Positions 1-64,000 of a stretch of DNA of 64,000 nucleotides are shown piece by piece (positions within the stretch are counted from its first letter, which is position 1; the number at the start of each line of letters is the position of its first letter). The DNA is from Streptomyces sp. NBC_00376. Its GTDB lineage: Bacteria; Actinomycetota; Actinomycetes; Streptomycetales; Streptomycetaceae. The DNA is taken from the NCBI RefSeq assembly GCF_036077095.1, contig NZ_CP107960.1:4526001-4590000 (forward strand), given 5' to 3'. The position numbers were made by a program, and so were the translations under genes. The notes under the pieces were generated by a model. The model worked only from the letters and a program-made list of their open reading frames with translations, had not been told where the DNA came from and searched no databases.

Positions 1-90
1 TTGACCTCCGCCTCGGCCTTGACCTCCGCCTCGGCCTTGACCTCCGCCTTGGCCTTGACCTCCGCCTCGGCCTTGACCTCCGCCTCGGCC
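1..90. repeat. 18-bp tandem repeat, five copies
   Basis: Five back-to-back copies of TTGACCTCCGCCTCGGCC lie at 1-18, 19-36, 37-54, 55-72 and 73-90. Only the third differs, by one base. On the minus strand each copy encodes six residues (Lys, Ala, Glu, Ala, Glu, Val) of the acidic linker. Related but diverged units continue to about 160. The array probably extends past the left edge. Confidence 0.9.
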
Positions 91-518
91 TTGACCGGCT
101 CCGGCTCCGGCTCCTCCGCCTTCGCCTCCGCCTTGACCGGCTCCGGTTCCGGCTCCACCTCCACCTTCGGCTCCGTCGACTCCGACTTCGGGGCCGGGCT
201 CTGCGCCGGGACCGTGGGGAGGGACGCCTTGTCGAAGGCGGCGGCCACCAGGTCCGAGGCCAGACCGCTGTCCTCCCCGGCGGACCGGGGAGAGGCGGGC
301 GCCGGTACCGAAGCCTTGGTGGGCGGGGTGGTTTCGAGGACCGGGGCCGACTCCGCGACCCGCTCGTCCGCCGTGGTGGACGTGGTCTCCGTCGTCGCGG
401 CCGGCTCCGACTCCGTGGGCGCGGTGCGCTCGGTCTGGGGCGGGACCGTGGCCGTCGGCGCGTCCTGCTCCGCGCGGTCGCGGCCGAACACCTTGCGCAG
501 CAAGCTCCGAATGCCCAT
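1..518 (-). CDS. Acidic repeat protein, N-terminal part (possibly VWA-domain protein)
   Basis: The gene starts at ATG 518 and runs off the left edge, so only about 172 residues are visible. It opens with the basic stretch MGIRSLLRKVFGRDRAEQD, preceded by an AAAGG ribosome binding site. A Pro/Thr/Ser/Glu-rich linker follows, and then a strictly periodic Lys-Ala-Glu-Ala-Glu-Val region encoded by 18-bp tandem repeats. There is no signal peptide. From memory, Streptomyces proteins with this N-terminus and an acidic linker carry a C-terminal VWA domain and lie near TerD-type genes. That domain is outside the window, so the family call is an inference. The repeat region also leaves the opposite strand open, which is a by-product of codon bias. 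Confidence 0.55.
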   Translation of the reverse strand, partial: MGIRSLLRKVFGRDRAEQDAPTATVPPQTERTAPTESEPAATTETTSTTADERVAESAPVLETTPPTKASVPAPASPRSAGEDSGLASDLVAAAFDKASLPTVPAQSPAPKSESTEPKVEVEPEPEPVKAEAKAEEPEPEPVKAEAEVKAEAEVKAKAEVKAEAEVKAEAEV

Positions 519-831
519 GGGCGAGGCCTTTCGCGTGAGTTGGGTGCGAGAAATGTCCGACCTGTGGGAATTGATCCCTGGCCAGGACGGATACGTAAGG
601 TTAGCGGCCGGATCCGGCCCTTCGGTGGTGCGGCCCGCCCGTGTGGGAACTGAGCTGCAACCGAGCCCCGAACGAGTCCTGTGCCGATGCCGTGCGGGCC
701 TCATGTACGTCGTTCAAATGTGCGCACCCGGTCCCGAGTTGCCTTGTTGGCGTGAACGGACGGTGTTCCTGACGCGAAGTCAGGCGCACCGTTGTCCGTT
801 GTCGACAGCGTTGCTCAAGAAGGGCTCCCAC
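519..831. other. Divergent intergenic region
   Basis: This 313-base space separates the leftward acidic-repeat gene from the rightward secreted protein. It must hold both promoters. I see no convincing -10/-35 pair, hairpin, tRNA or small gene with a ribosome binding site in it. Confidence 0.5.
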
Positions 832-1770
832 ATGGGGAAACCAACCCGTAGAACACGTTTTGCCGCCTGTGCCGTTGCGGCGGGTGCGATGCTTTCCGGC
901 CTCGTCCCGGCGGTCGGTGCCGCCGCCGCTCCGGCGTCCGCCCCGCCCTCCTCGGTGCGGGCCGCCGACGACCCACCGCCGGGCAACGAGGGAATGCCGG
1001 ACGACGGGTTCGACAACGAATCCGAGGGTGAGCAGGACGATTTCGCCGGAACCGGAACCGGAACCGGAACCGCAGCGGCCTCGGATTCGTCCTCGGCTTC
1101 GGCCGCCCCGGGCGTCTCCGCTCTCGCCGCCCCCGTCCCCGGCCGGGCCGCCGACTTCAAGCTGGCGAAGAGCACCGATGTCTCCGGTCTCGTCACGAAA
1201 TTAGACGCCGCGCTGCCCAAGCAGGGCCTCACCGAGTTGATGGAGCAGGCCAATCGGCCCTCCAAGTGGGAAGGCGCCTGCGGAACCGCCGGAATCTACG
1301 GTTCCGATCTGGCGGTCAACCACCGTGTCTGCTGGCAGAGCGACGACGCCACCTCCTCGGAGTGGGTGCCGCAGGCCATCACCGGTGTCTCGGACGCGCA
1401 GGAGGACGAGGACTGGGGCACGTCCAACGCCGAGCCGATCGCCGTGGCCGGTTACGACGCGGAGAACCCTGGCCGCAGCAACTACGCCAAGGACCGCGAC
1501 AACTGCCTCCAGGACTCCGCGTCGGACGACAACGGCCGGCTGCTCCAGGCCACGCCGGGCACCGTAGACGGGACGTCCCAGCTCGTCGGCAACGCGAAGA
1601 CGCTGGAGTCGGCGTTCGGGCCCGAGGACCTCTACCTCGCGCACGGGCGCGGTGACGGCTTCGCACCGCAGCTGTGGTCGCTGAGCGAGCACGCGCCGAG
1701 CAAGTGCGGGGCGTGCAAGCGCGAGGTGTACAGCTACAACATGGGTGAAGTGATCAGCGACTTCGGCTGA
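832..1770 (+). CDS. Secreted protein of unknown function
   Basis: This 312-residue protein starts at ATG 832 behind an AGAAGG site. The first ~37 residues form a signal peptide: a basic Lys/Arg start, a hydrophobic core and Ala-rich cleavage sites. Next come an acidic Asp/Glu-rich segment, a Gly-Thr dipeptide run near residues 76-83 and a Ser/Ala linker. The C-terminal ~190 residues are less biased and contain Cys residues in spaced pairs (including a CGACK motif), which could form disulfides outside the cell. I do not recognise the family. The frame stays open upstream to position 1, but that part is antisense to the neighbouring gene, and the ATG with signal peptide is the credible start. 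The C-terminus ends abruptly and might be a shortened form of a longer secreted protein. Confidence 0.75.
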   Translation: MGKPTRRTRFAACAVAAGAMLSGLVPAVGAAAAPASAPPSSVRAADDPPPGNEGMPDDGFDNESEGEQDDFAGTGTGTGTAAASDSSSASAAPGVSALAAPVPGRAADFKLAKSTDVSGLVTKLDAALPKQGLTELMEQANRPSKWEGACGTAGIYGSDLAVNHRVCWQSDDATSSEWVPQAITGVSDAQEDEDWGTSNAEPIAVAGYDAENPGRSNYAKDRDNCLQDSASDDNGRLLQATPGTVDGTSQLVGNAKTLESAFGPEDLYLAHGRGDGFAPQLWSLSEHAPSKCGACKREVYSYNMGEVISDFG

Positions 1771-1825
1771 TTCCCACGACCCCGACAACCCCTACGACCC
1801 CACGACAGGCCCTACAGTCGGACAC

Positions 1826-2227
1826 ATGGTTTCCGGTGAGGCGCCGCAGGCGGAGGGCAGCGTTCGGGTCGACGTCTGGATCTGGTCGGTCCGGCTGACG
1901 AAGACCCGTTCGCAGGCCGCTGCCGCCTGCCGCGCGGGTCATGTGAAGGTCGCCGGCGAGCGCGCCAAGCCCGCCCAGGCGCTGCGCGTCGGCGACGAGG
2001 TACGGCTCCGGCACGCCGGACGCGACCGGATCGTGGTCGTGTCGAAGATCGTCAAGAAGCGGGTCGGCCCTCCGGTGGCGGCGGAGTGCTTCATCGACAA
2101 CAGCCCGCCCCCGCCGCCGCGCGAGGCGGCGATCCAGGTTCCGGTACGGGACCGGGGCGCGGGCCGGCCGACGAAGCGGGACCGGCGCGAGATGGAACGG
2201 CTGCGGGGGGCCGGCCCCACGGGCTGA
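1826..2227 (+). CDS. S4-domain RNA-binding protein, Hsp15-like
   Basis: This is a 133-residue protein. Residues ~14-75 form an S4 fold (VRVDVWIWSVRLTKTRSQAA and the GHVKVAG turn typical of S4). The S4 fold is the small RNA-binding module of ribosomal protein S4, RluB/RluA enzymes and Hsp15. A basic Pro/Arg-rich tail follows (residues ~90-133). Family knowledge: Hsp15 proteins bind stalled 50S subunits carrying peptidyl-tRNA, and a role in ribosome rescue is inferred here only by similarity. The start is ATG 1826. The next gene is convergent. Confidence 0.85.
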   Translation: MVSGEAPQAEGSVRVDVWIWSVRLTKTRSQAAAACRAGHVKVAGERAKPAQALRVGDEVRLRHAGRDRIVVVSKIVKKRVGPPVAAECFIDNSPPPPPREAAIQVPVRDRGAGRPTKRDRREMERLRGAGPTG

Positions 2228-2298
2228 CCGCCCCACCGGGCGACCGCCCCACCACCGGGCCGGCCCCACCGGGCGACCGTCCCGCCGTGGAGCAGCCC

Positions 2299-4275
2299 CT
2301 ACGGCTGGGGCGAGGCGATCGCCCGTGCCGCCGCCACCTCCTGGCGCAGCGGAGCGAGTACGCCTTCCTTGTCGCCCGGAAGTTCGGTGCGCACCTCCAC
2401 CAGGACCTCGCTGGCCCGTATCCCCTCGGCCAGCTCCCGCAGCTGCCGCTGGACCTCGGCGACCTCGGCCGGTGGCGGCTCGGGTGCTCCGTGATTGACC
2501 CGGACCCGGGCCGCCGTCGCCGCGTCCACGATGCGTTCGACCGCGACGACCAGCGGCCACCAGGCGGCGGCCCGGGTGCCGACCGGGGGCGGTTCGGTCA
2601 GGGCCCGCTGGAATTCGGAACGTACGACCGACAGGTCGCGGTAGATCCGGCGCCGGGCCCGCACCCGCTCCGCCCGGTCGCCGGAGCCGCCCGGCTCGAA
2701 CGCGCACGCCACGTAGTCGGCGATGTCCGCCACCGCGTCCGCGAGCCGGTGGCCGACCCGTACGTGCCAGCTCTCCGGCCACAGCAGATAGCCCGCCACC
2801 AGCACGATCGCGCAGCCGATCAGGCTGTCCAGGAAGCGCGGCCAGACCAGGTGGAAGCCCTGATGGTTCAGCAGGTCGGACAGGAGCAGGATGACCGGGG
2901 TGATGGCCGCGGTCTGGAAGGCGTAGCCCTTCGCGGTGAGCGCCGGGATCAGCGCGGCGAGCACCACCATCACCGGCACGTCCCACCAGCCCACCGGCAC
3001 CGCGGCGAGCACCGGTGCGGCGATCACGAGCCCGGCCGCCGTGCCCACCGAACGCAGCACGGCCCGCGAGAACACCGAGCCGAAGTCCGGCTTGAGGACG
3101 AACGTGACGGTCAGCGCCACCCAGTACGAGCGCGGCACCGGGATCAGTGAGGTCAGCGCCTGGGCCAGGCCGATGCAGAGGGCGAGGCGCAGCCCGTACC
3201 GCCAGGAGGCCCCGGAGAACAGCACGTCGCGGGTGGCCCGCCGGATCCGTACCCCGAGCACGGCGGGGCGGCCGAGCCGGTCGTCGACGTTGTACGGGTC
3301 GGGGTCGGCCTTGTGCACCACGACCGCCGCGTGCCGCAGGGCGCTGTCCACCGCACGGGTGGCGGGTGAGTCCGGTGCGGGCAGGGTGAGTTCGGGGCGG
3401 CCGGTGCGGCTCTCCTCGACGGCGACGGCAAGTTCGCGCACCGCCGCCGGGATCTCGTCCGGGAGCCTGAGACGGCGCACATGGACGGCGGGGGCCGCCT
3501 CGACGAGCGGGATGACGACGTTGAGCTGGGCGAGCAGCCGCACCATGGCGTTGCTGCGGCCGTGGTAGCGGGCCCGGCGGGCCAGGATCAGGTCGTAGGA
3601 CGTGTTGAGGGACTGGGTGACGGCCTGGCGGCGTTCCTCGTACGCGTCGGTGCCCGCGGCGGCGAGCAGGTCGGCGACCGCGAGGTAGGTGTCCGCGACC
3701 GCGACCCGCTCCGGGAGCTTCCGGCGCAGCGGCCAGGCCAGCAGGGTCAGGGTGAGTACGAACAGGCCGCCGACCGTGAGCAGCAGCGGCGCCACCCACC
3801 AGGGCTGCGGCATCGGGAGCCCGGCCCCGACCACCGCGTTGAGCAGGAGCAGCAGCCCGGAGACCGAGGCGACCGCGCCGATCGTCGACATCATCCCGGA
3901 GACCAGGCCGACCAGCGTCAGCGCGGCGACGGCCCCCCAGCCGGTTCCGTACACCAGCGTGCCGAGCATGATGCCGAGCGCGCCGAAGAGCTGCGGCACG
4001 GCGATGTTGAGTATCCGCATCCGGTACGCGTCGGCGGTGTCGCCGATGACGCCGGAGAGCGCGCCCATCGAGACGAGCGCGCCGTACGCCGGGCGGTCCA
4101 GCGCGAAGCCGACGGCCAGCGGTGTGGCCAGGGAGACGGAGGCGCGGGCGACGCCCGCCCAGGCGATGGGCGTGGACGGCTTCGGGCGCAGTCCGCTCAG
4201 CAGCCAGGGGGGTGGCGCCAGCCAGGGGGGTGGCGCCGTCCGCCGCCGTCCGGATCCGGTCTCCGTGTCGGTCAA
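2299..4275 (-). CDS. FUSC-family membrane protein (aromatic acid exporter type)
   Basis: This is a ~658-residue integral membrane protein with the duplicated layout of the FUSC/YccS/AaeB family. A membrane block of about six helices lies at residues ~30-170, a cytoplasmic region at ~180-340, a second membrane block at ~350-500 and a cytoplasmic tail follows. The second block contains the characteristic YWVALTVTFVLKPDFG-like segment. The family includes p-hydroxybenzoate exporters, but the substrate here is unknown. I chose TTG 4275, which follows a run of G's, because upstream codons overlap the DUF2630 gene. The N-terminus holds an exact internal duplication (APPPWL twice), encoded by a tandem repeat at about 4200-4237. 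It lies 23 bp downstream of the DUF2630 gene, so the two are likely co-transcribed. Confidence 0.85.
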   Translation of the reverse strand: MTDTETGSGRRRTAPPPWLAPPPWLLSGLRPKPSTPIAWAGVARASVSLATPLAVGFALDRPAYGALVSMGALSGVIGDTADAYRMRILNIAVPQLFGALGIMLGTLVYGTGWGAVAALTLVGLVSGMMSTIGAVASVSGLLLLLNAVVGAGLPMPQPWWVAPLLLTVGGLFVLTLTLLAWPLRRKLPERVAVADTYLAVADLLAAAGTDAYEERRQAVTQSLNTSYDLILARRARYHGRSNAMVRLLAQLNVVIPLVEAAPAVHVRRLRLPDEIPAAVRELAVAVEESRTGRPELTLPAPDSPATRAVDSALRHAAVVVHKADPDPYNVDDRLGRPAVLGVRIRRATRDVLFSGASWRYGLRLALCIGLAQALTSLIPVPRSYWVALTVTFVLKPDFGSVFSRAVLRSVGTAAGLVIAAPVLAAVPVGWWDVPVMVVLAALIPALTAKGYAFQTAAITPVILLLSDLLNHQGFHLVWPRFLDSLIGCAIVLVAGYLLWPESWHVRVGHRLADAVADIADYVACAFEPGGSGDRAERVRARRRIYRDLSVVRSEFQRALTEPPPVGTRAAAWWPLVVAVERIVDAATAARVRVNHGAPEPPPAEVAEVQRQLRELAEGIRASEVLVEVRTELPGDKEGVLAPLRQEVAAARAIASPQP

Positions 4276-4298
4276 CGCGTCCCCCCTCGGTCGTGCGT

Positions 4299-4550
4299 TC
4301 AGCTCCGGTAGCCCTCGACCTCGTCGGCGGGCCGGACCCGCGCCTCGGACGGATCTTCGCCGTACTCGCTCAGCGCCCGGCGCTGTCGCATCAGATCCCA
4401 GCACTGGTCGAGCCGCACTTCAACGGTACGCAGCCGTGCTTTCTCTTCCTCGCTGAGGCCCATTTCGCGGGTGGAGCGGTCGCGCAGGCTCCGTTCCTCG
4501 GAGATGAGTCCGCCGATCTCGTCGATGATGTCGTGTTCCCGGTCGTCCAT
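4299..4550 (-). CDS. DUF2630 family protein
   Basis: An 83-residue soluble protein, mostly helical and highly charged. It contains the family hallmark LDQCWDLMRQRRA at residues ~47-59, followed by a short acidic tail. The start ATG 4550 sits behind GGAGACGTC. DUF2630 proteins are small actinobacterial proteins of unknown function. This gene is the first of a probable two-gene unit with the FUSC membrane protein. Confidence 0.88.
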   Translation of the reverse strand: MDDREHDIIDEIGGLISEERSLRDRSTREMGLSEEEKARLRTVEVRLDQCWDLMRQRRALSEYGEDPSEARVRPADEVEGYRS

Positions 4551-4589
4551 GACGTCTCCTTCGTGGCGGGGGAGAGGGGGCGCAGGGGG

Positions 4590-5540
4590 TCAGAGCACGA
4601 TGACGGTCTTCCCGCGTGCGCCGCCCGTCCGGTTCCGGTCGAGGGCCTGCGGGGCCTTCTCCAGTGGGAGTTCGATGTCGACGGGCACCCGCAGTACGCC
4701 TTCGGCGGCGCCCGCGGCCAGGACGTCCAGCAGGACCGGGGTGGGTTCGAGCCGGAAGTCGATACCGGTCACGCCGGGGGGCAGGGCGGCCCCGGAGGCG
4801 ATGCCGCGCGTGGTGAGGGCGATGCCGCCGCCGCGTACCAGGGCGGCGTGTCCGGCGAAGGATTCCGGGGTGGTGGAGACCAGGTCGACCAGTGCGTCGA
4901 CACCGTCCGGGCAGCTCTCCCGTACCGCCGCCTCCAGCGGCCGGTCGGTGATGTCGATCGTGACGGCGGCGCCCAGCTCCGTCATCCGGGTGTGCTCGTG
5001 GCCGCGCACGGCGGCGATCACCCGTATGTCGCGGGCGGAGGCGAGCTGGGTCAGATAGCTGCCGACGCCGCCCGCCGCACCGATGACCAGCAGGGTCTCG
5101 TGGCCCCGGAACACCGCGATCTCCAGGATCTGGGCGGCCGCAATTCCGGCGGAGGGAAGCGCGGCCGCGGCCCGCAGGGGGAGGCCGGGCGGTACGACGG
5201 TGATGGCGGAGTCCTGCGGCACGGACACGTAGTCGCAGTACGTGCCGCTGCCCGCCGCGTTCGGCCGGGCGACCCGGCCGAAGACCTGGTCGCCGACCCG
5301 GAACCGGTTCGCGCCGCTGCCGATCATGTCGACCCGGCCCGCGAAGTCCACCCCGACGACCATCGGGAACACGCGCGGTGCCGGTCCGTCGTCCGGGGAG
5401 CCCTGCGCGGCCTGCCAGTCGGACGGGTTGAGCGCGGCGTACTCGATCCTGACCCGTACCTCTCCGGCCTCCGGTTCGGGCTTGGGCATCTCCACCAGTG
5501 CGGGGTCGGCCCGGAACGCGCCGACGGCTATGGCTCGCAT
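4590..5540 (-). CDS. NAD(P)-dependent MDR oxidoreductase (quinone reductase type)
   Basis: This 316-residue protein belongs to the medium-chain dehydrogenase/reductase superfamily. The N-terminal GroES-like half contains EVRVRIEYAALNPSDW and GVDFAGRV. The Rossmann half carries the nucleotide-binding motif IGAAGGVGSYLTQLA (residues ~153-167). The zinc-binding cysteines of alcohol dehydrogenases are absent, which fits the zinc-independent zeta-crystallin/quinone oxidoreductase branch. The likely chemistry is NADPH-dependent reduction of quinones or enones. The protein is cytosolic. It starts at ATG 5540 behind GAGAGG and appears monocistronic. Confidence 0.88.
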   Translation of the reverse strand: MRAIAVGAFRADPALVEMPKPEPEAGEVRVRIEYAALNPSDWQAAQGSPDDGPAPRVFPMVVGVDFAGRVDMIGSGANRFRVGDQVFGRVARPNAAGSGTYCDYVSVPQDSAITVVPPGLPLRAAAALPSAGIAAAQILEIAVFRGHETLLVIGAAGGVGSYLTQLASARDIRVIAAVRGHEHTRMTELGAAVTIDITDRPLEAAVRESCPDGVDALVDLVSTTPESFAGHAALVRGGGIALTTRGIASGAALPPGVTGIDFRLEPTPVLLDVLAAGAAEGVLRVPVDIELPLEKAPQALDRNRTGGARGKTVIVL

Positions 5541-5653
5541 GCGGAAGACCTCTCAGTCGCCCCCGATCCGGCAGTCACGAGAACCACTCTTCCCCGGCCC
5601 GCCCGCTGCCGCATGTCGAGAGGAAAAGGCCGTGCGGAGCTCTGCGGACCGGG

Positions 5654-6595
5654 TCATTCCGGACCCGGCCGCCCCGGCTTTCCCGGCCGTCCCACCTCAC
5701 CCCGGCCCACCCGCTTCCGTCCCCGCATCCGCACCCACCCCCGCACCAGCCCCGCGCACAGGGCCACCGCCAGTCCCACGGCGAACACCGCCCAGACCGT
5801 CGTGCGCAGCGAGCCCGTCAGCGCGTCGTACACCGCCGCCGCCCCCGCCGTCTCGCTGTCCGGCACCTCGGACAGCACCCGGTCGCGGGTGTACGCGAGC
5901 ACCGCGCGCAGCACCAGTGCCCCGAGCGCGAAGCCGAGCCCGGCCACGGCGGTGGCCGAGAGCGCGGCGGGCCAGGAGCGTCTGTGCCCCGGTCCGCCGC
6001 CGCGCAGCCAGGCCACGGCCACGGCCAGGACGGCGACCACGAGCGTGGCCACGGCCGGCCAGATGCTGCCGGTCCGCAGCAGGCGGAAGGTCTGGCGCAG
6101 CTGGTCGGCGCGGTCGGCGGAGATGAGCGTGATGTCGGTGTGCTGGACCGGGATCCGGTCGGCGAACGGCACCCCGTTCTCCTCCAGGTTCTGCTTGACC
6201 CGCTCGGTCACGGGGGCCAGATCGATGGTCACGGCCTCGCCGGTGTTGCCGTTCAGGGCGGCGGTGACGGCCTCGTGGGCGGTGCGGTTGGCGGCGTTCC
6301 AGGCGTCCTGGAAGGCGTCGGTGGTGGTGAAGGACAGCACCGCCTGGCGCAGGAACTCCCGCACGGTGTCCTGGAGCGGCCCGGCGTCGATCTGTTTCAT
6401 CGCCCCGTCGGTGATGAGGTCGGTGACGGTGCTCTGCACATCGGGGTCGGAGGCGAGCGGGGCCACCGCGTCGACGTAGCGGTCCGTGTTGTCGATCTCC
6501 AGGTCCACCCAGGCGGACAGCGCGGCGACCGGCACCAGGACGGCGAGCAGCACCACCAGTACCACCGAGAGAGCCGCCGAGAGATACGTCCGCAC
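5654..6595 (-). CDS. Two-block integral membrane protein of unknown function
   Basis: This is a ~313-residue membrane protein. One hydrophobic helix lies right after the start (TYLSAALSVVLVVLLAVLVPVAALSAW region). A large extracytoplasmic domain follows, containing DRYVDAVAPLASDPDVQ. Three further helices lie at about residues 190-290, followed by a basic Arg/Gly-rich tail. Streptomyces genomes carry several such proteins of unknown role. I prefer GTG 6595 because it puts the first helix at the N-terminus. The frame is open further upstream, where it would overlap the divergent gene at 6714, so the true start is uncertain. Confidence 0.65.
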   Translation of the reverse strand: MRTYLSAALSVVLVVLLAVLVPVAALSAWVDLEIDNTDRYVDAVAPLASDPDVQSTVTDLITDGAMKQIDAGPLQDTVREFLRQAVLSFTTTDAFQDAWNAANRTAHEAVTAALNGNTGEAVTIDLAPVTERVKQNLEENGVPFADRIPVQHTDITLISADRADQLRQTFRLLRTGSIWPAVATLVVAVLAVAVAWLRGGGPGHRRSWPAALSATAVAGLGFALGALVLRAVLAYTRDRVLSEVPDSETAGAAAVYDALTGSLRTTVWAVFAVGLAVALCAGLVRGWVRMRGRKRVGRGEVGRPGKPGRPGPE

Positions 6596-6713
6596 CCGTC
6601 CAGGGAATCCCGTGCCGGGGCGGCGCGCCCCGGGCCGTACGCCATCCGAGTTGCCGGGTGGCGCGGCCGGGTGTGCCCTGGAAGGAAACGGAGCCACGGA
6701 AGGAGAACCCCGC

Positions 6714-7124
6714 ATGTCCACACACGCGGCAATGCCGGCCGGCGGACGGACCCGGCCGAGGTCACACGCACGCGGGCACAGCAGGAGCTCCTGGGCCGTC
6801 CCCGTCACGCTGGGCGCGGCGTACGGCCTCTACGCCTCGTTCATCCTCCGCAACAACGGCGCGAGCGCCGGCCGGCAGTTCTGGTACGGCCTCGCCACCG
6901 CGGTGGTACTCGCCGCCCTGTGCTTCGTGCTGGGCCGGATCCAGCACACCATGCTGCCCCTGGTGCGGGCGGTGGCCTACGGCGCGCTGACCGCGGCGGC
7001 GATCGGCCTGCTGGTCGGACTGACCGATTCGAGCGTGCTGCGGTCCGCGGCGCTGGGGCTGGCGGTCGGCCTCGGGATGTTCATCAGCACCTTCTACATC
7101 TACTACACGCACGAGAAGACGTGA
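6714..7124 (+). CDS. Small four-helix membrane protein
   Basis: A 136-residue protein with a basic 27-residue N-terminus followed by four hydrophobic segments (residues ~28-45, 55-72, 78-96 and 103-122), ending in a short charged tail. An AAGGAGAA ribosome binding site lies just before ATG 6714. The family is unknown to me. It is divergent from the membrane protein at 5654-6595 and ends at a strong intrinsic terminator. Confidence 0.75.
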   Translation: MSTHAAMPAGGRTRPRSHARGHSRSSWAVPVTLGAAYGLYASFILRNNGASAGRQFWYGLATAVVLAALCFVLGRIQHTMLPLVRAVAYGALTAAAIGLLVGLTDSSVLRSAALGLAVGLGMFISTFYIYYTHEKT

Positions 7125-7150
7125 GTCCGTACGGTCCCGTACGGACACGA

Positions 7151-7190
7151 GGGCGGGCCCGCACACGTTCGTGCGGGCCCGCCCTTTCGC
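7151..7190 (+). terminator. Intrinsic terminator
   Basis: A perfect 14-bp GC-rich stem (7151-7164 with 7171-7184) and a 6-base loop are followed by TTTCGC. It lies 26 bases after the small membrane protein gene. Confidence 0.85.
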
Positions 7191-7209
7191 GTTCTCATGC
7201 CCGACCGGC

Positions 7210-7291
7210 GACGGTCACGCGTCACCGCATGACGGTCACGCGTCACCGCATGACGGTCACGCGTCACGCACGACGGTCACGCGTCACGTAC
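7210..7291. repeat. 20/21-bp tandem repeat, four copies, duplicated gene tail
   Basis: Units start at 7210, 7231, 7252 and 7272. The first two are identical 21-mers beginning GACGGTCACGCGTCACCGCA. The last two are 20-mers with slightly different ends. The last copies are the 3' end of the universal stress protein gene, whose stop codon is at 7277-7279. On the minus strand each unit re-encodes approximately the final Val-Arg-Asp-Ala-stop. The array therefore looks like tandem duplication of the gene's terminal codons into the downstream spacer. Confidence 0.88.
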
Positions 7292-7702
7292 GACCGTCAC
7301 CGGGCACGGTGCGTGCTGGGTGACATGGAGGCTGACCGAGCCGAGCAGGGTCGCCTTGAAGCCGCTGTAGCCGCGGGCCCCGACGACCAGCAGGTTCGCG
7401 CCCTTGGCGCGGTCCAGCAGGGACTGGGCCGGGTTGCCGATCACCACGATCTTGCTGACCGCCGCCGCACCCTCGGCGCCCAGGGCCTCCTCCAGTGTCT
7501 CGTTGAGGGCCACGGTCGCCACGGCCTGCGGGTCGAAGTCCTCCGGCATGCCGGGCATCATCGACGCCCAGCTCGTCGCGGGGTACTCCCAGCTGTTGAC
7601 CGCCTCCACCGTGTCGCCGGTCAGCTCCGCCTGGCGTACGGCCCAGTGCAGCGCCTTGACCGACGACTCGGAGCCGTCCACGCCCACCACGATCCTGCCC
7701 AT
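7277..7702 (-). CDS. Universal stress protein, UspA-type
   Basis: This 141-residue single-domain protein starts at ATG 7702, behind GGAGGCAG. It opens with the typical strand IVVGVDGSESSVKALHWA. It retains the ATP-binding signature near the C-terminus (GARGYSGFKATLLGSVS, matching G-2X-G-9X-G-S/T), so it probably belongs to the ATP-binding subclass. USPs are cytosolic and bind nucleotide, and many accumulate under starvation or dormancy. The longer frame up to 7765 lacks a ribosome binding site. The 3' end is duplicated in tandem downstream. Confidence 0.92.
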   Translation of the reverse strand: MGRIVVGVDGSESSVKALHWAVRQAELTGDTVEAVNSWEYPATSWASMMPGMPEDFDPQAVATVALNETLEEALGAEGAAAVSKIVVIGNPAQSLLDRAKGANLLVVGARGYSGFKATLLGSVSLHVTQHAPCPVTVVRDA

Positions 7703-7822
7703 CTCTGCCTCCAGCTCGGTTCGGCTCAGTGCGCAGAGGCGCCGTACGTACCGGAAACCCCGCACGGCGCATCTTTCGTGCCAACTCTAGTCAAACCAGG
7801 CAGAGGTGCAGGAGGTGGGGCC

Positions 7823-8494
7823 TCAGTCCAGGCGGAGGTCGGCGAGCTGCTGCTCGAACGGCACGACTTCGTCGTCCAGCCCGAGGGTCCTCCGCGCCCC
7901 GGACGCCGCCCGGCCGCCCGTGATCATGGCCGCGAGCTCGCCGCCCGCCCGCCGGATGCGGGACGGCAGCCCGTCGGTGTACTCGTCGCCGGACGAGCCC
8001 CAGTCCTCCGACGCCGCGTACACGGACGTCGGTACGACGGTGGCCCGCAGATAGGAGAAGAGCGGGCGCATCGCGTGCTCCAGGACCAGAGAGTGGCGGG
8101 CGGTGCCGCCGGTCGCCGCGACGACGACGGGCTTGCCGGTCAGCGCCGTGTTGTCGATCAGGTCGAAGAACGACTTGAACAGCCCGCTGTACGAGGCGGT
8201 GAACACGGGCGAGACGGCGATCAGTCCGTCCGCCTCCGTCACCTCCTTGATCGCCTCGTCCAGGGCGGCCGGCGGGAAGCCGGTGACCAGGTGGTTGGCG
8301 ATGTCGACGGCCAGGTCGCGCAGCTCGATCACCCGGACCTCGACCGTGCGGTCCTGCTCGGTCAGCAGCCGCTCACGGGCGGCGCCGGCCAGCCGCTCGG
8401 CCAGCAGCCGGGTCGAGGACGGGCTGCTCAGCCCGGCCGATACGGCGACGATGCGCAGGGGCTCGGTGACGAAGGCGTTGGACGTGTTGGACAC
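7823..8494 (-). CDS. NADPH-dependent FMN reductase, CE1759-like
   Basis: A 223-residue flavodoxin-fold protein. The N-terminal phosphate-binding loop is VSAGLSSPSSTRLLAERLA (residues ~17-35). The mid-protein segment VSPVFTASYSGLFKSFFD and the ATGGTARHS loop are typical of SsuE/MsuE/CE1759-type reductases. It would supply reduced flavin. It follows the luciferase-like oxidoreductase gene by five bases on the same strand. That pairing matches two-component flavin monooxygenase systems, in which this reductase feeds FMNH2 to the partner. Confidence 0.9.
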   Translation of the reverse strand: MSNTSNAFVTEPLRIVAVSAGLSSPSSTRLLAERLAGAARERLLTEQDRTVEVRVIELRDLAVDIANHLVTGFPPAALDEAIKEVTEADGLIAVSPVFTASYSGLFKSFFDLIDNTALTGKPVVVAATGGTARHSLVLEHAMRPLFSYLRATVVPTSVYAASEDWGSSGDEYTDGLPSRIRRAGGELAAMITGGRAASGARRTLGLDDEVVPFEQQLADLRLD

Positions 8495-8499
8495 GGTGG

Positions 8500-9624
8500 T
8501 CAGGCCTCCTTCGTGGTGGCGGTGGCGGCAGTGGCAGAAGTGGTGGCATCGGCGGCGCGGGCGGCGACGGCCGGGTGGACTGGCGCGGAGTCCGGGACCC
8601 CGGCCGGGCGCAGCGCGGCGAACTCCTTGCGCAGCACCGGGACGACCTCCTCGCCGAGGATGTCGAGCTGCTCCAGGACCGTCTTCAGCGGCAGCCCCGC
8701 GTGGTCCATCAGGAACAGCTGGCGCTGGTAGTCACCGACGGCGTCCCGGAAGGACAGGGTCCGCTCGATGACCTCCTGCGGGGAGCCGACGGTCAGCGGG
8801 GTCTGCCGGGTGAAGTCCTCCATCGAGGGCCCGTGTCCGTAGACCGGCGCGTTGTCGAAGTACGGGCGGAACTCCCGTACCGCGTCCTGCGAGTTCTTCC
8901 GCATGAACACCTGGCCGCCGAGGCCGACGATGGCCTGCTCGGCGGTGCCGTGCCCGTAGTGCGCGTACCGCTGCCGGTACAGGTTCACCATCTTCGCGGT
9001 GTGCTCGATGGGCCAGAAGATGTTGTTGTGGAAGAAGCCGTCGCCGTAGTACGCGGCCTGCTCGGCGATCTCCGGCGAGCGGATCGAGCCGTGCCAGACG
9101 AACGGCGGGACGCCGTCCAGCGGGCGCGGGGTCGCGGTGAAGGACTGCAGCGGCGTACGGAACTTGCCCTCCCAGTCGACGACGTCCTCGCGCCACAGCT
9201 TGTGCAGCAGGGCGTAGTTCTCGATGGCGAGCGGGATGCCCTGCCGGATGTCCTTGCCGAACCACGGGTAGACCGGACCGGTGTTGCCGCGGCCCATCAT
9301 CAGGTCTACGCGGCCGTCCGCGAGGTGCTGGAGCGTCGAGTAGTCCTCTGCGATCTTCACCGGGTCGTTGGTGGTGATCAGCGTCGTGGACGTGGACAGG
9401 ATCAGGTTCTCGGTGCGGGCGGCGATGTAGCCGAGCGTGGTCGTCGGCGAGGACGGGACGAACGGCGGGTTGTGGTGCTCGCCGGTCGCGAAGACGTCCA
9501 GGCCGACCTCTTCCGCCTTCTGCGCGATGGCGAGGGTCGCCTTGATCCGCTCGTTCTCGCTCGGCGTCCGGCCGGTCGTGGGGTCGGTGGTGACGTCTCC
9601 GACGGTGAAGATCCCGAACTGCAT
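8500..9624 (-). CDS. LLM-class flavin-dependent oxidoreductase
   Basis: This 374-residue luciferase-like (alpha/beta)8 barrel protein starts at ATG 9624 behind GGAGGCG. Diagnostic segments are MQFGIFTVGD at the start, FATGEHHNPPFVPSSP (residues ~50-65) and VDLMMGRGN (residues ~105-113). The C-terminus is a Thr/Ala-rich low-complexity tail. Family members oxidise substrates with FMNH2 or F420. The adjacent downstream FMN reductase argues for FMNH2. The substrate cannot be deduced. The start region has direct repeats of TTGAAC just upstream (about 9650-9672), a possible regulator site. Confidence 0.9.
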   Translation of the reverse strand: MQFGIFTVGDVTTDPTTGRTPSENERIKATLAIAQKAEEVGLDVFATGEHHNPPFVPSSPTTTLGYIAARTENLILSTSTTLITTNDPVKIAEDYSTLQHLADGRVDLMMGRGNTGPVYPWFGKDIRQGIPLAIENYALLHKLWREDVVDWEGKFRTPLQSFTATPRPLDGVPPFVWHGSIRSPEIAEQAAYYGDGFFHNNIFWPIEHTAKMVNLYRQRYAHYGHGTAEQAIVGLGGQVFMRKNSQDAVREFRPYFDNAPVYGHGPSMEDFTRQTPLTVGSPQEVIERTLSFRDAVGDYQRQLFLMDHAGLPLKTVLEQLDILGEEVVPVLRKEFAALRPAGVPDSAPVHPAVAARAADATTSATAATATTKEA

Positions 9625-9796
9625 GGCGCCCGCCTCCAGAACTAGATTTGTTGAACATTGAACTATGTGAACACACCCTACAACGGAGCACCCCCCTGAC
9701 CTATTCCGTGGTCCCCGAGGGGGCTCCGGACCGGTGCGTACCCTGGGCGGGACGCGTGGACCAGGCACGGACCGCGCCCGGACGGAGAGCGGGACC

Positions 9797-9937
9797 GTGA
9801 GCGGGAGCGGCGGCGAGAGCGAGCGCTGGAAGGAGCGCGGCGTGGCCCTGCGCGTCTTCGTCTACGTATTCGCCACGCATCTCTTCGCGGGCTTCATCTG
9901 GATCCTGTTCTACGTCGGCGAGCACGCGAAGAAGTAG
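9797..9937 (+). CDS. DUF6126-like small membrane protein
   Basis: A 46-residue protein starting at GTG 9797 after a GGAGAG site. It contains the motif WKERGVALRVFVYVFATHLF and a single hydrophobic helix of ~20 residues, then ends HAKK. This matches my memory of the DUF6126 family of single-pass actinobacterial proteins of unknown function. An in-frame ATG at 9734 is possible but has no good ribosome site. It lies 4 bases before the HEAT/ParB-like gene. Confidence 0.72.
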   Translation: MSGSGGESERWKERGVALRVFVYVFATHLFAGFIWILFYVGEHAKK

Positions 9938-9941
9938 TGAA

Positions 9942-11597
9942 GTGAGCGGGGCAGGGGTGGGGGCGGGAGACATGGACGGCACGGCCGGCATGGACGGCAC
10001 GGCACCGGAGCGCTTGGCGGCGGTGCTCGCGGCGGACGACATCTGGAGCGCGCTGTTCGCACTGGCCGAGGACGCCCCGGCGGGCCTGCCCGACGCGATC
10101 GGGGTCCGCTACGGCCGGGCGGCGCAGGACGAGCGGCGCCACCTCACCTGGCTGCTCGGGGCCCTCGGCGAACCGGCCGTCCCGGTGTTCCTGCGCCTGC
10201 TGGCCGAGAGCGGTGGTGACGGCGACGGCGCGAAGGAGCTGCTGGGCACGGCGGTGCAGCGGAGGCTGCGCATTCCGGCGGCCGAGCTGCACCGGCTCGC
10301 CGAGGAGCTCGGCGCGGTGGAACCGCTGGTGGACGCGATGGGGCTCTCCGAGGACGCGGGCTTCGCACCGTTCCTCGGCGGGCTGCTGGACCACGAGCGC
10401 CTGAGCGGGCGCGCGGCCATGGCGCTGGGGCGGCTCGGCGCCCGGGAGTGGACGCTGCCGGTCGCGGAACGACTCCCCGGCCTGACCGGACTGCAGCACG
10501 GCGCCTTCGTCGTGGCCCTGGAACTGCTGGACGACCCGGCGGCGATACCCCACCTCCTGCGGGAGCTGGAGACGAACCGGGAGCCCGCGGGCGACGTGCA
10601 CCACGCCCTGGTCGCCCTGACCGGCAGGCACCCGCTGCTCCCCCTGGATCCTCCTGACGGCGACCACGGCAGGCTGTTGCACGGCATCTGGTCCGAGCGC
10701 CGGCTGGACGGCCCGGTCCCGCCGTCGGTGGGCCCGTTCGCACTCGACTCCCCGCGCCACGCGCGCTTCACCGTCGAGGACGGCCGGGGCAGGATCCGTA
10801 TCGACTACGACCCGCCCGCGCCCGGCACGTCCTGGCCCCGCTGGGACAAGTCCCTCCGGATCGACGGCGAGCGCGTCTATCACGTCGGCTCGGACTGCGG
10901 TACGTGCGAGACGACGATGACCCTCCTCGGCTGGCCGCCCCGGACGGCCCGGGAGGGCGCGGACCGCCTGCGCACCGCACTCGCCGACGTGGACGACCTG
11001 GGCTCCGGCGTCCTCGACGCGGCCGCTCCCCTCATCGCGGAGCTCCCGACCGGCCACTACCGCGCCCACCTGGCCGACCTCGCCCTGGAGCGGGTGACCG
11101 ACCCGGCGGCGTCGTGGTGGGTCCGGCGCCGCGAACTGCGCGAGCGCGAGGACGAGCCGTACACCGAGGACCCCCTCGACGGCTGGCCGGGCACCGCCCA
11201 CTTCCAGCTGCGCGACCGCATCCCCGGCGAGGTCCCGACGTACGGCGCGCTGCTCCCGTCCCAGCCGCTGGACGCACTCGACGCGGCCACGGTGACCCGG
11301 TATGCCTCGGCCATCACGGCGGGCCACCGCCCCGCCGCCCTGGCCCTCGCCTGGGTCGAGGACATTTACGTAGAGGCCGAGTACCCCGAACGCTTCTTGG
11401 CGGCCGCCGTCCTGGACGGCCACCACAAGCTCGCCGCCTACGCGGTGGCCGGCGTACCCGCCAGGGTCCTGCTCCTGTCGAGGGCGGAGGACAACTGGGG
11501 CCCGGAGACGGGCTGGAGCAAGGCGTTCGACGAGGTGCTGGGGCAGTTGCAGGACGGCGGGCAGAGGCGCGGCGCATCCCGGGACGGACCGATGTAG
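9942..11597 (+). CDS. HEAT-repeat protein with C-terminal ParB-like segment
   Basis: This 551-residue soluble protein starts at GTG 9942, four bases after the DUF6126-like gene. Residues ~25-230 look like tandem helical HEAT/armadillo pairs (repeated ALGRLGAREW and LELLDDPAAIPHLL patterns). The middle contains a CGTC motif near residue 325. The C-terminal ~100 residues contain a DGHHKLAAYAVAGVPARVLLL segment, which resembles the ParB/sulfiredoxin-like fold motif where the DGHHR loop binds nucleotide. HEAT repeats suggest protein binding. I know no assigned function for this combination. Confidence 0.7.
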   Translation: MSGAGVGAGDMDGTAGMDGTAPERLAAVLAADDIWSALFALAEDAPAGLPDAIGVRYGRAAQDERRHLTWLLGALGEPAVPVFLRLLAESGGDGDGAKELLGTAVQRRLRIPAAELHRLAEELGAVEPLVDAMGLSEDAGFAPFLGGLLDHERLSGRAAMALGRLGAREWTLPVAERLPGLTGLQHGAFVVALELLDDPAAIPHLLRELETNREPAGDVHHALVALTGRHPLLPLDPPDGDHGRLLHGIWSERRLDGPVPPSVGPFALDSPRHARFTVEDGRGRIRIDYDPPAPGTSWPRWDKSLRIDGERVYHVGSDCGTCETTMTLLGWPPRTAREGADRLRTALADVDDLGSGVLDAAAPLIAELPTGHYRAHLADLALERVTDPAASWWVRRRELREREDEPYTEDPLDGWPGTAHFQLRDRIPGEVPTYGALLPSQPLDALDAATVTRYASAITAGHRPAALALAWVEDIYVEAEYPERFLAAAVLDGHHKLAAYAVAGVPARVLLLSRAEDNWGPETGWSKAFDEVLGQLQDGGQRRGASRDGPM

Positions 11598-11711
11598 GAC
11601 AGTCGGCGGAGGCGCGGCCCGCCCCCGGACCGATGCGGCCCGGCCCCCCGTCCGCCTACGCTGCGGGCCGGGCACGCGCAGGGCGTGCCGCCGCCAGGCA
11701 GGAGCCCCGCC

Positions 11712-12122
11712 GTGCCGTTCACCGGACAGACCCACATCCGCATCGCCCGCCCGTCCCGGGACCTGGCCGCCGCCGAACGCTTCTGGGCGGACGGCCTCGG
11801 GCTGAACGTCCTGTACCGCGCCGACGCGGAACGGGAACCCGGCACGCACGACCTCCTGATGCTGGGCCACCCGGACGCCCCCTGGCACCTCGAACTCGTC
11901 CACGGCGGCGACCACCCCACCGACCCCCGCCCCACCGACGAGGACCTGCTCGTCCTCTATCTCGACGGTCCGGTACCGGAGGAGATGGTGGACCGCCTGG
12001 AGGAGCACGGCGGAAAGCGGGTCCCGTCGCCGAATCCGTACTGGAACGAGTGGGGCGTCACCGTGGAGGACCCGGACGGGTACCGCCTCGTCCTGTGCCG
12101 GCGCGGGTGGAGCAACGCCTGA
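11712..12122 (+). CDS. VOC-family (glyoxalase-like) protein
   Basis: A 136-residue vicinal-oxygen-chelate fold protein, starting at GTG 11712 behind GGAG. It shows the two beta-alpha-beta-beta-beta modules: THIRIARPSRDLAAAERFWADGLGL at the start and WGVTVEDPDGYRLVLCRR at the end. Metal-ligand candidates are His8, Glu/His in the LELVHGG strand and Glu in the last module. The family includes dioxygenases, glyoxalases and antibiotic-binding proteins, so the substrate is open. Confidence 0.87.
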   Translation: MPFTGQTHIRIARPSRDLAAAERFWADGLGLNVLYRADAEREPGTHDLLMLGHPDAPWHLELVHGGDHPTDPRPTDEDLLVLYLDGPVPEEMVDRLEEHGGKRVPSPNPYWNEWGVTVEDPDGYRLVLCRRGWSNA

Positions 12123-12151
12123 CGGAGCAGCGGCGGCTGCCTGGACCTCCG

Positions 12152-12417
12152 TCACTTGCTCTGCGTGCCGGTCTGGGTGGGGCAGGCGGTTGCGCCGGTG
12201 GATGCCGGGCGGGTCGGCAGAGGCTGCAAGGGGGTGCAGACGGGGGTGGCGGCTCCGATGAGTTCGACCAGGCCGGTGCCGCCGGTTGGCGGGACGAGCC
12301 TGGACCAGTTGTTGGCCAGCCAGAGCTTTGTACGGCCGCGTCCCGGTGGACTCCCTGAAGCTCGACGGCGACCGGCGCATCTTCGATCGGCTCCTGGCCT
12401 GGGACCCGGACGCGTAG
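12152..12417. pseudogene. Possible remnants of two truncated divergent genes
   Basis: The spacer between the VOC gene and the SnoaL-like gene holds two coding-like tails pointing away from each other. On the minus strand, ~12327 down to the stop near 12152 reads as a plausible C-terminus beginning LWLANNWSRLVPPTG. On the plus strand, ~12333 to the stop TAG at 12415-12417 reads YGRVPVDSLKLDGDRRIFD and on to DPDA. Neither has a start codon or ribosome site. They look like 3' ends left after a deletion joined two genes. The parent families are not recognised, and the call rests on codon pattern only. Confidence 0.3.
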
Positions 12418-12428
12418 GGCCAAGCGCC

Positions 12429-12459
12429 TTGACCTCAAGTGCGCTTGAGGCAGAAGTCT
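12429..12459 (+). promoter_or_regulatory. SoxR-type box within a MerR-family promoter
   Basis: The 18-bp perfect dyad CCTCAAGTGCGCTTGAGG (12433-12450) has the exact arm sequence and 4-base centre spacing of the SoxR box known from E. coli soxS and the S. coelicolor SoxR regulon. It overlaps a TTGACC -35 (12429-12434), with a weak -10 about 19 bp further on, the long spacer typical of MerR-family activators. The SnoaL-like gene starts about 7 bases after that -10. Confidence 0.75.
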
Positions 12460-12465
12460 TCTGCC

Positions 12466-12945
12466 ATGAACACCGTAGAGATGCGGCGGCAGTTGCGCGC
12501 ACTGACCGACCGGGCCGAGATCGCCGACCTGATGGACCGCTATCTGCGTTCCCTGGACGAGGGCGTCTTCGACGAGGAGTGGGCGCGCGCGTTCCACACC
12601 GAGGATGTCACCGCGGAGATGCCCATCGGCACCGTCCACGGCCGTGACGCCCTGCTCGCGCACATCCGGCGAGGTATGGCGTTGTTCGACCGAACGGTGC
12701 ACCTGGGCACCAACGCCGTCATCGAGGTCGACGGGGACCGGGCCACCGCCCGGGGTGCCCAGTTGAGCACCCATGTCCTGGCGGACGGCTCGGGCGGCCT
12801 CTTCGTCTCCGCCGGCCATGCCGACACCGAACTGGTCCGGACGGCCGACGGCTGGAGGATCTCCGCCTCGGCGCTGCGTGTGGTGTGGACCCAGGGCTCG
12901 CCGCCGCGACTGCCGGCGGAACTCGCGCCGGCCTCCGCCGCCTGA
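12466..12945 (+). CDS. SnoaL-like (NTF2-fold) protein, probably SoxR-regulated
   Basis: This 159-residue protein matches the SnoaL-like/NTF2 superfamily. It has an N-terminal helix (RAEIADLMDRYLRSLDEGVF), the FHTEDVTAEMPIG strand and a conserved curved sheet ending in DGWRISASALRVVW. Such folds act as cyclases, isomerases or small-molecule sensors and binders. I chose ATG 12466. No Shine-Dalgarno is in position, and the expected transcription start of the SoxR-box promoter falls at about this ATG, so a leaderless mRNA is likely. Regulation by a redox-cycling-compound sensor would point to a role with quinone-like or pigment metabolites (inference). Confidence 0.82.
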   Translation: MNTVEMRRQLRALTDRAEIADLMDRYLRSLDEGVFDEEWARAFHTEDVTAEMPIGTVHGRDALLAHIRRGMALFDRTVHLGTNAVIEVDGDRATARGAQLSTHVLADGSGGLFVSAGHADTELVRTADGWRISASALRVVWTQGSPPRLPAELAPASAA

Positions 12946-13103
12946 GCCGCGGGACGCTGCTGGAGAAGGGGCGAGGCGGGGCGTCAGGGCGTCGCCCAAC
13001 CACTGAAGTGTCAGAAAGCCGAGTTCGCCCGCTGGGGGTACGCGGCGCGGCGCGGAGCCGGAAAGGCCGTGTGGGCGGAGAACGGTTCGGTTACGCTCGG
13101 GTC

Positions 13104-13145
13104 ATGACCTCCGTACCGTGCCGAAACTGGTGGCGCTCCTTCTAG
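13104..13145 (+). CDS. Trp leader peptide for trpS attenuation
   Basis: A 13-residue ORF, MTSVPCRNWWRSF, with two adjacent TGG codons at 13128-13133, lies 140 bases before trpS. Tandem Trp codons are improbable by chance, and this position is that of a ribosome-mediated attenuator leader. A TACGCT -10-like hexamer at 13092-13097 would place the transcript start at or next to the ATG, and no Shine-Dalgarno is visible. The leader may therefore itself be leaderless. Auxiliary TrpRS genes of Streptomyces are known to be controlled by transcription attenuation. Confidence 0.88.
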   Translation: MTSVPCRNWWRSF

Positions 13146-13204
13146 GAGCGGCCGCCTCCCCTCTGCACGGAATCAGGGCCGTTCGATATGGACGGCCCTT
13201 TTCT
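13134..13204 (+). promoter_or_regulatory. trpS transcription attenuator
   Basis: Two hairpins follow the Trp codons. The first has a perfect 7-bp stem (13134-13140 with 13144-13150). Its left arm is the codons right after TGG-TGG, so a ribosome stalled at Trp would cover it. The second is an intrinsic terminator: GGGCCGT at 13176-13182 pairs with ACGGCCC at 13192-13198, then TTTT. A GC-rich segment in between (about 13146-13160, GCGGCCGCC) could pair with part of the terminator as the antiterminator. Low charged tRNA-Trp should favour read-through into trpS. Confidence 0.82.
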
Positions 13205-13285
13205 CTGCCCTCGTACGGGTACGGATGCCGGTGATCACGGCGGGCCGTCCTCCACGCAACCAGCACTCGCGAGGAGAGAAGACCA

Positions 13286-14347
13286 ATGAGCACAGCCACA
13301 GCCACAGCCGCAATCGCCGCAACCACCGCCGAGCTGGAGACGCGGATCCGGCAGGCCCCGCAGGAGTTCCGGGTGATGACCGGGGACCGGCCCACCGGGC
13401 CCCTGCACCTCGGGCACTACTTCGGCACTCTCCACAACCGCGTCCGGCTCCAGGAGCTGGGGGTGGACGTGTTCGTGATCATCGCCGACTACCAGGTGCT
13501 CACCGACCGGGACGTCGCCGACCGGCTCGGCGAGCACATGGAGGGGATGCTGCTGGACTACCTGGCCGTCGGGATCGACCCGGCACGTTCGACGGTCTTC
13601 AACCACAGCGCCGTGCCCGCGCTCAATCAGCTGATGCTGCCGTTCCTGAGCCTGGTCTCCGTCGCCGAGCTGAACCGCAATCCCACAGTGAAGGACGAGA
13701 TCGCGCACTCCCGGCAGTCGGCCGTCAGCGGGCTGATGTTCACGTACCCCGTGCACCAGGCCGCCGACATCCTGTTCTGCAAGGGGAACCTGGTGCCGGT
13801 CGGGCAGGACCAGCTGCCGCACCTCGAAGTCACGCGGACCGTCGCCCGGCGCTTCAACGAGCGGTACGGGACGGTCTTCCCGGAACCGGAAGCGCTGCTC
13901 TCCGACGCGCCGCTCCTCCTCGGCACCGACGGCACCAAGATGAGCAAGAGCCGGGGGAACTCCATCGCGCTGGGCGCCGACGCGGACGAGACCGCCCGGC
14001 TGATCAAGGGTGCGAAGACGGATGCCGAGCGGCACATCACGTACGACCCGGAGAACCGGCCCGGGGTGTCCTCGCTGGTGCTGCTGGCGGCGCTCTGCCT
14101 GGGACGGGAACCACACGCCGTGGCGGAGGAGATCGGCGGGGGCGGTGCGGCCGCGCTCAAGCGGACCGTGACCGAGGCCGTCAACAGCCGGATGGCGCCG
14201 ATCCGGGCCCGGCGGGCGGAGTACGCGCGGGACATGGGGTACGTACGGTCGGTGCTCCGCGCCGGGAACGAGCGCGCCAACGAGATCGCGACGGCGACGC
14301 TGGAGGAGGTGCGGGGGGTGATGGGCGGCGGGCTCTCGCTGTTCTAG
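13286..14347 (+). CDS. trpS: Tryptophanyl-tRNA synthetase, auxiliary/inducible type
   Basis: This 353-residue class I aminoacyl-tRNA synthetase charges tRNA-Trp in the cytosol. The HIGH-type motif is in TGPLHLGHYFG (residues ~38-48) and the KMSKS motif is exact (residues ~219-223). The specificity region HQAADILFCKGNLVPVGQDQLPH is typical of bacterial TrpRS. A preceding Trp leader peptide and attenuator suggest it is the inducible second TrpRS found in many streptomycetes. In S. coelicolor the auxiliary enzyme is linked to indolmycin resistance. A housekeeping paralogue is expected elsewhere. Start ATG 13286 follows GAGGAGAGAAG. Confidence 0.95.
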   Translation: MSTATATAAIAATTAELETRIRQAPQEFRVMTGDRPTGPLHLGHYFGTLHNRVRLQELGVDVFVIIADYQVLTDRDVADRLGEHMEGMLLDYLAVGIDPARSTVFNHSAVPALNQLMLPFLSLVSVAELNRNPTVKDEIAHSRQSAVSGLMFTYPVHQAADILFCKGNLVPVGQDQLPHLEVTRTVARRFNERYGTVFPEPEALLSDAPLLLGTDGTKMSKSRGNSIALGADADETARLIKGAKTDAERHITYDPENRPGVSSLVLLAALCLGREPHAVAEEIGGGGAAALKRTVTEAVNSRMAPIRARRAEYARDMGYVRSVLRAGNERANEIATATLEEVRGVMGGGLSLF

Positions 14348-14351
14348 CCCG

Positions 14352-14963
14352 TCAGGCGGTGGCCTCCGGCCAGGCGCCCCGGGCCGCCACGTCCAGGATC
14401 AGCGCCGCGATGTTCCAGGCGTCGTCCGCGCCGCTGTGGTGGCGGCCCTCCAGGGGGAGGCCCGCCACCTCCAGGGCCTGGGCCATGCCGGGGCGTTTGC
14501 GCAGGCCGTGCGCGGCGGTGAAGGGGAGCTTGGCGTTGGTGTGGCGGTGGCCGAAGGGGTACCGGGTGCCGGTGGCCCGGCACTGGCGGGTGAACTGGTT
14601 GCGGTCGTAGTCGCCCCAGCTGGCCCAGGGCCGGGTGCCCGACCGGTGCTCGGAAGCCAGCAGGCGGCAGGCCTCGGCGAAGGACACTCCGGTGTTCACC
14701 TCGGCCTGGGTGAGGCCGGTCAGCTCGGTGCAGAAGGCGCTGACCGTGGACCGGGCGGGCCGGACGAGGATCCGGTGGCGGGCGAGCCTTCCCCGAGCTC
14801 TCAACTCCTTTCGAGCAGGGGAGACCCCATCGGCCGCGCGCAGGTCGACGACCGTCAGGCCGATCTCGATGATCTCGCTCACCGCCCCCGGGGGCGGCTG
14901 CCCGTCCCAGCAGGTCGCCTCGATGTCGATCACGTTGAGGAGGTCGGGGGCGTCGGTGTCCAT
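14352..14963 (-). CDS. DEDDh 3'-5' exonuclease with in-frame insertion
   Basis: A 203-residue RNase T/Eri-1-like exonuclease. The DEDDh residues are visible: Asp and Glu in VIDIEATCW (residues ~11-19), Asp in WGDYDRNQF, and His/Asp in RHHSGADDAWN near the C-terminus. Such enzymes trim RNA or DNA 3' ends with two Mg2+ ions. Between strand 3 (VVDLRAA) and ARHRILVRP lies a foreign-looking ~16-17-residue stretch (DGVSPARKELRARGRL), encoded by a repeat-like element. It is in frame and sits in a surface loop position, so activity may survive. Confidence 0.87.
   Translation of the reverse strand: MDTDAPDLLNVIDIEATCWDGQPPPGAVSEIIEIGLTVVDLRAADGVSPARKELRARGRLARHRILVRPARSTVSAFCTELTGLTQAEVNTGVSFAEACRLLASEHRSGTRPWASWGDYDRNQFTRQCRATGTRYPFGHRHTNAKLPFTAAHGLRKRPGMAQALEVAGLPLEGRHHSGADDAWNIAALILDVAARGAWPEATA
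14785..14832. repeat. Palindromic extragenic-type repeat inserted in a gene
   Basis: About 48 bp have the CCCC...CGA...GGGG-xx-ACCCC framework of small dispersed Streptomyces repeats. The same framework occurs in the spacer copy at about 22488-22568. Here it lies in frame inside the exonuclease gene (48 bp = 16 codons). Boundaries are approximate. Confidence 0.5.
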
Positions 14964-15132
14964 GGGGGCAGGCTAGGGGCGGAGGGGAGCGCGGGGCATG
15001 TGGATTTCGGTCGTCGGCCGGACCTGTGCCGGCACGGTCGGGTGAAGGGCGGACAGGCTGTGGTGCGGCGCGGCGCCGAGGGCGGGGCGAGGGCCTAGCG
15101 TGCCTGGCTCCGACGAGACTTGGAGATTCCCC

Positions 15133-15369
15133 ATGCGTCACGTTCTTCTTGCCGGTGCCTGCCTCGCGGCCGGCGGCATTCTGCTCCTTGCGCCCTCCGC
15201 GCAGGCGGTGGGCGACGACACCGGAGAAGAGCCGCAGCACACCGTCATCATGTCGAACGAGGAGTTCGAGCAGCTGTACGGCCATGAGGCGTCGGAGGCG
15301 CCGGAACTCGTGGGTGGGGTCGGTTTTGTCCTGCCCGCACATGGCTGGAGTGCCGTCTCCTTCCGGTGA
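15133..15369 (+). CDS. Small secreted protein
   Basis: A 78-residue protein starting at ATG 15133 behind GGAGAT. The signal peptide is clear: MRH, then a hydrophobic core ending LLLAPSAQA, with cleavage expected after residue ~26. The mature part is ~52 residues, acidic at first (DDTGEEP) and ending in an aromatic/hydrophobic tail. No cysteines or known domain. A TAGCGT -10-like hexamer lies about 35 bases upstream. It is convergent with the RCK gene. Confidence 0.7.
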   Translation: MRHVLLAGACLAAGGILLLAPSAQAVGDDTGEEPQHTVIMSNEEFEQLYGHEASEAPELVGGVGFVLPAHGWSAVSFR

Positions 15370-15384
15370 GCCCGTGCGTGGGCC

Positions 15385-17373
15385 TCACGTCCCCGGGGTC
15401 ACCCGGCGCCCTCCCCGCAGCAGTTCGGCCAGGCCTCGGCGGGTCGCGGCGATGACCACGCGGTCCTCGGGGCGCAGTACGTACCCGGGGTGCAGGTCCC
15501 AGACCAGGCCGGACGGATTGTCCGGGGAGACAGGGGCCAGATCCGGGCGGCGGTCGCCGGGTGGGGTGGCGTCCAGGGCGAGGACCCGCCAGGCGCCCGC
15601 CCGGAACGCCTGCTCCACCGTGTGGCCCTCCAGCTGCCGGTGGCCCGCCACCTCGACCGCGGCGAAGAGCATCACCTTGCGCTCGACGGGGATCGCGCCC
15701 AGGATCTGGCGGCCCATCATGGCGACCGCGAAGGCGGGGGCGGCCAGATGGGAGACGGAGCGGGAGCGGGTGACGGCCTGGGGGTGGGCGGTGCGCAGGG
15801 TGCGGTAGACGGCGGTGGCGAACTCGTCGTCGTACAGCCGCAGTGCCACCCGCAGGTCCGGCTTGACCGAGCGGGCGTAGAGGGCCGCCTCCAGGTTGGT
15901 GGTGTCGGCGCTGGTCAGGGCGAGGAGGGCGCGGGAGCGCTGGATCTTCGCCGCTTCCAGGACGCCTTCCTGGGTGACATCGCCGAGGACCACCGGTACG
16001 TGCAGCCGGCGGGCGACCGCGATGCCGCGCGCGTCCGGGTCGTCCTCCACGCACACCACCGGTATGCCGAGTTCACGCAGCCGGACCAGGACCCGGGTGC
16101 CGATCTTGCCGAGGCCGAGCAGCACCACATGGCCGGACAGGCCGCGTGGCGGGCGGCGCAGCGAGGAGGCCGTGCGGAGCGAGCCGAAGGCCTCCAGGAC
16201 ACCCGCGACGAGGAGCGGCAGCAGCATCAACCCGGCTATGCCGGAGAGGAGTTGAATGATCTGGCGGGCCAGCGGGTCCCCGGTCGCCGGGTCGCCCATT
16301 GCGAAGAGGTCGAGCAGGGTCAGGTAGGTGGCGTGCAGGGGGTCGTCGCCGGTGGTGAGCGTGGAGGCGATGGCGAGGCCCAGCACGGCCAGGCCGACGC
16401 CCAGCGCCGACCAGCGCAGCCGCCGCGAGAAGACCTGGCCGAGCGGTGCGCCCCGGCCGCCCATCCGGGGCGGTGGTCCGGGCGGGCCGGCCTGGCTGAC
16501 CGCCTCCAGGACCACCGTGCCCCGGCCCGTCGCGGCGGCCACCTGCCGTTCGTCGGGCAGCAGCCGGGGGCCTTCGTCGCCGCTGCTGTCGGAGCCCTCG
16601 GTGCCCGCCGGGTCATGGGTGGTGGAGGAGAGCAGGGCGAGGGTGCACAGGCCGGGGTCGGCGATCTGGCCGCCCCCGGGCGGGGTGCGTTCGGCGGCGC
16701 GCAGCAGCAGGCCCTCCGCCTGGATGACCTTGCTGGAGCCGGTGAGGACGGTGGCCGCGAGGGCGGGGGCCGCGGTGTCGGCGTCGGAGAGGACGGTGGT
16801 GGAGGCGTCCAGGGCGGCCCGGTCCAGGCCGGGGGTGGCGAGGGCGGCGGCCTGGTCGAGCAGCGTCTCCAGGTGCTGGCCCAGCTTGCGGTTGTAGAGC
16901 CGGATGACCAGCCGGAGGCGGGGGTTGAGGCGGCGGGCGGTCAGCGCGGCGCGGATGTTGCGCTCGTCGTCGTCGTACACCAGGGCCAGGGCGGCGGCCG
17001 AGGCGACGCCCGCCTCGTCGAACGCCTCGTCGGAGGGCTCCGCCGCCTCCAGGATGCGGACCGGGTCGACCCCGGCGTTGGTGTCGTCCCCGAGCGCGTC
17101 GGCCCCACCGCCTCCGCCGTTGCCGCCGTTGCGGTTCATCGCCGAGGACATGCGGCCGAACAGTGCGGATGCCAGCCCGCGTCCGGTCAGGGGGAGTTCG
17201 GGGCGGCGGGCGTCACGGCCGGGCGGCAGCAGAAGGGTTACCCGCTCCCCGTACACGTAGCGCAGTTCGACGGCGAGGCGCCGGGCCAGGGCGTCGTCGC
17301 CGCAGACGACCATGTGTCCGCTGAACGGGGAACGTTGGGGCTGCTGGGGAAGTGGGGGCACGTGACTCAGCAT
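15385..17373 (-). CDS. Two-RCK (TrkA-N) NAD-binding protein with pore-like region
   Basis: A 662-residue protein with two RCK/TrkA-N domains flanking a membrane section. The first RCK begins HMVVCGDDALARRLAVEL (residues ~20-37). A hydrophobic pair with a re-entrant-like segment (TYLTLLDLFAMGDPATGDP, residues ~345-363) follows at about residues 315-400. The second RCK has VVLLGLGKIGTRVLVRL (residues ~412-428). This layout matches CASTOR/POLLUX-like or MthK-type ion channels gated by nucleotide or ion binding to RCK. The filter position lacks the K+ signature TVGYG, so ion selectivity is uncertain. It is the last gene of the NfeD-flotillin-ATPase operon, 30 bases after the ATPase. Confidence 0.83.
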   Translation of the reverse strand: MLSHVPPLPQQPQRSPFSGHMVVCGDDALARRLAVELRYVYGERVTLLLPPGRDARRPELPLTGRGLASALFGRMSSAMNRNGGNGGGGGADALGDDTNAGVDPVRILEAAEPSDEAFDEAGVASAAALALVYDDDERNIRAALTARRLNPRLRLVIRLYNRKLGQHLETLLDQAAALATPGLDRAALDASTTVLSDADTAAPALAATVLTGSSKVIQAEGLLLRAAERTPPGGGQIADPGLCTLALLSSTTHDPAGTEGSDSSGDEGPRLLPDERQVAAATGRGTVVLEAVSQAGPPGPPPRMGGRGAPLGQVFSRRLRWSALGVGLAVLGLAIASTLTTGDDPLHATYLTLLDLFAMGDPATGDPLARQIIQLLSGIAGLMLLPLLVAGVLEAFGSLRTASSLRRPPRGLSGHVVLLGLGKIGTRVLVRLRELGIPVVCVEDDPDARGIAVARRLHVPVVLGDVTQEGVLEAAKIQRSRALLALTSADTTNLEAALYARSVKPDLRVALRLYDDEFATAVYRTLRTAHPQAVTRSRSVSHLAAPAFAVAMMGRQILGAIPVERKVMLFAAVEVAGHRQLEGHTVEQAFRAGAWRVLALDATPPGDRRPDLAPVSPDNPSGLVWDLHPGYVLRPEDRVVIAATRRGLAELLRGGRRVTPGT

Positions 17374-17403
17374 GCCTTGTTCCTCTCCCGTATATCCGGC
17401 GGC

Positions 17404-20400
17404 TCAGTGATCTTCTGTCGGTCCGGCGGGAGGGGGTGCCGCGTGGCGGGCCTGCGGGTTGGTGAGCAGATGGCGCGGGTCCGCGACCCGGACGATCGCC
17501 GTCTCGACCGCCGCGATCCGGTCCGCGAGCAGCCCCAGCGCGGCGACGGCCCGGGTCATCGGGTCGCCGTCCGGGCCGCCGAGTGCCTGGGTGCGGACGT
17601 AGGAGGCGGTGATCGCGGACCAGCGCGCGGACTGTTCGGGGGTGAGCCGGCCGCGCAGCGCGGCGAGCTTGAGCAGGTTCGACTCCGCGCCGGTGGTCAG
17701 CGTCTGGGCCTCGCCCGTGTAGTGGTCGTCGACGACGTCGGACAGCTCCGCCTCGTTCATCACCGGCACGATCCGCTCGGCGATCTTGTTCATGTTGCGG
17801 TACGAGCCCTGGAGCCGGAACGGCGGCTCGGTGCGCGTCGCGTCGGTCTGCGCGGCCGACGCGATGTACGTGGCGTTCACGGCCAGGACGGTGTCTCGGG
17901 CGGTCAGCAGATGGCGCAGGACCGCGACGATCCGGTCCACCTCGGCGGGGGCGTACGGGTGCTCCAGCCGGTCCGCGCGCGCCGCGCTGTCGCCGGAGGC
18001 GAGCCGTACGAACAGGGCGAGGTCGTCGCGGGAGCGCCCGGCGAGCGGTGCCAGCACCGGGTTGGCGGTCAGCGCGTTCTCGACGAAGCTCAGCGCGAAG
18101 ACGTCCTCGCGGCCGCTCAGCACCTCGCCGAGGTTCCACACGTCGGCCCGGTTGGCGAGCATGTCGGGGATCCGGAACCGCTCGCCCGACTCCGTGTACG
18201 GATTGCCCGCCATGCACACCGCGAACCGCTTGCCCCGCAGGTCGTGGCTGCGCGGCTCGCCGTCCCGCACGCCCTCGATGCGGCGGGTGGCGTCGCAGAG
18301 CGGGATGAACTTCTGGAGCAGTTCGGGCGAGGTGTGCTGGATGTCGTCGAGGTAGAGGAGCGTGTTGTTGCCGGACTCCAGCGCGAAGTTGATCTTTTCG
18401 ATCTCCTGGCGGGCGGTCGCCGTGCGGGCCTGGGCCGGGTCGAGCGAGGTCACGTCGTGACCGAGGTTCGGGCCGCTGATCTTGACGAGGACCAGGCCGA
18501 GCCGGTCGGCGACGTACTCCATCAGCGTCGTCTTGCCGTAGCCGGGCGGCGACACGAGCAGCAGCAGGCCCTGTGAGTCGGTGCGCCGGTCGGCGTCGGC
18601 GGTGCCGAGCTGCTTGGCGAGGCTGTCCCCGATCAGCGGCAGGTACACCTCGTCGAGCAGCCGGTTGCGGACGAACGCCGACATGACGCGCGGCCGGTGG
18701 TCGTCCAGCCGCAGCCGGGCCCGTTCGGTGTTCACCAGTGCCGTTCGCCGGCGCTGGTAGGCGCGGAAGCCGGGGACGGTCGCGGTGCGGAACTCGGCCG
18801 TACGGGCGAGGAGTTCGTCGATCCGGACGGTCAGTGCGCCCCTCTCGACGCGCGGGTGTGTGCCGAGCAGGCCCTCCACCCGTGCGGTCAGCGGGGCCTC
18901 GCAGTCGTACCGGTCGAGCACCGGCTCGGGGCAGAGCTCCACGGCGACGGCCTCCGCGAGATCGCCCGCGTCGATCGCGGTGCCGCTCGCGGTGGCGTAC
19001 GAGGTGAGCCAGCCCTCGACGAGCTGGCGGCGGGCCGGCAGGTCGTCGCCCAGTGCGGCGAGATCCTCGTCGTACGCCGAAGTGCCCGTCGTACGGCGGA
19101 ACTTGTCCAGAAACGTGCGGACGGCGGCGCTGGTCACGAAGCCGGCCGGGCCGCTCGTCAGCTCCTCGAAGAGGTACGCGGCGACGGCGGACGGGTCCTC
19201 GGGCGCGTCCGCCGCGCCCTCGCCGCCGATGACGGCCGCCCACTCCTCCTGGAGGGCGTCGACGGCCGGGGCGAGGCCGAAGGTCTCGCGGGCGCGGGCC
19301 AGTGAGCGGGCCCGCCGGGTCCATGAGGTGCGCCGCGCCTCGTCCGTGTTGTACGCCCAGAAGAGTTGAGCGGTTGCCCGGACGGCGGGCGGGCAGCGCA
19401 GCAGGCCGGCCCCGGCGTGCAGCCGCAGCAGGGCGGTGAGGATCGCGGTGGCGTCCTCGTCGTGGACGCCGCGCTGATAGCCCTCGTCGTATGCGGCGGC
19501 GGCCGACTCCCGCACCAGGGAGGTGAGTTCGGCCGGAGTCAGGGCGGCGAGGGTGTCCGCGCCCCGCTCGTCGAGGAGCCGGGCGGCCAGGTGCTCGGCC
19601 CGGTAGACCCGCGGGGACTCGGAGGGGAGGGTCTGCTCCCAGTACGGGCGGGTCGCCTCGAACTCCGGGTCGGTGACCGGCGCCCGGTAGTCCGTACCGG
19701 TGAGCGCGAAGGCGAGGCGGTCGCCGTGCGGGACGAGCGTCAGGTCGAAGGGCTGGGTGTTCACCGCGAACCGGTGCCGGCCCAGCCGGATCACAGCACC
19801 GCCGTCCGCGTACAGCTCGCTGCGGTCGCGCAGGGCGCGTCCGGCCTCCTGGCGGGCGGCCAGCAGCTGCCCGTCGAGCTCCTCGGCCCGCACCGGATCG
19901 CCGAGTTCGCGCAGCTCATCGGCGGTGCGGCGGATCTTGGCGGCCATCGGGTCGGAGGCCAGGAAGGTGTTCACGGAATCCAGGTCCGGCAGCGCGGTCA
20001 ACCGCCGGGAGACCGTCTCCAGGACCCGGGCCGCCGACTGGGCCAGCCGCTCGGCGCGCCGGGCGCGGGCGTCCTGGAGGGTCTGCTTGCGGGCCGAGAA
20101 CGCCTCGTACACCTCCGTCCGGCGCTCGGCCAGCTCGGCGAGGAAGTCGTCGAACTCAGCGAACCGCGACTCCAGGTTTTCCAGCTGGAGCAACAACCTG
20201 GAAAGTTGATCGTCACAGGCGTCCGGGGTGTCCGCGGCGGCGATCGCCCCGGTGACGGCCTGCCCGAGCAGCGCGAACTCGGCGGCGAACTCGGCGCGTC
20301 CCTCGTGGTCGAGGAGTTCGCGGCGGCGGGCTTCGAGCGTGGCGCGGGCGCGGTTGACCCCGCCGAGCACCTCGGCGATCCGCTCCAGGATCGAGGTGCG

Positions 20401-22380
20401 GACCGTCGTGTCCCCGATGTCGAGACCGGCGACGACGTCCGTGACGGTGCTCAGCCCGTCCGTCATTCCGTTCAGTCGCTCGCCGAGCGCCGCCGCGTCC
20501 GCGACGGTGGCGAGTTCGGACGCCTCGGCGGTGAGAGCGGCGATCGACTCGTGGTAGCCGGTGAAGGCGTCGTCCCGGCCGAGGAAGGCGACGGCGCGCT
20601 GTGCGGCCGATTCGAGGTCGGCGGCGGTCGCGGCGGAGAGTTCGGCGATCCGCTCGGTGTCCGCGTACCGCATCTCGGCCAGCGTCGCCAAGTGGCCATG
20701 GGCGCGGCGCAGTTCGGTGAGCTGGTCCACCCAGGCGGCGGCCGAGCGGGGGGCCTCGCCACGGATGCGGCGGACGAGCGCGGTGAGCCGGTCGGCCGTC
20801 TCGTCGAGCGCGTCGGCGGCCTGCCGGGTCAGCTCCCGCACGGTCTCGAACTCGGTCAGGACCTGCTCGGCGGTGGCCTTCAGCTCCGCCAACGGGGCGG
20901 CGAGTTCGCCGAGTTCGGCGTCGGTGAGCCAGTGGTAGCGGTCGGTGGCCCGGGTGCAGTCCGCGACCAGCTGCGCGTACACGGCGGCGGTCGGGGTGGT
21001 CTCGGCGGCGCTGTGCGCGAGCGCCAGGCAGTCGGAGATCCCGCGCACCAGATCGGCGTTGCCGACCCGGGCCAGCGGGCCGGTTCCGGCGGGGCGGGAG
21101 GCCGCGTGGGTGTCGGAGACGTACGGGGTCCGCCAGCGCTGCAAGGGGTGGACCCGGGCCGGTTCGTCGCCGGTGGCGGTGGTGCGCAGCAGGACGAGGG
21201 TGCCGTCGTCGAGCAGGGCGTGGCCCCGGCCCTGGAGCGGGGTGGCGACCTCCTGCCGGATCAGGTTGTAGGGCAGGAGCAGTGCGCGGCCGTCGTCGGG
21301 GGAGCGGAAGACGTAGAGGACGTCCTCGCCGTTCGGGGAGCGGACCGCGCCCTCGAAGACCGGGCCGGTGAGGGGTTCGGCGATGTCGAAGGTCTTGGCG
21401 GTGCCGGTGGTGAGGTAGTAGCCGCCGGGGAAGATGATCCCCTGGTCCTCCGGGAGCCGGTGGCAGGCCGGCCCGATGCCGTCGAGCCGCAGCACGGTGC
21501 CGAGCAGCGAGTTGAAGACCAGGTACCGCCAGGACTCCTCGTTGTACGGGCGGATACGGAGCAGGACCAGCGGTCCGATCGTGGCGTGCTCGACCTCCGC
21601 GTCGGCGAGCGACTGGAGGGGTTCGGCGACCGGCTCCCGGTAGATCCCGTCCGGGGTGTCGGTGTCGTTGACCGTCTTGACGGTGAGGGTCCCGCCGAGC
21701 GTGTCGACGTAGAGCGCGGCGCTGTCCGGGCCGTCCCCGCCGACCGCGATGTGCGGGTGCCGGCCCAGAACGTGCGACTCGCGCCCGGCGGCGGTCCAGG
21801 TGAAGTCGTGCGAGGGCGGGAAGACGTGGTCGCGGTCGCCGCGCGCGTCGAGGAACGCGCCCGGCGACCCGTCCGGGGCGAGCGCCCAGCGCAGCACCCG
21901 GATGCCGTCCGCGCTCTCGCCGGTGCGGAAGACGGCGAGCAGCTTTCCGTCCACCAGGCGCAGCCGCAGCAGCCGGGCGTCGCGGTAGTAGCGGTGCAGC
22001 GCGGTGAACTCGCGTACGAAGTCCTCGTCGGCCAGTAGGCCGCCCGCGGCGGGCGACCCCAACTCCGATCCGTACAGGGCGAGTACGTCGGACAGGTCGG
22101 CCGGGTCCGCCGCTCCCGGGCCCCGCTCGAAGCCGAACAGCAGCTGCCCGCCGACGGCCACCAGGTCGCGGGGGACCGCCGCGTGGCCGGTGCGGATCTG
22201 CTCGGTGCCGGCGAGCCGGAGCTCGGTCGAGCCGAACTCCGCGGTGCGGCGCGCGTTCAGTTCCTCGGCGCGGCGTGCGAGTTCGGCGGCCCGGTCGCCG
22301 AGCCGGCGGCGCAGCACGTCGTACGTCCCCGCGTCCACGGGGCCGCCGGTGGGCGCTGCGGTCGTGGTGTCGGTGTCCAT
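17404..22380 (-). CDS. Giant AAA+ ATPase ('DNA repair ATPase' family)
   Basis: A 1658-residue cytosolic ATPase. Residues ~1-480 form a beta-rich repeat region with many Arg/Gly/aromatic turns. Residues ~490-870 are coiled-coil-rich. The C-terminal AAA+ module has Walker A PPGYGKTT near residue 1277 and Walker B LLYLDDIQHT near 1343, then a sensor-like GNPYTESGERFRIPD segment and ANRADVWNLGE. Databases tend to label this family 'DNA repair ATPase', but I see no nuclease, helicase or DNA-binding motif. The MoxR-like AAA+ style suggests a remodelling chaperone. Sitting between a flotillin and an RCK channel-like protein, it more likely works at a membrane scaffold. Start ATG 22380. Confidence 0.82.
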   Translation of the reverse strand: MDTDTTTAAPTGGPVDAGTYDVLRRRLGDRAAELARRAEELNARRTAEFGSTELRLAGTEQIRTGHAAVPRDLVAVGGQLLFGFERGPGAADPADLSDVLALYGSELGSPAAGGLLADEDFVREFTALHRYYRDARLLRLRLVDGKLLAVFRTGESADGIRVLRWALAPDGSPGAFLDARGDRDHVFPPSHDFTWTAAGRESHVLGRHPHIAVGGDGPDSAALYVDTLGGTLTVKTVNDTDTPDGIYREPVAEPLQSLADAEVEHATIGPLVLLRIRPYNEESWRYLVFNSLLGTVLRLDGIGPACHRLPEDQGIIFPGGYYLTTGTAKTFDIAEPLTGPVFEGAVRSPNGEDVLYVFRSPDDGRALLLPYNLIRQEVATPLQGRGHALLDDGTLVLLRTTATGDEPARVHPLQRWRTPYVSDTHAASRPAGTGPLARVGNADLVRGISDCLALAHSAAETTPTAAVYAQLVADCTRATDRYHWLTDAELGELAAPLAELKATAEQVLTEFETVRELTRQAADALDETADRLTALVRRIRGEAPRSAAAWVDQLTELRRAHGHLATLAEMRYADTERIAELSAATAADLESAAQRAVAFLGRDDAFTGYHESIAALTAEASELATVADAAALGERLNGMTDGLSTVTDVVAGLDIGDTTVRTSILERIAEVLGGVNRARATLEARRRELLDHEGRAEFAAEFALLGQAVTGAIAAADTPDACDDQLSRLLLQLENLESRFAEFDDFLAELAERRTEVYEAFSARKQTLQDARARRAERLAQSAARVLETVSRRLTALPDLDSVNTFLASDPMAAKIRRTADELRELGDPVRAEELDGQLLAARQEAGRALRDRSELYADGGAVIRLGRHRFAVNTQPFDLTLVPHGDRLAFALTGTDYRAPVTDPEFEATRPYWEQTLPSESPRVYRAEHLAARLLDERGADTLAALTPAELTSLVRESAAAAYDEGYQRGVHDEDATAILTALLRLHAGAGLLRCPPAVRATAQLFWAYNTDEARRTSWTRRARSLARARETFGLAPAVDALQEEWAAVIGGEGAADAPEDPSAVAAYLFEELTSGPAGFVTSAAVRTFLDKFRRTTGTSAYDEDLAALGDDLPARRQLVEGWLTSYATASGTAIDAGDLAEAVAVELCPEPVLDRYDCEAPLTARVEGLLGTHPRVERGALTVRIDELLARTAEFRTATVPGFRAYQRRRTALVNTERARLRLDDHRPRVMSAFVRNRLLDEVYLPLIGDSLAKQLGTADADRRTDSQGLLLLVSPPGYGKTTLMEYVADRLGLVLVKISGPNLGHDVTSLDPAQARTATARQEIEKINFALESGNNTLLYLDDIQHTSPELLQKFIPLCDATRRIEGVRDGEPRSHDLRGKRFAVCMAGNPYTESGERFRIPDMLANRADVWNLGEVLSGREDVFALSFVENALTANPVLAPLAGRSRDDLALFVRLASGDSAARADRLEHPYAPAEVDRIVAVLRHLLTARDTVLAVNATYIASAAQTDATRTEPPFRLQGSYRNMNKIAERIVPVMNEAELSDVVDDHYTGEAQTLTTGAESNLLKLAALRGRLTPEQSARWSAITASYVRTQALGGPDGDPMTRAVAALGLLADRIAAVETAIVRVADPRHLLTNPQARHAAPPPAGPTEDH

Positions 22381-22487
22381 GCGTACGACTCTCCCTGCGA
22401 GGTGTTACGGGGCGGGTGGTGCCGGGGCGCGGGTGGTGCGGGGGCGCGTCGGGCTGTCGGGTCGCGCGGCCTCCGGCCGCGCTCTGT

Positions 22488-22568
22488 CCTCGATCTCCCC
22501 CATAGCCCGAAAGGCATGGGGGGACCCCTCGACGGGCTTGATCTGCCCGCCCGTCCGGCGATCGAGGT
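22488..22568. repeat. Imperfect palindromic intergenic repeat
   Basis: An ~81-bp element between the flotillin and ATPase genes. Outer arms CCTCGATC/GATCGAGG enclose an inner hairpin (TCCCCCAT at 22496-22503 with ATGGGGGGA at 22516-22524). The inner part shares its CCCC...GGGGGGACCCC layout with the repeat inside the exonuclease gene at 14785-14832. It may form a stable mRNA hairpin between two operon genes. Confidence 0.55.
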
Positions 22569-22582
22569 TCGCCCTGTGTGCC

Positions 22583-24733
22583 CTACGCGACCGGCGCGGA
22601 CCCGTTCCGCGAGACGGGTACGGCGGTGGCGTCCGCCGCCCCCGTCGCCGCGGGGACATCCGGCCCGGTCAGTACGGAGACCGGCTGGTCGGCGAGGCCC
22701 AGTTCCTTCGCGGCGGCCAGCAGCTGCTGGATCTGCCCCGAGGAGACACCCGCTCCCGGCGCCTTCATCATCCGCATCAGCAGCGCGGACACCGTCAGGT
22801 TCTGCACATCGCCCGTGGACACCGACCCGAGCACCCGGGTCAGGTCGTCCGTGAACGACGAGGTGCCGTTCAGCCACGGACCCGCGAGGGCCTGCGCGGT
22901 GTCCGAGTTCTTCACGAACCCGTCGAAGCTCTTGCCCATCGAGACGGCCGAGACCAGCCGGTCGAAGAAGACCGACTCCCCGCCGACGATGTCGATGTCG
23001 GCGTTCTCCAGGCCGGTGGCCAGCACCGTGGCCTGCGCCTCGGCGACCTGCCGCTGCACGTCGAGGCCGGCCAGCCGGATCTCCTTCTCCGCGGCGAGCC
23101 GCAGCCGGTACTCCTCGTGTCCGCGCGAGGCGTCGTCCAGCGCCGCCATCGCGGCCGCCTTCTCGGTGAGGCCCGCCGCTTCGGCCTTCAGCTTCTCGCC
23201 GATCATCGCCGCGTCGGCCGTCGCCTGGGCCTGGGTGCCCTCGGCTGCCGCGAGTGCCTTGAGCCTGGCCCCCTCCGCCTCGGCCCTGAGCCGGGCGGAC
23301 GTGGCCTCGGCCTCGGCGAGACCGGCCTTCTCGATGACATCCGCCTCCGCCTCACGGACCTGGATCTCGGCGAGGCCGGGCGCCGCGGACTCCGCCTGGA
23401 TGCCCTCGGCCAGCCGCAGCTTCGCCTGGGCGTCCAGGTCCGCGGTCTTCAGCCGGGCCTCGGCGAGCGTCAGCTGCTCGGCGGCCAGGTGGGTGGCCGC
23501 GGCCTCCGCCGCCTCGGCGGCCTTGATGTCCTTGACCAGCTTCTCCTGGGCCTCCGCCTCGGCGGCGATGATGACCGACCTGCGGGTGCGCTCCGACTCC
23601 TCGACGGCCCGCAGCGTCTTGATCGACTCCTCCTGCTCGGCGACCGTACGGTCCACCGCGATCCGCTCCCGGATCACATCGGCGACCTCGCGGCGCTCGG
23701 CCTCGACCTCCTTCGTCGCGGCGATCCGGTTCAGCTCGGTCTGCCGCTCGCGCCCGATGACCTCGATCAGCCGGTCCTTCTCGATGCGCTCGTTCTCCAC
23801 CGCGATGACCCGCTCACGGTTCTTCTGCGCGACGGCGATCTCCCGGGCCTGGTTCTCGCGCTGGATGCCGAGCTGCTCCTCGGTACGGATGAACGCGGCC
23901 TGGGCGCCGAGCCGTTCCTCCTCCTGGACCTTGGCGGTGGCGGCCTCCTCGCGGGCCCGCAGCGTCTCGACCTCGCGGCGCTGCTTGATCTCGGCCTCGG
24001 CCTGCCGGCGCTCCAGCTCCAGGATGGTCTCCCGGGCGTCGACGTCCTGCCGGGTGATCTCCTTCTGCTCGGTGCGCTGGAACTCGTTGGTGCGTACGTG
24101 CTCGATCGCCGTCAGCTCGGTGATCTTGCGGATGCCCTGCGCGTCCAGGATGTTGGCGCCGTCGAGCTGCGTCATCGGCGTCTGCTCGAGGAAGTCGATC
24201 GCGGCGTCGTCGAGGTGGTAGCCGTTCAGGTCGGTGCCGATGACCCGGATGATCCGGTCCCGGAACTCCTCGCGCTTGGTGTACAGATCGACGAAGTCCA
24301 GCTGCTTGCCGACGGTCTTGAGCGCCTCGGCGAACTTCGCGCCGAAGAACTCCTGGATCGCCACCTTGTCGCTGGCCCGCTCGGTCCCGATGGACTGGGC
24401 GACCTTGATGACGTCCTCGACGGTCTTGTTGACCCGCACGAAGAAATTGATGTGGATGTCGGCGCGGATGTTGTCCTGGCAGATCAGGCCCTCGCGCCCG
24501 GTACGGCGGATCTCGATGGTCTTCACCGAGATGTCCATGGTCTCGGCCTTGTGCAGGACCGGCAGGACGACGGCCCCGGTGAAGGTGACATCGACCTTCT
24601 TGGTCTTGGAGATGATCAGCGCCTTGCCCTGCTCGACCTTGCGGAAGAGCCGGCTGATGACGAGGAGCAGGGCGACGGCGATGAGCAGAACAACGGCTAC
24701 GAGCACACCGAAGCCCAGGGTGATGGCATCCAT
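22583..24733 (-). CDS. Flotillin/SPFH membrane scaffold protein (YqiK-like)
   Basis: A 716-residue protein. An N-terminal membrane helix (GFGVLVAVVLLIAVALLLVI, residues ~8-27) is followed by an SPFH/Band-7 domain (~30-240). A very long Ala/Glu-rich coiled coil follows (~240-570), and the last ~130 residues are globular. Flotillins polymerise on the cytoplasmic face of membranes and organise microdomains. The length and extended head match the YqiK type rather than FloT. ATG 24733 lies behind AAGGA. The upstream gene is the NfeD-like partner, as in yqiJ-yqiK of E. coli, and the giant ATPase follows 202 bp downstream. Confidence 0.9.
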   Translation of the reverse strand: MDAITLGFGVLVAVVLLIAVALLLVISRLFRKVEQGKALIISKTKKVDVTFTGAVVLPVLHKAETMDISVKTIEIRRTGREGLICQDNIRADIHINFFVRVNKTVEDVIKVAQSIGTERASDKVAIQEFFGAKFAEALKTVGKQLDFVDLYTKREEFRDRIIRVIGTDLNGYHLDDAAIDFLEQTPMTQLDGANILDAQGIRKITELTAIEHVRTNEFQRTEQKEITRQDVDARETILELERRQAEAEIKQRREVETLRAREEAATAKVQEEERLGAQAAFIRTEEQLGIQRENQAREIAVAQKNRERVIAVENERIEKDRLIEVIGRERQTELNRIAATKEVEAERREVADVIRERIAVDRTVAEQEESIKTLRAVEESERTRRSVIIAAEAEAQEKLVKDIKAAEAAEAAATHLAAEQLTLAEARLKTADLDAQAKLRLAEGIQAESAAPGLAEIQVREAEADVIEKAGLAEAEATSARLRAEAEGARLKALAAAEGTQAQATADAAMIGEKLKAEAAGLTEKAAAMAALDDASRGHEEYRLRLAAEKEIRLAGLDVQRQVAEAQATVLATGLENADIDIVGGESVFFDRLVSAVSMGKSFDGFVKNSDTAQALAGPWLNGTSSFTDDLTRVLGSVSTGDVQNLTVSALLMRMMKAPGAGVSSGQIQQLLAAAKELGLADQPVSVLTGPDVPAATGAADATAVPVSRNGSAPVA

Positions 24734-24903
24734 GACAGTCCTTGCGGCTGGTGAGGAAGATGGTGAAGGAAGAGGAGGGGTGCGGCAGCGGGCGGCCCGA
24801 CGGCGGGCGACCGATCACAGGGCGGCGACGCGGCGGCCGGTCCGGCCGGCCCACGCGGACCGGGCGATTCGAGTGGCCCGCGCTGTCCGGGTGGTCCGGG
24901 CGG

Positions 24904-25569
24904 TCAGCCGGTGCGGCGTGGGGTGCGGCGCGCACCCGTGCGTGGTCGTGGCGTCGGCGGGCCCGGGTCCAGCGCCTTGTCGTAGGGCGAGACCCAGAAG
25001 AACTCGCCCTCGTCGTCGTACGCGTACAGGAGCCCCGCACTGCCCGCGGTGAGGACCGGGCCGTCCGCCGGAGCGAGCAGCCTGACCTGGACGATCGCGG
25101 TGGAGCCGTCGTCCGCGGTGACCTCGGCCTGGCCGAAGTCGGAGCTGACGGAGCCGGTACGGACCGTGCAGACCCGGCCCAGGAAGTCCTGCCGCGACGG
25201 AGGCGGCTCGTCCGGGAAGCGCCGGCGGAAGCAGCGCACCAGGACCCGCAGCACGGCCCAGCCGAGCAGCAGCGCCCCGGCGAACACGCCGCAGGCCAAC
25301 GCGGCCCGGGTCAGGCCGGTGGTGCCGCTTCGGTGCACCAGGACCGTACCGGTGAGGCTGATGAACCAGCCGACGACGACCATCACGGAAACCGAGACGG
25401 TGACCGGCACCCCGCCGATCCCGGCCAGGTCGGTGTCGAGGTCGCCGTCGAAGGAGTGGTGGTCGGCCGCACCGACCAGCACCAGGAGCCAGAAGAGGAC
25501 GACGACGGCCAGCGCCGCGCCGAAGAGAACTGCGGGAAAGGCGGTCGCTGCGCTCAGGAACTCCTGCAT
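24904..25569 (-). CDS. NfeD-like OB-fold membrane protein (YqiJ-like)
   Basis: A 221-residue protein. It has hydrophobic segments at residues ~12-35, 52-72 and 80-105 and a C-terminal OB-fold-like domain (residues ~120-205, with FLGRVCTVRTGSVSSDFGQAEV). This is the NfeD/YqiJ layout, in which a membrane anchor carries a soluble OB domain that partners flotillin. ATG 25569 follows AGGAGAAGGG. An in-frame ATG at 25623 lies inside a strong hairpin and is less likely. It is the first gene of the four-gene operon. Confidence 0.85.
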   Translation of the reverse strand: MQEFLSAATAFPAVLFGAALAVVVLFWLLVLVGAADHHSFDGDLDTDLAGIGGVPVTVSVSVMVVVGWFISLTGTVLVHRSGTTGLTRAALACGVFAGALLLGWAVLRVLVRCFRRRFPDEPPPSRQDFLGRVCTVRTGSVSSDFGQAEVTADDGSTAIVQVRLLAPADGPVLTAGSAGLLYAYDDEGEFFWVSPYDKALDPGPPTPRPRTGARRTPRRTG

Positions 25570-25610
25570 CCGTCCAGCCCTTCTCCTGCTGGGCGGCCGG
25601 TGGTGACTCC

Positions 25611-25647
25611 GCTGCTGCGGCACCGCGTGGCGCGGTGCCGCAGCAGC
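25611..25647 (-). promoter_or_regulatory. 17-bp perfect leader hairpin
   Basis: Arms 25611-25627 and 25631-25647 pair perfectly around a TGG loop, about 42 bases before ATG 25569. No T-tract follows on the minus strand, so it is not a standard terminator. It would form a very stable hairpin in the 5' leader of the flotillin operon, or stop transcripts entering from the right. Confidence 0.6.
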
Positions 25648-25724
25648 CGGGTCGTTCCCCCGTGTCCCCCCGTGTTTCCCCCGGTTGGTGCTGCCCGGAT
25701 CGTGTCATTAAGGGGTATGACGCC

Positions 25725-25767
25725 GCACTGCCGGAATCCGGCAATCTTTACCCGTCCTTGATGCCGG
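25725..25767. promoter_or_regulatory. Conserved element A with TGCCGGNNTCCGGCA palindrome
   Basis: Forty-three bases that match 37531-37574 almost exactly (two centre bases of the palindrome, two substitutions and one gap). The core is TGCCGGAATCCGGCA, followed by CAATCTTTACCCGT and CTTGATGCCGG. It lies between the NfeD-flotillin operon (minus) and the PucR-family gene (plus), and is a candidate operator for both. Confidence 0.6.
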
Positions 25768-25833
25768 GCACCGGCATCGGCCGGTAAGCGTTGGGTGAGT
25801 GTCAACGTCGCGTCAGGACTGTGAGGAGAACGC

Positions 25834-26904
25834 GTGCCGGAGCCGGAGATCCCCGATGAGCTTCTGGCGGGATATGACCGCATCCTGACCGATGTGGCCG
25901 CCACCGGCCGCCGGCTCACCCGTGACGAGCTGGATGACCGCCGCCTCCTGGGCCGGGAGGCCGCCGAGTCCGGGTTCCAGCTGCGCGCCCTGGTCGTCCG
26001 GCATATCGCGGAGACCCGCGCCGCCTGGCCGCTCGGCGCCACGGCCGACGGCGCGGCCACGGATTCGGTGCTGGCCGCGGTCCAGCAGGCCGTGGACGCC
26101 TTCGCGGACGGCTTCGAAAGGGCCCAGCGGATGACCGTGCGGCGGGAGGAGGCGGCGCGCCGCGAGTTCATCGACGACCTGCTGTACGGGCGCAGCGATC
26201 TGGGCCGGCTCGCCGAGCGGGCCACCCGGTTCGGGCTGCGGCTCTCCCGCGCGCACGCGGTCGCGGTGGCGACGGGCCCGGAGGCGTACACGGAGACCGA
26301 CTCCGTGCCGCGCACGGTCGAGGCGGCGCTGCTCGCCCGGTTCAGCGGCCGGAAGATCCTGCTCACGACGAAGGACGGGCGGCTGGTCTGCATCGCCCCC
26401 GGCAGTCAGCCCGACGTCCTGCGGTACTTCGCCAAGCAGTCGCACGCGGCGACGGACGGCGGCCGGGTCGCGGTGGGCCGACCGCACCACGGGCCCGGCG
26501 GCGTGGTCCACTCCTACGACGAGGCGCTGGAAGCGCTGGACCTGGCGGAGCGGATGGATCTGGACGATCCGGTGCTGTACGCGGCCGATCTGCTGGTCTA
26601 TCCGGTGCTGACCCGTGACCGGCAGGCGATGGCCGATCTGGTCCGCAGTCAGCTGGGCCCGCTCCAGCAGGCCCGTGGTGGCGCCGAACCCCTGCTGAAG
26701 ACGCTCGCCGCCTACTTCGACGCGGGCTGTGTGGCCGCGGAGACGGCCCGCCGGCTGTCGCTGAGCGTGCGGGCGCTGACCTACCGGCTGGAGCGGATCC
26801 ATCAGTTGACCGGTTCCGACCCGTCCGACCCGATGCACCGCTACACCCTGCAGACGGCGGTCATAGGCGCACAGCTGCTCGACTGGCCGGCCAAGGAGAT
26901 CTGA
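25834..26904 (+). CDS. PucR/CdaR-family transcriptional regulator
   Basis: A 356-residue regulator starting at GTG 25834 behind GTGAGGAGAAC. The C-terminal ~60 residues are the PucR HTH_30 module (YFDAGCVAAETARRLSLSVR, then YRLERIHQLTG). The N-terminal ~130 residues are a helical region of unknown ligand, and the middle resembles the GGDEF-like connector of CdaR. Family members usually activate or repress an adjacent catabolic or stress operon in response to a metabolite. It is divergent from the flotillin operon, with the conserved palindrome between them. Confidence 0.87.
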   Translation: MPEPEIPDELLAGYDRILTDVAATGRRLTRDELDDRRLLGREAAESGFQLRALVVRHIAETRAAWPLGATADGAATDSVLAAVQQAVDAFADGFERAQRMTVRREEAARREFIDDLLYGRSDLGRLAERATRFGLRLSRAHAVAVATGPEAYTETDSVPRTVEAALLARFSGRKILLTTKDGRLVCIAPGSQPDVLRYFAKQSHAATDGGRVAVGRPHHGPGGVVHSYDEALEALDLAERMDLDDPVLYAADLLVYPVLTRDRQAMADLVRSQLGPLQQARGGAEPLLKTLAAYFDAGCVAAETARRLSLSVRALTYRLERIHQLTGSDPSDPMHRYTLQTAVIGAQLLDWPAKEI

Positions 26905-26908
26905 CCCG

Positions 26909-26965
26909 GCTGCGGGGTCCGGAGAAAGCTGCGGGGTCCCGTGAAAGCTGCGGGGTCCGGAGAAA
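26909..26965. repeat. 19-bp tandem repeat, three copies
   Basis: Three adjacent 19-mers (26909-26927, 26928-26946, 26947-26965) based on GCTGCGGGGTCCGGAGAAA. The middle one differs at two positions. They start five bases after the PucR-family stop codon. No function is evident. Confidence 0.88.
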
Positions 26966-27153
26966 AAGGTGGCCGGGGGTGCGCAAGGGGGATCGCGCAC
27001 CCCCGGCCTGCCGGGCGCCGGCCGGTGGTCAGTCGGCAGCGCTTGTTCCGGCGGTTCGGGGCGCCGTGCCGGGCAGCCGGTGCGGCGGACGCTCGAACGG
27101 TTTCACAGCTCGAACGGTTCTACGTGTTGTACGGCCCTACGTGTCGGGCGGTC

Positions 27154-27609
27154 CTACAGGTCGAACTCGTGCGGCGGGAGGTCGAGCGCGAAGCACGCCT
27201 CGCGCACGACGGCCTGCTCCGACTTGTCGAAGTCGCCGTCGGCGCCGCCGATGACGATGCCGATCTGGATGACGGCACGAGCCTCGGCGGGCTTCTTCTT
27301 CGCCTTGCCGATCTCCTGGAGCACGCTGACCTTGCCGAAGGCGAAGTCGGCGGTGAGCTTGTTCACGTAGTCGTTGAAGCGGCGCTGGAGGTCGTCCGCC
27401 GGGAAGTTCTGCAGGACCTCGTTGGAGGCGATCAGCGAGGCGACGCGCTGGCGCTCGGACGGGTCGATGGAACCGTCGGCAGCGGCGACAAGGGCACACA
27501 TCGCCATGCTCGCGTCGCGGAACGCCCCGCTCTTCAGGTCGTTCTTCTTGGCTTCCAGCTGCGACTGCATCGACGAGGCGGATTCCTTGATCCGATCCCA
27601 CAGTGCCAT
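27154..27609 (-). CDS. terB: TerB-family tellurite-resistance protein
   Basis: A 151-residue all-helical protein of the TerB/YebC-like superfamily. Its hallmarks are MCALVAAADGSIDPSERQRV (residues ~37-56) and the second half-repeat VIGGADGDFDKSEQAVVREA. Both contain acidic DG-x-D/DPSE loops that bind metal in TerB structures. Family knowledge links TerB to tellurite and phage or stress responses at the membrane. ATG 27609 has GGAGAC upstream. It stands alone, divergent from the BlaI gene. Confidence 0.9.
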   Translation of the reverse strand: MALWDRIKESASSMQSQLEAKKNDLKSGAFRDASMAMCALVAAADGSIDPSERQRVASLIASNEVLQNFPADDLQRRFNDYVNKLTADFAFGKVSVLQEIGKAKKKPAEARAVIQIGIVIGGADGDFDKSEQAVVREACFALDLPPHEFDL

Positions 27610-27655
27610 GACGTCTCCATACGTTGCTTGCGTTGCGTTGCCGGATGAAGTCCAA

Positions 27656-27675
27656 CTCTACAGGCGTGTAGAAGT
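27656..27675. promoter_or_regulatory. Candidate BlaI-type operator
   Basis: The dyad CTACAGGCGTGTAG (27658-27671) resembles the TACA/TGTA half-sites used by BlaI/MecI/CopY repressors, but with a 4-base rather than the usual shorter centre. It lies about 100 bases before the BlaI-family gene and about 50 bases before the terB start, so it could serve either. A TAGGAT -10 for the BlaI gene is at 27718-27723. Confidence 0.4.
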
Positions 27676-27770
27676 TAGCAGCAGGGGCGCCCGCTGTGTT
27701 CCGGAAACGGCGGTAAGTAGGATGCTGCGACGCCGCAGCCGACGCGGCATCGCAGAAGGGCGGACCCCCG

Positions 27771-28265
27771 ATGGACTCGGCCAGGCCCGGCCACCACCCG
27801 GACAACGAACCACCGTGCGACGGAGTGCCCGCCCCTGCGGAAAGTCCGCGGCTGCGCAGGCGCGGGCAGGGCGAACTGGAGGCCCAGGTCCTCGCCGTGC
27901 TGCACTCGGCGAACGGCCCCGCGACGGCCGGCTGGGTCCAGGAGCACCTCGAAGGCGACCTCGCGTACACCACCGTCATCACGATCCTCTCCCGCCTCTA
28001 CGCGAAGAAGGCCGTGACCCGCTCCCGCGAAGGCCGCTCCTACACCTGGACCTCGGCCTCCGACGAGGCCGGTCTCGCCGCCCTGCGGATGCGCCGGGTG
28101 CTGGACGGCGAACGTGACCGGGACGCCGTGCTCGCCCGCTTCATCTCGGCCCTCTCCCCCGGTGACGAGGAACGCCTGCGCGCCCTGCTGGCGAGGGCGG
28201 ACGCCCCGGATCACCAGGGCGACCCGGATGATCCGGTCAACCCCCGTGACACGGAAGGCCTGTAG
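27771..28265 (+). CDS. BlaI/MecI/CopY-family repressor
   Basis: A 164-residue protein. After an unstructured Pro-rich start comes the winged helix: GELEAQVLAVLHSANGPATAGW, then YTTVITILSRLYAKKAVTRS. The C-terminus is a dimerisation helix. Members repress their own operon and are inactivated by proteolysis by a membrane peptidase. It is followed after 7 bases by just such a peptidase gene. ATG 27771. Confidence 0.9.
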   Translation: MDSARPGHHPDNEPPCDGVPAPAESPRLRRRGQGELEAQVLAVLHSANGPATAGWVQEHLEGDLAYTTVITILSRLYAKKAVTRSREGRSYTWTSASDEAGLAALRMRRVLDGERDRDAVLARFISALSPGDEERLRALLARADAPDHQGDPDDPVNPRDTEGL

Positions 28266-28272
28266 CCCACCG

Positions 28273-29220
28273 ATGGGTGTCTTCGTCTGCCTGCCGCTCG
28301 TGCTGCCGCTGACCGCGCTGCCGATCGCGCGCCTGGCCGAACAGCATCTGCACCCCCGCAGCGCGACCCGGCTGCTCGCCGTCGTCGGCGCGCTGCTCGC
28401 CCTGTGCAGCACGCTCTGCCTGGGCCTGCTGATGGTGGTGGGCACCGCGCAACTCCCGGGCAACCCGCTGCCGGACAGCTGGTCGGACCCCGAGGTGCGG
28501 GACGCGGTGCCGTACGAGGTGAAGGCGGGCATCGTCGCGATCGGGGCGCTGGCGGCGGTGCTCGGGGCGTGCGGGTGGACGGTGTTCCGCCATGTCCGGC
28601 TGCGTATCCGCGCGAGCCGTGCGCTGGCTGCCGCGCCCTCCGTCGTCTCCGGCGACGTCGCGTTGCTCCCGGACCCGGAGCCGTACGCCTACGCGCTGCC
28701 CGGAAGTCCGGGCCGGGTCGTCGTCTCGACCGCGATGACCGAGTGTCTGGACGCCCGCGAGCGGCGGGCCCTGATCGCCCATGAGCGGGCCCATCTGGCC
28801 GGCCGGCACCACCGCTACCTGCTGGTCGCCCAACTCGCGGCGCGCGCCAACCCGTTCCTGCTGCCGCTGCGTACCGCGGTGTCGTTCAGCACCGAGCGGT
28901 GGGCGGACGAGGAAGCCGCGTGCGCGGTCGGCGACCGGAGGGTGGTGGCGATCGCGGTGGGCAAGGCGGCGCTGTACTCGCACCGGGCGCCGGACGTCTC
29001 GGCCGGTCTCGCGGCCTTCGCGGCCCCGGCGGGCCCCGTCCCGCGCAGGGTCGCGGCGCTGCTCGCCCCGGTGCCCGCGGTCCGGCTGTGGCCGCCGTCG
29101 TCGGCCCACGTCGCCTTCGCGGCGCTGGTCGCGACGGTGGGCACGGCGGCCTCGGCGCTGTCGTCGCTCAACGCGGCCGTGACGCTGGTGGGGATCCTGC
29201 GCGCGACGACCCCGCTATGA
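28273..29220 (+). CDS. M56-family membrane metallopeptidase (BlaR1-like)
   Basis: A 315-residue membrane peptidase. It has helices at residues ~1-20, 35-60 and 78-100, a cytosolic domain with the zinc motif HERAH (in LIAHERAHLAGRHH, ~residues 175-188) and terminal helices near 270-310. Unlike BlaR1 it has no penicillin-binding sensor domain, so the inducing signal is not a beta-lactam acylation. With the BlaI protein it forms a repressor/protease pair whose targets are unknown. Confidence 0.88.
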   Translation: MGVFVCLPLVLPLTALPIARLAEQHLHPRSATRLLAVVGALLALCSTLCLGLLMVVGTAQLPGNPLPDSWSDPEVRDAVPYEVKAGIVAIGALAAVLGACGWTVFRHVRLRIRASRALAAAPSVVSGDVALLPDPEPYAYALPGSPGRVVVSTAMTECLDARERRALIAHERAHLAGRHHRYLLVAQLAARANPFLLPLRTAVSFSTERWADEEAACAVGDRRVVAIAVGKAALYSHRAPDVSAGLAAFAAPAGPVPRRVAALLAPVPAVRLWPPSSAHVAFAALVATVGTAASALSSLNAAVTLVGILRATTPL

Positions 29221-29291
29221 GCCGTCCGTGCCGGAGGACGGCACGGACGCGTACCCGCTGGCCTGGAAGCCGGACGTCCCCTGATTTCGCC

Positions 29292-30569
29292 TCAGTCGGC
29301 GGAGGCGGCGAACTCCTCCTGAGCGGCGGGCGCTGCGGGCTCGGCGGACGCCGTACGCACCGCAGGCACCTCACCGCTGCCACCCTTGCCGCTACTGCTG
29401 CCACTGCCGTCCCGGCCGCGCCACGCCTGGATCTTGGCGACGACGGGCTGGGTCCAGCGGGCGGTGAGCGGTCCGACGATGACGAGGATGAGGACGTACG
29501 CGGTGGCGATCGGCCCGATCCGGGGCTCGGTCGCCACGGCCAGTCCGGCGATGACGATGGAGAACTCACCGCGTGCGACGAGCGTCCCGCCGGCCCGCCA
29601 CCGCCCGCGCGAACCGATTCCGGCGCGCCGGGCCGCGTACCAGCCGGTGGCAATCTTGGTGAAGACGGTGACGATCGCCAGCAGCGCCGCGGGGAGCAGC
29701 ACCGGCGGGATCTCGGCCGGGTTGGTGGAGAGCCCGAAGAACACGAAGAAGACGGCTGCGAACAGGTCCCGCAGCGGCGTCAGCAGCTTGCGCGCACCCT
29801 CGGCGACCTCGCCCGAGAGTGCGATCCCCACCAGGAACGCGCCGACGGCGGCGGAGACCTGCAACTGCTGGGCAACGCCCGCCACCAGTACGGTCAGCCC
29901 GAGGACGACCAGGAGCAGCATCTCAGGGTTGTCCGAGGACACGGCCCGGCTGATCAGCCGCCCGTGCCGCAGCGCCAGATAGAGGACGAACCCGACGGTG
30001 CCGAGCGCGATGAGCAGGGCGATGCTGCCCCCGGCGAGGCCGACTCCCGCGAGCATCGCGGTGAGCAGCGGCAGGTATACGGCCATCGACAGGTCCTCGA
30101 TGACGAGCACGCCGAGGATGACGGGTGTCTCCCGGTTGCCCAGCCGTCCGAGGTCGGTGAGCACCTTCGCGATGACCCCGGACGAGGAGATCCAGGTGAC
30201 CCCGGCCAGTGCGACCGCTCCCACGGGCCCCCAGCCGAGCAGCAGCGCGGCGACGGCTCCCGGGGTCGCGTTGAGTACGAAGTCCACGGCCCCGGAAGGG
30301 TATTGGGTCTTGAGACTGGTCACCAGTTCCGAGGCGCTGTACTCCAGGCCGAGCAGGAGCAGCAGCAGGATGACGCCGATCTCGGCGCCGACGGCGGTGA
30401 ACTCCTCACTGGCCCCGAGCGGCAGCAGCCCGCCCTCGCCGAACGCGAGCCCGGCCAGCAGATACAGCGGGATCGGCGAGAGCCCAATCCGCCCGGCGAA
30501 GCGGCCGATGATGCCCAGTCCCAGAATGACGGAGCCGAGCTCCACCAGCAGTGCGGTCGTGTCGTGCAC
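29292..30569 (-). CDS. CPA2 cation:proton antiporter (KefB/KhtU-like)
   Basis: A 425-residue protein with about 12 membrane helices of the Na+/H+ exchanger fold. Ion-site residues are in TWISSSGVIAKVL and GVLVIEDLSMAVYLP (Glu-Asp pair, residues ~155-157). The C-terminal ~50 residues are a Ser/Gly/Ala-rich cytoplasmic tail without an RCK domain. GTG 30569 lies two bases after the stop of the regulatory-subunit gene. Together they match KhtT-KhtU K+/H+ antiporters, which export K+ at high pH or under electrophile stress. Confidence 0.9.
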   Translation of the reverse strand: MHDTTALLVELGSVILGLGIIGRFAGRIGLSPIPLYLLAGLAFGEGGLLPLGASEEFTAVGAEIGVILLLLLLGLEYSASELVTSLKTQYPSGAVDFVLNATPGAVAALLLGWGPVGAVALAGVTWISSSGVIAKVLTDLGRLGNRETPVILGVLVIEDLSMAVYLPLLTAMLAGVGLAGGSIALLIALGTVGFVLYLALRHGRLISRAVSSDNPEMLLLVVLGLTVLVAGVAQQLQVSAAVGAFLVGIALSGEVAEGARKLLTPLRDLFAAVFFVFFGLSTNPAEIPPVLLPAALLAIVTVFTKIATGWYAARRAGIGSRGRWRAGGTLVARGEFSIVIAGLAVATEPRIGPIATAYVLILVIVGPLTARWTQPVVAKIQAWRGRDGSGSSSGKGGSGEVPAVRTASAEPAAPAAQEEFAASAD

Positions 30570-30571
30570 GG

Positions 30572-31042
30572 TCAGCCCTCCGCGATGATCTCGGAGAGCG
30601 CGTCGACGCCCTCACGCGTTCCGACGGCGACCAGGGTGTCGCCGATGGCCAGCCGGAAGTCCGGCCCCGGGGACGGATGCGCACTGTGCGTCCGCAGCAC
30701 CGCCACGATCGAGGCCCCCGTCCGGGTCCGCGCCTTCGTGTCCCCGAGCAGCCGTCCGCCGTACGGGGAGCGGCTCCCGAGCGGGATGTGCTCGGTGACC
30801 AGGTCGATGCCCTCGGTGCGTACGGCGTCGATGGGCGCCGAGTCGATGAGGTGTGCGAGGCCGGTGGCCTCCTGCGGTGTCAGGGGTACCGAGAGCCGGC
30901 ACGAATCAGGGTCGTCCTGGTCGTAGAAGCCGATGAACCGCCGCCCGTCGTGGTGGACGACGACGGAGATGTGCTGTCCCGACTCGGTCGTGTAGTCGTA
31001 CTGCACACCGACTCCGGGCAGCGTGGTGCGGTGGGTTCCCAT
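30572..31042 (-). CDS. Antiporter regulatory subunit with RCK-C domain (KhtT-like)
   Basis: A 156-residue soluble protein starting at ATG 31042 behind GGGAGGAAG. The N-terminal half is specific to this family (GVGVQYDYTTESGQHISVVV). The C-terminal ~70 residues form a TrkA-C/RCK-C domain (GASIVAVLRTHSAHPSPGPDFRL, then GDTLVAVGT). In KhtTU the RCK-C subunit senses c-di-AMP or K+/pH and gates the antiporter. It is the first gene of the pair, two bases before the antiporter. Confidence 0.88.
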   Translation of the reverse strand: MGTHRTTLPGVGVQYDYTTESGQHISVVVHHDGRRFIGFYDQDDPDSCRLSVPLTPQEATGLAHLIDSAPIDAVRTEGIDLVTEHIPLGSRSPYGGRLLGDTKARTRTGASIVAVLRTHSAHPSPGPDFRLAIGDTLVAVGTREGVDALSEIIAEG

Positions 31043-31315
31043 GGCTTCCTCCCGAGTGTGCGGCGGCTCTTGACGCACTTGGTGATCTCTTTATCTGCGC
31101 ATTACCCTATCCGGAGGGTTCCGCCGCCTCCGGTGCGCGGGCTGCCGGGCCCGCTTCGCCGACCTGGGTTGCGCGCCACGCTGCTACCGGGGGACATGAC
31201 CTCTGACCATCACTTACGGGACAAGTCTGAGCAATCCACACTTTTGGGGAATTGTCGGCGCTGCGATTGATTGGTGATCCTTTTCGTGCCCGGAACGTGC
31301 TTCGAAAGGGATGCC

Positions 31316-31690
31316 ATGCGTAAGTTTCTGTCTGTCGCGGCTGTGGCGACCGCGGCTGCTGCCGCCGCTCTGTTGCCCGCTGGAACGGCGGCCCCCCGCT
31401 CCCAGCCTCCGTCGTCGGCCGGGGCGGTCTGCGAGATCGACCACTTCTGTCTCTACGAGTACTCGGACGGCTCTGGCCTCCGAGGCAGTTACACGAAGGG
31501 AACGGACGACGTGAAGCGGCAGAACATCCCTGCCGTTCGCTCGGCATGGAACCGCACCAACGAGTACTGGTGTGTGTGGAGCGAGGACGACTACATGGGC
31601 ACCAAGGTGATCGTCCAGCCCAATGAGGGACTCAAGCGACTCGGAGGTGCCTTCCGCTCTGCCCTGCCGGCGAGTGCAGCTCGCTGCTAG
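31316..31690 (+). CDS. Peptidase inhibitor family I36-like secreted protein
   Basis: A 124-residue secreted protein starting at ATG 31316 behind AAAGGG. The signal peptide runs to about residue 25 (LLPAGTAA). The mature domain has the crystallin-like I36 pattern: a cysteine-bracketed FCLYEYSDGSGL, NEYWCVWSEDDYMGT and a final Cys. I36 members such as SMI inhibit metalloproteases. The role in this organism is not established. Confidence 0.8.
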   Translation: MRKFLSVAAVATAAAAAALLPAGTAAPRSQPPSSAGAVCEIDHFCLYEYSDGSGLRGSYTKGTDDVKRQNIPAVRSAWNRTNEYWCVWSEDDYMGTKVIVQPNEGLKRLGGAFRSALPASAARC

Positions 31691-31860
31691 GACGTCACGG
31701 GAGTGCGGTGGAGCGGGCGCTGCCTCGTCTCACATGCCGCTTCGGTCGGGGGAGAGCCAGGCGGGATGCGCCGTCCTCGAGGTGTCACGGGCAGCAGTGC
31801 TCCGGGCGAAAAGCGGACGATGAACGTCCGTCGCCGGCACAACCACCGCCCTTGCGCACC

Positions 31861-31896
31861 GACGCCGGTACCCGGAGCGCTCCGGGTACCGGCGTC
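31861..31896. terminator. 36-bp perfect palindrome, likely bidirectional terminator
   Basis: Arms 31861-31878 and 31879-31896 are perfectly complementary. It sits between the I36 gene (plus) and the secreted protein at 31986-32522 (minus), which converge here. There is no T-tract. Confidence 0.6.
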
Positions 31897-31985
31897 AGTC
31901 GTTGGTCATGCGGCGTGCGCCATCGGGGTCCGGGTGCCTGGGCGGTCATGCGGCCGCCGCGCCGCGCGTGGACCGGCGGATCGGG

Positions 31986-32522
31986 TCAGACCGTCGGGGA
32001 GGCGGAGAAGTGGGTGTTCCGGTAGCCCTTGCCGTCCCGGTCCCAGTCCAACTGGATGAAGCCGTCGGCGAGGTATCGGCCGCTGCCCGCCTTGTACTTG
32101 AGGACTCCGGTGGTGTAGCTGCCGTTGCCGTTGGTGTCGCCGTGTTCGAGCTTGTTCTTGATGCCCGTGTAGTTGGCCCACTTCACAACCGGGTCGGTGC
32201 CACTCACGGACTTCTTCACCTGGAGGTGGAAGCGAGCGGCATCGAACTCCGACGGCCCGTCCACGAACCAGGCGGGCCCGTCCCACTTCACGTAGGCGTA
32301 GGTCGAGATGTAGCCACCGGATCGCTTGGCGCACAGCTTGACATCGAAGTCGAAGTTGTCGCCGTATATGCCGCCGTAGACGGGATTGTCGACGGAGTGG
32401 CTGCTGGTCTTGCAGTGATAGTTGGTGTCGGCGGAGGCCGTGCCCGCGGTGCCGAGGGTGGTGGCGCCGAGCGCCATGGTGGCGATCGCCAGGGTGGCGA
32501 AGGTGCGGGAGGTCCTGCTCAC
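31986..32522 (-). CDS. Secreted protein of unknown function
   Basis: A 178-residue protein starting at GTG 32522 (TAGGAG seven bases upstream). The signal peptide ends near residue 32 (GTAGTASA). The mature part is rich in aromatic and Gly/Asp turns, contains two cysteines (HCKTS and LCAKR) and repeated WDRDGKG-like turns, suggesting a small beta-rich extracellular domain. No family recognised. The frame extends upstream to 32681, without a ribosome site. Confidence 0.75.
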   Translation of the reverse strand: MSRTSRTFATLAIATMALGATTLGTAGTASADTNYHCKTSSHSVDNPVYGGIYGDNFDFDVKLCAKRSGGYISTYAYVKWDGPAWFVDGPSEFDAARFHLQVKKSVSGTDPVVKWANYTGIKNKLEHGDTNGNGSYTTGVLKYKAGSGRYLADGFIQLDWDRDGKGYRNTHFSASPTV

Positions 32523-32716
32523 AGAAGTGCTCCTAGGGGTGAGGGTGCGTGGGATCCGCGGAGCGTACCAAGGGCAGCGGACATCTCCGCCGACAAACTC
32601 AACTGCCGCTGGGGGGCTGCGGGGGTACGCCATGAATGCCCCTTGTTCCGGTGCGGCATTTTCACAATGCACACCGTTCATTCGAAGAGAAGTCGACTAC
32701 CTGCGGGTCGCCCCGC

Positions 32717-33499
32717 TCACCGCACCGGGAAGCCGTAGGAGTATCCCTGCTGCTTCAGCCAGGGCAGGATCTCGCGCAGGGCGGCCAGGGTCTGGGAGCG
32801 GTCGCCGCCCGCGTCGTGGAAGAGGACGGTCGGGCCGTTGGCGATCTCGCGCTTGACGGTGGCCACCATGGTGTCCACGCCGGGGCGCTCGAAGTCCTTG
32901 GAGTCGACGTTCCAGCCCAGCGGACGCATCCCGCGGGACGCGGCGAGGTGGCGGCTGTACGGGGTGAAGGCGCCGCCCGGGGCTCGGTAGTACTGGGGGC
33001 GGACGCCGCCGGAGGCCTTGGTGATCATGCGTTCGGCGTCCAGGATCTGCTTGGACTGGTACGCCTCGGACTTGGAGTCCATCGCGGTGTCGTGCGAGAC
33101 CGTGTGGTTGCACAGCCGGTGCCCGTCCGCCACGACCGCCTTGACGAGGTCCGGGTGCGCCTGGGCCTGCGTGCCCACCATGCAGAACGTGGCCTTCACG
33201 CCGTTGTCCTTCAGCAGTTGCAGCACCTGCGGCGTCCAGTTCGGGTCCGGTCCGTCGTCGATGGTGATGTTGACGCCGCGGGCGCCGCGGTCCGAGGCGT
33301 GTGCGATCTCCTCCGCCACCTTGGTCACGGGCCGGTCCTGATGCCGGGCGTCCGGCACCGAGACGGATGCCTCCGGCTGCTGCCCTGCGGCGGTGTCGGC
33401 CTGCGCGGTCCACACCGAGGTGGCAGCGGCCAACGCCGTCACTCCGAGCGCCGCCCCCAGAAGCCGGCTGTGCCATCCCCTTCCCTTGTGCTTCGCCAT
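32717..33499 (-). CDS. Polysaccharide deacetylase (NodB domain), secreted
   Basis: A 260-residue carbohydrate esterase family 4 enzyme with an N-terminal signal peptide (residues ~1-34). NodB motifs: NITIDDGPD (catalytic base region; motif 1, usually TFDDGP, here T-I-D-D-G-P), HTVSHDTA (metal His pair; motif 2), YYRAPGGAF (motif 3), and VLFHDAGGDRS near the end. It would deacetylate peptidoglycan or chitin-like GlcNAc polymers outside the cell. ATG 33499 with a weak GGGCGG site. Confidence 0.9.
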   Translation of the reverse strand: MAKHKGRGWHSRLLGAALGVTALAAATSVWTAQADTAAGQQPEASVSVPDARHQDRPVTKVAEEIAHASDRGARGVNITIDDGPDPNWTPQVLQLLKDNGVKATFCMVGTQAQAHPDLVKAVVADGHRLCNHTVSHDTAMDSKSEAYQSKQILDAERMITKASGGVRPQYYRAPGGAFTPYSRHLAASRGMRPLGWNVDSKDFERPGVDTMVATVKREIANGPTVLFHDAGGDRSQTLAALREILPWLKQQGYSYGFPVR

Positions 33500-33833
33500 G
33501 TCCGCCCGCCCCTTTTGCTGTCTCCGCCGATGCCGTGCATCCATGAAGACATACGAACGCCCGCAGGGGATCCCTCTGTTACCGATCGCGGACGAATCCG
33601 CAGGGGATCGGCGACAGATGGGGGAGGCCCAACGGTCGTGAGAAGGTGCCGGAGTTGGGGGTGGGATGCCCTGTATGTGAATTCTTGGTTGTGGCGCGGC
33701 GGGTTGAATCCATGCGGTACCGTGATCGCGTCATCACGCTCCGTGTGCCCCTGTGCGCATGGAGCGGCCCCCGGCGGTGTTAGCAGCACCATTCCGAGGG
33801 CCTTCACCACGAGTGGAAAGAGAGTCCACCGGG
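33500..33833. other. Divergent intergenic region
   Basis: Between the deacetylase (minus) and the HTH protein (plus). The stretch 33660-33800 is less GC-rich than its surroundings and has a TTGAAT at about 33703, but no well-spaced -10. No tRNA, hairpin or ORF with a ribosome site was seen. Confidence 0.4.
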
Positions 33834-34871
33834 ATGCTTTGGCATGCTATCGCGCCGTCTCGGCGCTTCACGAAGGCCTCGCACGACGTCGTGCGCCATC
33901 CGCGTCTGAACAGTGACGCGAAGATGCTTCTCCTGTACGTGCAGGGGCTTCCCGAAGATCAGGCCGACAAGGCGCTCAGTGAGCACGCGAAGAATTTCGG
34001 GATCACCGGGCGGGCGTATCAGAAGGCCAAGGGGCAGCTGATCGAGAACGGGTTCGTGCACGAGTGGAAGCGGCAGGGGGAGCGTGGATTCTGGGTGACC
34101 GACCAGCTCTTCGCGAATGTGCCCCTGACGGCTGAACAGGCTTACGCGGTGCGGAACGAAAGGGTCGGCGGGGATGGTGCCCCGTCTGCTCCTGCGGGCC
34201 CGGTTTCCCGTCCGGGTGCGCAGTATCGGGCCGTCGGTCGGCCGGGGGGTCGGGCGGTCGGTGGCTGTGAACCGGTAGATGAAGAACTTGGGGAGAACTA
34301 CTCCCACCCGCCCTCCGAAAGGACCGAAGAGGCCGAAGAGCGCGAAGCCTCCGAAGCGCCCGAATTCGCTGAAGGGGAGCGGGTGTTGCTCTCGTTGCGG
34401 CATGCGAATCCGCAGCTGCACCTCGGGGTCCGGGAGGCTCGGGGGCTGGCCGAGGCCGCCGGGGAGTGGATTCGGCGTGGTGTGAGTGCTGCGGATCTGC
34501 GGCGGGCATTGAGCAGTGAGCTGCCCAGGGACGGCGTACGGTCCGCCGTCGGGTTCCTGCGTCACCGGCTCGTCCAGAAGCTTCCGGCGCCGGTCGCCGC
34601 CGCTCCGGTTCCGCCTGTGGCGCCCGCGCCCCCGCCTCTGCGGGACTTCGTCGTCTGCGAAGGGGAGGGCGATGAGCACGTCTTCCGTCCTGTCGGGGAC
34701 GAGACCATGTGCGGGCCGTGTGCCCGTGAGGCCAGCTCGGCCTACTGGGCCGCCCGGCGGGTCGAGATGGAGAACGAACCCGATCCGCTGCCGTGGCGGG
34801 AGCGGATCGCGGCGATCATCGAGAGCGAGCAGGGGCGGGAACGAGGGCCAGGGGTGGCAGCGGGGGCGTAG
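33834..34871 (+). CDS. Helix-turn-helix protein with zinc-ribbon-like C-terminus
   Basis: A 345-residue protein. Residues ~10-100 form a winged HTH, resembling the Rep-type N-terminus of plasmid and phage replication proteins (SDAKMLLLYVQGLPEDQAD, then NFGITGRAYQKAKGQL). A low-complexity Pro/Gly/Glu linker follows, then a helical region (~185-255). A Cys-x...-His-x...-CGPC arrangement (residues ~288-310) could bind zinc. Codon use matches the chromosome. The origin may lie in a mobile replicon, but no partner genes are present. Start ATG 33834. Confidence 0.72.
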   Translation: MLWHAIAPSRRFTKASHDVVRHPRLNSDAKMLLLYVQGLPEDQADKALSEHAKNFGITGRAYQKAKGQLIENGFVHEWKRQGERGFWVTDQLFANVPLTAEQAYAVRNERVGGDGAPSAPAGPVSRPGAQYRAVGRPGGRAVGGCEPVDEELGENYSHPPSERTEEAEEREASEAPEFAEGERVLLSLRHANPQLHLGVREARGLAEAAGEWIRRGVSAADLRRALSSELPRDGVRSAVGFLRHRLVQKLPAPVAAAPVPPVAPAPPPLRDFVVCEGEGDEHVFRPVGDETMCGPCAREASSAYWAARRVEMENEPDPLPWRERIAAIIESEQGRERGPGVAAGA

Positions 34872-34933
34872 CTTCGTAGCTTCGTAGGGTCGCGGGCATA
34901 GTCGTCAGCGGCTACGGGCGGAAGGGGCGCGCG

Positions 34934-35329
34934 GTGGCGGGCTTTCAAGATCTGAAGTTCCGGGCGGTCACGTCGCTCCAGCGGCATGTCGTGAACCCGC
35001 TCGCGAGACGGTCGAGGTCGCAGATCCTGCTGGAGACGACGGGGCGGACCTCCGGGCTGCCGCGCCGTACCCCGGTCGGCGGTCGGCGGGTGGGTCAGGA
35101 GTTCTGGCTGGTCTCGGAGTTCGGCGAGAAGTCGCAGTACATCCGCAACATCCGGGCCGACCCCCGGGTCCGGGTTCGTCTCGCGGGACGCTGGTACGAC
35201 GGGATCGCGCATCCGCTGCCCCAGGACGACGCCCGCGCCCGGCTCAGGACGCTGCCTCGTTACAACAGTGCTGTCGTGCGGGCGGTGGGTGCGGAGCTGC
35301 TGACGGTGCGGGTGGATCTTGAGGGCTGA
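34934..35329 (+). CDS. F420-dependent nitroreductase-family protein (DDN-like)
   Basis: A 131-residue protein of the deazaflavin-dependent nitroreductase family. Hallmarks are LLETTGRTSGLPRRTPVGGRR and FGEKSQYIRNIRADPRVRVRLAGRWYDG (residues ~30-95), the split-barrel that binds F420H2. Mycobacterial DDN reduces quinones and activates pretomanid, but the substrate here is unknown. GTG 34934, with only a moderate GGCGCGCG upstream. Confidence 0.9.
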   Translation: MAGFQDLKFRAVTSLQRHVVNPLARRSRSQILLETTGRTSGLPRRTPVGGRRVGQEFWLVSEFGEKSQYIRNIRADPRVRVRLAGRWYDGIAHPLPQDDARARLRTLPRYNSAVVRAVGAELLTVRVDLEG

Positions 35330-35339
35330 CCCCTGCACA

Positions 35340-35367
35340 TGCCCGGGGGCCACAAACCACCCGGGCA
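35340..35367. terminator. Convergent hairpin terminator
   Basis: TGCCCGGG at 35340-35347 pairs with CCCGGGCA at 35360-35367 around a 12-base loop, between the DDN-like gene (plus) and flotillin 2 (minus). No T-tract. Confidence 0.5.
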
Positions 35368-35387
35368 CGTGAAGGCGGTCCATCGGA

Positions 35388-36848
35388 TCAGTCGGTGATC
35401 TCGATCTTGCCGTTCTGGTCGCTGTTCGCGGTGGCGTTCGCGGCGGTGGGCTCCGGCTGGGCCGGGACCTCCGCCCTGGGGCCCGCGCCCTTCAGGTTCT
35501 TCAGCAGGGCGGCGAGGTCGACGCCCGTGGTGGAGCTGAGGAGTTCCATGCCCTGGGCGACGTTGTCGGTGACCGTACGTGACAGCCGGCTCGCGCCGTC
35601 CGTCGAGATCACGGTCATCTTGTCGACGGCGCTCAGCGGCTCGGACGCCTTGGCGACGACCTGCGGCAGCACCTCGACCAGCATCTGGAGCACGGCCGCG
35701 TCGCCGTACTGCGCGAAGGCGTCCGCCTTCTTCTGCATGGCCTCGGCCTCGGCCGCACCCTTCGCCGCGATGGCCGCGGCCTCCGCCTCGCCCTCGATGC
35801 GTACGGCGTCGGCGAGCGCCGAGCGGTGCAGCTTCTCGCCCTGACCGGTCAGCCGGGAGCGCTCGGCGTCCGCCTCGGCCTCCTTGACCTGGGCGATCCG
35901 GCGGGCCTCGGCCTCCTGCTCGGCCTGGTAGCGGGCGGCGTCGGCGGGCTTGCGGACCTTGGTGTCGAGCTCGCGGTCGGTCAGCGCGGCCTGGCGCTGG
36001 GCGACCTTCTCCTGCTCGGCGAGGACTTCCTGCTGGCGGGCCGCCTCGGCGAGCGGGCCCGCCGCGTTGGCCTTGGCCGCGGCGGCTTCCGTCTCGGCCT
36101 TGATCTCCGCCTGCTTGAGGTAGAAGGTCCGCTCGGCGATGGCGATCTCCTCGGCGGCCTTCAGCCGGGCCTGCTCGGAGGCCCGCTTGGCGATCGCCTC
36201 GGCGATGTCCGCCTCCTGCTTGGCGCGCGCGGCCTCCGGGCGGCCGAGGTCCTCCAGGTAGGAGCCCTCGGTGGTGATGTCCTGGATCTGGAAGGCGTCC
36301 AGGATCAGGCCCTGGCCGGAGAGGCTGGCCTCCGCCTCCTCCGCGACCTGGCCGGCGAACGCGGCCCGGTCCCGGATGATGTCCTCGACCGACATCCGGC
36401 CGACGATGGCGCGCAGTGCGCCGGAGAGCACTTCCTGGGTGAAGCCGACGATGCCGTCCTGCTGCTGGAGGAACCGCTGGGCCGCGGCCCGGATCGCTTC
36501 CTCGCTGCCGCCGACCTTGACGATCGCGACGCCCTCCAGGTTGGACTTCACGCCGCGCAGGGTGACGGCGCCGCGCACCGCGATCGGGATGTGCCGGCTG
36601 GAGAGGTCAAGGGTGAACTTCTGCTGGACGAACGGGACGACGAAGACGCCGCCGCCGACCACGACCTTCTGGCCGCTGTTGTCGATGCTGGTGCGACCGG
36701 TCACCGGGTCGGTGGACTTCTTGCCGCGGCGGCCGGTGATGATGAACGCCTCGCTGGGCCCGGCGACCTTGTAGCGGGTGATGACGACGAGTGCGAGCAG
36801 CACCAGGAGTACGACTACTCCGGCGACTGCGGTCACGACTGGGCTCAT
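35388..36848 (-). CDS. Second flotillin/SPFH protein (FloT-like)
   Basis: A 486-residue flotillin. It has a membrane helix at residues ~5-25, an SPFH domain (~26-190, with SGQKVVVGGGVFVVPFVQQ and ALRAIVGRMSVEDIIRDRAAF), a long Ala/Glu coiled coil (~200-380) and a flotillin C-terminus. It is shorter than the 716-residue flotillin at 22583-24733 and closer to canonical FloT/YuaG. ATG 36848. The NfeD-like partner is immediately upstream on the same strand. Two different flotillin/NfeD modules thus lie within 15 kb. Confidence 0.92.
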   Translation of the reverse strand: MSPVVTAVAGVVVLLVLLALVVITRYKVAGPSEAFIITGRRGKKSTDPVTGRTSIDNSGQKVVVGGGVFVVPFVQQKFTLDLSSRHIPIAVRGAVTLRGVKSNLEGVAIVKVGGSEEAIRAAAQRFLQQQDGIVGFTQEVLSGALRAIVGRMSVEDIIRDRAAFAGQVAEEAEASLSGQGLILDAFQIQDITTEGSYLEDLGRPEAARAKQEADIAEAIAKRASEQARLKAAEEIAIAERTFYLKQAEIKAETEAAAAKANAAGPLAEAARQQEVLAEQEKVAQRQAALTDRELDTKVRKPADAARYQAEQEAEARRIAQVKEAEADAERSRLTGQGEKLHRSALADAVRIEGEAEAAAIAAKGAAEAEAMQKKADAFAQYGDAAVLQMLVEVLPQVVAKASEPLSAVDKMTVISTDGASRLSRTVTDNVAQGMELLSSTTGVDLAALLKNLKGAGPRAEVPAQPEPTAANATANSDQNGKIEITD

Positions 36849-36938
36849 GTGGTGTCCCCCCTGCCTCCCTGCGGGGACGGCAGTTTGGTTTCGGGCACCG
36901 TGTCGCCGCGCGGCACGGCGTCTTGGCTCGGGCGGTGG

Positions 36939-37448
36939 TCAGCGTTCGACGGGGCGGACCGCGACCGAGGTGGCCGAGAGTGCGGCCTCCACCCAGATCT
37001 CGGTGCCGCGTTCGACCGGCGCCGCGCTCTTCGCCGCCAACTTCACGTGCTGGCCCGCCAGTTGCAGCAGGACCTCGCCGTATCCGTCGGCCGGGATGGC
37101 CGTGACGACCGACCCGGAGGTGCCGACGAGGTCGTCGCTGCGCGGGGTGACGCTGGTCTGGTCCCGCATCAGGGCCCGGCTGAACTTCCAGGTCAGCAAG
37201 GCCGCGACGAGTCCGGCCAGTACTCCTGCGGCGGTCGCGACGACCGTTCCGGCGCCGGTGGTGCCGAGCACGATCGCTCCGCCGAAGCCGAGCATCGAGA
37301 GGAACCCGGCGATGACCGGGAGGGACAGGAGGCCGTCGAAGAGGCCGTCCAGCACGCCGCCGAAGAGGCCTTCGAGGACGCCGTCGAAGATCAGGGACAG
37401 GACGAGCAGAACGATTCCCGCAATGCCGAGACCAAGAAACAAGGTCAC
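36939..37448 (-). CDS. NfeD-like membrane protein, partner of flotillin 2
   Basis: A 169-residue protein. GTG 37448 follows GAGGGTGACC. Hydrophobic helices occupy residues ~3-20 and ~35-75, and the C-terminal OB-fold spans residues ~100-165 (VGTSGSVVTAIPADGYGEVLLQ). This short anchor-plus-OB layout is that of YuaF/NfeD1b proteins found beside flotillin genes. The first gene of a two-gene operon with flotillin 2, 90 bases apart. Confidence 0.88.
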   Translation of the reverse strand: MTLFLGLGIAGIVLLVLSLIFDGVLEGLFGGVLDGLFDGLLSLPVIAGFLSMLGFGGAIVLGTTGAGTVVATAAGVLAGLVAALLTWKFSRALMRDQTSVTPRSDDLVGTSGSVVTAIPADGYGEVLLQLAGQHVKLAAKSAAPVERGTEIWVEAALSATSVAVRPVER

Positions 37449-37530
37449 CTGGTCACCCTCCCCGATGCTCGAAATGCCCCGAACATTTCCGTCGAACTGG
37501 CTGGATGATCCCATACGTACCGGCTCATGG

Positions 37531-37574
37531 GCACTGCCGGGTTCCGGCAATCTTTTACGCGTTCTTGATGCCGG
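37531..37574. promoter_or_regulatory. Conserved element B with TGCCGGNNTCCGGCA palindrome
   Basis: This segment matches element A at 25725-25767. Core TGCCGGGTTCCGGCA, then CAATCTTTTACGCGT and CTTGATGCCGG. It lies 83 bases before the NfeD 2 start and overlaps the last codons of the peroxiredoxin gene (stop 37555). Being shared by both flotillin/NfeD loci in the same orientation suggests a common operator or a duplication scar. Confidence 0.6.
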
Positions 37575-38049
37575 AGAGCTGCTCGGTCAGTTTGGCCGCC
37601 GACTGGAACGTGGCGCCGAGCAGCGCGACGTGCTTCCAGCGCAGCACCCCGTCGGGCCCGATGAGGAACACCGAGCGACGCACCCCGATCCCGGGCGCCG
37701 CGACGCCGTACGCGCGGGCGGTCTCCCGTCCGGCGTCCGCGAGCAGCGGCATCCGCAGGCCGTGGGCGCGGGCGAACGACTCATGACTGTCCACACCCTG
37801 TGGACTGATCGCCCAGACCTCCGCGTCGAGCTCGCCGAAGGCCTCCAGGCCCGAGGAGTACGAGCAGAGCTGCTTGGTGCAGACGGCCGTGTTGTCGCCC
37901 GGGTAGAACGCGAGGACCACGGACCGGCCGCGCGCCTCGGAGAGGGTGTAGTCGCGGCGTTCGAACTCCTCGCCCTCCTCGCCGGTGAGCAGACCGCCCG
38001 GCAGGGTGAAGTCCGGGGCGGGCAGGCCGAGTTGCGGTGACGATCCCAT
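37555..38049 (-). CDS. Peroxiredoxin
   Basis: A 164-residue thioredoxin-fold peroxidase. The peroxidatic cysteine is in AVCTKQLCSY (preceded by the FYPGDNTAV loop; the usual P-x-x-x-T-x-x-C is relaxed), and an Arg near residue 123 completes the site. The second Cys five residues on matches BCP/PrxQ-type resolving cysteines. It reduces peroxides with thioredoxin-like partners. ATG 38049 has a perfect GGAGGAATCGAC site. Its 3' end overlaps conserved element B. Confidence 0.9.
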   Translation of the reverse strand: MGSSPQLGLPAPDFTLPGGLLTGEEGEEFERRDYTLSEARGRSVVLAFYPGDNTAVCTKQLCSYSSGLEAFGELDAEVWAISPQGVDSHESFARAHGLRMPLLADAGRETARAYGVAAPGIGVRRSVFLIGPDGVLRWKHVALLGATFQSAAKLTEQLSGIKNA

Positions 38050-38147
38050 GTCGATTCCTCCGTGGTCCGGCGCTGCCGGGTTTTCCGTGAAGTGTGTCCG
38101 TACAGCATGCTCGGTACGGGTCCGGCTCCCGCACCAGGAGGTAGGCA

Positions 38148-38858
38148 ATGGCACGACCGCCGTCCGCACGCCGCCCGTCCGCGGCCGTGCTCCTGCTGCA
38201 CGGCGGGGCGGAGACCGGCCTGGCCGCGCCGCCGCCCGGTCCGCTGAACCTGCCCGCCGTACGGATGCGCCCGTTCGCCCGGTCCATCGCCGGGGCGACG
38301 GGAGGCGGCCCCGGAGGCGTTCTCGTACGCACCGCCCGCTACGCCCACCGAGGCTGGAACGGCCCCCGCGAGGACCCGCTGCACGACGCCGTACGCGCCC
38401 TGGACGCGCTGCGCCGCGAGGCGGGGGAGATCCCGGTGGTCCTGGTCGGCCACTCGATGGGCGCCCGCGCCGCCCTCCGCGCGGCCGGTCATCCGCTGGT
38501 GTGCGGGGTGGTGGGCCTCGCCGCGTGGTGTCCGGACGACGACCCGGTCGACCAGCTGGCGGGCCGCGACATCGTCCTGCTGCACAGCACCCGGGACCGG
38601 ATCACCAGCCCCCGCGCCTCCCAGCGCCTCACCGCCCGTGCCCGGCCGGCCGGTGCCCGCTCCTGCCTGGTCGCGATCCGGGGCAGCGACCACGCGATGC
38701 TCCGGCGCGCCGGACAGTGGCACGCGCTGACGGCCCGGATCGTCGCCGGGCTGCTGGGGCTGGGCCCGCTCCCCGGGCCGGTCGGGGCCGCCCTCGCGCT
38801 GCCGCCGGACGCCCCGGCGGTCGACGGCACCCTCGACCTGGACCTGCTGGGGGCGTGA
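38148..38858 (+). CDS. Alpha/beta hydrolase
   Basis: A 236-residue alpha/beta-hydrolase fold protein. It has the nucleophile elbow VGHSMGA (Ser near residue 105) and the oxyanion-hole region LLLHGGAE near the start. The acid is in HSTRDRI (Asp) and the His in GSDHAML (~residue 183). No signal peptide. The substrate class is not evident. ATG 38148. Confidence 0.87.
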   Translation: MARPPSARRPSAAVLLLHGGAETGLAAPPPGPLNLPAVRMRPFARSIAGATGGGPGGVLVRTARYAHRGWNGPREDPLHDAVRALDALRREAGEIPVVLVGHSMGARAALRAAGHPLVCGVVGLAAWCPDDDPVDQLAGRDIVLLHSTRDRITSPRASQRLTARARPAGARSCLVAIRGSDHAMLRRAGQWHALTARIVAGLLGLGPLPGPVGAALALPPDAPAVDGTLDLDLLGA

Positions 38859-38970
38859 CGGGGCGCGGGCCCACGGACACGCCCGTGACGCGGCGCGCCC
38901 GCGGACACTCCCCTGGCGCCGTGGTGCAGGGGCGGGGGAACGGGCGCACCCTGGTAGGGAGGTGATCGTC

Positions 38971-39243
38971 ATGGTGATGACAACCGTCGGATGGCACATC
39001 GAGCTCGAATTCGACGAGGACACCCACCGCACCCGCGCGGCCGCCATGGTGCGGCTTCCGGACGGGACCGAGGTGCGGGCCCACGGATACGCGAGCCGCC
39101 ATCCTTCCGACAAGAACCAGCCGAGAGTGGGCGAGGAGATCGCGGGAGCCAGAGCGCTCAACGAACTGGCGATGAAGATGCTGACGAAGGCGCACGACGA
39201 GATCGACGAGGTTTCCGGCCGGACCTCGCACCCGCTCAGCTGA
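38971..39243 (+). CDS. DUF1876 family protein
   Basis: A 90-residue protein of the dsRBD-like DUF1876 family: WHIELEFDEDTHRTRAAAM and HPSDKNQPRVGEEIAGARAL are near-consensus. Function unknown. Start chosen as ATG 38971, eight bases after a perfect GGGAGG, rather than GTG 38962 within the site. Confidence 0.9.
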   Translation: MVMTTVGWHIELEFDEDTHRTRAAAMVRLPDGTEVRAHGYASRHPSDKNQPRVGEEIAGARALNELAMKMLTKAHDEIDEVSGRTSHPLS

Positions 39244-39265
39244 CGCGGGGCGGCGCGTGGCGCGG

Positions 39266-39290
39266 GGCCGGGGCGTATGTGACCCCGGCC
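39266..39290 (+). terminator. Hairpin after DUF1876 gene
   Basis: GGCCGGGG (39266-39273) pairs with CCCCGGCC (39283-39290) around a 9-base loop, 23 bases after the stop. No T-tract. Confidence 0.45.
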
Positions 39291-39374
39291 CGGACTGCGG
39301 ATGCGCGGCAGGGCCGGGCGGCTGACGATTGAGGGCCGGGCCGCGGGTGTTCCGCGCCCGTCCAGGAGGTTGAC

Positions 39375-41171
39375 GTGCAGGCCGATACGTACGCCGACGG
39401 CCCCGCGCCGTTCGACCCCCGCGCCATGGCCGCCCTGGTCGACGGCACGATGGCCGGGGTGGGCGTGCTCGACACCGCGCTGCGTTATCTGTACGTCAAC
39501 CCCGCCCTCGAACGGCTCAACGGCATCCCGGCCGCCGAGCACCTAGGGCGCACCGTCTCCGAGGTGCTGCCCGGGGTCGACGCGCGCGAGGACATGATGC
39601 GGGCGGTGCTCGCCGACGGGAAGTCCCGCGAGATCACGTCCAGCGGATTCACCGCCGCGGCCGCCACGGTCCGGCGGTACTGGCACGGGGCGTACCACCG
39701 GCTGGAGATCGACGGGCGGATCGTGGGGCTGGCCGGGATCGTGCTGGAGGTCATGGCCTCGGACCAGGGGCAGCGCGAGCTGGAGCAGGCCCGGCGCCAT
39801 CTGACGCTGCTCGACACCGCCGCCGGCCGGATCGGCACCACGCTCGACATGGACACCACCTGTGCCGAACTGGCCGAACTCGTCGTGCCGGGGCTGGCGG
39901 ACATCGCGACGGTCGAGGTGTTCCCGCCCGACGTCGCCGCGCCGGTCCGGCCCGCACCGCCCGGTGTGCTGAGGCTGCGGCGGGCGGCGCAGCGGTCCGT
40001 GCCCGCGCTCCGCGACGAGCTGGCCGGTTTCGGGCTGAGCGGCGAGTACATCGACTACCAGGAGGGCGCGGCCGTACAGCGCTGCCTGGCGGCCAACCAG
40101 CCCGTGGTGGAGAACCTCACCACCGACGAACAGCTCGTCCGCTCGGCCCCCGGCCCGGAACGGCTCGCCGCCTACCGGGCCCTCGGGATGCACTCGGCGG
40201 TCATCGTGCCCGTCACCGTGCGCAGCGGCCCGCTCGGCGTCCTCGGCCTGATCCGGGCGGGCGACTCACCGGTCTTCACGGACGAGGACGTGGTGGTCGC
40301 CCGGGAGCTCGCCGCCCGGGCCGCCGTCGATCTCGACCACGCCCGCCGGTACGCCCACGAGCACACCATCGCCCTGGAGCTCCAGCGCTCCCTGCTGTCC
40401 GAGCCGCGCCCGCCGCACCCGCACATCGAGATCGCCACCCGCTACCTGCCGGCCGACCGGAGCGTGATGGTCGGCGGCGACTGGTTCGACGTCATCCCGC
40501 TGCGGGACGGGCGGCATCTCAAGGCGATGGGCGACGTGATGGGGCATGGGGTGGAGGCGGCGGTCGCCATGAGCCACTACCGCTCCCTGCTGCGGATGTT
40601 CGCCGACGACGATCTGCCCCCGCACCGCATCCTGGAACGCCTGGACCGGCTGGTCGAGCGGTCCGGTCTCGACCGGGCGGCGACCTGTCTGCTGGCCGTC
40701 GTCGACCGCTTCGGCGGGGCGTGCGAGGTGGCCAGCGCCGGGCATCTGCCGCCTGTACTGATCGATCCGCGGGCGGGCACCAGGGTGTGCGACGAGATGG
40801 CGGTGGGGCCGCCGCTCGGCACCGGGTTCGGCGGGTACCGGACGACGCGGGTGGAGTTCGACCCGGGCACGGTGCTGTTCCTCTACACGGACGGGCTGGT
40901 CGAGCGGCGCGGTGAGGACATAGACGCCTCGGTCGGCCGGCTCAAGGAGCTGACCCTGTCGGCCGACGGCAGCCTGGAGGACCTGCTGGACGACGTCCTC
41001 GAAAGGTTCGGTCCGGGGGCCGAGGACGACATAGCGGTGCTGGCCTCCCGCTCCCGGCCCCTGAAGCCGCAGCCGGACCCGGACCGGAAGCCGGAGCGGG
41101 AAGCGTCCGGCACCGCCCCGGGCCGGAAGCCGGAACCGGGGCCGGAGCCGGATCTGCTCGGTACCTCCTGA
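39375..41171 (+). CDS. PAS-GAF-SpoIIE type PP2C phosphatase
   Basis: A 598-residue cytosolic signalling phosphatase. A PAS domain lies at residues ~18-130 (GVGVLDTALRYLYVNPALERLNG) and a GAF domain at ~150-325. The PP2C/SpoIIE domain (~355-560) has metal motifs GGDWFDVIPLRDGRHLKAMGDVMGHG and LFLYTDGLVERRG, with the Asp ligands preserved. The C-terminal tail is Pro/Glu-rich. Streptomyces phosphatases of this type dephosphorylate anti-anti-sigma factors; no sigma operon lies next to it. GTG 39375 follows GGAGG. Confidence 0.92.
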   Translation: MQADTYADGPAPFDPRAMAALVDGTMAGVGVLDTALRYLYVNPALERLNGIPAAEHLGRTVSEVLPGVDAREDMMRAVLADGKSREITSSGFTAAAATVRRYWHGAYHRLEIDGRIVGLAGIVLEVMASDQGQRELEQARRHLTLLDTAAGRIGTTLDMDTTCAELAELVVPGLADIATVEVFPPDVAAPVRPAPPGVLRLRRAAQRSVPALRDELAGFGLSGEYIDYQEGAAVQRCLAANQPVVENLTTDEQLVRSAPGPERLAAYRALGMHSAVIVPVTVRSGPLGVLGLIRAGDSPVFTDEDVVVARELAARAAVDLDHARRYAHEHTIALELQRSLLSEPRPPHPHIEIATRYLPADRSVMVGGDWFDVIPLRDGRHLKAMGDVMGHGVEAAVAMSHYRSLLRMFADDDLPPHRILERLDRLVERSGLDRAATCLLAVVDRFGGACEVASAGHLPPVLIDPRAGTRVCDEMAVGPPLGTGFGGYRTTRVEFDPGTVLFLYTDGLVERRGEDIDASVGRLKELTLSADGSLEDLLDDVLERFGPGAEDDIAVLASRSRPLKPQPDPDRKPEREASGTAPGRKPEPGPEPDLLGTS

Positions 41172-41191
41172 CGCCGTTCGGACGCGGCTCG

Positions 41192-42040
41192 TCAGCCCAG
41201 TTCCAGGCTGGTGATGCCGAAAAGTCCGCCGTGGTCGATGTCCGGCGCCGGGCCCGTGTACATCCGGGCGGTCTCGAACGACGGGGTGAGGCCCAGCTGT
41301 TCGGCCAGGCGCACGGCCGCCGGGTTGACGTCCGGCACGTCGATCGCGACCGGCACACCGGGATCGGCCGCCGCCAGCGCACTGACCAGGGCTCCGGCCA
41401 CCTCGGGCGATTTGGCGTACACGGGGCCGATCCGGGACGACGTACGGCAGGGCCGCAGCACGGCCAGGCCGCACAACTCCCCGTCGCGGACGGCGGCGAG
41501 CGAGGTACGGGTGGGGTGGGCGATCCACGGCGCGAGGAAGCTGTCGCGGTCGGCCGGGAAGAAGCGGCGGTCGTAGGCGGCGAGCCGGTCGAAGGGTACG
41601 GAGCGGCCGTCGACGAGCTCCGTACCGGCCGGGGCGGGCAGACCGGCGGGCGGCAGGCCCTCGTAGCGCATGTTCTTCCACACGGAACGGAAGCCGGACT
41701 TGCGGTAGTTGGGCTGCTGGGCCACCACCCCGTCGAGGCCGACGTTGCGCCCGTCCAGCCGTGCCATGCCGGCCCGCCAGAGCTGGATGCCGTACCCCTG
41801 GCCGCGCAGGCGCGGGCGGGTGAGGTAGAAGCCGAGGAAGCCGAAGCCGGTGCCGTAACGGACCACGGAGACGCAGGAGACCGGTTCCCCGTCGAGCCGG
41901 CCGATCAGGAAGCCGCGCGGATCGGCGGCGAAGAAGGCGTGACGGTCGGTCAGCCCGGGGTTCCAGCTCTCCTCGTGGGCCCACTCGGCCAGCATCGTGA
42001 GGTCGTCGGCGCTTGCGTTGGTGATCTCGAAGTTCGGCAC
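41192..42040 (-). CDS. GNAT-family acetyltransferase with C-terminal DUF1248-like half
   Basis: A 282-residue two-domain acetyltransferase. The N-terminal GNAT has the acetyl-CoA loop LRGQGYGIQLWRAG (residues ~78-91). The C-terminal half is YitH/HolE-like, with AVRDGELCGLAVLRP and a hydrophobic second GNAT core. The substrate is unknown. GTG 42040. Convergent with the phosphatase gene (20-base gap). Confidence 0.87.
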   Translation of the reverse strand: MPNFEITNASADDLTMLAEWAHEESWNPGLTDRHAFFAADPRGFLIGRLDGEPVSCVSVVRYGTGFGFLGFYLTRPRLRGQGYGIQLWRAGMARLDGRNVGLDGVVAQQPNYRKSGFRSVWKNMRYEGLPPAGLPAPAGTELVDGRSVPFDRLAAYDRRFFPADRDSFLAPWIAHPTRTSLAAVRDGELCGLAVLRPCRTSSRIGPVYAKSPEVAGALVSALAAADPGVPVAIDVPDVNPAAVRLAEQLGLTPSFETARMYTGPAPDIDHGGLFGITSLELG

Positions 42041-42082
42041 GGGGCACCTGTACCCGCCTGATCCACCGTTCCAACGGAGGAA

Positions 42083-42697
42083 TCAGACAAACAGGAACGC
42101 GCCCGCCGTCGCGGCCCCCAGCGCCCCTCCGGCGACCGTCTGGGCCACCGAGTGGTACCCGAGCGCCACCCGCGACCAGCACACGGCGACCGTCATCACG
42201 TATCCGAGCAGCCACCACGGCGAGTGGACCGCGGCGAGCAGGGCGACGACCGCCGAGGCGACCGCGGCGTCCACCGAGATCTTCCAGACCGTGTTGACGG
42301 CCAGCAGGACCACGGTCATCGCCCAGAGCGCGAGCATCGCCGCGAGGATGCCGGTGGGGGCGTGGCCCAGCACCATCACCACCGAACCGGTGCCGATGGA
42401 GCCGAGGATGACGAAGAAGATCGGCGCCCGCTTGGTGCGGTCGACGACATGGCGGTCGCCCCAGGTGCCGCGTCCGCGCTCCCATTCGATGTACCCGGCG
42501 GGTATGAGGCCCGCGCACAGGGCGCCGAGGAATCCCCAGAGCAGGCCGGTCCAGTGTCCGGCGGCGGCCAGGCCGATGCCGAGCATGCCGATCAGCAGGA
42601 CGTTGCGGGGCTGGAAGACGTCGGTGACGGTGCGCGCGGCGGCGTTGTCCGGTGCCGCGGGGGTGTCGGTGGGGCCGGGGGTTTCGGTGGAGGTCAT
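42083..42697 (-). CDS. PAP2-like membrane protein with altered catalytic residues
   Basis: A 204-residue membrane protein with about six helices. The C-terminal SRVALGYHSVAQTVAGG matches the PAP2 C3 motif, but the usual Asp is replaced by Gln. The C2-like KISVDAAVA lacks the usual His. The enzyme may therefore be weakened or act in binding rather than hydrolysis of lipid phosphates. ATG 42697 overlaps the previous stop by ATGA, so translation is coupled to the MAB_1171c gene. ATG preceded by GAGGAGAC. Confidence 0.78.
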   Translation of the reverse strand: MTSTETPGPTDTPAAPDNAAARTVTDVFQPRNVLLIGMLGIGLAAAGHWTGLLWGFLGALCAGLIPAGYIEWERGRGTWGDRHVVDRTKRAPIFFVILGSIGTGSVVMVLGHAPTGILAAMLALWAMTVVLLAVNTVWKISVDAAVASAVVALLAAVHSPWWLLGYVMTVAVCWSRVALGYHSVAQTVAGGALGAATAGAFLFV

Positions 42698-44004
42698 GCT
42701 GTCTCCTCGGTGGAGGCCGTGCGGGGTGCTGCGGTCGCGGTGGACGGGCCGGGTACGGCGGCGGGCAGGGCGGCCGCAAGTACTTGCGCGGCCCGGTCCT
42801 GCGGGACCGTCCGGTAGGCGGTGGCGACCCGGACCAGCCAGGCCACCTCGCCGTCCTGGTCGGTGGCGTGCTGGGTCTCGACCGCCGCGGCGGTGGAGGC
42901 GGACGCCCCGCCGTTCTTCGCGGTGAGTGCCGCCTTGATCCAGTACGCCTCGGCGAGCGGGCCCGTCCGCTCCGCGTCCGTGACGCCGTCCGCGGCGGCG
43001 GCGTCCTTCGCGGCCGGGAGCAGGGTGTCGGGCACGTAGTGGCGCAGCTTCTCCACCGCGTCCGCGATGTCGGCGGCCCAGCGGTCGATGCGCAGGTCCG
43101 CGGGGGTGTCGAAGCGGGTGAGCTCGCGGGCCAGCGAGGCCGGGGGGTCGAAGGGCTGCTCGGGGAACGCGGTCATCAACTCGCGCCAGAGGCCGTGCAG
43201 CTTGACCTGGGCCCGCCAGAGCTTCGCGCGGCGCTGCCCCTTGCTGAGGGCGGGGATGGAGGCACCCACGGCGAAGAAGGCGAACAGCACCACCTGCGCG
43301 GCCTCGGTGATCTCGTCGAAGCGGAGCGCGAAGGACTCGCTCGGGGTGTCGATCACGCTGACCCACAGGAACAGGGTCCGGCTGACGGTGTAGCCGACGC
43401 CGATGAACATGGCGAACGTCATCATCCCGAGGCCCACCCGCAGATGACGCAGCCCGGCACCGGCGGTGGCCAGCGCCCACTGGTACGCGCAGACGGCGGA
43501 CGCGGCACCGAGGTAGAGGTAGAACACGCTCATGTACAGCGTGGCCCCCCACTGTCCCGCGTGGTCGGCGACGAAGCGGTCCGAGGGGACGGAGCGGTCG
43601 ACGACCGTGAAGAACAGCACCGTCAGCAGGATCAGCGTGGCGATCGACGCCTTGGCCGCCACCTGCTGGATGACGCGGGCGAACCGTACGTGGCGCGGGA
43701 CGGTCCCGCCGTCGGGGTACTGGCCGTAGATCGCGACGATGTAGCTGAGGATCGCCAGGATCGCGATCGTCGCCGTGTAGTGCTTGATCAGGACGGCGAG
43801 GTCGGTGACGGCGCTGTCGTTGAGCGCGATGCGTACGGCCCGGGTCTTGGTCCACAGGGCGGCGGCGAAGCCCGCGTAGCAGCCCCACAGGGCCCGGCGA
43901 CGCTTGTCTTCTTCGTCGCCCCACAGGGCGGCGGGCATGCGCCACAGGGCGACGGCCGTCATCAGGACGGCCACCAGATAGCCGGCGAGGTCGAGCGGGG
44001 TCAC
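42694..44004 (-). CDS. MAB_1171c family putative transporter
   Basis: A 436-residue membrane protein whose N-terminal ~245 residues form about seven helices (LDLAGYLVAVLMTAVALW, then LAVLIKHYTATIAILAIL). The cytoplasmic C-terminal half is helical and charged. Streptomyces homologues are annotated MAB_1171c family putative transporters, with no known substrate. They commonly lie beside XRE/ImmA-like genes, as here. GTG 44004. The stop overlaps the PAP2-like start. Confidence 0.82.
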   Translation of the reverse strand: MTPLDLAGYLVAVLMTAVALWRMPAALWGDEEDKRRRALWGCYAGFAAALWTKTRAVRIALNDSAVTDLAVLIKHYTATIAILAILSYIVAIYGQYPDGGTVPRHVRFARVIQQVAAKASIATLILLTVLFFTVVDRSVPSDRFVADHAGQWGATLYMSVFYLYLGAASAVCAYQWALATAGAGLRHLRVGLGMMTFAMFIGVGYTVSRTLFLWVSVIDTPSESFALRFDEITEAAQVVLFAFFAVGASIPALSKGQRRAKLWRAQVKLHGLWRELMTAFPEQPFDPPASLARELTRFDTPADLRIDRWAADIADAVEKLRHYVPDTLLPAAKDAAAADGVTDAERTGPLAEAYWIKAALTAKNGGASASTAAAVETQHATDQDGEVAWLVRVATAYRTVPQDRAAQVLAAALPAAVPGPSTATAAPRTASTEETA

Positions 44005-44051
44005 GGCGGAGTCCTCGGGATGGGGGAGAGGGACGGGGGAGCGTGCGGTGT

Positions 44052-44663
44052 TCAGGAGCGGCGGAACAGGCCGCGACGGCGGTTGGTGGCGACCGGGCGG
44101 GACAGGGAGTTGGCCAGCCGGCCCACCATGTCGTCGCTCGTCACGTCCATGGCCATGCGGGGGATGAGCGAGGCGCCGAACTCGGCCATGCGCTCGTCGT
44201 GGGTGTCGTACTGCGCGCGGGCCTGCACGGTGCCGTCCCCTGACCGGAGCGCGTCCACGATCTCGGCGGCGACCGGTGACGGCGGGGACGGCGGGGGCTC
44301 GGTCCCGAGGACCCGGCTGATCAGCGAGGTGTCGAAGACCGGCAGCAGGCGCCGCAGTTGCTCCGCGTCGAGGGAGGTGCCGTGGTCGAACCACTCGTGG
44401 CACAGCTCGTGCAGGATGACGTGCTGGGTCTGGTACGCGGTCGGCCGGCGGCGGTAGAGCACGAAGCTGGTCCCGCCGGTCTTCAGCCGCAGCCCGCAGG
44501 CGGCGTTGACGCGGGCCAGCCGGTCGGGCATCTCGTGCAGCACGATGGTGCGGCCGCGGGCCGCTTCCATGTTCGCCACCAGGGCGTCGATGGAGAAGGG
44601 CGCGGGAATGGGCAGGTCGGCCAGCCCGGCCTCGCACTCCTTCCGTAGTTCGCGCAGCGACAT
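44052..44663 (-). CDS. ImmA/IrrE-like metallopeptidase-domain protein
   Basis: A 203-residue protein carrying the zinc motif HELCHEWFDHG (residues ~85-95) of the ImmA/IrrE (M78/DUF955) family. It has an N-terminal helical region and a C-terminal ~60-residue tail. Family members cleave XRE-type repressors or act as toxins in XRE/ImmA modules. The XRE gene is six bases upstream on the same strand. ATG 44663. Confidence 0.88.
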   Translation of the reverse strand: MSLRELRKECEAGLADLPIPAPFSIDALVANMEAARGRTIVLHEMPDRLARVNAACGLRLKTGGTSFVLYRRRPTAYQTQHVILHELCHEWFDHGTSLDAEQLRRLLPVFDTSLISRVLGTEPPPSPPSPVAAEIVDALRSGDGTVQARAQYDTHDERMAEFGASLIPRMAMDVTSDDMVGRLANSLSRPVATNRRRGLFRRS

Positions 44664-44669
44664 GGAGAT

Positions 44670-45131
44670 CTACTTCTCCGGCTCGCCGTGGACGAGGCCG
44701 CCTTCGGCCGCGCCCTGCCGGCCCTTGGCGTCCTCCAGCAGCGAGAGCGCGAACTGCAGCAGCTCCGGCGGGAGACCGTCCTCGTCGAGGCCGCGCCCGG
44801 CCACTCCGCTGATCTCCCCCGTACGCCGCATCGCGAGGAACTGGAGCCCGGCGACCACGTCGTCGACCACCTCGGACTCCTCCTTGAAGAACCGCCAGTC
44901 CACACCGAAGCCCAGACCGAGCGCCTTGAGGATGTCCTCGGAGGGCTGAGTGACCTTGCCGGCCAGGATGTTGGAGAAGTAGCTGTGGGAGAGGGAGCCG
45001 CCGCGTTCCTTGACCAGATCGGCGAAGAAGCGCCCCGAGATCTTCTGGCCGGGGAAGGTCTTCTCCACCATGTACTCGACCTTCTGCTGCAACGTCCGCA
45101 GCTCCGGCGTGCGTTCCTCGGCGCTGTCCAT
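44670..45131 (-). CDS. XRE-type HTH regulator paired with ImmA-like protein
   Basis: A 153-residue protein. Its HTH region (FADLVKERGGSLSHSYFSNI, then GKVTQPSEDILKALGLGFGV) lies at residues ~34-75. The C-terminus is acidic and helical and could be the dimerisation and cleavage region. It heads an operon followed by the ImmA-like gene. ATG 45131 follows GGGGGC; a GTG 12 bases upstream is also possible. Confidence 0.83.
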   Translation of the reverse strand: MDSAEERTPELRTLQQKVEYMVEKTFPGQKISGRFFADLVKERGGSLSHSYFSNILAGKVTQPSEDILKALGLGFGVDWRFFKEESEVVDDVVAGLQFLAMRRTGEISGVAGRGLDEDGLPPELLQFALSLLEDAKGRQGAAEGGLVHGEPEK

Positions 45132-45290
45132 CCGGCCCCCCACGTATCCGCTCCCGGCGATCGAGGTTCTTCACGGTCGTTGATTCGGTCAACGGGCTCG
45201 TACTGTAACGAACCCTGACGCCTCGTTCTCAGTGCGGTGGGCGCGGTACGGGAACGGGCTTGCGTAAACACGCAACGTCACTGTTAACTC

Positions 45291-45335
45291 GAAAAAACAC
45301 GAGCAGGGGACCACGAGGGGAGTCCCCTGCTCGTG
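45291..45335 (-). terminator. Orphan minus-strand intrinsic terminator
   Basis: Stem 45298-45311 with 45322-45335 (14 perfect bp, 10-base loop), followed on the minus strand by TTTTTTC. It would end minus transcription coming from the right, where no annotated minus gene exists. Confidence 0.85.
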
Positions 45336-45411
45336 AAATCAACGGGTTCCGTGTGAATTCGCCACGGACAAAAGGTGCATGACGCACATGCATGATGTGC
45401 GGACATGGGTG

Positions 45412-45447
45412 TAGCCCTTCACGACGGGGGATGCGTGAAGGGCTACG
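45412..45447. ncRNA. Candidate hairpin of small RNA or regulatory stem
   Basis: Arms 45412-45424 and 45435-45447 (13 perfect bp) with a 10-base loop. It lies between the orphan terminator and the cold-shock gene leader. If a minus-strand transcript exists, this would be its internal stem. Confidence 0.35.
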
Positions 45448-45732
45448 CATGCATTATGACTGCTGGTCAGGCCGTCATCAACTGCCCTCCGGAGCGGCGT
45501 GTCCGGGACAAGGGTCGGAAGAGGGGCCGGAAGAGGGGTCGGTGCGGGGTGTCCGGCGGCCGGATCGCGGGCGTCCTGACCGGTCGCGTGAATTTCGATT
45601 TACGGCGGAAGGGAATTCTGCGCGATTTTAATTCGAATCCGGCGGACCGGAATTAGATTTCCTGCGCACTTGCTGCCGCCGTGTTATTCTGGAAGCAGTT
45701 GCAGTTGTGGTTCCCGAAGACTCCAAGTGCGC

Positions 45733-45836
45733 CCCTCGGCTCAATGTGCCGAGGGTTGCCCTGCTGTGTTTTCCGGTGCTTTTCCGGATGGGGTAATCAT
45801 CGCGGCGACGTGGGGTCCGCACCACGCGGATCCCCG
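45733..45836 (+). promoter_or_regulatory. Structured 5' leader of cold-shock gene
   Basis: Two hairpins precede the gene: 45733-45740 with 45748-45755 (8 bp), and 45813-45821 with 45827-45836 (9 pairs with one bulge). A TATTCT -10-like hexamer near 45694 implies a leader of ~160 bases, as for cold-shock genes with RNA-structure control. Confidence 0.45.
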
Positions 45837-45866
45837 AGAACTGCCCCCCCATGAAGGAGACAAAAT

Positions 45867-46070
45867 ATGGCTACTGGCACCGTCAAGTGGTTCAACGCGG
45901 AAAAGGGCTTCGGTTTCATCGAGCAGGACGGCGGCGGCCCCGATGTCTTCGCCCACTACTCGAACATCGCGGCCACCGGCTTTCGTGAGCTCCAGGAAGG
46001 CCAGCGGGTCAACTTCGATGTCACGCAGGGCCAGAAGGGCCCGCAGGCGGAGAACATCACCCCGGCCTGA
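45867..46070 (+). CDS. Cold-shock protein, CspA-type
   Basis: A 67-residue single cold-shock domain. RNP1 is KGFGFIEQ and RNP2 is VFAHYSN. It binds single-stranded RNA or DNA and acts as an RNA chaperone. ATG 45867 follows GAAGGAGACAAAAT, an excellent site. A strong terminator at 46112 makes it monocistronic. Confidence 0.97.
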
Positions 46071-46111
46071 TCCCGCCGCTCCGGCGCCGACGCGCTGTGA
46101 CGACTTGCACG

Positions 46112-46150
46112 ACCGGGGCCCGCACCTGAGGGTGCGGGCCCCGGTTCGCT
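46112..46150 (+). terminator. Terminator of cold-shock gene
   Basis: Arms 46112-46126 and 46131-46145 (15 perfect GC-rich bp, TGAG loop) followed by TCGCT. Strong. Confidence 0.85.
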
Positions 46151-46312
46151 GTCGTCCGCGCCGTCCGGCGCCCGCCCGAGCCACTCCGGCGCGGCTCGTT
46201 TTTCGCAGCCGGGCTCCGTCCAGGCTTGTCAATGGCCCGTTCTTGCGATTCCTGCGCCGCCCGCCGCCGCAGCGAATTCCTCGATACGCGCCCTGTCGAG
46301 GAAGGGTTCCGT

Positions 46313-47767
46313 ATGGACCGCGACCGCACAGCACGTTCGAACGACCGATATTCCCGTCCCCGTTCCGGCAGCCGCAGGCCCGCCCCCGTGCAGGGGGAGT
46401 TCGCGGCGCCGAAGACCATCACCCCGGCGCTGCCCGCAATTTCGGCCTTCGCCGAGCTGGACCTGCCCGAGGCGCTGCGGTCGGCGCTCACCGCCGAGGG
46501 CGTCACCACGCCGTTCCCGATCCAGGCGGCCACCCTGCCGAATTCGCTCGCGGGGCGCGACGTGCTGGGCCGCGGCCGGACCGGCTCCGGCAAGACGCTC
46601 GCCTTCGGCCTGGCCCTGCTGGCCCGGATCGCGGGCAACCGGGCCGACGCCCGCCGCCCGCTGGCCCTGGTCCTCGTCCCCACCCGGGAACTGGCCCAGC
46701 AGGTCACCGACGCGCTCACCCCGTACGCCCGCGCGCTGAAGCTGCGGATGGCCACCGTCGTCGGCGGCATGTCGATCGGCCGGCAGGCCACCGCGCTGCG
46801 CGGCGGCGCCGAGGTCGTCGTCGCCACACCGGGCCGGCTCAAGGATCTCGTCGAGCGCCGCGACTGCCGGCTGGACCGGGTCTCCGTCACCGTTCTCGAC
46901 GAGGCCGACCAGATGTGCGACATGGGGTTCATGCCGCAGGTCACCGAACTGCTCGACCAGGTGCTGCCGCAGGGCCAGCGGATGCTGTTCTCGGCGACCC
47001 TGGACCGTAACGTCGACCTGCTCGTACGGAACTACCTGCACGACCCGGTGGTCCACTCGGTCGACCCGGCGGCCGGTGCCGTGACGACGATGGAGCACCA
47101 CGTCCTCTACGTGCAGGGCGCGGACAAGTACGCCACCACGACCGAGATCGCGGCCCGCGACGGCCGGGTGCTCATGTTCCTGGACACCAAGCACGCCGTG
47201 GACAAGCTCACCGACCATCTGCTCGGCAGCGGGGTGCGGGCCGCCGCGCTGCACGGCGGAAAGTCCCAGCCGCAGCGCACCCGCACCCTGGACCGGTTCA
47301 AGAACGGGCAGGTCACGGTGTTGGTCGCGACGAACGTAGCGGCGCGCGGCATCCACATCGACAACCTGGACCTGGTCGTCAACGTCGATCCGCCGAGCGA
47401 CCACAAGGACTACCTGCACCGCGGCGGCCGTACCGCCCGTGCCGGGGAGTCCGGCAGCGTCGTCACGCTGGTGCTGCCGGGACAGCGCCGGGAGATGACC
47501 CGGCTGATGGCCGACGCCGGGATCACCCCGAAGATCGCCCAGGTCCGCTCGGGCGAGGCCGAGCTGAGCCGGATCACCGGCGCGCGGAAGCCCTCGGGGG
47601 TGCCCGTCGACGGCAGCGCGCCGGCGGCGACGGAGCGCCCGCGGAGTGTGCCCTTCAGGGGCCGGGGCAGCGCCCCCACGAAGGCGGGCCGGTCACGCCG
47701 CTCCGACCTGCCCACCGCGGAGGCACTCGCCGCCGCGAAGCAGCGCCGCGCGAACCGCGGCGGGTAG
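46313..47767 (+). CDS. DEAD-box RNA helicase
   Basis: A 484-residue ATP-dependent RNA helicase. Motifs in order: Q-motif FPIQAATLP, Walker A GRTGSGKT, PTREL, ATPGRLKDL, DEAD in VLDEADQM, SAT in LFSATLD, and HRGGRTARAG. Low-complexity Arg/Ser/Gly tails flank the core. Its place behind csp fits a cold-adaptation or RNA-turnover role, but a terminator separates them. ATG 46313 has GAGGAAGG. An in-frame start at 46226 is poorer. Confidence 0.95.
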   Translation: MDRDRTARSNDRYSRPRSGSRRPAPVQGEFAAPKTITPALPAISAFAELDLPEALRSALTAEGVTTPFPIQAATLPNSLAGRDVLGRGRTGSGKTLAFGLALLARIAGNRADARRPLALVLVPTRELAQQVTDALTPYARALKLRMATVVGGMSIGRQATALRGGAEVVVATPGRLKDLVERRDCRLDRVSVTVLDEADQMCDMGFMPQVTELLDQVLPQGQRMLFSATLDRNVDLLVRNYLHDPVVHSVDPAAGAVTTMEHHVLYVQGADKYATTTEIAARDGRVLMFLDTKHAVDKLTDHLLGSGVRAAALHGGKSQPQRTRTLDRFKNGQVTVLVATNVAARGIHIDNLDLVVNVDPPSDHKDYLHRGGRTARAGESGSVVTLVLPGQRREMTRLMADAGITPKIAQVRSGEAELSRITGARKPSGVPVDGSAPAATERPRSVPFRGRGSAPTKAGRSRRSDLPTAEALAAAKQRRANRGG

Positions 47768-47808
47768 CGCGGCGTCCACGCCACCCCGCAGGCCCGGTCC
47801 GCGCCCCG

Positions 47809-48573
47809 CTACCGGCCGCCCGCGACCCGCAGGACCGTCCCGGTCACGTAGGACGCCTCGCCCGACAGCAGCCAGGCGATGGCGGCCGCGATCTCCGGGG
47901 CGGAGCCGACGCGGCCGAGCGGGATCCCGGGGACGGCCGCGTCCGCGCGGCCGGGATCGCCCGCCGTGGCGTGCATATCGGTGTCGATCATGCCGGGGGC
48001 GACCGCGTTGACCCGGATGCCGTCGGGCCCCAGTTCCTTGGAGAGCCCGATCGTCAGCGCGTCCGTCGCCGCCTTCGTGGCGGCGTAGTGGACGAAGTCC
48101 CCGGGGCTGCCGAGGGTGGCGGCGGCCGAGGAGACATTGACGATCGCGCCCGCCCCGCCGGCCGCCATGTCCTTCGCGGCCCGGCGGCAGCACAGCAGGT
48201 AGCCGAGGAGGTTCACGTCCACGACGCGGCGCAGCGTCTCGGCGGAGGTGTCGGCGAGACGCCCGAGCGGGCCCGTCACCCCCGCGTTGTTGACCAGCCC
48301 GGTCACGGGCCCGAGCTGCTCGGCCGCCGTGTCGAAGAGCCGTTCCACCTCGGCCTCCTCGGCGGTGTCCACCCGCACCGTGACGCAGCGCGCCCCCGCG
48401 GCCCGTACCGCCGCCGCGGTCCGCTCGGCGGCCTCGGCGTTGCTCACGAAGCCCAGGGCGAGGTCATGCCCGTCCCTCGCCAGACGGATACAGGTCGCGG
48501 CGCCGATCCCCCGGCTGCCGCCGGTGACGACGGTGACGGGGCGAGACGGAACGGTGGTGCTGTTGTCCGGCAC
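47809..48573 (-). CDS. SDR-family oxidoreductase
   Basis: A 254-residue classical short-chain dehydrogenase/reductase. NAD(P)-binding TGGSRGIGAAT (residues ~17-27), NNAGVTGP, catalytic Ser in NVSSAAATLGSPG and YAATK (Tyr-x-x-x-Lys). The Thr-Gly-Gly-Ser-Arg loop prefers NADP(H). The substrate is unknown. GTG 48573 is preferred over GTG 48588; neither has a strong site. Confidence 0.9.
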   Translation of the reverse strand: MPDNSTTVPSRPVTVVTGGSRGIGAATCIRLARDGHDLALGFVSNAEAAERTAAAVRAAGARCVTVRVDTAEEAEVERLFDTAAEQLGPVTGLVNNAGVTGPLGRLADTSAETLRRVVDVNLLGYLLCCRRAAKDMAAGGAGAIVNVSSAAATLGSPGDFVHYAATKAATDALTIGLSKELGPDGIRVNAVAPGMIDTDMHATAGDPGRADAAVPGIPLGRVGSAPEIAAAIAWLLSGEASYVTGTVLRVAGGR

Positions 48574-48914
48574 TGGAGGGCCTCTCACTTCGCTCGCGGA
48601 TCACGCGGTACTTCACGCCGTGCTTCATCCGGTATTCGGCTACGCAGCGAATCACTGCGGGCGCCGGTGGATCAAGGCCGCCGGCGCCCGTATCCCGGCG
48701 CGGTGCCTGCTGTTGGAGTGGCGCCGGGTGACGGCACCGGCGTGGTGCCCTGCACGGGGCGCCGGCGGTTGCCTAGCGTCGGCATCTGACGGACCGCTGT
48801 CGGCGCGAGACGGGTTGAATCGCCCGGCGCTCGGTGACGGTTCCTCCCCAACGGCGTTCCCCTGCCACCGTCTCGCATTGCGGTGGCAGGGGACGCCGAC
48901 CGCAGGCCACAGCC
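48574..48914. other. Intergenic region with two hairpins
   Basis: 341 bases. A 10-bp hairpin (48658-48667 with 48681-48690) lies near the SDR start. A strong bulged terminator-like hairpin lies at 48854-48897. No ORF with a ribosome site, tRNA or riboswitch motif was seen. Confidence 0.5.
48854..48897 (-). terminator. Terminator of the crcB operon
   Basis: Stem 48858-48870 with 48881-48893 (13 bp) extends with a bulge to about 48897. It lies just past the downstream crcB stop (48915). No T-tract on either strand. Confidence 0.65.
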
Positions 48915-49289
48915 CTACGGCCAGAGCGCCCGCGCCAGTGCGACCCCGGCGAACGCCGCGCCCAGCCCCGCCGCCACACTTCCCACGACATTGGCCACCG
49001 CGTAGGACTTCGCACCGTCCTCCGCGAGCCGCAGCGTCTCGTAGCTGAACGTCGAGTACGTGGTGAGCGCCCCGCACAGCCCCGTGCCGATCAGCAGTTG
49101 CAGATGCGAGGAGGCGGCGCCGGCCGCCACCGCGCCGGTCAGCAGACCCAGGATCAGCGAACCCGACACATTGATCGTGAACGTCCCCCATGGGAAGACG
49201 CTGTCGTGCCGGGACTGCACCGCCCGGTCGGTCAGATACCGCAGCGGCGCCCCGACCGCCGCCCCGACGATCACCAGCAGCCAGTTCAA
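48915..49289 (-). CDS. crcB: Fluoride exporter CrcB, second subunit
   Basis: A 124-residue four-helix membrane protein of the Fluc/CrcB family. Signatures: [16 protein letters not shown], then [19 protein letters not shown] (the conserved Asn), then [17 protein letters not shown]. Fluc channels form dual-topology dimers that export F-. Two different CrcB genes per operon, as here, indicate a heterodimer. TTG 49289 overlaps the DUF190 stop (TTGA), giving translational coupling. Confidence 0.93.
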
Positions 49290-49648
49290 CGGCCCCGCTC
49301 CCGCTCCCGTTCGTCGCCGAAGCGCACGATCTCGCACTCGTCCAGGAAGGCCACTCCGCCGCCCGCGATCAGTTCCCCGATGAGCGGCAGGAACGCCCTG
49401 ATCCTTGCCTCGGTGTCCACGATCACGACCGCCACCGGCAGGTCCTCGCTCAGCGAGAGCAGCCGCTGCGTGTGGATCATCGACGAGGTGCCGAAGCCCT
49501 CGATGCCCCGGAACACACTGGCGCCGGACAGCCCGGCCAGGTGCGCCCGGTGCACGATCTCCGTGAAGACCGGCCGGTGGTGCCACCCGTCGGACTCGCC
49601 CACGAGAACCGTGAGGCGCAGGCCCCGTTCCGTCCCCGGCGTCGTCAT
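49286..49648 (-). CDS. DUF190 protein between two crcB genes
   Basis: A 120-residue PII-like small soluble protein of the DUF190 family: [17 protein letters not shown], then [15 protein letters not shown], then [13 protein letters not shown]. Its ferredoxin-like trimer fold suggests ligand sensing. ATG 49648 overlaps the upstream crcB stop by ATGA and its own stop overlaps the next crcB start. A regulatory role for the fluoride channel is an inference from context. Confidence 0.9.
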
Positions 49649-50055
49649 GACTGCCTCCAGGCCAGCACGCGGCGGGTCGCCCACACCGCACTCCACACCG
49701 CCGCGAGAGCCGCGAACAGCGTCAGTCCCAGATACCCCAGACCGGCACGGAGCCGGCCGCCGTCGAGCAGGCGCTGGATGTCCACCGCGTACGTCGAGAA
49801 CGTGGTGAACCCGCCGAGCACCCCCGTACCGAAGAACGGCCGCACCAGCCGGTGTGCCGTCCACACCTCGCTGATCACCACCATGAAGACGCCGATCACC
49901 GCACATCCGACGGCGTTCACGACCAGCGTCGTCCACGGGAAGCCGCCCGGGGCGGTGGGCCAGACCAGCGCGGCCCCGTAGCGGGCGGACGCCCCGATCG
50001 CACCGCCGAGCGCGACCACCGCGACGACGGAACCTTGTGGGTTCGGGGTTCCCAT
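49645..50055 (-). CDS. crcB: Fluoride exporter CrcB, first subunit
   Basis: A 136-residue four-helix CrcB/Fluc protein: [14 protein letters not shown], then [21 protein letters not shown] (conserved Asn), then [16 protein letters not shown]. It heads the three-gene crcB-DUF190-crcB unit. ATG 50055 is nine bases after AGGAG. I looked for a fluoride riboswitch upstream and did not find the conserved GAUGGNGUUC core. Confidence 0.93.
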
Positions 50056-50292
50056 GGGCACGTTCTCCTGCCTGCCGTACGCACCAGGCTATCGCCCGGG
50101 GGTTTGCCCGGCCTGGGGGCCTTCGCCGGGCTCTTCGTAGGGGAGACGGCACCGCCCCGGGCCCCTGCCCCGTCACCCGATCGGCCCCGCCCACCCGGCG
50201 GGGAGTGACTCCGACGGCTCAACTGTCAGGACGACTGCCAGCACGGCTGTCAGCACGACGGACACGCTGCCGCACCCGGAGGTACGCCCGAG

Positions 50293-51633
50293 ATGACGCC
50301 CGGCTCCCCTCAGACCGCCACCGCCACCGCCACCGCCGTACGAGGCACCCTCATCCGCTACCGGAACGACCCATTCCTGACGAGCCGGGAGGACGCCTTC
50401 GTCCATGAACCGGACGGCCTGCTGATCTGCGAGAACGGGAAGATCACCGCGGCCGGTGACTACACGGCGCTGCGCGACCGAATACCCCCCGGCGTCACCC
50501 CCGTGCACTACCCGGGCCACGTCATCAGCGCCGGATTCATCGACACGCACATCCACTACGTGCAGACCGGCATCATTGCCGCGTTCGGCTCGCAGCTCAT
50601 CGACTGGCTGAACCACTACACCTTCGTCGAGGAGCAGCGTTTCGACGACGGCGTGTACGCCCGCGAGGTCGCCTCCGCCTTCTGCGACGAACTGCTGCGC
50701 AACGGCACCACGACCGCGCTCACCTTCGCCGCCGTCTACCCGGACTCGGCCGACGCCCTCTTCGAGGAGGCGTCCAGGCGCGACATGCGCATGGTGGGCG
50801 GCAAGGTCCTGATGGACCGCAACGCCCCCGACGCCCTCCTGGACACCGCGCAGTCCGCCTACGACGACTCCAAGAAGCTCATCGAGCGATGGCACGGCAA
50901 GGGCCGCAACCTCTACGCCATCACACCGCGATTCGCGCCCACCAGTACCCCCGAACAGCTGGAAGCGGCCGGGCAGTTGTGGAAGGAACACCCCGGCACC
51001 CTCGTCCACACCCATGTCTCGGAGAACACCGGCGAGATCTCCTGGGTGCGGTCCCTGTTCCCCGAACGCAGCGGCTACCTCGACGTGTACGACCACTACG
51101 GGCTCCTCGGCGACGGCGCGGTCCTCGCCCACGGGGTCCATCTGACCGGCCGCGAGCGCGCCCGCTGCGCCGAGACCGGCACCGCCGTCTCGCACTGCCC
51201 GACCTCCAACCTCTTCCTGGGCAGCGGCCTCTTCCACGTCCACGACGCCAAGGACCCCATGCGCCCGATGAAGGTCGGACTGGGTACGGACATCGGCGCC
51301 GGCACCAGCTTCTCGCTGCTGTCCACGATGAACGAGGCGTACAAGGTCGCCGAGCTGACCAACTACCCGCTGGACTCGGTCAAGGCGTTCTACCTCGCCA
51401 CCCGCGGCGGCGCCGAGGCCCTCGGCCTCCAGGACACCATCGGCTCCCTCGAACCCGGCCAGGAGGCGGACTTCGTGGTCCTGGACCCCGAGGCCACCCC
51501 GCTGCTCGCGCAGCGCACCGCGAGGGTCGAGGACATCGAGGAACTGCTCTTCGTGCTCGCCGTGATGGGCGACGACCGGACCGTACGCGCGACCTACGTG
51601 GCCGGCGCGCTCGCCCACGACCGGGAGGCCTGA
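50293..51633 (+). CDS. guaD: Guanine deaminase
   Basis: A 446-residue amidohydrolase that converts guanine to xanthine, with metal ligands in GFIDTHIHYVQT (HxH), TLVHTHVSENTGE and LGTDIGAGTSFSLLSTM. The long segment LIDWLNHYTFVEEQRF before the active site is specific for guanine deaminases. ATG 50293. The MFS transporter follows three bases downstream, suggesting a purine salvage and uptake unit. Confidence 0.95.
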   Translation: MTPGSPQTATATATAVRGTLIRYRNDPFLTSREDAFVHEPDGLLICENGKITAAGDYTALRDRIPPGVTPVHYPGHVISAGFIDTHIHYVQTGIIAAFGSQLIDWLNHYTFVEEQRFDDGVYAREVASAFCDELLRNGTTTALTFAAVYPDSADALFEEASRRDMRMVGGKVLMDRNAPDALLDTAQSAYDDSKKLIERWHGKGRNLYAITPRFAPTSTPEQLEAAGQLWKEHPGTLVHTHVSENTGEISWVRSLFPERSGYLDVYDHYGLLGDGAVLAHGVHLTGRERARCAETGTAVSHCPTSNLFLGSGLFHVHDAKDPMRPMKVGLGTDIGAGTSFSLLSTMNEAYKVAELTNYPLDSVKAFYLATRGGAEALGLQDTIGSLEPGQEADFVVLDPEATPLLAQRTARVEDIEELLFVLAVMGDDRTVRATYVAGALAHDREA

Positions 51634-51636
51634 GCC

Positions 51637-52971
51637 ATGTCGACGACCACGGACACGGGCACGGGCTCGGGCTCGGGCACCGACCGGCCCGCCGCAGAGT
51701 ACCGGCACCATCCCGGCGCCCGCATCCTGCACGGCCCGCACCGCACCATCGGCGGGGCCGAGGCCTGGATCGTCTGGGGGCTCTGCGCGCTCTTCGTCGT
51801 CTGGCTGTTCGCCATCCAGACCGGGTACGCCGTCGTCTCCCCGGAGATCCAGAAGACCGCGTCCCTCACCGTCGCCCAGATCAGCCTGGCGAGCTCGGTC
51901 TACACCTGGGCGTTCGCGCTGTGCCAGTTCTTCAGCGGGGCGCTGCTGGACCGCTTCGGCACGCGTCCGCTGCTCGCGATCGGCGTCGCGTTCGTCACCG
52001 TGGGCGCCTTCCTGTACGCGCAGACGACGAACATGGCCACGCTCATCATCGCCCAGATCGTGCTGGCCATCGGCTCGTCCTTCGGCTTCGTCGGCGCGGG
52101 CTACGTCGGCGGCCAGTGGTTCCCGGCGGCCCGCTACGGGCTGATGTTCGGCCTGGTGCAGACGCTGGCGTCGCTGGGCTCCGCGGTGGGGCAGCCGGCC
52201 ATCTCCTGGCAGCTCGACCACATGACCTGGCAGCAGCTGCTCAACGGCTTCGGCGCGATGGGCGTGCTGCTGATCGTGCTGTTCCTCCTGCTCGTACGCA
52301 ATCCGGCGCCGGGGTCGGAAACGCTCAGGCAGGCCACATCCAGGCCGCCGCTGTTCGCCAGCATCTTCAAGGACCTCGGCAAGTGCTTCGCCAACCGCAA
52401 CGTGGTGCTGTCGTCCGTGCTCGCCGGGGTCTCCTTCGGCTCGATGCTGGCCGTCGGCGTGCTGTGGGGGCCCCGGGTGATGGAGGCGCGCGGCGCCGAC
52501 CCGGGGTTCGCCGCGACGCTGACCGCCATGTCCTGGCTGGGCCTCGCGGTCGGCGCGCCGCTGTTCAACCTGCTCTCCGACCACTGGCACGACCGCCGCA
52601 CCCCGGCGATCGTCGGCGTACTGCTCCAGGCGGTGGCCATCGCCCTGCTGATCTATCTGCCCGAGGAGACCAACAGCGTCTCCATGGTCGTCATGTTCGC
52701 CATCGGGCTGTTCGCCGGTGCGCACATGCTGGGCTTCACCGTGGCCGGGGAGTCCGTCGGCGGTGCCCTGGTCGGCAGCTCCGCGGCCATCGTCAACGGC
52801 ATCTGCTTCATCGTCGGCGGTGTGCTCCAGGCCGTGCCCGGCCGGCTCCTCCCGGACGACCCGGGCCTGTCCGACTACGGAACCGCCCTGCTGATGATGC
52901 CGATCCTGCTGGTGATCGGCGCACTGGCCGGCTTCTTCATCAAGGAGACCGCCCAGAAGCCGTCGAACTGA
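51637..52971 (+). CDS. MFS transporter (OFA-like), linked to guaD
   Basis: A 444-residue 12-helix transporter. Loop 2-3 signature GALLDRFGTRPLLAIG (residues ~105-120) and the second-half equivalent LLSDHWHDRRTPAI. The N-terminus has ~40 hydrophilic residues. ATG 51637, three bases after guaD. The substrate could be a purine or purine metabolite (inference). Sequence alone places it nearer to the oxalate/formate antiporter group than to xanthine permeases, so other acids are possible. Confidence 0.85.
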   Translation: MSTTTDTGTGSGSGTDRPAAEYRHHPGARILHGPHRTIGGAEAWIVWGLCALFVVWLFAIQTGYAVVSPEIQKTASLTVAQISLASSVYTWAFALCQFFSGALLDRFGTRPLLAIGVAFVTVGAFLYAQTTNMATLIIAQIVLAIGSSFGFVGAGYVGGQWFPAARYGLMFGLVQTLASLGSAVGQPAISWQLDHMTWQQLLNGFGAMGVLLIVLFLLLVRNPAPGSETLRQATSRPPLFASIFKDLGKCFANRNVVLSSVLAGVSFGSMLAVGVLWGPRVMEARGADPGFAATLTAMSWLGLAVGAPLFNLLSDHWHDRRTPAIVGVLLQAVAIALLIYLPEETNSVSMVVMFAIGLFAGAHMLGFTVAGESVGGALVGSSAAIVNGICFIVGGVLQAVPGRLLPDDPGLSDYGTALLMMPILLVIGALAGFFIKETAQKPSN

Positions 52972-53014
52972 CGGCCCCGGCACAGTCGCCTCCGCAGTCC
53001 CCGGCGCGTGACCT

Positions 53015-53470
53015 CTACCAGGTCTTGCCCGGGGGCTGCTTGGTGGTGACGGTGATGCGGTTGAACAGGTTCGTCAGACCGATCGCGAGGACCAGCGCGG
53101 AGAGCTGCTTCTCGCTGAAGTGGCGGGCGGCCTCGTCCCAGACGGCGTCCGGCACCGGATCGGAGCGGTCGCTGAGCCGGGTCGCGTGCTCCGCGAGCGC
53201 CAGCGCGGCCCGCTCGGCCTCGGTGAAGTACGGCGCGTCGCTCCAGGCCGACACGGCGAACAGCCGCTCGTCGCTCTCCCCGGCCTTCCTGGCGTTGCGT
53301 ACGTGCCCGTCGACGCAGAAGGTGCAGCCGTTGATCTGGCTGACCCGCAGACCGACCAGTTCGAGCGTGGTCTCCGGCAGCCCGCCCTTGCTGATGGCCT
53401 TGACCAGGCCCAGTACGGGCGGCAGGGCCTCGGGAAGGATCTCGGCCGGGTTCTCGATACGTGCCTGCAT
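53015..53470 (-). CDS. Carboxymuconolactone decarboxylase/AhpD-family protein
   Basis: A 151-residue helical protein. The redox motif CTFCVDGH (residues ~47-54) is the AhpD C-x-x-C with proton-relay His. Such proteins support alkylhydroperoxide reductase or decarboxylate lactones. ATG 53470 follows AAGGAGAGAC; an upstream in-frame start (53527) lacks one. Convergent with the MFS gene (43 bases). Confidence 0.92.
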   Translation of the reverse strand: MQARIENPAEILPEALPPVLGLVKAISKGGLPETTLELVGLRVSQINGCTFCVDGHVRNARKAGESDERLFAVSAWSDAPYFTEAERAALALAEHATRLSDRSDPVPDAVWDEAARHFSEKQLSALVLAIGLTNLFNRITVTTKQPPGKTW

Positions 53471-53579
53471 GATGTCTCTCCTTCGCTGTCCGTCACGGCC
53501 GCGGCGGCGTTCTCGCCGCGCCCTCACTGCACTGACGGACGGCGGAGCGGAAGTGTGACGAGAGCGGCGTCCGGAATTC

Positions 53580-53771
53580 TCACCGCGCCCGCCGGAGCGA
53601 GCTGCGCAGCCCGTTCTCCTCGGTGACCTTGGCCCGGAGCTGCCGTATCAGCGTGGAGTCCGCAGGCTCGCCGCCCCCGCCGGAGCGGCACCTCGCGCAC
53701 TCGCAGGGGGGCCACCGCAGCGGGTTGAGCTCGGGCAGGTCGGGCTCGGGTGCGGGAACTTGCTCGCTCAT
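53580..53771 (-). CDS. Small Cys-containing protein, ATGA-coupled
   Basis: A 63-residue protein with an acidic Pro-rich start, a CECARC motif (residues ~23-28) and a basic C-terminus. The three cysteines could bind zinc or iron. ATG 53771 overlaps the stop of the upstream 57-residue gene (ATGA). Unknown function. Confidence 0.7.
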   Translation of the reverse strand: MSEQVPAPEPDLPELNPLRWPPCECARCRSGGGGEPADSTLIRQLRAKVTEENGLRSSLRRAR

Positions 53772-53941
53772 GCCGACCCCCGTTCCGTGCAGTCCGCCGT
53801 GTCGCGGTGGCGCCGGAGCAGCACCCGGCAGTCGGTCGCCCCGCTGTAGTCGTACTGATCATTGGCGAGGGCCACGGCCAGCCGGAGCTGCTGGCACTCG
53901 GGACAACAGCTTTCTCTCTCACGCCTGTTCTCGGCTAACAC
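53768..53941 (-). CDS. Tiny Cys-containing protein, start of two-gene unit
   Basis: A 57-residue protein starting at GTG 53941, with AGGAG six bases upstream. It has a charged N-terminus (LAENRRERES), CCPECQQLRLAVALAN (C-P-E-C pair) and a C-terminal DCRVLLRRHRDTADC. This is a reading-frame gene below usual size cut-offs, coupled by ATGA to the 63-residue gene. Both are divergent from the XRE/DUF397 pair. Function unknown, but such tiny Cys proteins recur beside XRE/DUF397 pairs (recollection, not searched). Confidence 0.7.
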   Translation of the reverse strand: MLAENRRERESCCPECQQLRLAVALANDQYDYSGATDCRVLLRRHRDTADCTERGSA

Positions 53942-53969
53942 GAATAGCTCCTCTCCGTAGTCATTCCGC

Positions 53970-53998
53970 TACTGAGCGAGCTCAGATTGGCCTAGAGT
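53970..53998 (+). promoter_or_regulatory. Candidate promoter of the XRE/DUF397 pair
   Basis: A TAGAGT -10 (53993-53998) with a weak TACTGA -35 (53970-53975). The implied start near 54005 is 16 bases before GTG 54021. The divergent tiny gene starts at 53941. Confidence 0.35.
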
Positions 53999-54020
53999 CA
54001 GGGGTGCTTCAACTTGTTGG

Positions 54021-54884
54021 GTGCGAGCGAAAAGTCAGGTGAAGCCGTTGAACCGCAAGGAGTTGGACCCCGAGAGCAGTCCGGAGGCGGCCTTCGGTGC
54101 GCGCATCCGCAGATTGCGAGAGGAACACGGCTGGAAGCAGGAGGAGTTAGCCGATCGGATGGGCTACTCCGGCACACACATCTCCGCCGTCGAAACCGGT
54201 CGCAAGATGCCGACTCTTCGGTTCTCGCGCAACGCGGACCAGGTTTTCGGCACCGGTGAAACAGCCGACACGTTCGAACGCCAGTACCGCGAGATCCGGC
54301 ACGGTTCGCTGCTGGAGGGCTTCCCGCAGTACGTGGGGCACGAGGGCCGCGCGGTGGAGATCCGGCTGTACGAAATCGGCATCATCCCAGGGCTGTTGCA
54401 GACGCAGGAGTACGCGGGGGTACTGGCGGACAGCGCGCTGCGGAGAGGGGCGATCGCTCCGGAGCAAGCGGCCGAGCGAGTCTCCTTCCTGGCGGAGCGC
54501 CAGGCTGCTCTGGTGCGTCCCCGCCCTCCCATGATGATGGTGGTGATGGACGAGAGCTGCATCCGCAGGCGGGTCGGCGGGGGCGAGGTCATGGCCGCCC
54601 AGCTCGACCGGTTGGTGGAGTTCGCCACGCTGCCGAACACCGTGCTCCAGATTGCTCCGTTCGACATGGGGGAGCGTCGCACGTTCAACCTTCCAATGAA
54701 TCTGCTGACGCTGTCGGACATGTCCGTGATCGCCTATGCGGAATCCCAGATGCGGGGACATCTGGAGCGCGATACGACCTCCGTGTTCCCGCTGCTGACG
54801 GCCTACCATCAACTACAGGCCGAAGCGCTGTCCCAGGCGGCATCGGTGGCCATGATCAATGAGGTACGAAAGGGCACCCCGTGA
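54021..54884 (+). CDS. XRE regulator with DUF5753 domain
   Basis: A 287-residue regulator. HTH_31-type N-terminus (AAFGARIRRLREEHGWKQEELADRMGYSGTHISAVETGRKMP), then the long DUF5753 C-terminus (IIPGLLQTQEYAGVL, then MDESCIRRRVGGGEVMAAQL). This pairs with DUF397 proteins in hundreds of Streptomyces loci (WhiJ/BldB-like systems), influencing development. GTG 54021 or GTG 54039 could be the start, and no Shine-Dalgarno is clear. Confidence 0.88.
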   Translation: MRAKSQVKPLNRKELDPESSPEAAFGARIRRLREEHGWKQEELADRMGYSGTHISAVETGRKMPTLRFSRNADQVFGTGETADTFERQYREIRHGSLLEGFPQYVGHEGRAVEIRLYEIGIIPGLLQTQEYAGVLADSALRRGAIAPEQAAERVSFLAERQAALVRPRPPMMMVVMDESCIRRRVGGGEVMAAQLDRLVEFATLPNTVLQIAPFDMGERRTFNLPMNLLTLSDMSVIAYAESQMRGHLERDTTSVFPLLTAYHQLQAEALSQAASVAMINEVRKGTP

Positions 54885-55096
54885 CGACCACGACCGAGTC
54901 CCCACGCTGGTTCAAATCCTCATACAGCGACAACGGCGGCAACTGCATCGAGGTCGCCGCCAACCTCGTCGCCTCGCGCGGCCTGGTCCCCGTCCGCGAC
55001 TCCAAGAACCCCGGCGGCCCGGTTCTGAACGCCTCCGCCTCCTCGTTCTCCTCCTTCGTGGCGGGCGTGAAAGCCGGAGAGTTCGCCGGGGGCTAA
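54881..55096 (+). CDS. DUF397 protein
   Basis: A 71-residue DUF397 protein with the full signature: WFKSSYSDNGGNCIEVA, then VPVRDSKNPGGP. GTG 54881 overlaps the XRE stop (GTGA). In the studied systems DUF397 proteins act as partners or inhibitors of the adjacent XRE regulator. Confidence 0.95.
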   Translation: MTTTTESPRWFKSSYSDNGGNCIEVAANLVASRGLVPVRDSKNPGGPVLNASASSFSSFVAGVKAGEFAGG

Positions 55097-55122
55097 CCCC
55101 ACCGCACACCGTCATGCCTCCC

Positions 55123-55153
55123 GGCTGGGTTGAGCGGTCGCGCTCAACCAGCC
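55123..55153 (+). terminator. Hairpin after DUF397 gene
   Basis: GGCTGG-G-TTGAGCG (55123-55136) pairs with CGCTCAACCAGCC (55141-55153), 13 bp with one bulged G. It sits only 7 bases before the next ATG (55161), so it may also affect that gene's initiation. Confidence 0.55.
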
Positions 55154-55160
55154 TTGTGGC

Positions 55161-56666
55161 ATGAGGACTTACGGAAAATCCGCCGCGTTCGTCGCCCTGT
55201 CCGTCACCGCCGTCGCCACCGTTCTCACCGGGGCCGCGACCCCGCGAGCCGTCGCCTCGGCCAACACCGCGCCCGCGCTCTCCTGGCGTCCCTGCGACAC
55301 GGCCGGCGGGCCCGTCGGGCGGGAGTGCGCCGAGTTGCCCGTACCGCTGGACTACCGGGACCCGGACGGCCCGCAGCTCTCGCTCGCGGTGACCCGGGTC
55401 CGCAGCGACCGGCCCGCCGCGCGGCGCGGGACGCTGGTGGTGATCGCCGGTGGTCCGGGTACCTCCGGGGTGCAGCGGGTGACGGAGAAGGGGGAGCGGC
55501 TGCGGCAGGCGACGGAGGGGCGGTACGACATCGTGAGCCTCGACCCTCGCGGGGTCGGCGGCAGCACGAAGGCGAGCTGCGGACTCGACCCGGAGGACCG
55601 GGAGCTGGTGAACATGCGGTCCTGGCCCGCCGCCGACGGCTCGATCACCGGGAACGTGACGCGCTCCCGGCGCATTGCCGAGGCCTGTGCGCGCAACGGC
55701 GGAGCGGTGCTGCGGAGCCTCACCACGGCCAACGAGGTGCGGGACATCGACCGCTTCCGGCAGGCGCTCGGTGAGGAGAAGCTGTCGGCCTGGGGGATCT
55801 CGTACGGCACCTACGTCGGCGCCGTGTACGCGCAGAAGTACCCGCAGCACACGGACCGTTGGGTGCTGGACAGCAGCGGCGACCCGGACCCGTCGCGCGT
55901 CGCGCAGGGCTGGATGGCGAACATGGCGGTGGCGGCGGAGGACCGGTTCCCCGACTTCGCGCGGTGGGCCTCCGACCCGGCCAGGGACGAGGAGGGGCTG
56001 CGGCTCGCGCAGCGGGCCGAGGACGTGCGGCCGCTGGTGCTGGGGCTGGCGGCGCGGCTGGACCGGGAACCGAGGGAGTCCACCACGCCGGGCGTTCCGC
56101 TGACCGGCAACCGGCTGCGTCAGGCGCTCCAGATGGCCATGTACGGCGACGACGCCTTTGCCGAGTTCGCGAGGCTCGTCCAGGCGGCCCGGAGCGCCTC
56201 GGTGAAGCCCGTGCTGCCTGCCGCACTGAGCGGGCCGCTGCCGGACGCGGACGCGGCGGTCTCGATGGCCGTGGTCTGCAACGACGTGCGCTGGCGGGGC
56301 ACCGTCCCCTCGTACCGGCGCGCCGTCGCCGCCGACCGCGCGAAGCATCCGCTGACCGCGGGGATTCCGGTGAACGTCACCCCGTGCGCCTTCTGGAAGG
56401 ACGCTCCTGCCGAGCAGCCGACCAGGATCACGGACCAGGGACCGTCCAACGTCCTGATGATCCAGGGCCTGCGCGACCCGTCGACGCCGTACTCCGGCGC
56501 GCTGAAGATGCGGGCGGCCTTCGGGGACCGGGCCCGTATGGTCGCCGTCGACCACGGTGGGCACGGCATGTACCTGGGCAACGGGAACGCTTGCGGCGAC
56601 GGCGTGGTCACCACGTTCCTGAACACCGGGACCCGGCCGGAGCGGGACGCGTACTGCGCGGGCTGA
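55161..56666 (+). CDS. Secreted alpha/beta hydrolase (tripeptidyl-aminopeptidase type)
   Basis: A 501-residue secreted protein. Signal peptide (~33 residues: basic start, hydrophobic core, AVASA). The alpha/beta-hydrolase core has GGPGTSG, nucleophile elbow WGISYGTYVG (Ser near residue 215), an Asp in LRDPSTPYSG and a His in DHGGHGMYLG. The family includes SlpD/SlpE and tripeptidyl aminopeptidases of Streptomyces. Possibly controlled by the upstream hairpin. ATG 55161. Confidence 0.88.
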   Translation: MRTYGKSAAFVALSVTAVATVLTGAATPRAVASANTAPALSWRPCDTAGGPVGRECAELPVPLDYRDPDGPQLSLAVTRVRSDRPAARRGTLVVIAGGPGTSGVQRVTEKGERLRQATEGRYDIVSLDPRGVGGSTKASCGLDPEDRELVNMRSWPAADGSITGNVTRSRRIAEACARNGGAVLRSLTTANEVRDIDRFRQALGEEKLSAWGISYGTYVGAVYAQKYPQHTDRWVLDSSGDPDPSRVAQGWMANMAVAAEDRFPDFARWASDPARDEEGLRLAQRAEDVRPLVLGLAARLDREPRESTTPGVPLTGNRLRQALQMAMYGDDAFAEFARLVQAARSASVKPVLPAALSGPLPDADAAVSMAVVCNDVRWRGTVPSYRRAVAADRAKHPLTAGIPVNVTPCAFWKDAPAEQPTRITDQGPSNVLMIQGLRDPSTPYSGALKMRAAFGDRARMVAVDHGGHGMYLGNGNACGDGVVTTFLNTGTRPERDAYCAG

Positions 56667-56703
56667 CCGCGGCGCCGGGCCGTGGCCGGGCGGGCGCCCC
56701 CGC

Positions 56704-57366
56704 TCAGTCGCAGCCCGGTGTCACATGTCCGCTGTTCCTGGCCTGTGCCAGCAGGGAGACGACCTCCTCGTCGGAGGTCTGCGTGAAGTCCCGGTACCAC
56801 TCGCCGACCGCGTAGAACAGGGGCGGCACCGACAGGCACACCACCTCGTCCGCGCTCCGGCGCAGCCGCACGACCGCGTCCGGCGGTGCCACCGGGACGG
56901 CCGCCACCACGCGCGCCGGCTGCTGTGCCCGTACCACCTGGCAGGCCGCCTCGGCGGTGGCGCCGGTCGCGATGCCGTCGTCCACGACGATCACCGTCCG
57001 GCCTGCGAGCGGGGTACGTACCCGGCCGGCCCGGTACACCTGTGCCCGCCGTACGAGCTCCGCCTCCTCGACCCGTTCGACCGCCGCGAGATCCTGCTTC
57101 CCGGCCCGCAGCCGGAAGGCGATGTCGTCGTTGATGACCCGGACCCCGCCCTCGCCGATGGCGCCGAACGCCACCTCCTCGTGGTGCGGCACGCCGAGCT
57201 TGCGGACGACGATCACATCGAGTTCGGCACCGAGCGTCTGGGCCACCTGGAAGGCCACCGGGACTCCGCCGCGGGGCAGTCCCAGCACGACGGGGTTCTC
57301 CCGTTCGAGGTGGTGCAGCGCCTCGGCCAGCTGCTGGCCCGCGTCCTCGCGGTCGGAGAACAGCAC
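56704..57366 (-). CDS. Phosphoribosyltransferase-family protein
   Basis: A 220-residue type I PRTase. The PRPP motif is VIVVDDGIATGATAE (residues ~123-137) and the pyrophosphate loop is LGLPRGGVPVA near the start. Such stand-alone PRTases in actinobacteria have unknown or regulatory roles, some linked to stress. GTG 57366. Divergent from the HAD gene. Confidence 0.9.
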   Translation of the reverse strand: MLFSDREDAGQQLAEALHHLERENPVVLGLPRGGVPVAFQVAQTLGAELDVIVVRKLGVPHHEEVAFGAIGEGGVRVINDDIAFRLRAGKQDLAAVERVEEAELVRRAQVYRAGRVRTPLAGRTVIVVDDGIATGATAEAACQVVRAQQPARVVAAVPVAPPDAVVRLRRSADEVVCLSVPPLFYAVGEWYRDFTQTSDEEVVSLLAQARNSGHVTPGCD

Positions 57367-57449
57367 GGTGGTTCACCCCCAAGCAGGCTTCCCTACCTTC
57401 GAAACAACCCCATGTGCGACACCCCCGCAACTCGGGCAAGGTCGGTTGT

Positions 57450-58262
57450 ATGGGACGAATCGGAGCGGTTCTGATCGATATCGACGGAGTGCTCACGGTG
57501 GCGTGGAAACCACTGCCCGGCACTGTCGCGGCGATGCGGCGCCTGCGCGAGGCGGGCCTCCCGCTGGTCCTGGTCACCAACACCACCTCCCGCACCCGTG
57601 CCTCGGTCGCCGCGAAACTCGCGGGCCAGGGCTTTCCCGTCACGGCCGAGGACATCCTCACCGCCCCGGCCGCCACCGCGGCGCATCTGCGCGAGCACCA
57701 CCCGGGCGCCCGCTGTCTGCTGATCAACTCGGGGGACATCCGGGACGATCTGGCGGGCGTGACCCTGGTCGATGAGGGGGGCGAGGACGAGGGCGAGGGC
57801 GAGGCGCCGGATGTCGTCGTCATCGGCGGGGCCGGGGACGCCTTCGGCTACGCGGAGCTGAACCGCGCCTTCCGGCATCTGCAGCGCGGCGCCCGGCTCG
57901 TGGCCATGCACCGGAACCTGTACTGGCGCACGGCCGCCGGGCTCGACCTCGACACCGGGGCCTTCCTCCTGGGACTGGAGCGGGCGGCCCGGACCGAGGC
58001 GGAGATCACCGGCAAACCGGCCGGATCGTTCTTCGCCGCGGCCCTGGCCCACCTCGGCGTCACCGCGTCCGAGGCCCTGATGGTGGGCGACGACATCGAG
58101 TCGGACGTGCTGGCGGCCCAGGCCGCCGGGCTCACCGGCGTACTCGTCAGGACCGGCAAGTACCTCCCCGAGACGCACCGCGCGGCCGAGGGCACCCCGG
58201 ACCACGTGATCGACTCCTTCGCCGACCTGCCCGACCTGCTGGAGCGGCAGACCCGGTCCTGA
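57450..58262 (+). CDS. HAD-IIA family phosphatase (HDHD2-like)
   Basis: A 270-residue HAD hydrolase. Motif I is LIDIDGVLTV (the first Asp is the nucleophile), motif II VTNTTSRTRASVAA, and a Lys in the KPAGSFF region precedes MVGDDIESDV (motif IV). The IIA cap matches NagD/HDHD2-type sugar or nucleotide phosphatases. The substrate is unknown. ATG 57450 with a moderate AAGGTCGG. Confidence 0.9.
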   Translation: MGRIGAVLIDIDGVLTVAWKPLPGTVAAMRRLREAGLPLVLVTNTTSRTRASVAAKLAGQGFPVTAEDILTAPAATAAHLREHHPGARCLLINSGDIRDDLAGVTLVDEGGEDEGEGEAPDVVVIGGAGDAFGYAELNRAFRHLQRGARLVAMHRNLYWRTAAGLDLDTGAFLLGLERAARTEAEITGKPAGSFFAAALAHLGVTASEALMVGDDIESDVLAAQAAGLTGVLVRTGKYLPETHRAAEGTPDHVIDSFADLPDLLERQTRS

Positions 58263-58266
58263 CGGC

Positions 58267-59064
58267 TCAGGACACCGGCTTCGTCTTCGGGATCTCGCCC
58301 TCGGTCGTGTTGACGTCGATGACGGAGAACGCCGCACCCTGCGGGTCCGTCAGCGCGGCGAACCGGCCGAACGGCATGGTCATCGGCCCGAACCGCAGGA
58401 CGCCGCCGCGCTCGGTGGCCTTCGCCACCGCCGCGTCGCAGTCGGCGACCGTGAAGTACACGTTCAGGTGCGGCGGAACCTCGGGCGGGAACTCGTCGCC
58501 CATCTTCATCCGCCCCATGACGGTCTTGTCGCCGAGGTTGAACATCCGGAAGTCGACGTGCTCGTCCGCCATCTCCACCATCGAGTACGGGAAGACGGCG
58601 GGGAAGAACGCGTCGGACTTCTCGGGCTCCCGGGTGAAGACCTCGGCCCAGCAGAACGCGCCGGGCACCGCCTGCGCCTCGAAGCCCTCGTGGGTGCCGG
58701 CCTGCCACACGCCGAAGACGACGCCGCTGGGGTCGCGGGCCAGCAGCATCGTGCCGAACTCGCCGACCTGCATGGGGTCCATCAGGGTCTCGCCACCGTT
58801 GTCGCGGATCTTCGCGGCCGTGGCCTCGGCGTCCGGCGAGGCCAGGTACAGACACCAGGCCGAGTGGCCCTCCTGGCCGGGCATCGGCGGCACCACCGCG
58901 GCGACCGCCTTGCCGTCGGCGTACGCCTGCGTGTAGTTGCCGAACTCGGACGAGGACTCGCCGAACGTCCAGCCCAGCACATCACCGTAGAAGCTCTTCG
59001 CGCCCTCCAGGTCGGCGAACATCGCGTCGGCCCAGCACGGTGTGCCCTCCGGTTGTACAGCCAT
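58267..59064 (-). CDS. VOC-family protein, two glyoxalase domains
   Basis: A 265-residue protein with tandem VOC modules: CWADAMFADLEGAKSFYGDVLGWTFGE and, after ~125 residues, CWAEVFTREPEKSDAFFPAVF. Domain 2 ends RFAALTDPQGAAFSV. ATG 59064 follows GAAGGAGTCAGG. Four-base gap and convergent orientation with the HAD gene. Confidence 0.9.
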   Translation of the reverse strand: MAVQPEGTPCWADAMFADLEGAKSFYGDVLGWTFGESSSEFGNYTQAYADGKAVAAVVPPMPGQEGHSAWCLYLASPDAEATAAKIRDNGGETLMDPMQVGEFGTMLLARDPSGVVFGVWQAGTHEGFEAQAVPGAFCWAEVFTREPEKSDAFFPAVFPYSMVEMADEHVDFRMFNLGDKTVMGRMKMGDEFPPEVPPHLNVYFTVADCDAAVAKATERGGVLRFGPMTMPFGRFAALTDPQGAAFSVIDVNTTEGEIPKTKPVS

Positions 59065-59157
59065 GACCCTGACTCCTTCGCGCTCGGTGGGGGTGGTCCG
59101 GCTTTTCACGCTAGCCAGCGGACCGCCTCCCCGCGCGCCGAGCACGCGGGCCCCGGG

Positions 59158-59847
59158 CTACCCGGCCGCGCCCCGGCCCTGCGGCGGGTCCACCCGTACC
59201 AGGCCCGACTGGTAGGCCATGGCGACCAGTTGGGCCCGGTGCCGGGCGCCCAGCTTCGTCATCGCACGCCCCACGTGGGTGCGTACGGTCAGCGGGCTGA
59301 CGTGCATCCGGGCGGCGATCTCGTCGTTCGACAGGCCCTCGGCGGCCTGCGCCATGACCTCGCGCTCGCGGGCGGTCAGCACGTCCAGGGACTCGGGCGC
59401 GGCGACGCCGCCCTCCGGGCGGGCCAGGTAACGGGTGATGAGGGCCCGGGTGGCGGTCGGGGACAGGAGCGTGTCGCCCGCGGCCACCGTCCGGATCGCG
59501 TCCAGGAGCTCCTCGGGGCCGACGTCCTTGCCGAGGAAGCCGCTGGCGCCCGCACGCAGGGCGCCGGCCACGTAATCGTCGATCTCGAACGTGGTGAGGA
59601 TGAGGATGCGGGTCTGTCGCAGCGCCTCGTCGCGGCAGATCTCCTCGGTGGCCGCCAGCCCGTCCATGCCCGGCATGCGGATGTCCATCACCACCACGTC
59701 CGGCGCGGTGGCGCGGGCCTGCTTCACCGCCTCCCGGCCGTCCGCCGCGACACCGACCACCTCCATGTCGTCGTTCGACTCGATCAGCAGCCGGAAGGTC
59801 CCGGCCAGCAGCGCCTGGTCATCGGCCAGCAGTACCCGGATGGTCAC
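59158..59847 (-). CDS. NarL/LuxR-family response regulator
   Basis: A 229-residue response regulator. Receiver: LLADDQALLAG (acidic pair), phosphoacceptor Asp in VVMDIRMPGMDG (~residue 55), Lys in LGKDV. LuxR HTH: LTAREREVMAQAAEGLSNDEIA, then VSPLTVRTHVGRAMTKLG. GTG 59847 overlaps the kinase stop (GTGA), so kinase and regulator are coupled. Confidence 0.95.
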   Translation of the reverse strand: MTIRVLLADDQALLAGTFRLLIESNDDMEVVGVAADGREAVKQARATAPDVVVMDIRMPGMDGLAATEEICRDEALRQTRILILTTFEIDDYVAGALRAGASGFLGKDVGPEELLDAIRTVAAGDTLLSPTATRALITRYLARPEGGVAAPESLDVLTAREREVMAQAAEGLSNDEIAARMHVSPLTVRTHVGRAMTKLGARHRAQLVAMAYQSGLVRVDPPQGRGAAG

Positions 59848-61076
59848 CGCGCCGTCCTCTCCTCGTCGTCCTGGTGGGGGTCGGGTTCCGCCGGCCCCGG
59901 GGCCTCCAGGGGAAGTTCGGTGGTCACCTCGAAACCGCCGCTCGCCCGGTGCCCGGCGGCCAGCCAGCCGCCCGCGGACAGGGCCCGTTCGCGCATGCCG
60001 ATGAGGCCGTAGCCCGGCTCGCCCGCCGTGCGGGGTTCGTGTCCGTCGTCGGTGATGGTGAGGGAGAGCAGCCGGCGCGTGTAGCGGAGCCGGACCGACG
60101 CCGTCGCGGACCCCGCATGCTTGGTGACATTGGTCAGTGCCTCCTGCACGATCCGGTACGCGGTCAGGTCCGTGCCCGACGACAGGGCCCGCTCCTCGCC
60201 CTCCACCGACACCGAGACGACGAGCCCCGTCCGCTCGAACGAGGCGACCAGCTCCGGGAGCTGGGCCAGCCCGGGGGAGGGTTCCAGCGGCGTCTCGGGG
60301 TCGCCCTCGCGGCGTAGCAGGCCCACGGTCGCCTTGAGCTCGCGCAGGGCGGAGGAGGTGGTTCCGGCGAGCTGGTCCATCATGTCCTGCGCCTGCTCGG
60401 GGCGGCTGCGCAGCAGGTACGCGGCGGTGGCCGCCTGGGCGTGGGCGAGGGCGATGTGATGCGCGACGATGTCGTGGAGCTCGCGGGCGATCCTGGTCCG
60501 TTCCTCGCTCACCCGGCGGCGCGCCTCCTCCTCGCGGGTGTGTTCCGCCAGTTCGGCCCGTGCCTCCACGGCGGCGAGATGGTCGCGCCGGTTGCGTACC
60601 GACTCACCGACGGCGCCCGCCAGCAGCACGCACGAGAGGGTGCCGACCTGGTCGGGCCGCAGCAGCGCGCCGTGGCCCCAGCCGACGGAGACGAGGGCGA
60701 GAGCGACGGCCATCCCGGCCGTGTACGTGATGGTCGTGCGCAGGTCCGTGCGCAGGGCCAGGAGATAGAGGGCGACCAGGGCGGCGCCGACGACGCTGGG
60801 GCTGGGGTCGAACCCGATGCGGCCGCCCATGACGCCCAGGACGCCGCCGCACACCGTCGTCACCGCGACCACCGTGCGCGGGAACCTGCGCTGTCCCAGC
60901 AGCAGAACGGCGGAGGGCACGACGGCGACCAGGGAGAAGTCGAGCGTCGGAACGCGGACGATCCGGGCGCCGGTCAGGGTGCTGGAGAAGACCGCGAGGA
61001 GCCACAGCACCACGGCAATCGCCACGTCGACGGCCCGTGGGTGGCGTCGGGCCCACTGCCACCAGTCGGCGAACAC
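59844..61076 (-). CDS. NarL-type sensor histidine kinase
   Basis: A 410-residue membrane kinase. N-terminal ~155 residues with five or six helices; HisKA_3 dimerisation helix with RIARELHDIVAHHIALAHAQA (His phosphoacceptor); HATPase with QEALTNVTKHA and GYGLIGMRERA. GTG 61076 follows AAGGAGAGACTGC. The signal is unknown. The downstream response regulator is the cognate partner. A terminator separates it from the MMPL gene upstream. Confidence 0.94.
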   Translation of the reverse strand: MFADWWQWARRHPRAVDVAIAVVLWLLAVFSSTLTGARIVRVPTLDFSLVAVVPSAVLLLGQRRFPRTVVAVTTVCGGVLGVMGGRIGFDPSPSVVGAALVALYLLALRTDLRTTITYTAGMAVALALVSVGWGHGALLRPDQVGTLSCVLLAGAVGESVRNRRDHLAAVEARAELAEHTREEEARRRVSEERTRIARELHDIVAHHIALAHAQAATAAYLLRSRPEQAQDMMDQLAGTTSSALRELKATVGLLRREGDPETPLEPSPGLAQLPELVASFERTGLVVSVSVEGEERALSSGTDLTAYRIVQEALTNVTKHAGSATASVRLRYTRRLLSLTITDDGHEPRTAGEPGYGLIGMRERALSAGGWLAAGHRASGGFEVTTELPLEAPGPAEPDPHQDDEERTAR

Positions 61077-61174
61077 GCAGTCTCTCCTTCTCTTCCGGCT
61101 CTTCCAGCTCTTCCGAAAAGTCCCTGTCCGACCATCCATGGTCCTCGACTCGCCCGCCCGCCTGCGCGGTGAGA

Positions 61175-61216
61175 CCGGAGGCCCGTCCGTCACACGCACG
61201 ACGGACGGGCCTCCGG
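61175..61216 (-). terminator. Terminator of MMPL gene
   Basis: Arms 61175-61190 and 61201-61216 (16 perfect GC-rich bp, 10-base loop), just past the MMPL stop at 61242 on the minus strand. Confidence 0.75.
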
Positions 61217-61241
61217 CCGCCTCACATCACTCCACCGCGAC

Positions 61242-63458
61242 TCACGCGCGTACGGGATCGGGGGCGGGTTCCGCCGCCGACGCGGGCGCCGACGGGTCGC
61301 CGTGGCTCAGCTTCTCGCCCTCGACGTCCACCTGGGGCACGACGCCCGCCAGCCACTTCGGCAGCCACCACGCCCGGTCGCCCAGCAGGGCGAGCACGGC
61401 CGGGACGATCGTCATCCGGACGACGAAGGCGTCGAAGAAGACGGCCGAGGCGAGGCCGACACCCATCATCTTGATCATCGACTCGCTCATCCCGATGAAC
61501 CCGGCGAACACCGCGATCATGATGACGGCCGCGGCGCCGACGACCCGGGCGCTGTGCCGGAACCCGGTGACGATCGCCTCGCCGGGCCGCTCCCCGTGGA
61601 CGTACGCCTCCCGCATCCGGGTCACGAGGAAGACCTCGTAGTCCATGGCCAGCCCGAAGACCACACCGATCAGGAAGATCGGCGTCATGCTCATCACCGG
61701 CCCGGTCTGCTCGACGCCGAGGGTGTCGGCGAGCCAGCCCCACTGGAAGACCGCGACGATCACGCCGAAGGCCGCCGCCACCGACAGCAGGAAGCCGAGT
61801 GCCGCCTTGAGCGGGACCAGCAGCGAGCGGAAGACGACCATCAGGAGCAGGAACGCCAGGCCGACGACGAGCGCGAGATAGGGCAGCAGCGCGTCGTTGA
61901 CCTTCTGCGACACGTCGATGTTCACCGCGGTCGCGCCGGTGACGAGCACATTCGCGCCGGTCTCGGACTTCAGGTCACGGGCCTCGTCGCGGATGCTGTG
62001 GACGAGGTCCGTGGTGTCCGCGGAGCTCGGCCCGGTGGAGGGTACGGCGGTGAGCACCGCGGTGTCACCGGCCTCGTTGAAGGCGGGAGGAGTCGTGGCG
62101 ACGATGCCGTCGGTGGCGGTGAGCCGCTTCGCGGCCCGTGCCGCGGCGGCCTTCGGGTCCTCGGCGGTCTTCGCGTCGACGACGACGGTCAGCGGTCCGT
62201 TGAAGCCGGGGCCGAAGCCGTCGGCCAGGGCGTCGTAGGCGCGGCGCTGGGTGGTCGAGGTGGACTTCGACTCGTCGCCCGGCATGCCGAGCTGGAGATC
62301 GAGCGTCGGTACGGAGATCAGGCCGAGGCCGAGAATGCCGAGCATTAGGACCGCGAGCGGCCGGCGGATCACGAAACGGGCCCAGCGGGTGCCCAGGTTG
62401 GGCCGGCCGTCCCTGGCACGCTGGCCGCCGCGCCCCTTGCTCCCCTTGCGCCGGGTACGCGGCAGGACGGCATCGCGGAAGAAGCCGAGCAGCGCGGGCA
62501 GCAGGGTCATCGCGACCAGGACGGCGATCACGACGGTGGACGCCGCCGCGAGGCCCATCTTGGTCAGGACCGGGATGCCGACCACGGACAGGCCCGCCAG
62601 CGCGATGACGACGGTGAGACCGGCGAAGACGACCGCGGAGCCCGCCGTGCCCACGGCCCGTGCCGCGGCCTCCTCGGCGTCGTGGCCCTCGGCGCGTTCG
62701 GTCCGGTAGCGCGAGACGATGAACAGGGCGTAGTCGATGCCGACCGCGAGCCCCAGCATCAGCGCGAGCGTGGTCGTCGTCGTGGACATCCCGATCGCGA
62801 CGATCGAGGCCACCCCGATGCCGATGCCGACGATCGCGGTGAGCAGCGGGAGGCCCGCCGCGGCGAGCGAACCGAAGGTGATGAGCAGGACGACCGCGGC
62901 GGCGGCGACGCCGACGAGTTCCGTCGTACCACCCAGCTCGCCCTCCGGCACCAGGGCCGATCCGCCGAGCTCGACGGTCAGCCCCGCGTCCCGCCCCTTC
63001 TCGGCGGCGTCCTCCAGCGCCTTGGTGGTGGCGTCGGTGAGATCGATGCTCTGTACGTCGTACGAGACGGTGGAGTACGCGGTGGTGCCGTCCTTGCTCA
63101 CCGCCCCGGCCATCTTGAACGGGTCGAGGGCGCCCTTGACCTGGTCGCCGCCCGCCACGTCCGCGACGATCCTCTCGATGGCCGCCTTGTTCGGGCCCGC
63201 CGTGACCTTCTGGCCCTCGGGCGCGACGAAGACGATCCGGGCGTCGGCGGCGTCGGAGTTGCCGCCGGGGAAGCGCTGGTCCAGCAGGTCGAACGCCTTC
63301 TGCGACTCCGTCCCGGGCATCGAGAACCCGTCCTCGGGGGCGGCCGGGGCCTTGGCCGCGGCGAAGGCGCACGCGGCCAGGACCACCACCCAGAGCAGGG
63401 CGACGAGCCGGCGTCTCCGGAAGGAGAAGCGGCCCAGCCGGTAAAGGAAAACAGCCAC
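61242..63458 (-). CDS. MMPL/RND-family membrane transporter
   Basis: A ~738-residue protein with the two-halves RND/MMPL layout. A first helix (LVALLWVVVLAACAFA) is followed by a large extracytoplasmic domain, then five helices. The second half repeats this, starting RFVIRRPLAVLMLGILGLGL. Functional Asp/Tyr-type proton relay: GIDYALFIVSRYR in the first half and AMDYEVFLVTRMRE in the second. MMPL proteins export lipids or drugs, but the substrate is unknown. GTG 63458 is preferred. An upstream ATG at 63536 would add 26 residues. It may be regulated by the neighbouring two-component system (inference). Confidence 0.9.
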   Translation of the reverse strand: MAVFLYRLGRFSFRRRRLVALLWVVVLAACAFAAAKAPAAPEDGFSMPGTESQKAFDLLDQRFPGGNSDAADARIVFVAPEGQKVTAGPNKAAIERIVADVAGGDQVKGALDPFKMAGAVSKDGTTAYSTVSYDVQSIDLTDATTKALEDAAEKGRDAGLTVELGGSALVPEGELGGTTELVGVAAAAVVLLITFGSLAAAGLPLLTAIVGIGIGVASIVAIGMSTTTTTLALMLGLAVGIDYALFIVSRYRTERAEGHDAEEAAARAVGTAGSAVVFAGLTVVIALAGLSVVGIPVLTKMGLAAASTVVIAVLVAMTLLPALLGFFRDAVLPRTRRKGSKGRGGQRARDGRPNLGTRWARFVIRRPLAVLMLGILGLGLISVPTLDLQLGMPGDESKSTSTTQRRAYDALADGFGPGFNGPLTVVVDAKTAEDPKAAAARAAKRLTATDGIVATTPPAFNEAGDTAVLTAVPSTGPSSADTTDLVHSIRDEARDLKSETGANVLVTGATAVNIDVSQKVNDALLPYLALVVGLAFLLLMVVFRSLLVPLKAALGFLLSVAAAFGVIVAVFQWGWLADTLGVEQTGPVMSMTPIFLIGVVFGLAMDYEVFLVTRMREAYVHGERPGEAIVTGFRHSARVVGAAAVIMIAVFAGFIGMSESMIKMMGVGLASAVFFDAFVVRMTIVPAVLALLGDRAWWLPKWLAGVVPQVDVEGEKLSHGDPSAPASAAEPAPDPVRA

Positions 63459-63615
63459 GAGGAGGCGCTCCAGTCTCTCGAAGGAATGCCTCGATCCTTC
63501 GCGAACGGGTGCGTCATCGTCGTCGTGCGGCTGCATGGAGTCGTACGTACTGTCGCTGCAGTACGCGGCCGGTCCGCCCTGCCCCCTGAAGAGGACGCCG
63601 CGGGCGTGTCGTGTC

Positions 63616-63664
63616 GGCCGCCGCCATCGAGGAGGGCCGGGGCCTGTCCTCGATGGCGGCGGCC
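63616..63664 (-). terminator. Strong hairpin before the MMPL gene
   Basis: Arms 63616-63633 and 63647-63664 (18 perfect bp, 13-base loop). It lies after the partial hydrolase stop (63704) on the minus strand. It likely ends that transcript before the MMPL promoter. Confidence 0.8.
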
Positions 63665-63703
63665 TGGCCGACGCGCCTACCGCCTGCTGCCGGCCGCCCG
63701 GCC

Positions 63704-64000
63704 TTACTTCAGGTGCCGGGTGAAGAACTGGGCCGCGGCGTCCCCCGCGAACTGCGGGACGCCGGTGTGTCCGCCCATGTTGGCGTGCAGCGTCTTCTCC
63801 TCGGAGCCGAAGGCGTCGAACAGGTCCAGGGCCGACTGCCGGTCGTTTCCTTCGTCGTCCCACTGCAGCAGGACGTGCAGCGGAATGGTGACCTGCCGGG
63901 CCTCATCGAACATGGTGCGAGGCACGAAACTCCCGGCGAACAGAACGGCGGCCGAGACGCGCGGCTCGACCACCGCCAGCCGGGTCCCGATGGAGATCAC
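63704..64000 (-). CDS. Alpha/beta hydrolase, C-terminal part
   Basis: The 5' end is beyond the right edge, and only ~98 residues are seen. The segment IPLHVLLQWDDEGNDRQSALDL and the final GGHTGVPQFAGDAAAQFFTRHL resemble the acid Asp and catalytic His of a dienelactone hydrolase-type alpha/beta hydrolase. The nucleophile is outside the window. Confidence 0.75.
   Translation of the reverse strand: MISIGTRLAVVEPRVSAAVLFAGSFVPRTMFDEARQVTIPLHVLLQWDDEGNDRQSALDLFDAFGSEEKTLHANMGGHTGVPQFAGDAAAQFFTRHLK

What the first reader, a model, noticed from the sequence alone, without database searches (positions are those of the whole stretch)
15385..25569. NfeD/flotillin/giant AAA+/RCK-channel operon as a membrane system
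Four minus-strand genes are spaced 30, 202 and 170 bp apart: NfeD-like, YqiK-type flotillin, a 1658-residue AAA+ ATPase with a beta-rich head and coiled coil, and a two-RCK protein with a pore-like segment lacking the K+ filter. Flotillin and NfeD are an established membrane-scaffold pair. Adding an AAA+ remodeller and an RCK channel-like protein implies a membrane assembly gated by nucleotide or ion signals. The database label 'DNA repair ATPase' is not supported by any nuclease or helicase motif. The combination looks like an uncharacterised membrane-remodelling or stress/defence system.
Basis: partly seen in the sequence, partly recalled or inferred. Interest (0 to 1): 0.78.

Follow-up and report, generated by a model that had tools for sequence, protein, structure and literature searches.

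The report
Flotillin–AAA+ operon within an ion regulon
In this Streptomyces genome a known but unstudied flotillin–AAA+ membrane machine sits in one operon with an altered ion-channel-like protein, and a shared DNA switch sequence ties such operons to a second flotillin pair and, in related species, to a cation/proton exchanger, suggesting that it helps manage membranes and ions under stress.

Summary
The four minus-strand genes are real and at the stated coordinates. Three of them (NfeD/YqiJ-like, YqiK-type flotillin, DUF3686 AAA+ ATPase) form a cassette conserved from Streptomyces to Deinococcus, Pseudomonas, Proteus and Hymenobacter, already described in silico in 2024 as a PspA-associated operon (PMC11237479). 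In 199 Streptomyces genomes the ATPase occurs in 105, and all 105 carry this flotillin. The AAA+ core resembles NorQ/CbbQ (MoxR) chaperones on a weak model; nothing supports DNA repair or defence. RCK is optional: 173 of 199 genomes carry the family, but it lies within 7 kb of the ATPase in only 30 of 105. Four close relatives lack flotillin and ATPase yet keep RCK. Its K+ filter is replaced by a conserved acidic LLDLxxxx(D/E)P-like motif.

New here: the palindrome TGCCGG-N3-CCGGCA lies twice between nfeD and a divergent PucR-type regulator. With at most one mismatch it precedes 64 of 66 nfeD, 15 of 16 CPA-type cation/proton antiporter and 9 of 12 second-NfeD genes, but 0 of 35 KhtT and 0 of 36 KhtU genes. 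The trio thus appears to belong to a local envelope/ion regulon. Function is untested.

The parts
24904..25569 (-). NfeD/YqiJ-like 3-TM protein (221 aa), first gene of the operon
   Evidence: same position before flotillin in Deinococcus, Pseudomonas and Hymenobacter loci
22583..24733 (-). YqiK-type SPFH/band-7 flotillin with long coiled coil (716 aa)
   Evidence: Band_7 37.6 bits and 35.9 bits on the N-terminal part; its family is in all 105 ATPase genomes of 199
17404..22380 (-). Giant AAA+ ATPase (1658 aa): DUF3686 head, DUF7902/coiled-coil middle, C-terminal AAA+ core resembling NorQ/CbbQ (MoxR type)
15385..17373 (-). RCK-2TM-RCK channel-like protein (662 aa) with substituted filter; pore helix and filter region at residues 345-362
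25834..26904 (+). Divergent PucR-type regulator (GGDEF-like PF17853 + HTH_30 PF13556)
   Evidence: conserved neighbour
25762..25776 (.). Operator-like palindrome TGCCGG-N3-CCGGCA, copy 1, nfeD/PucR divergent promoter
25729..25743 (.). Operator-like palindrome, copy 2, 33 bp from copy 1
37535..37549 (.). Operator-like palindrome, copy 3, centred about 94 bp upstream of the likely start (37448) of the second NfeD gene
   Evidence: start judged from homologues
35388..36848 (-). Second flotillin (Band_7 + Flot)
36939..37550 (-). Second NfeD-like membrane gene (longest ORF; likely start 37448)
   Evidence: no Pfam match, so named from its position before a flotillin
29292..30569 (-). Cation/proton antiporter (PF00999), KhtU-like by my recall
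   Evidence: no operator upstream of its relatives (0 of 36)
30572..31078 (-). TrkA_C regulatory subunit, KhtT-like by my recall, of that antiporter
27154..27609 (-). TerB-family protein between the regulator and the antiporter

Best explanation
The operon encodes a flotillin/NfeD membrane scaffold with a dedicated AAA+ chaperone that remodels membrane-bound complexes under envelope or ion stress. Inferred mechanism: the NfeD and SPFH proteins build a membrane-attached cage; the giant ATPase docks on it through its DUF3686/coiled-coil part and uses a NorQ/CbbQ-like ring to assemble, repair or take apart a client in or on the membrane. PspA, encoded elsewhere in the genome, or an ion-transport protein is a likely client. 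In Streptomyces a PucR-type regulator, acting at TGCCGG-N3-CCGGCA, controls the trio, the second NfeD/flotillin pair and, in some species, a cation/proton antiporter. In this clade RCK is added to the same transcript as a nucleotide- or ligand-sensing membrane protein that reports or adjusts ion state. Shown by comparison: trio conservation, the shared palindrome, the variable RCK. Inferred: the cage, the ATPase's client, the co-transcription, the inducing signal, the binding of PucR to the palindrome, and any conduction by RCK.
Against: No expression, binding or phenotype data. The operator is not enriched upstream of KhtT/KhtU (0 of 35, 0 of 36), TerB (1 of 24) or NhaD34 (0 of 10), so not every neighbour is in the regulon. 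Of 18 PucR genes away from the trio only 6 have an exact site and 12 a site with at most one mismatch; of 20 nfeD genes without an adjacent PucR 19 keep such a site, so another protein could read it. Outside Streptomyces the site was not found before the operon. The ATPase model is weak (mean pLDDT 59.7), and RuvB and NorQ tie in Foldseek. No NfeD was detected in 11 of 80 loci that had flotillin and usable upstream sequence. Loci are phylogenetically related, so counts are not independent.
Confidence: 0.57

Rival explanations
1. RCK is a hitchhiker: the trio works alone as an envelope-stress module and the downstream RCK gene merely shares a transcript in one clade.
For: RCK in 76 of 94 trio-less genomes; 28 of 30 RCK loci from trio-less genomes had none of the 13 other genes sought; RCK present without flotillin and ATPase in L114-L117; no RCK gene recognised in the 9 non-Streptomyces plasmid-collection loci or G113.
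Against: RCK lies within 25 kb of the ATPase in 40 of 105 genomes, about 0.7 expected for 8-Mb genomes, in several arrangements: downstream co-directional, convergent, divergent from nfeD. It is also divergent to NfeD2 across a one-mismatch palindrome in L121, L193 and L201. Starred branches of the tree force at least 7 changes of the trio-linked state.
Confidence: 0.2
2. A physical four-protein assembly in which the RCK protein gates a pore inside the flotillin/NfeD cage and the ATPase drives it.
For: AAA-RCK spacing of about 30 bp kept in this clade; recurrent linkage.
Against: No RCK within the stretch held in 36 of 80 ATPase loci; flotillin and ATPase are missing while RCK is kept in four relatives. 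No complex was modelled.
Confidence: 0.13
3. Anti-phage or mobile-element defence system.
For: Patchy presence (105 of 199); occurs on plasmids; absent from some close relatives.
Against: No meaningful match in the PADLOC library for the seven proteins given; its conserved neighbours are antiporters, a regulator and a second flotillin pair.
Confidence: 0.05
4. DNA repair ATPase, as the database label says.
For: Pfam's description of DUF3686; P-loop similarity to RuvB.
Against: No nuclease or DNA-binding family in the protein, and RuvB similarity confined to the P-loop region; the gene comes with a membrane flotillin.
Confidence: 0.03

Closest known systems
YqiJ/YuaF - band-7/flotillin - AAA+ operon associated with CesT/Tir-PspA (PMC11237479, 2024)
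   Same: [quoted passage not shown] It also reports a potassium channel with ligand sensing in a different PspA operon type (polyamine genes, YjfL)
   Different: In the passages seen for this operon type no RCK protein, antiporter, PucR regulator or operator is mentioned; 'RCK' and 'TrkA' occur 0 times in the main text
SPFH-NfeD cages such as QmcA(YbbK)-YbbJ, and FtsH-HflKC (cited in PMC13086221, passages)
   Same: SPFH plus NfeD, or SPFH plus AAA+; a working analogy for the trio
   Different: FtsH is a protease; this ATPase is another AAA+ class, with no protease domain found
NorQ / CbbQ MoxR-family AAA+ activases
   Same: Best fold matches of the AAA+ core
   Different: Fused to a part of about 1100 residues with DUF3686 and DUF7902; a VWA partner was not searched for
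MthK and GsuK RCK-gated K+ channels
   Different: Pore lies between the two RCK domains and lacks TVGYG
CASTOR/POLLUX/DMI1 plant Ca2+ channels (PMC6697748, passages)
   Different: Filter AD(S/A)GNHA not present; in CASTOR the membrane segments precede the soluble RCK part

Membership tests
Published YqiJ - band-7/flotillin - AAA+ operon | Co-directional 3-TM NfeD/YqiJ, flotillin, AAA+ | tested here: met
Published YqiJ - band-7/flotillin - AAA+ operon | Band-7 domain in the flotillin | tested here: met
Published YqiJ - band-7/flotillin - AAA+ operon | AAA+ with N-terminal beta-propeller and coiled coil | tested here: inconclusive
   DUF3686, DUF7902 and AAA found; the DUF3686 profile has no sequence relative in the PDB; the propeller itself was not modelled
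Published YqiJ - band-7/flotillin - AAA+ operon | Linked PspA (absent in the abbreviated versions) | tested here: not met
   both PspA genes of the genome lie over 1 Mb away; fits the published abbreviated version. CesT/Tir was not searched for
NfeD/YqiJ family | NfeD or YqiJ_OB domain | tested here: inconclusive
   no match in the window protein; sub-threshold in two of four orthologues
MoxR-type AAA+ | Walker A, Walker B and sensor-region motifs of an active AAA+ | tested here: met
   SPPGYGKTTL, YxDDIQH, GNPYTxxG and PDMLxNRxD identical in window and 10 distant relatives; likeness of these to MoxR motifs is recalled
MoxR-type AAA+ | Fold closest to MoxR structures | tested here: met
   [not shown]
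K+-selective channel | TVGYG filter | tested here: not met
   0 of 77 family members; TVGYGD in L156 and L157, GYGD in L158
RCK-gated channel superfamily | 2-TM pore with pore helix plus RCK domains | tested here: met
   conduction not testable
CASTOR/POLLUX | AD(S/A)GNHA filter and TM-before-RCK order | tested here: not met
PucR/CdaR-type regulator | GGDEF-like domain plus PucR C-terminal HTH | tested here: met
   both over cut-off
PucR/CdaR-type regulator | Binds the palindrome | not testable with these tools
   inferred from divergent position
DNA repair ATPase | Nuclease, helicase or DNA-binding domain | tested here: not met
   only RuvB P-loop similarity below cut-off
Known anti-phage system | PADLOC family match | tested here: not met
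   no match for six of seven proteins; the ATPase only weak rows (LmuB, IetA), best E 0.0024

The most novel reading that the evidence does not exclude
Streptomyces has a PucR-controlled regulon in which two flotillin/NfeD scaffolds, a MoxR-class AAA+ remodeller, a cation/proton antiporter and a filter-substituted RCK channel act together. RCK would be a new channel type whose conserved acidic pore (D355, D/E361) gives it a non-K+ selectivity, kept or assembled by the flotillin/AAA+ machine and gated by nucleotides.
Probability: 0.15. Interest if true: 0.82.

Novelty: new variant of a known kind. Interest (0 to 1): 0.57.

Why it matters
Bacterial flotillins have few clear phenotypes: deleting individual or multiple SPFH genes of P. 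aeruginosa gave no pronounced ones (PMC13086221, passage). A shared palindrome linking two flotillin operons to a cation/proton antiporter gives a concrete, testable hint of what such machines respond to, and argues against the 'DNA repair' label carried by database entries (names). It also points to an RCK channel-like family that lost its K+ filter but kept conserved acidic pore residues.

Tried and rejected
Defence reading: PADLOC and PHROGs gave nothing meaningful. CASTOR/POLLUX membership: filter and domain order do not fit. RCK as a fixed partner: rejected. My early impression that RCK usually sits by KhtTU or FLOT2 came from 12 hand-picked loci (L114-L125: 5 of 12 with each); 30 further loci from trio-less genomes gave 0 of 30 for both. 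TerB and KhtTU as regulon members: no enrichment of the operator. DUF3686 as a beta-propeller: no PDB sequence relative, not modelled. Terminator/promoter scan: no sigma-70-like site, and one terminator-like site, on the plus strand inside the flotillin gene; uninformative for Streptomyces. The FLOT-AAA gap folds no better than shuffles. A hairpin sequence in that gap is single-copy in the genome, so not a repeat family. Paper searches for DUF3686, PF12458 and flotillin + NfeD + 'DNA repair ATPase' found no paper; PucR/Streptomyces/operator/flotillin (11 papers, 10 listed) and flotillin/antiporter/Streptomyces (1 paper) listed nothing that seemed relevant by title or start of abstract; I opened none of those. 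Rows dropped: 8 of 126 RCK sequences for length and 15 near-duplicates before the tree; RCK sequences outside 560-760 aa before the structure alignment; genes too near a locus end before the operator counts.
Full report
What is there. The window lies at 4,526,001-4,590,000 of the main contig of a 10.04-Mb genome whose best 80 ATPase matches in genome contigs are all Streptomyces. The four genes are as described: NfeD-like 25569-24904, flotillin 24733-22583, ATPase 22380-17404, RCK 17373-15385, all minus strand, gaps 170, 202 and 30 bp.

The trio. The scan for the ATPase found 295 relatives in genome contigs, of which the best 80 loci were kept. Flotillin was detected in 77 of 80; the three others start at a contig edge. 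NfeD was detected in 63 of 80. Of the 17 without a match, 6 lack usable upstream sequence and 11 show no membrane ORF upstream by my simple hydropathy test. In 199 Streptomyces genomes DUF3686 occurs in 105 and the flotillin in 106: the same 105, by comparison of the two lists, plus one fragment. In at least two fragmented assemblies (G341, G373) the two lie on different contigs. Among 246 genomes across the phylum 8 had DUF3686: 7 of the same genus, the window's own included, and one of another family. Twelve plasmid-collection records carry the ATPase, in Streptomyces, Nonomuraea, Deinococcus, Pseudomonas, Proteus, Halomonas, Hymenobacter, Photobacterium and Vibrio; I opened 11 of the 12, leaving out the second Proteus record. 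In all 11 a flotillin precedes the ATPase in the same direction. Of the 9 from other genera, 8 have a recognised NfeD-like gene before the flotillin; Vibrio (L111) has an unassigned 203-residue ORF there. In pQBR103 and Hymenobacter, PspA genes precede the trio. This is the operon described by Ravi and co-workers in 2024 (PMC11237479; passages via find; the authors' name is recalled). So the core is known, though only by comparative genomics in what I read. The same paper reports a ligand-sensing potassium channel in a different PspA operon type, so a channel partner for such systems has a precedent.

How RCK relates to the trio. RCK relatives occur in 173 of 199 Streptomyces genomes: 97 of 105 with the trio and 76 of 94 without (Fisher p 0.02). 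Distance to the ATPase: up to 7 kb in 30 of 105, 7-25 kb in 10, 25-100 kb in 5, further on the same contig in 17, and other contig, not listed or absent in 43 (a lower bound, since cut its list). Random placement would give about 0.7 genomes within 25 kb. The RCK tree (103 rows, quick method) puts the window in a clade of 22 rows (support 100): 18 trio-linked and 4 that lack flotillin and ATPase but keep RCK, the PucR regulator and other neighbours. Their nested position suggests loss. In those four, nfeD is nearly full length in L114, partial in L115 and L117 and not found in L116. A second clade (support 86) holds 13 trio-linked of 17 rows, and L129 is separate; starred branches force at least 7 changes of state. 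Of 30 RCK loci from trio-less genomes (chosen for roomy contigs, not a random draw), 28 had none of the other genes sought and 2 had PucR, antiporter CPA33 and NhaD34; none had FLOT2 or KhtTU. Of 10 RCK loci unlinked in trio genomes, 2 had KhtTU, 2 FLOT2 and 2 PucR. Twenty control stretches from the same genomes had none of the 14 genes. RCK is thus a genus-wide family whose copies came to lie by flotillin loci more than once, not an obligate subunit.

The operator. Aligning 45 nfeD/PucR intergenic regions revealed TGCCGG-N3-CCGGCA: 28 have two or more exact copies, 14 have one, 3 none; in the window the two copies lie 33 bp apart, as in most of its relatives that have both. The window holds two copies there (25729-25743, 25762-25776) and a third at 37535-37549, about 94 bp upstream of the likely start of the second NfeD gene. 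The whole genome has 15 sites against 6 for the reversed pattern; the other 12 fall inside ORFs called by my simple GC-frame caller. The third window site also lies just inside the longest ORF, so its promoter position rests on the start supported by homologues. In 140 Streptomyces loci (3.02 Mb) there are 132 exact sites, and 126 lie within -60 to 450 bp upstream of a start of the 14 tested families. Exact, then with at most one mismatch: nfeD 58 and 64 of 66; PucR 58 and 68 of 74; CPA33 antiporter 9 and 15 of 16; NfeD2 4 and 9 of 12; flotillin 4 and 9 of 82; ATPase 0 and 1 of 86; KhtT 0 and 0 of 35; KhtU 0 and 0 of 36; FLOT2 0 and 0 of 14; TerB 0 and 1 of 24; NhaD34 0 and 0 of 10; TrkH 0 and 1 of 3; TrkA 0 and 0 of 4; RCK 1 and 10 of 101. 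nfeD and PucR usually share one divergent region, so their counts are not separate. The CPA33 site lies 142-152 bp upstream in all 15, and 12 of these sites are not shared with PucR, nfeD or RCK. Randomly placed sites give means of 3.9, 4.5, 1.3 and 0.9 for nfeD, PucR, CPA33 and NfeD2 against 64, 68, 15 and 10 observed (slightly wider window). ATPase promoters lack the site, which fits co-transcription from nfeD. In L121, L193 and L201 RCK is divergent to NfeD2 across a one-mismatch site. Outside Streptomyces, no site with at most one mismatch was found before the operon in the nine plasmid-collection loci or G113; the Streptomyces plasmid locus L105 has one with one mismatch.

Limits. Counts come from related genomes, some represented twice, and are not independent. 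PucR as the reader of the site is inferred from its divergent position; 19 of 20 nfeD genes without an adjacent PucR keep a site with at most one mismatch, so a distant PucR or another protein would have to read it there. The inducing signal is unknown; the antiporter link suggests cations or pH. Nothing here tests a physical complex.

Verdict. The trio is a known kind. The Streptomyces variant, with its palindrome-defined regulon and recurrently linked, filter-substituted RCK protein, is new as far as my ten paper searches show and is directly testable.

Noticed in passing
window 25611-25647: Perfect 16-bp inverted repeat with a 5-base loop between the operator and the nfeD start; possible leader hairpin (read by eye).
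   Followed up: no
window 35388-37550: A second NfeD/flotillin pair within 13 kb of the first; this genome has 9 Band_7 matches in all.
   Followed up: partly
L105, 17065-18366: On a Streptomyces globosus plasmid a Na+/H+ antiporter NhaA gene follows the ATPase directly, another cation/proton antiporter beside the trio.
   Followed up: no
L103: Streptomyces plasmid island with TrkH, TrkA, antiporter, CBS and ArsB/NhaD genes, PucR, RCK, both flotillin systems and TerD together.
   Followed up: partly
G000:C1:3169774 and 6337293: Two PspA genes lie far from the operon.
   Followed up: no
L066, L073, L080, L084-L086, L091, L095-L097, L099: Flotillin-ATPase loci without a detectable NfeD upstream; in the wider set the operator lies in the flotillin promoter window in 7 of 82 loci, not checked against this list.
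   Followed up: partly
window 22583-24733: A whole-protein Pfam scan misses the band-7 domain of this flotillin; it appears when the N-terminus is scanned alone, so such proteins may be under-annotated.
   Followed up: yes
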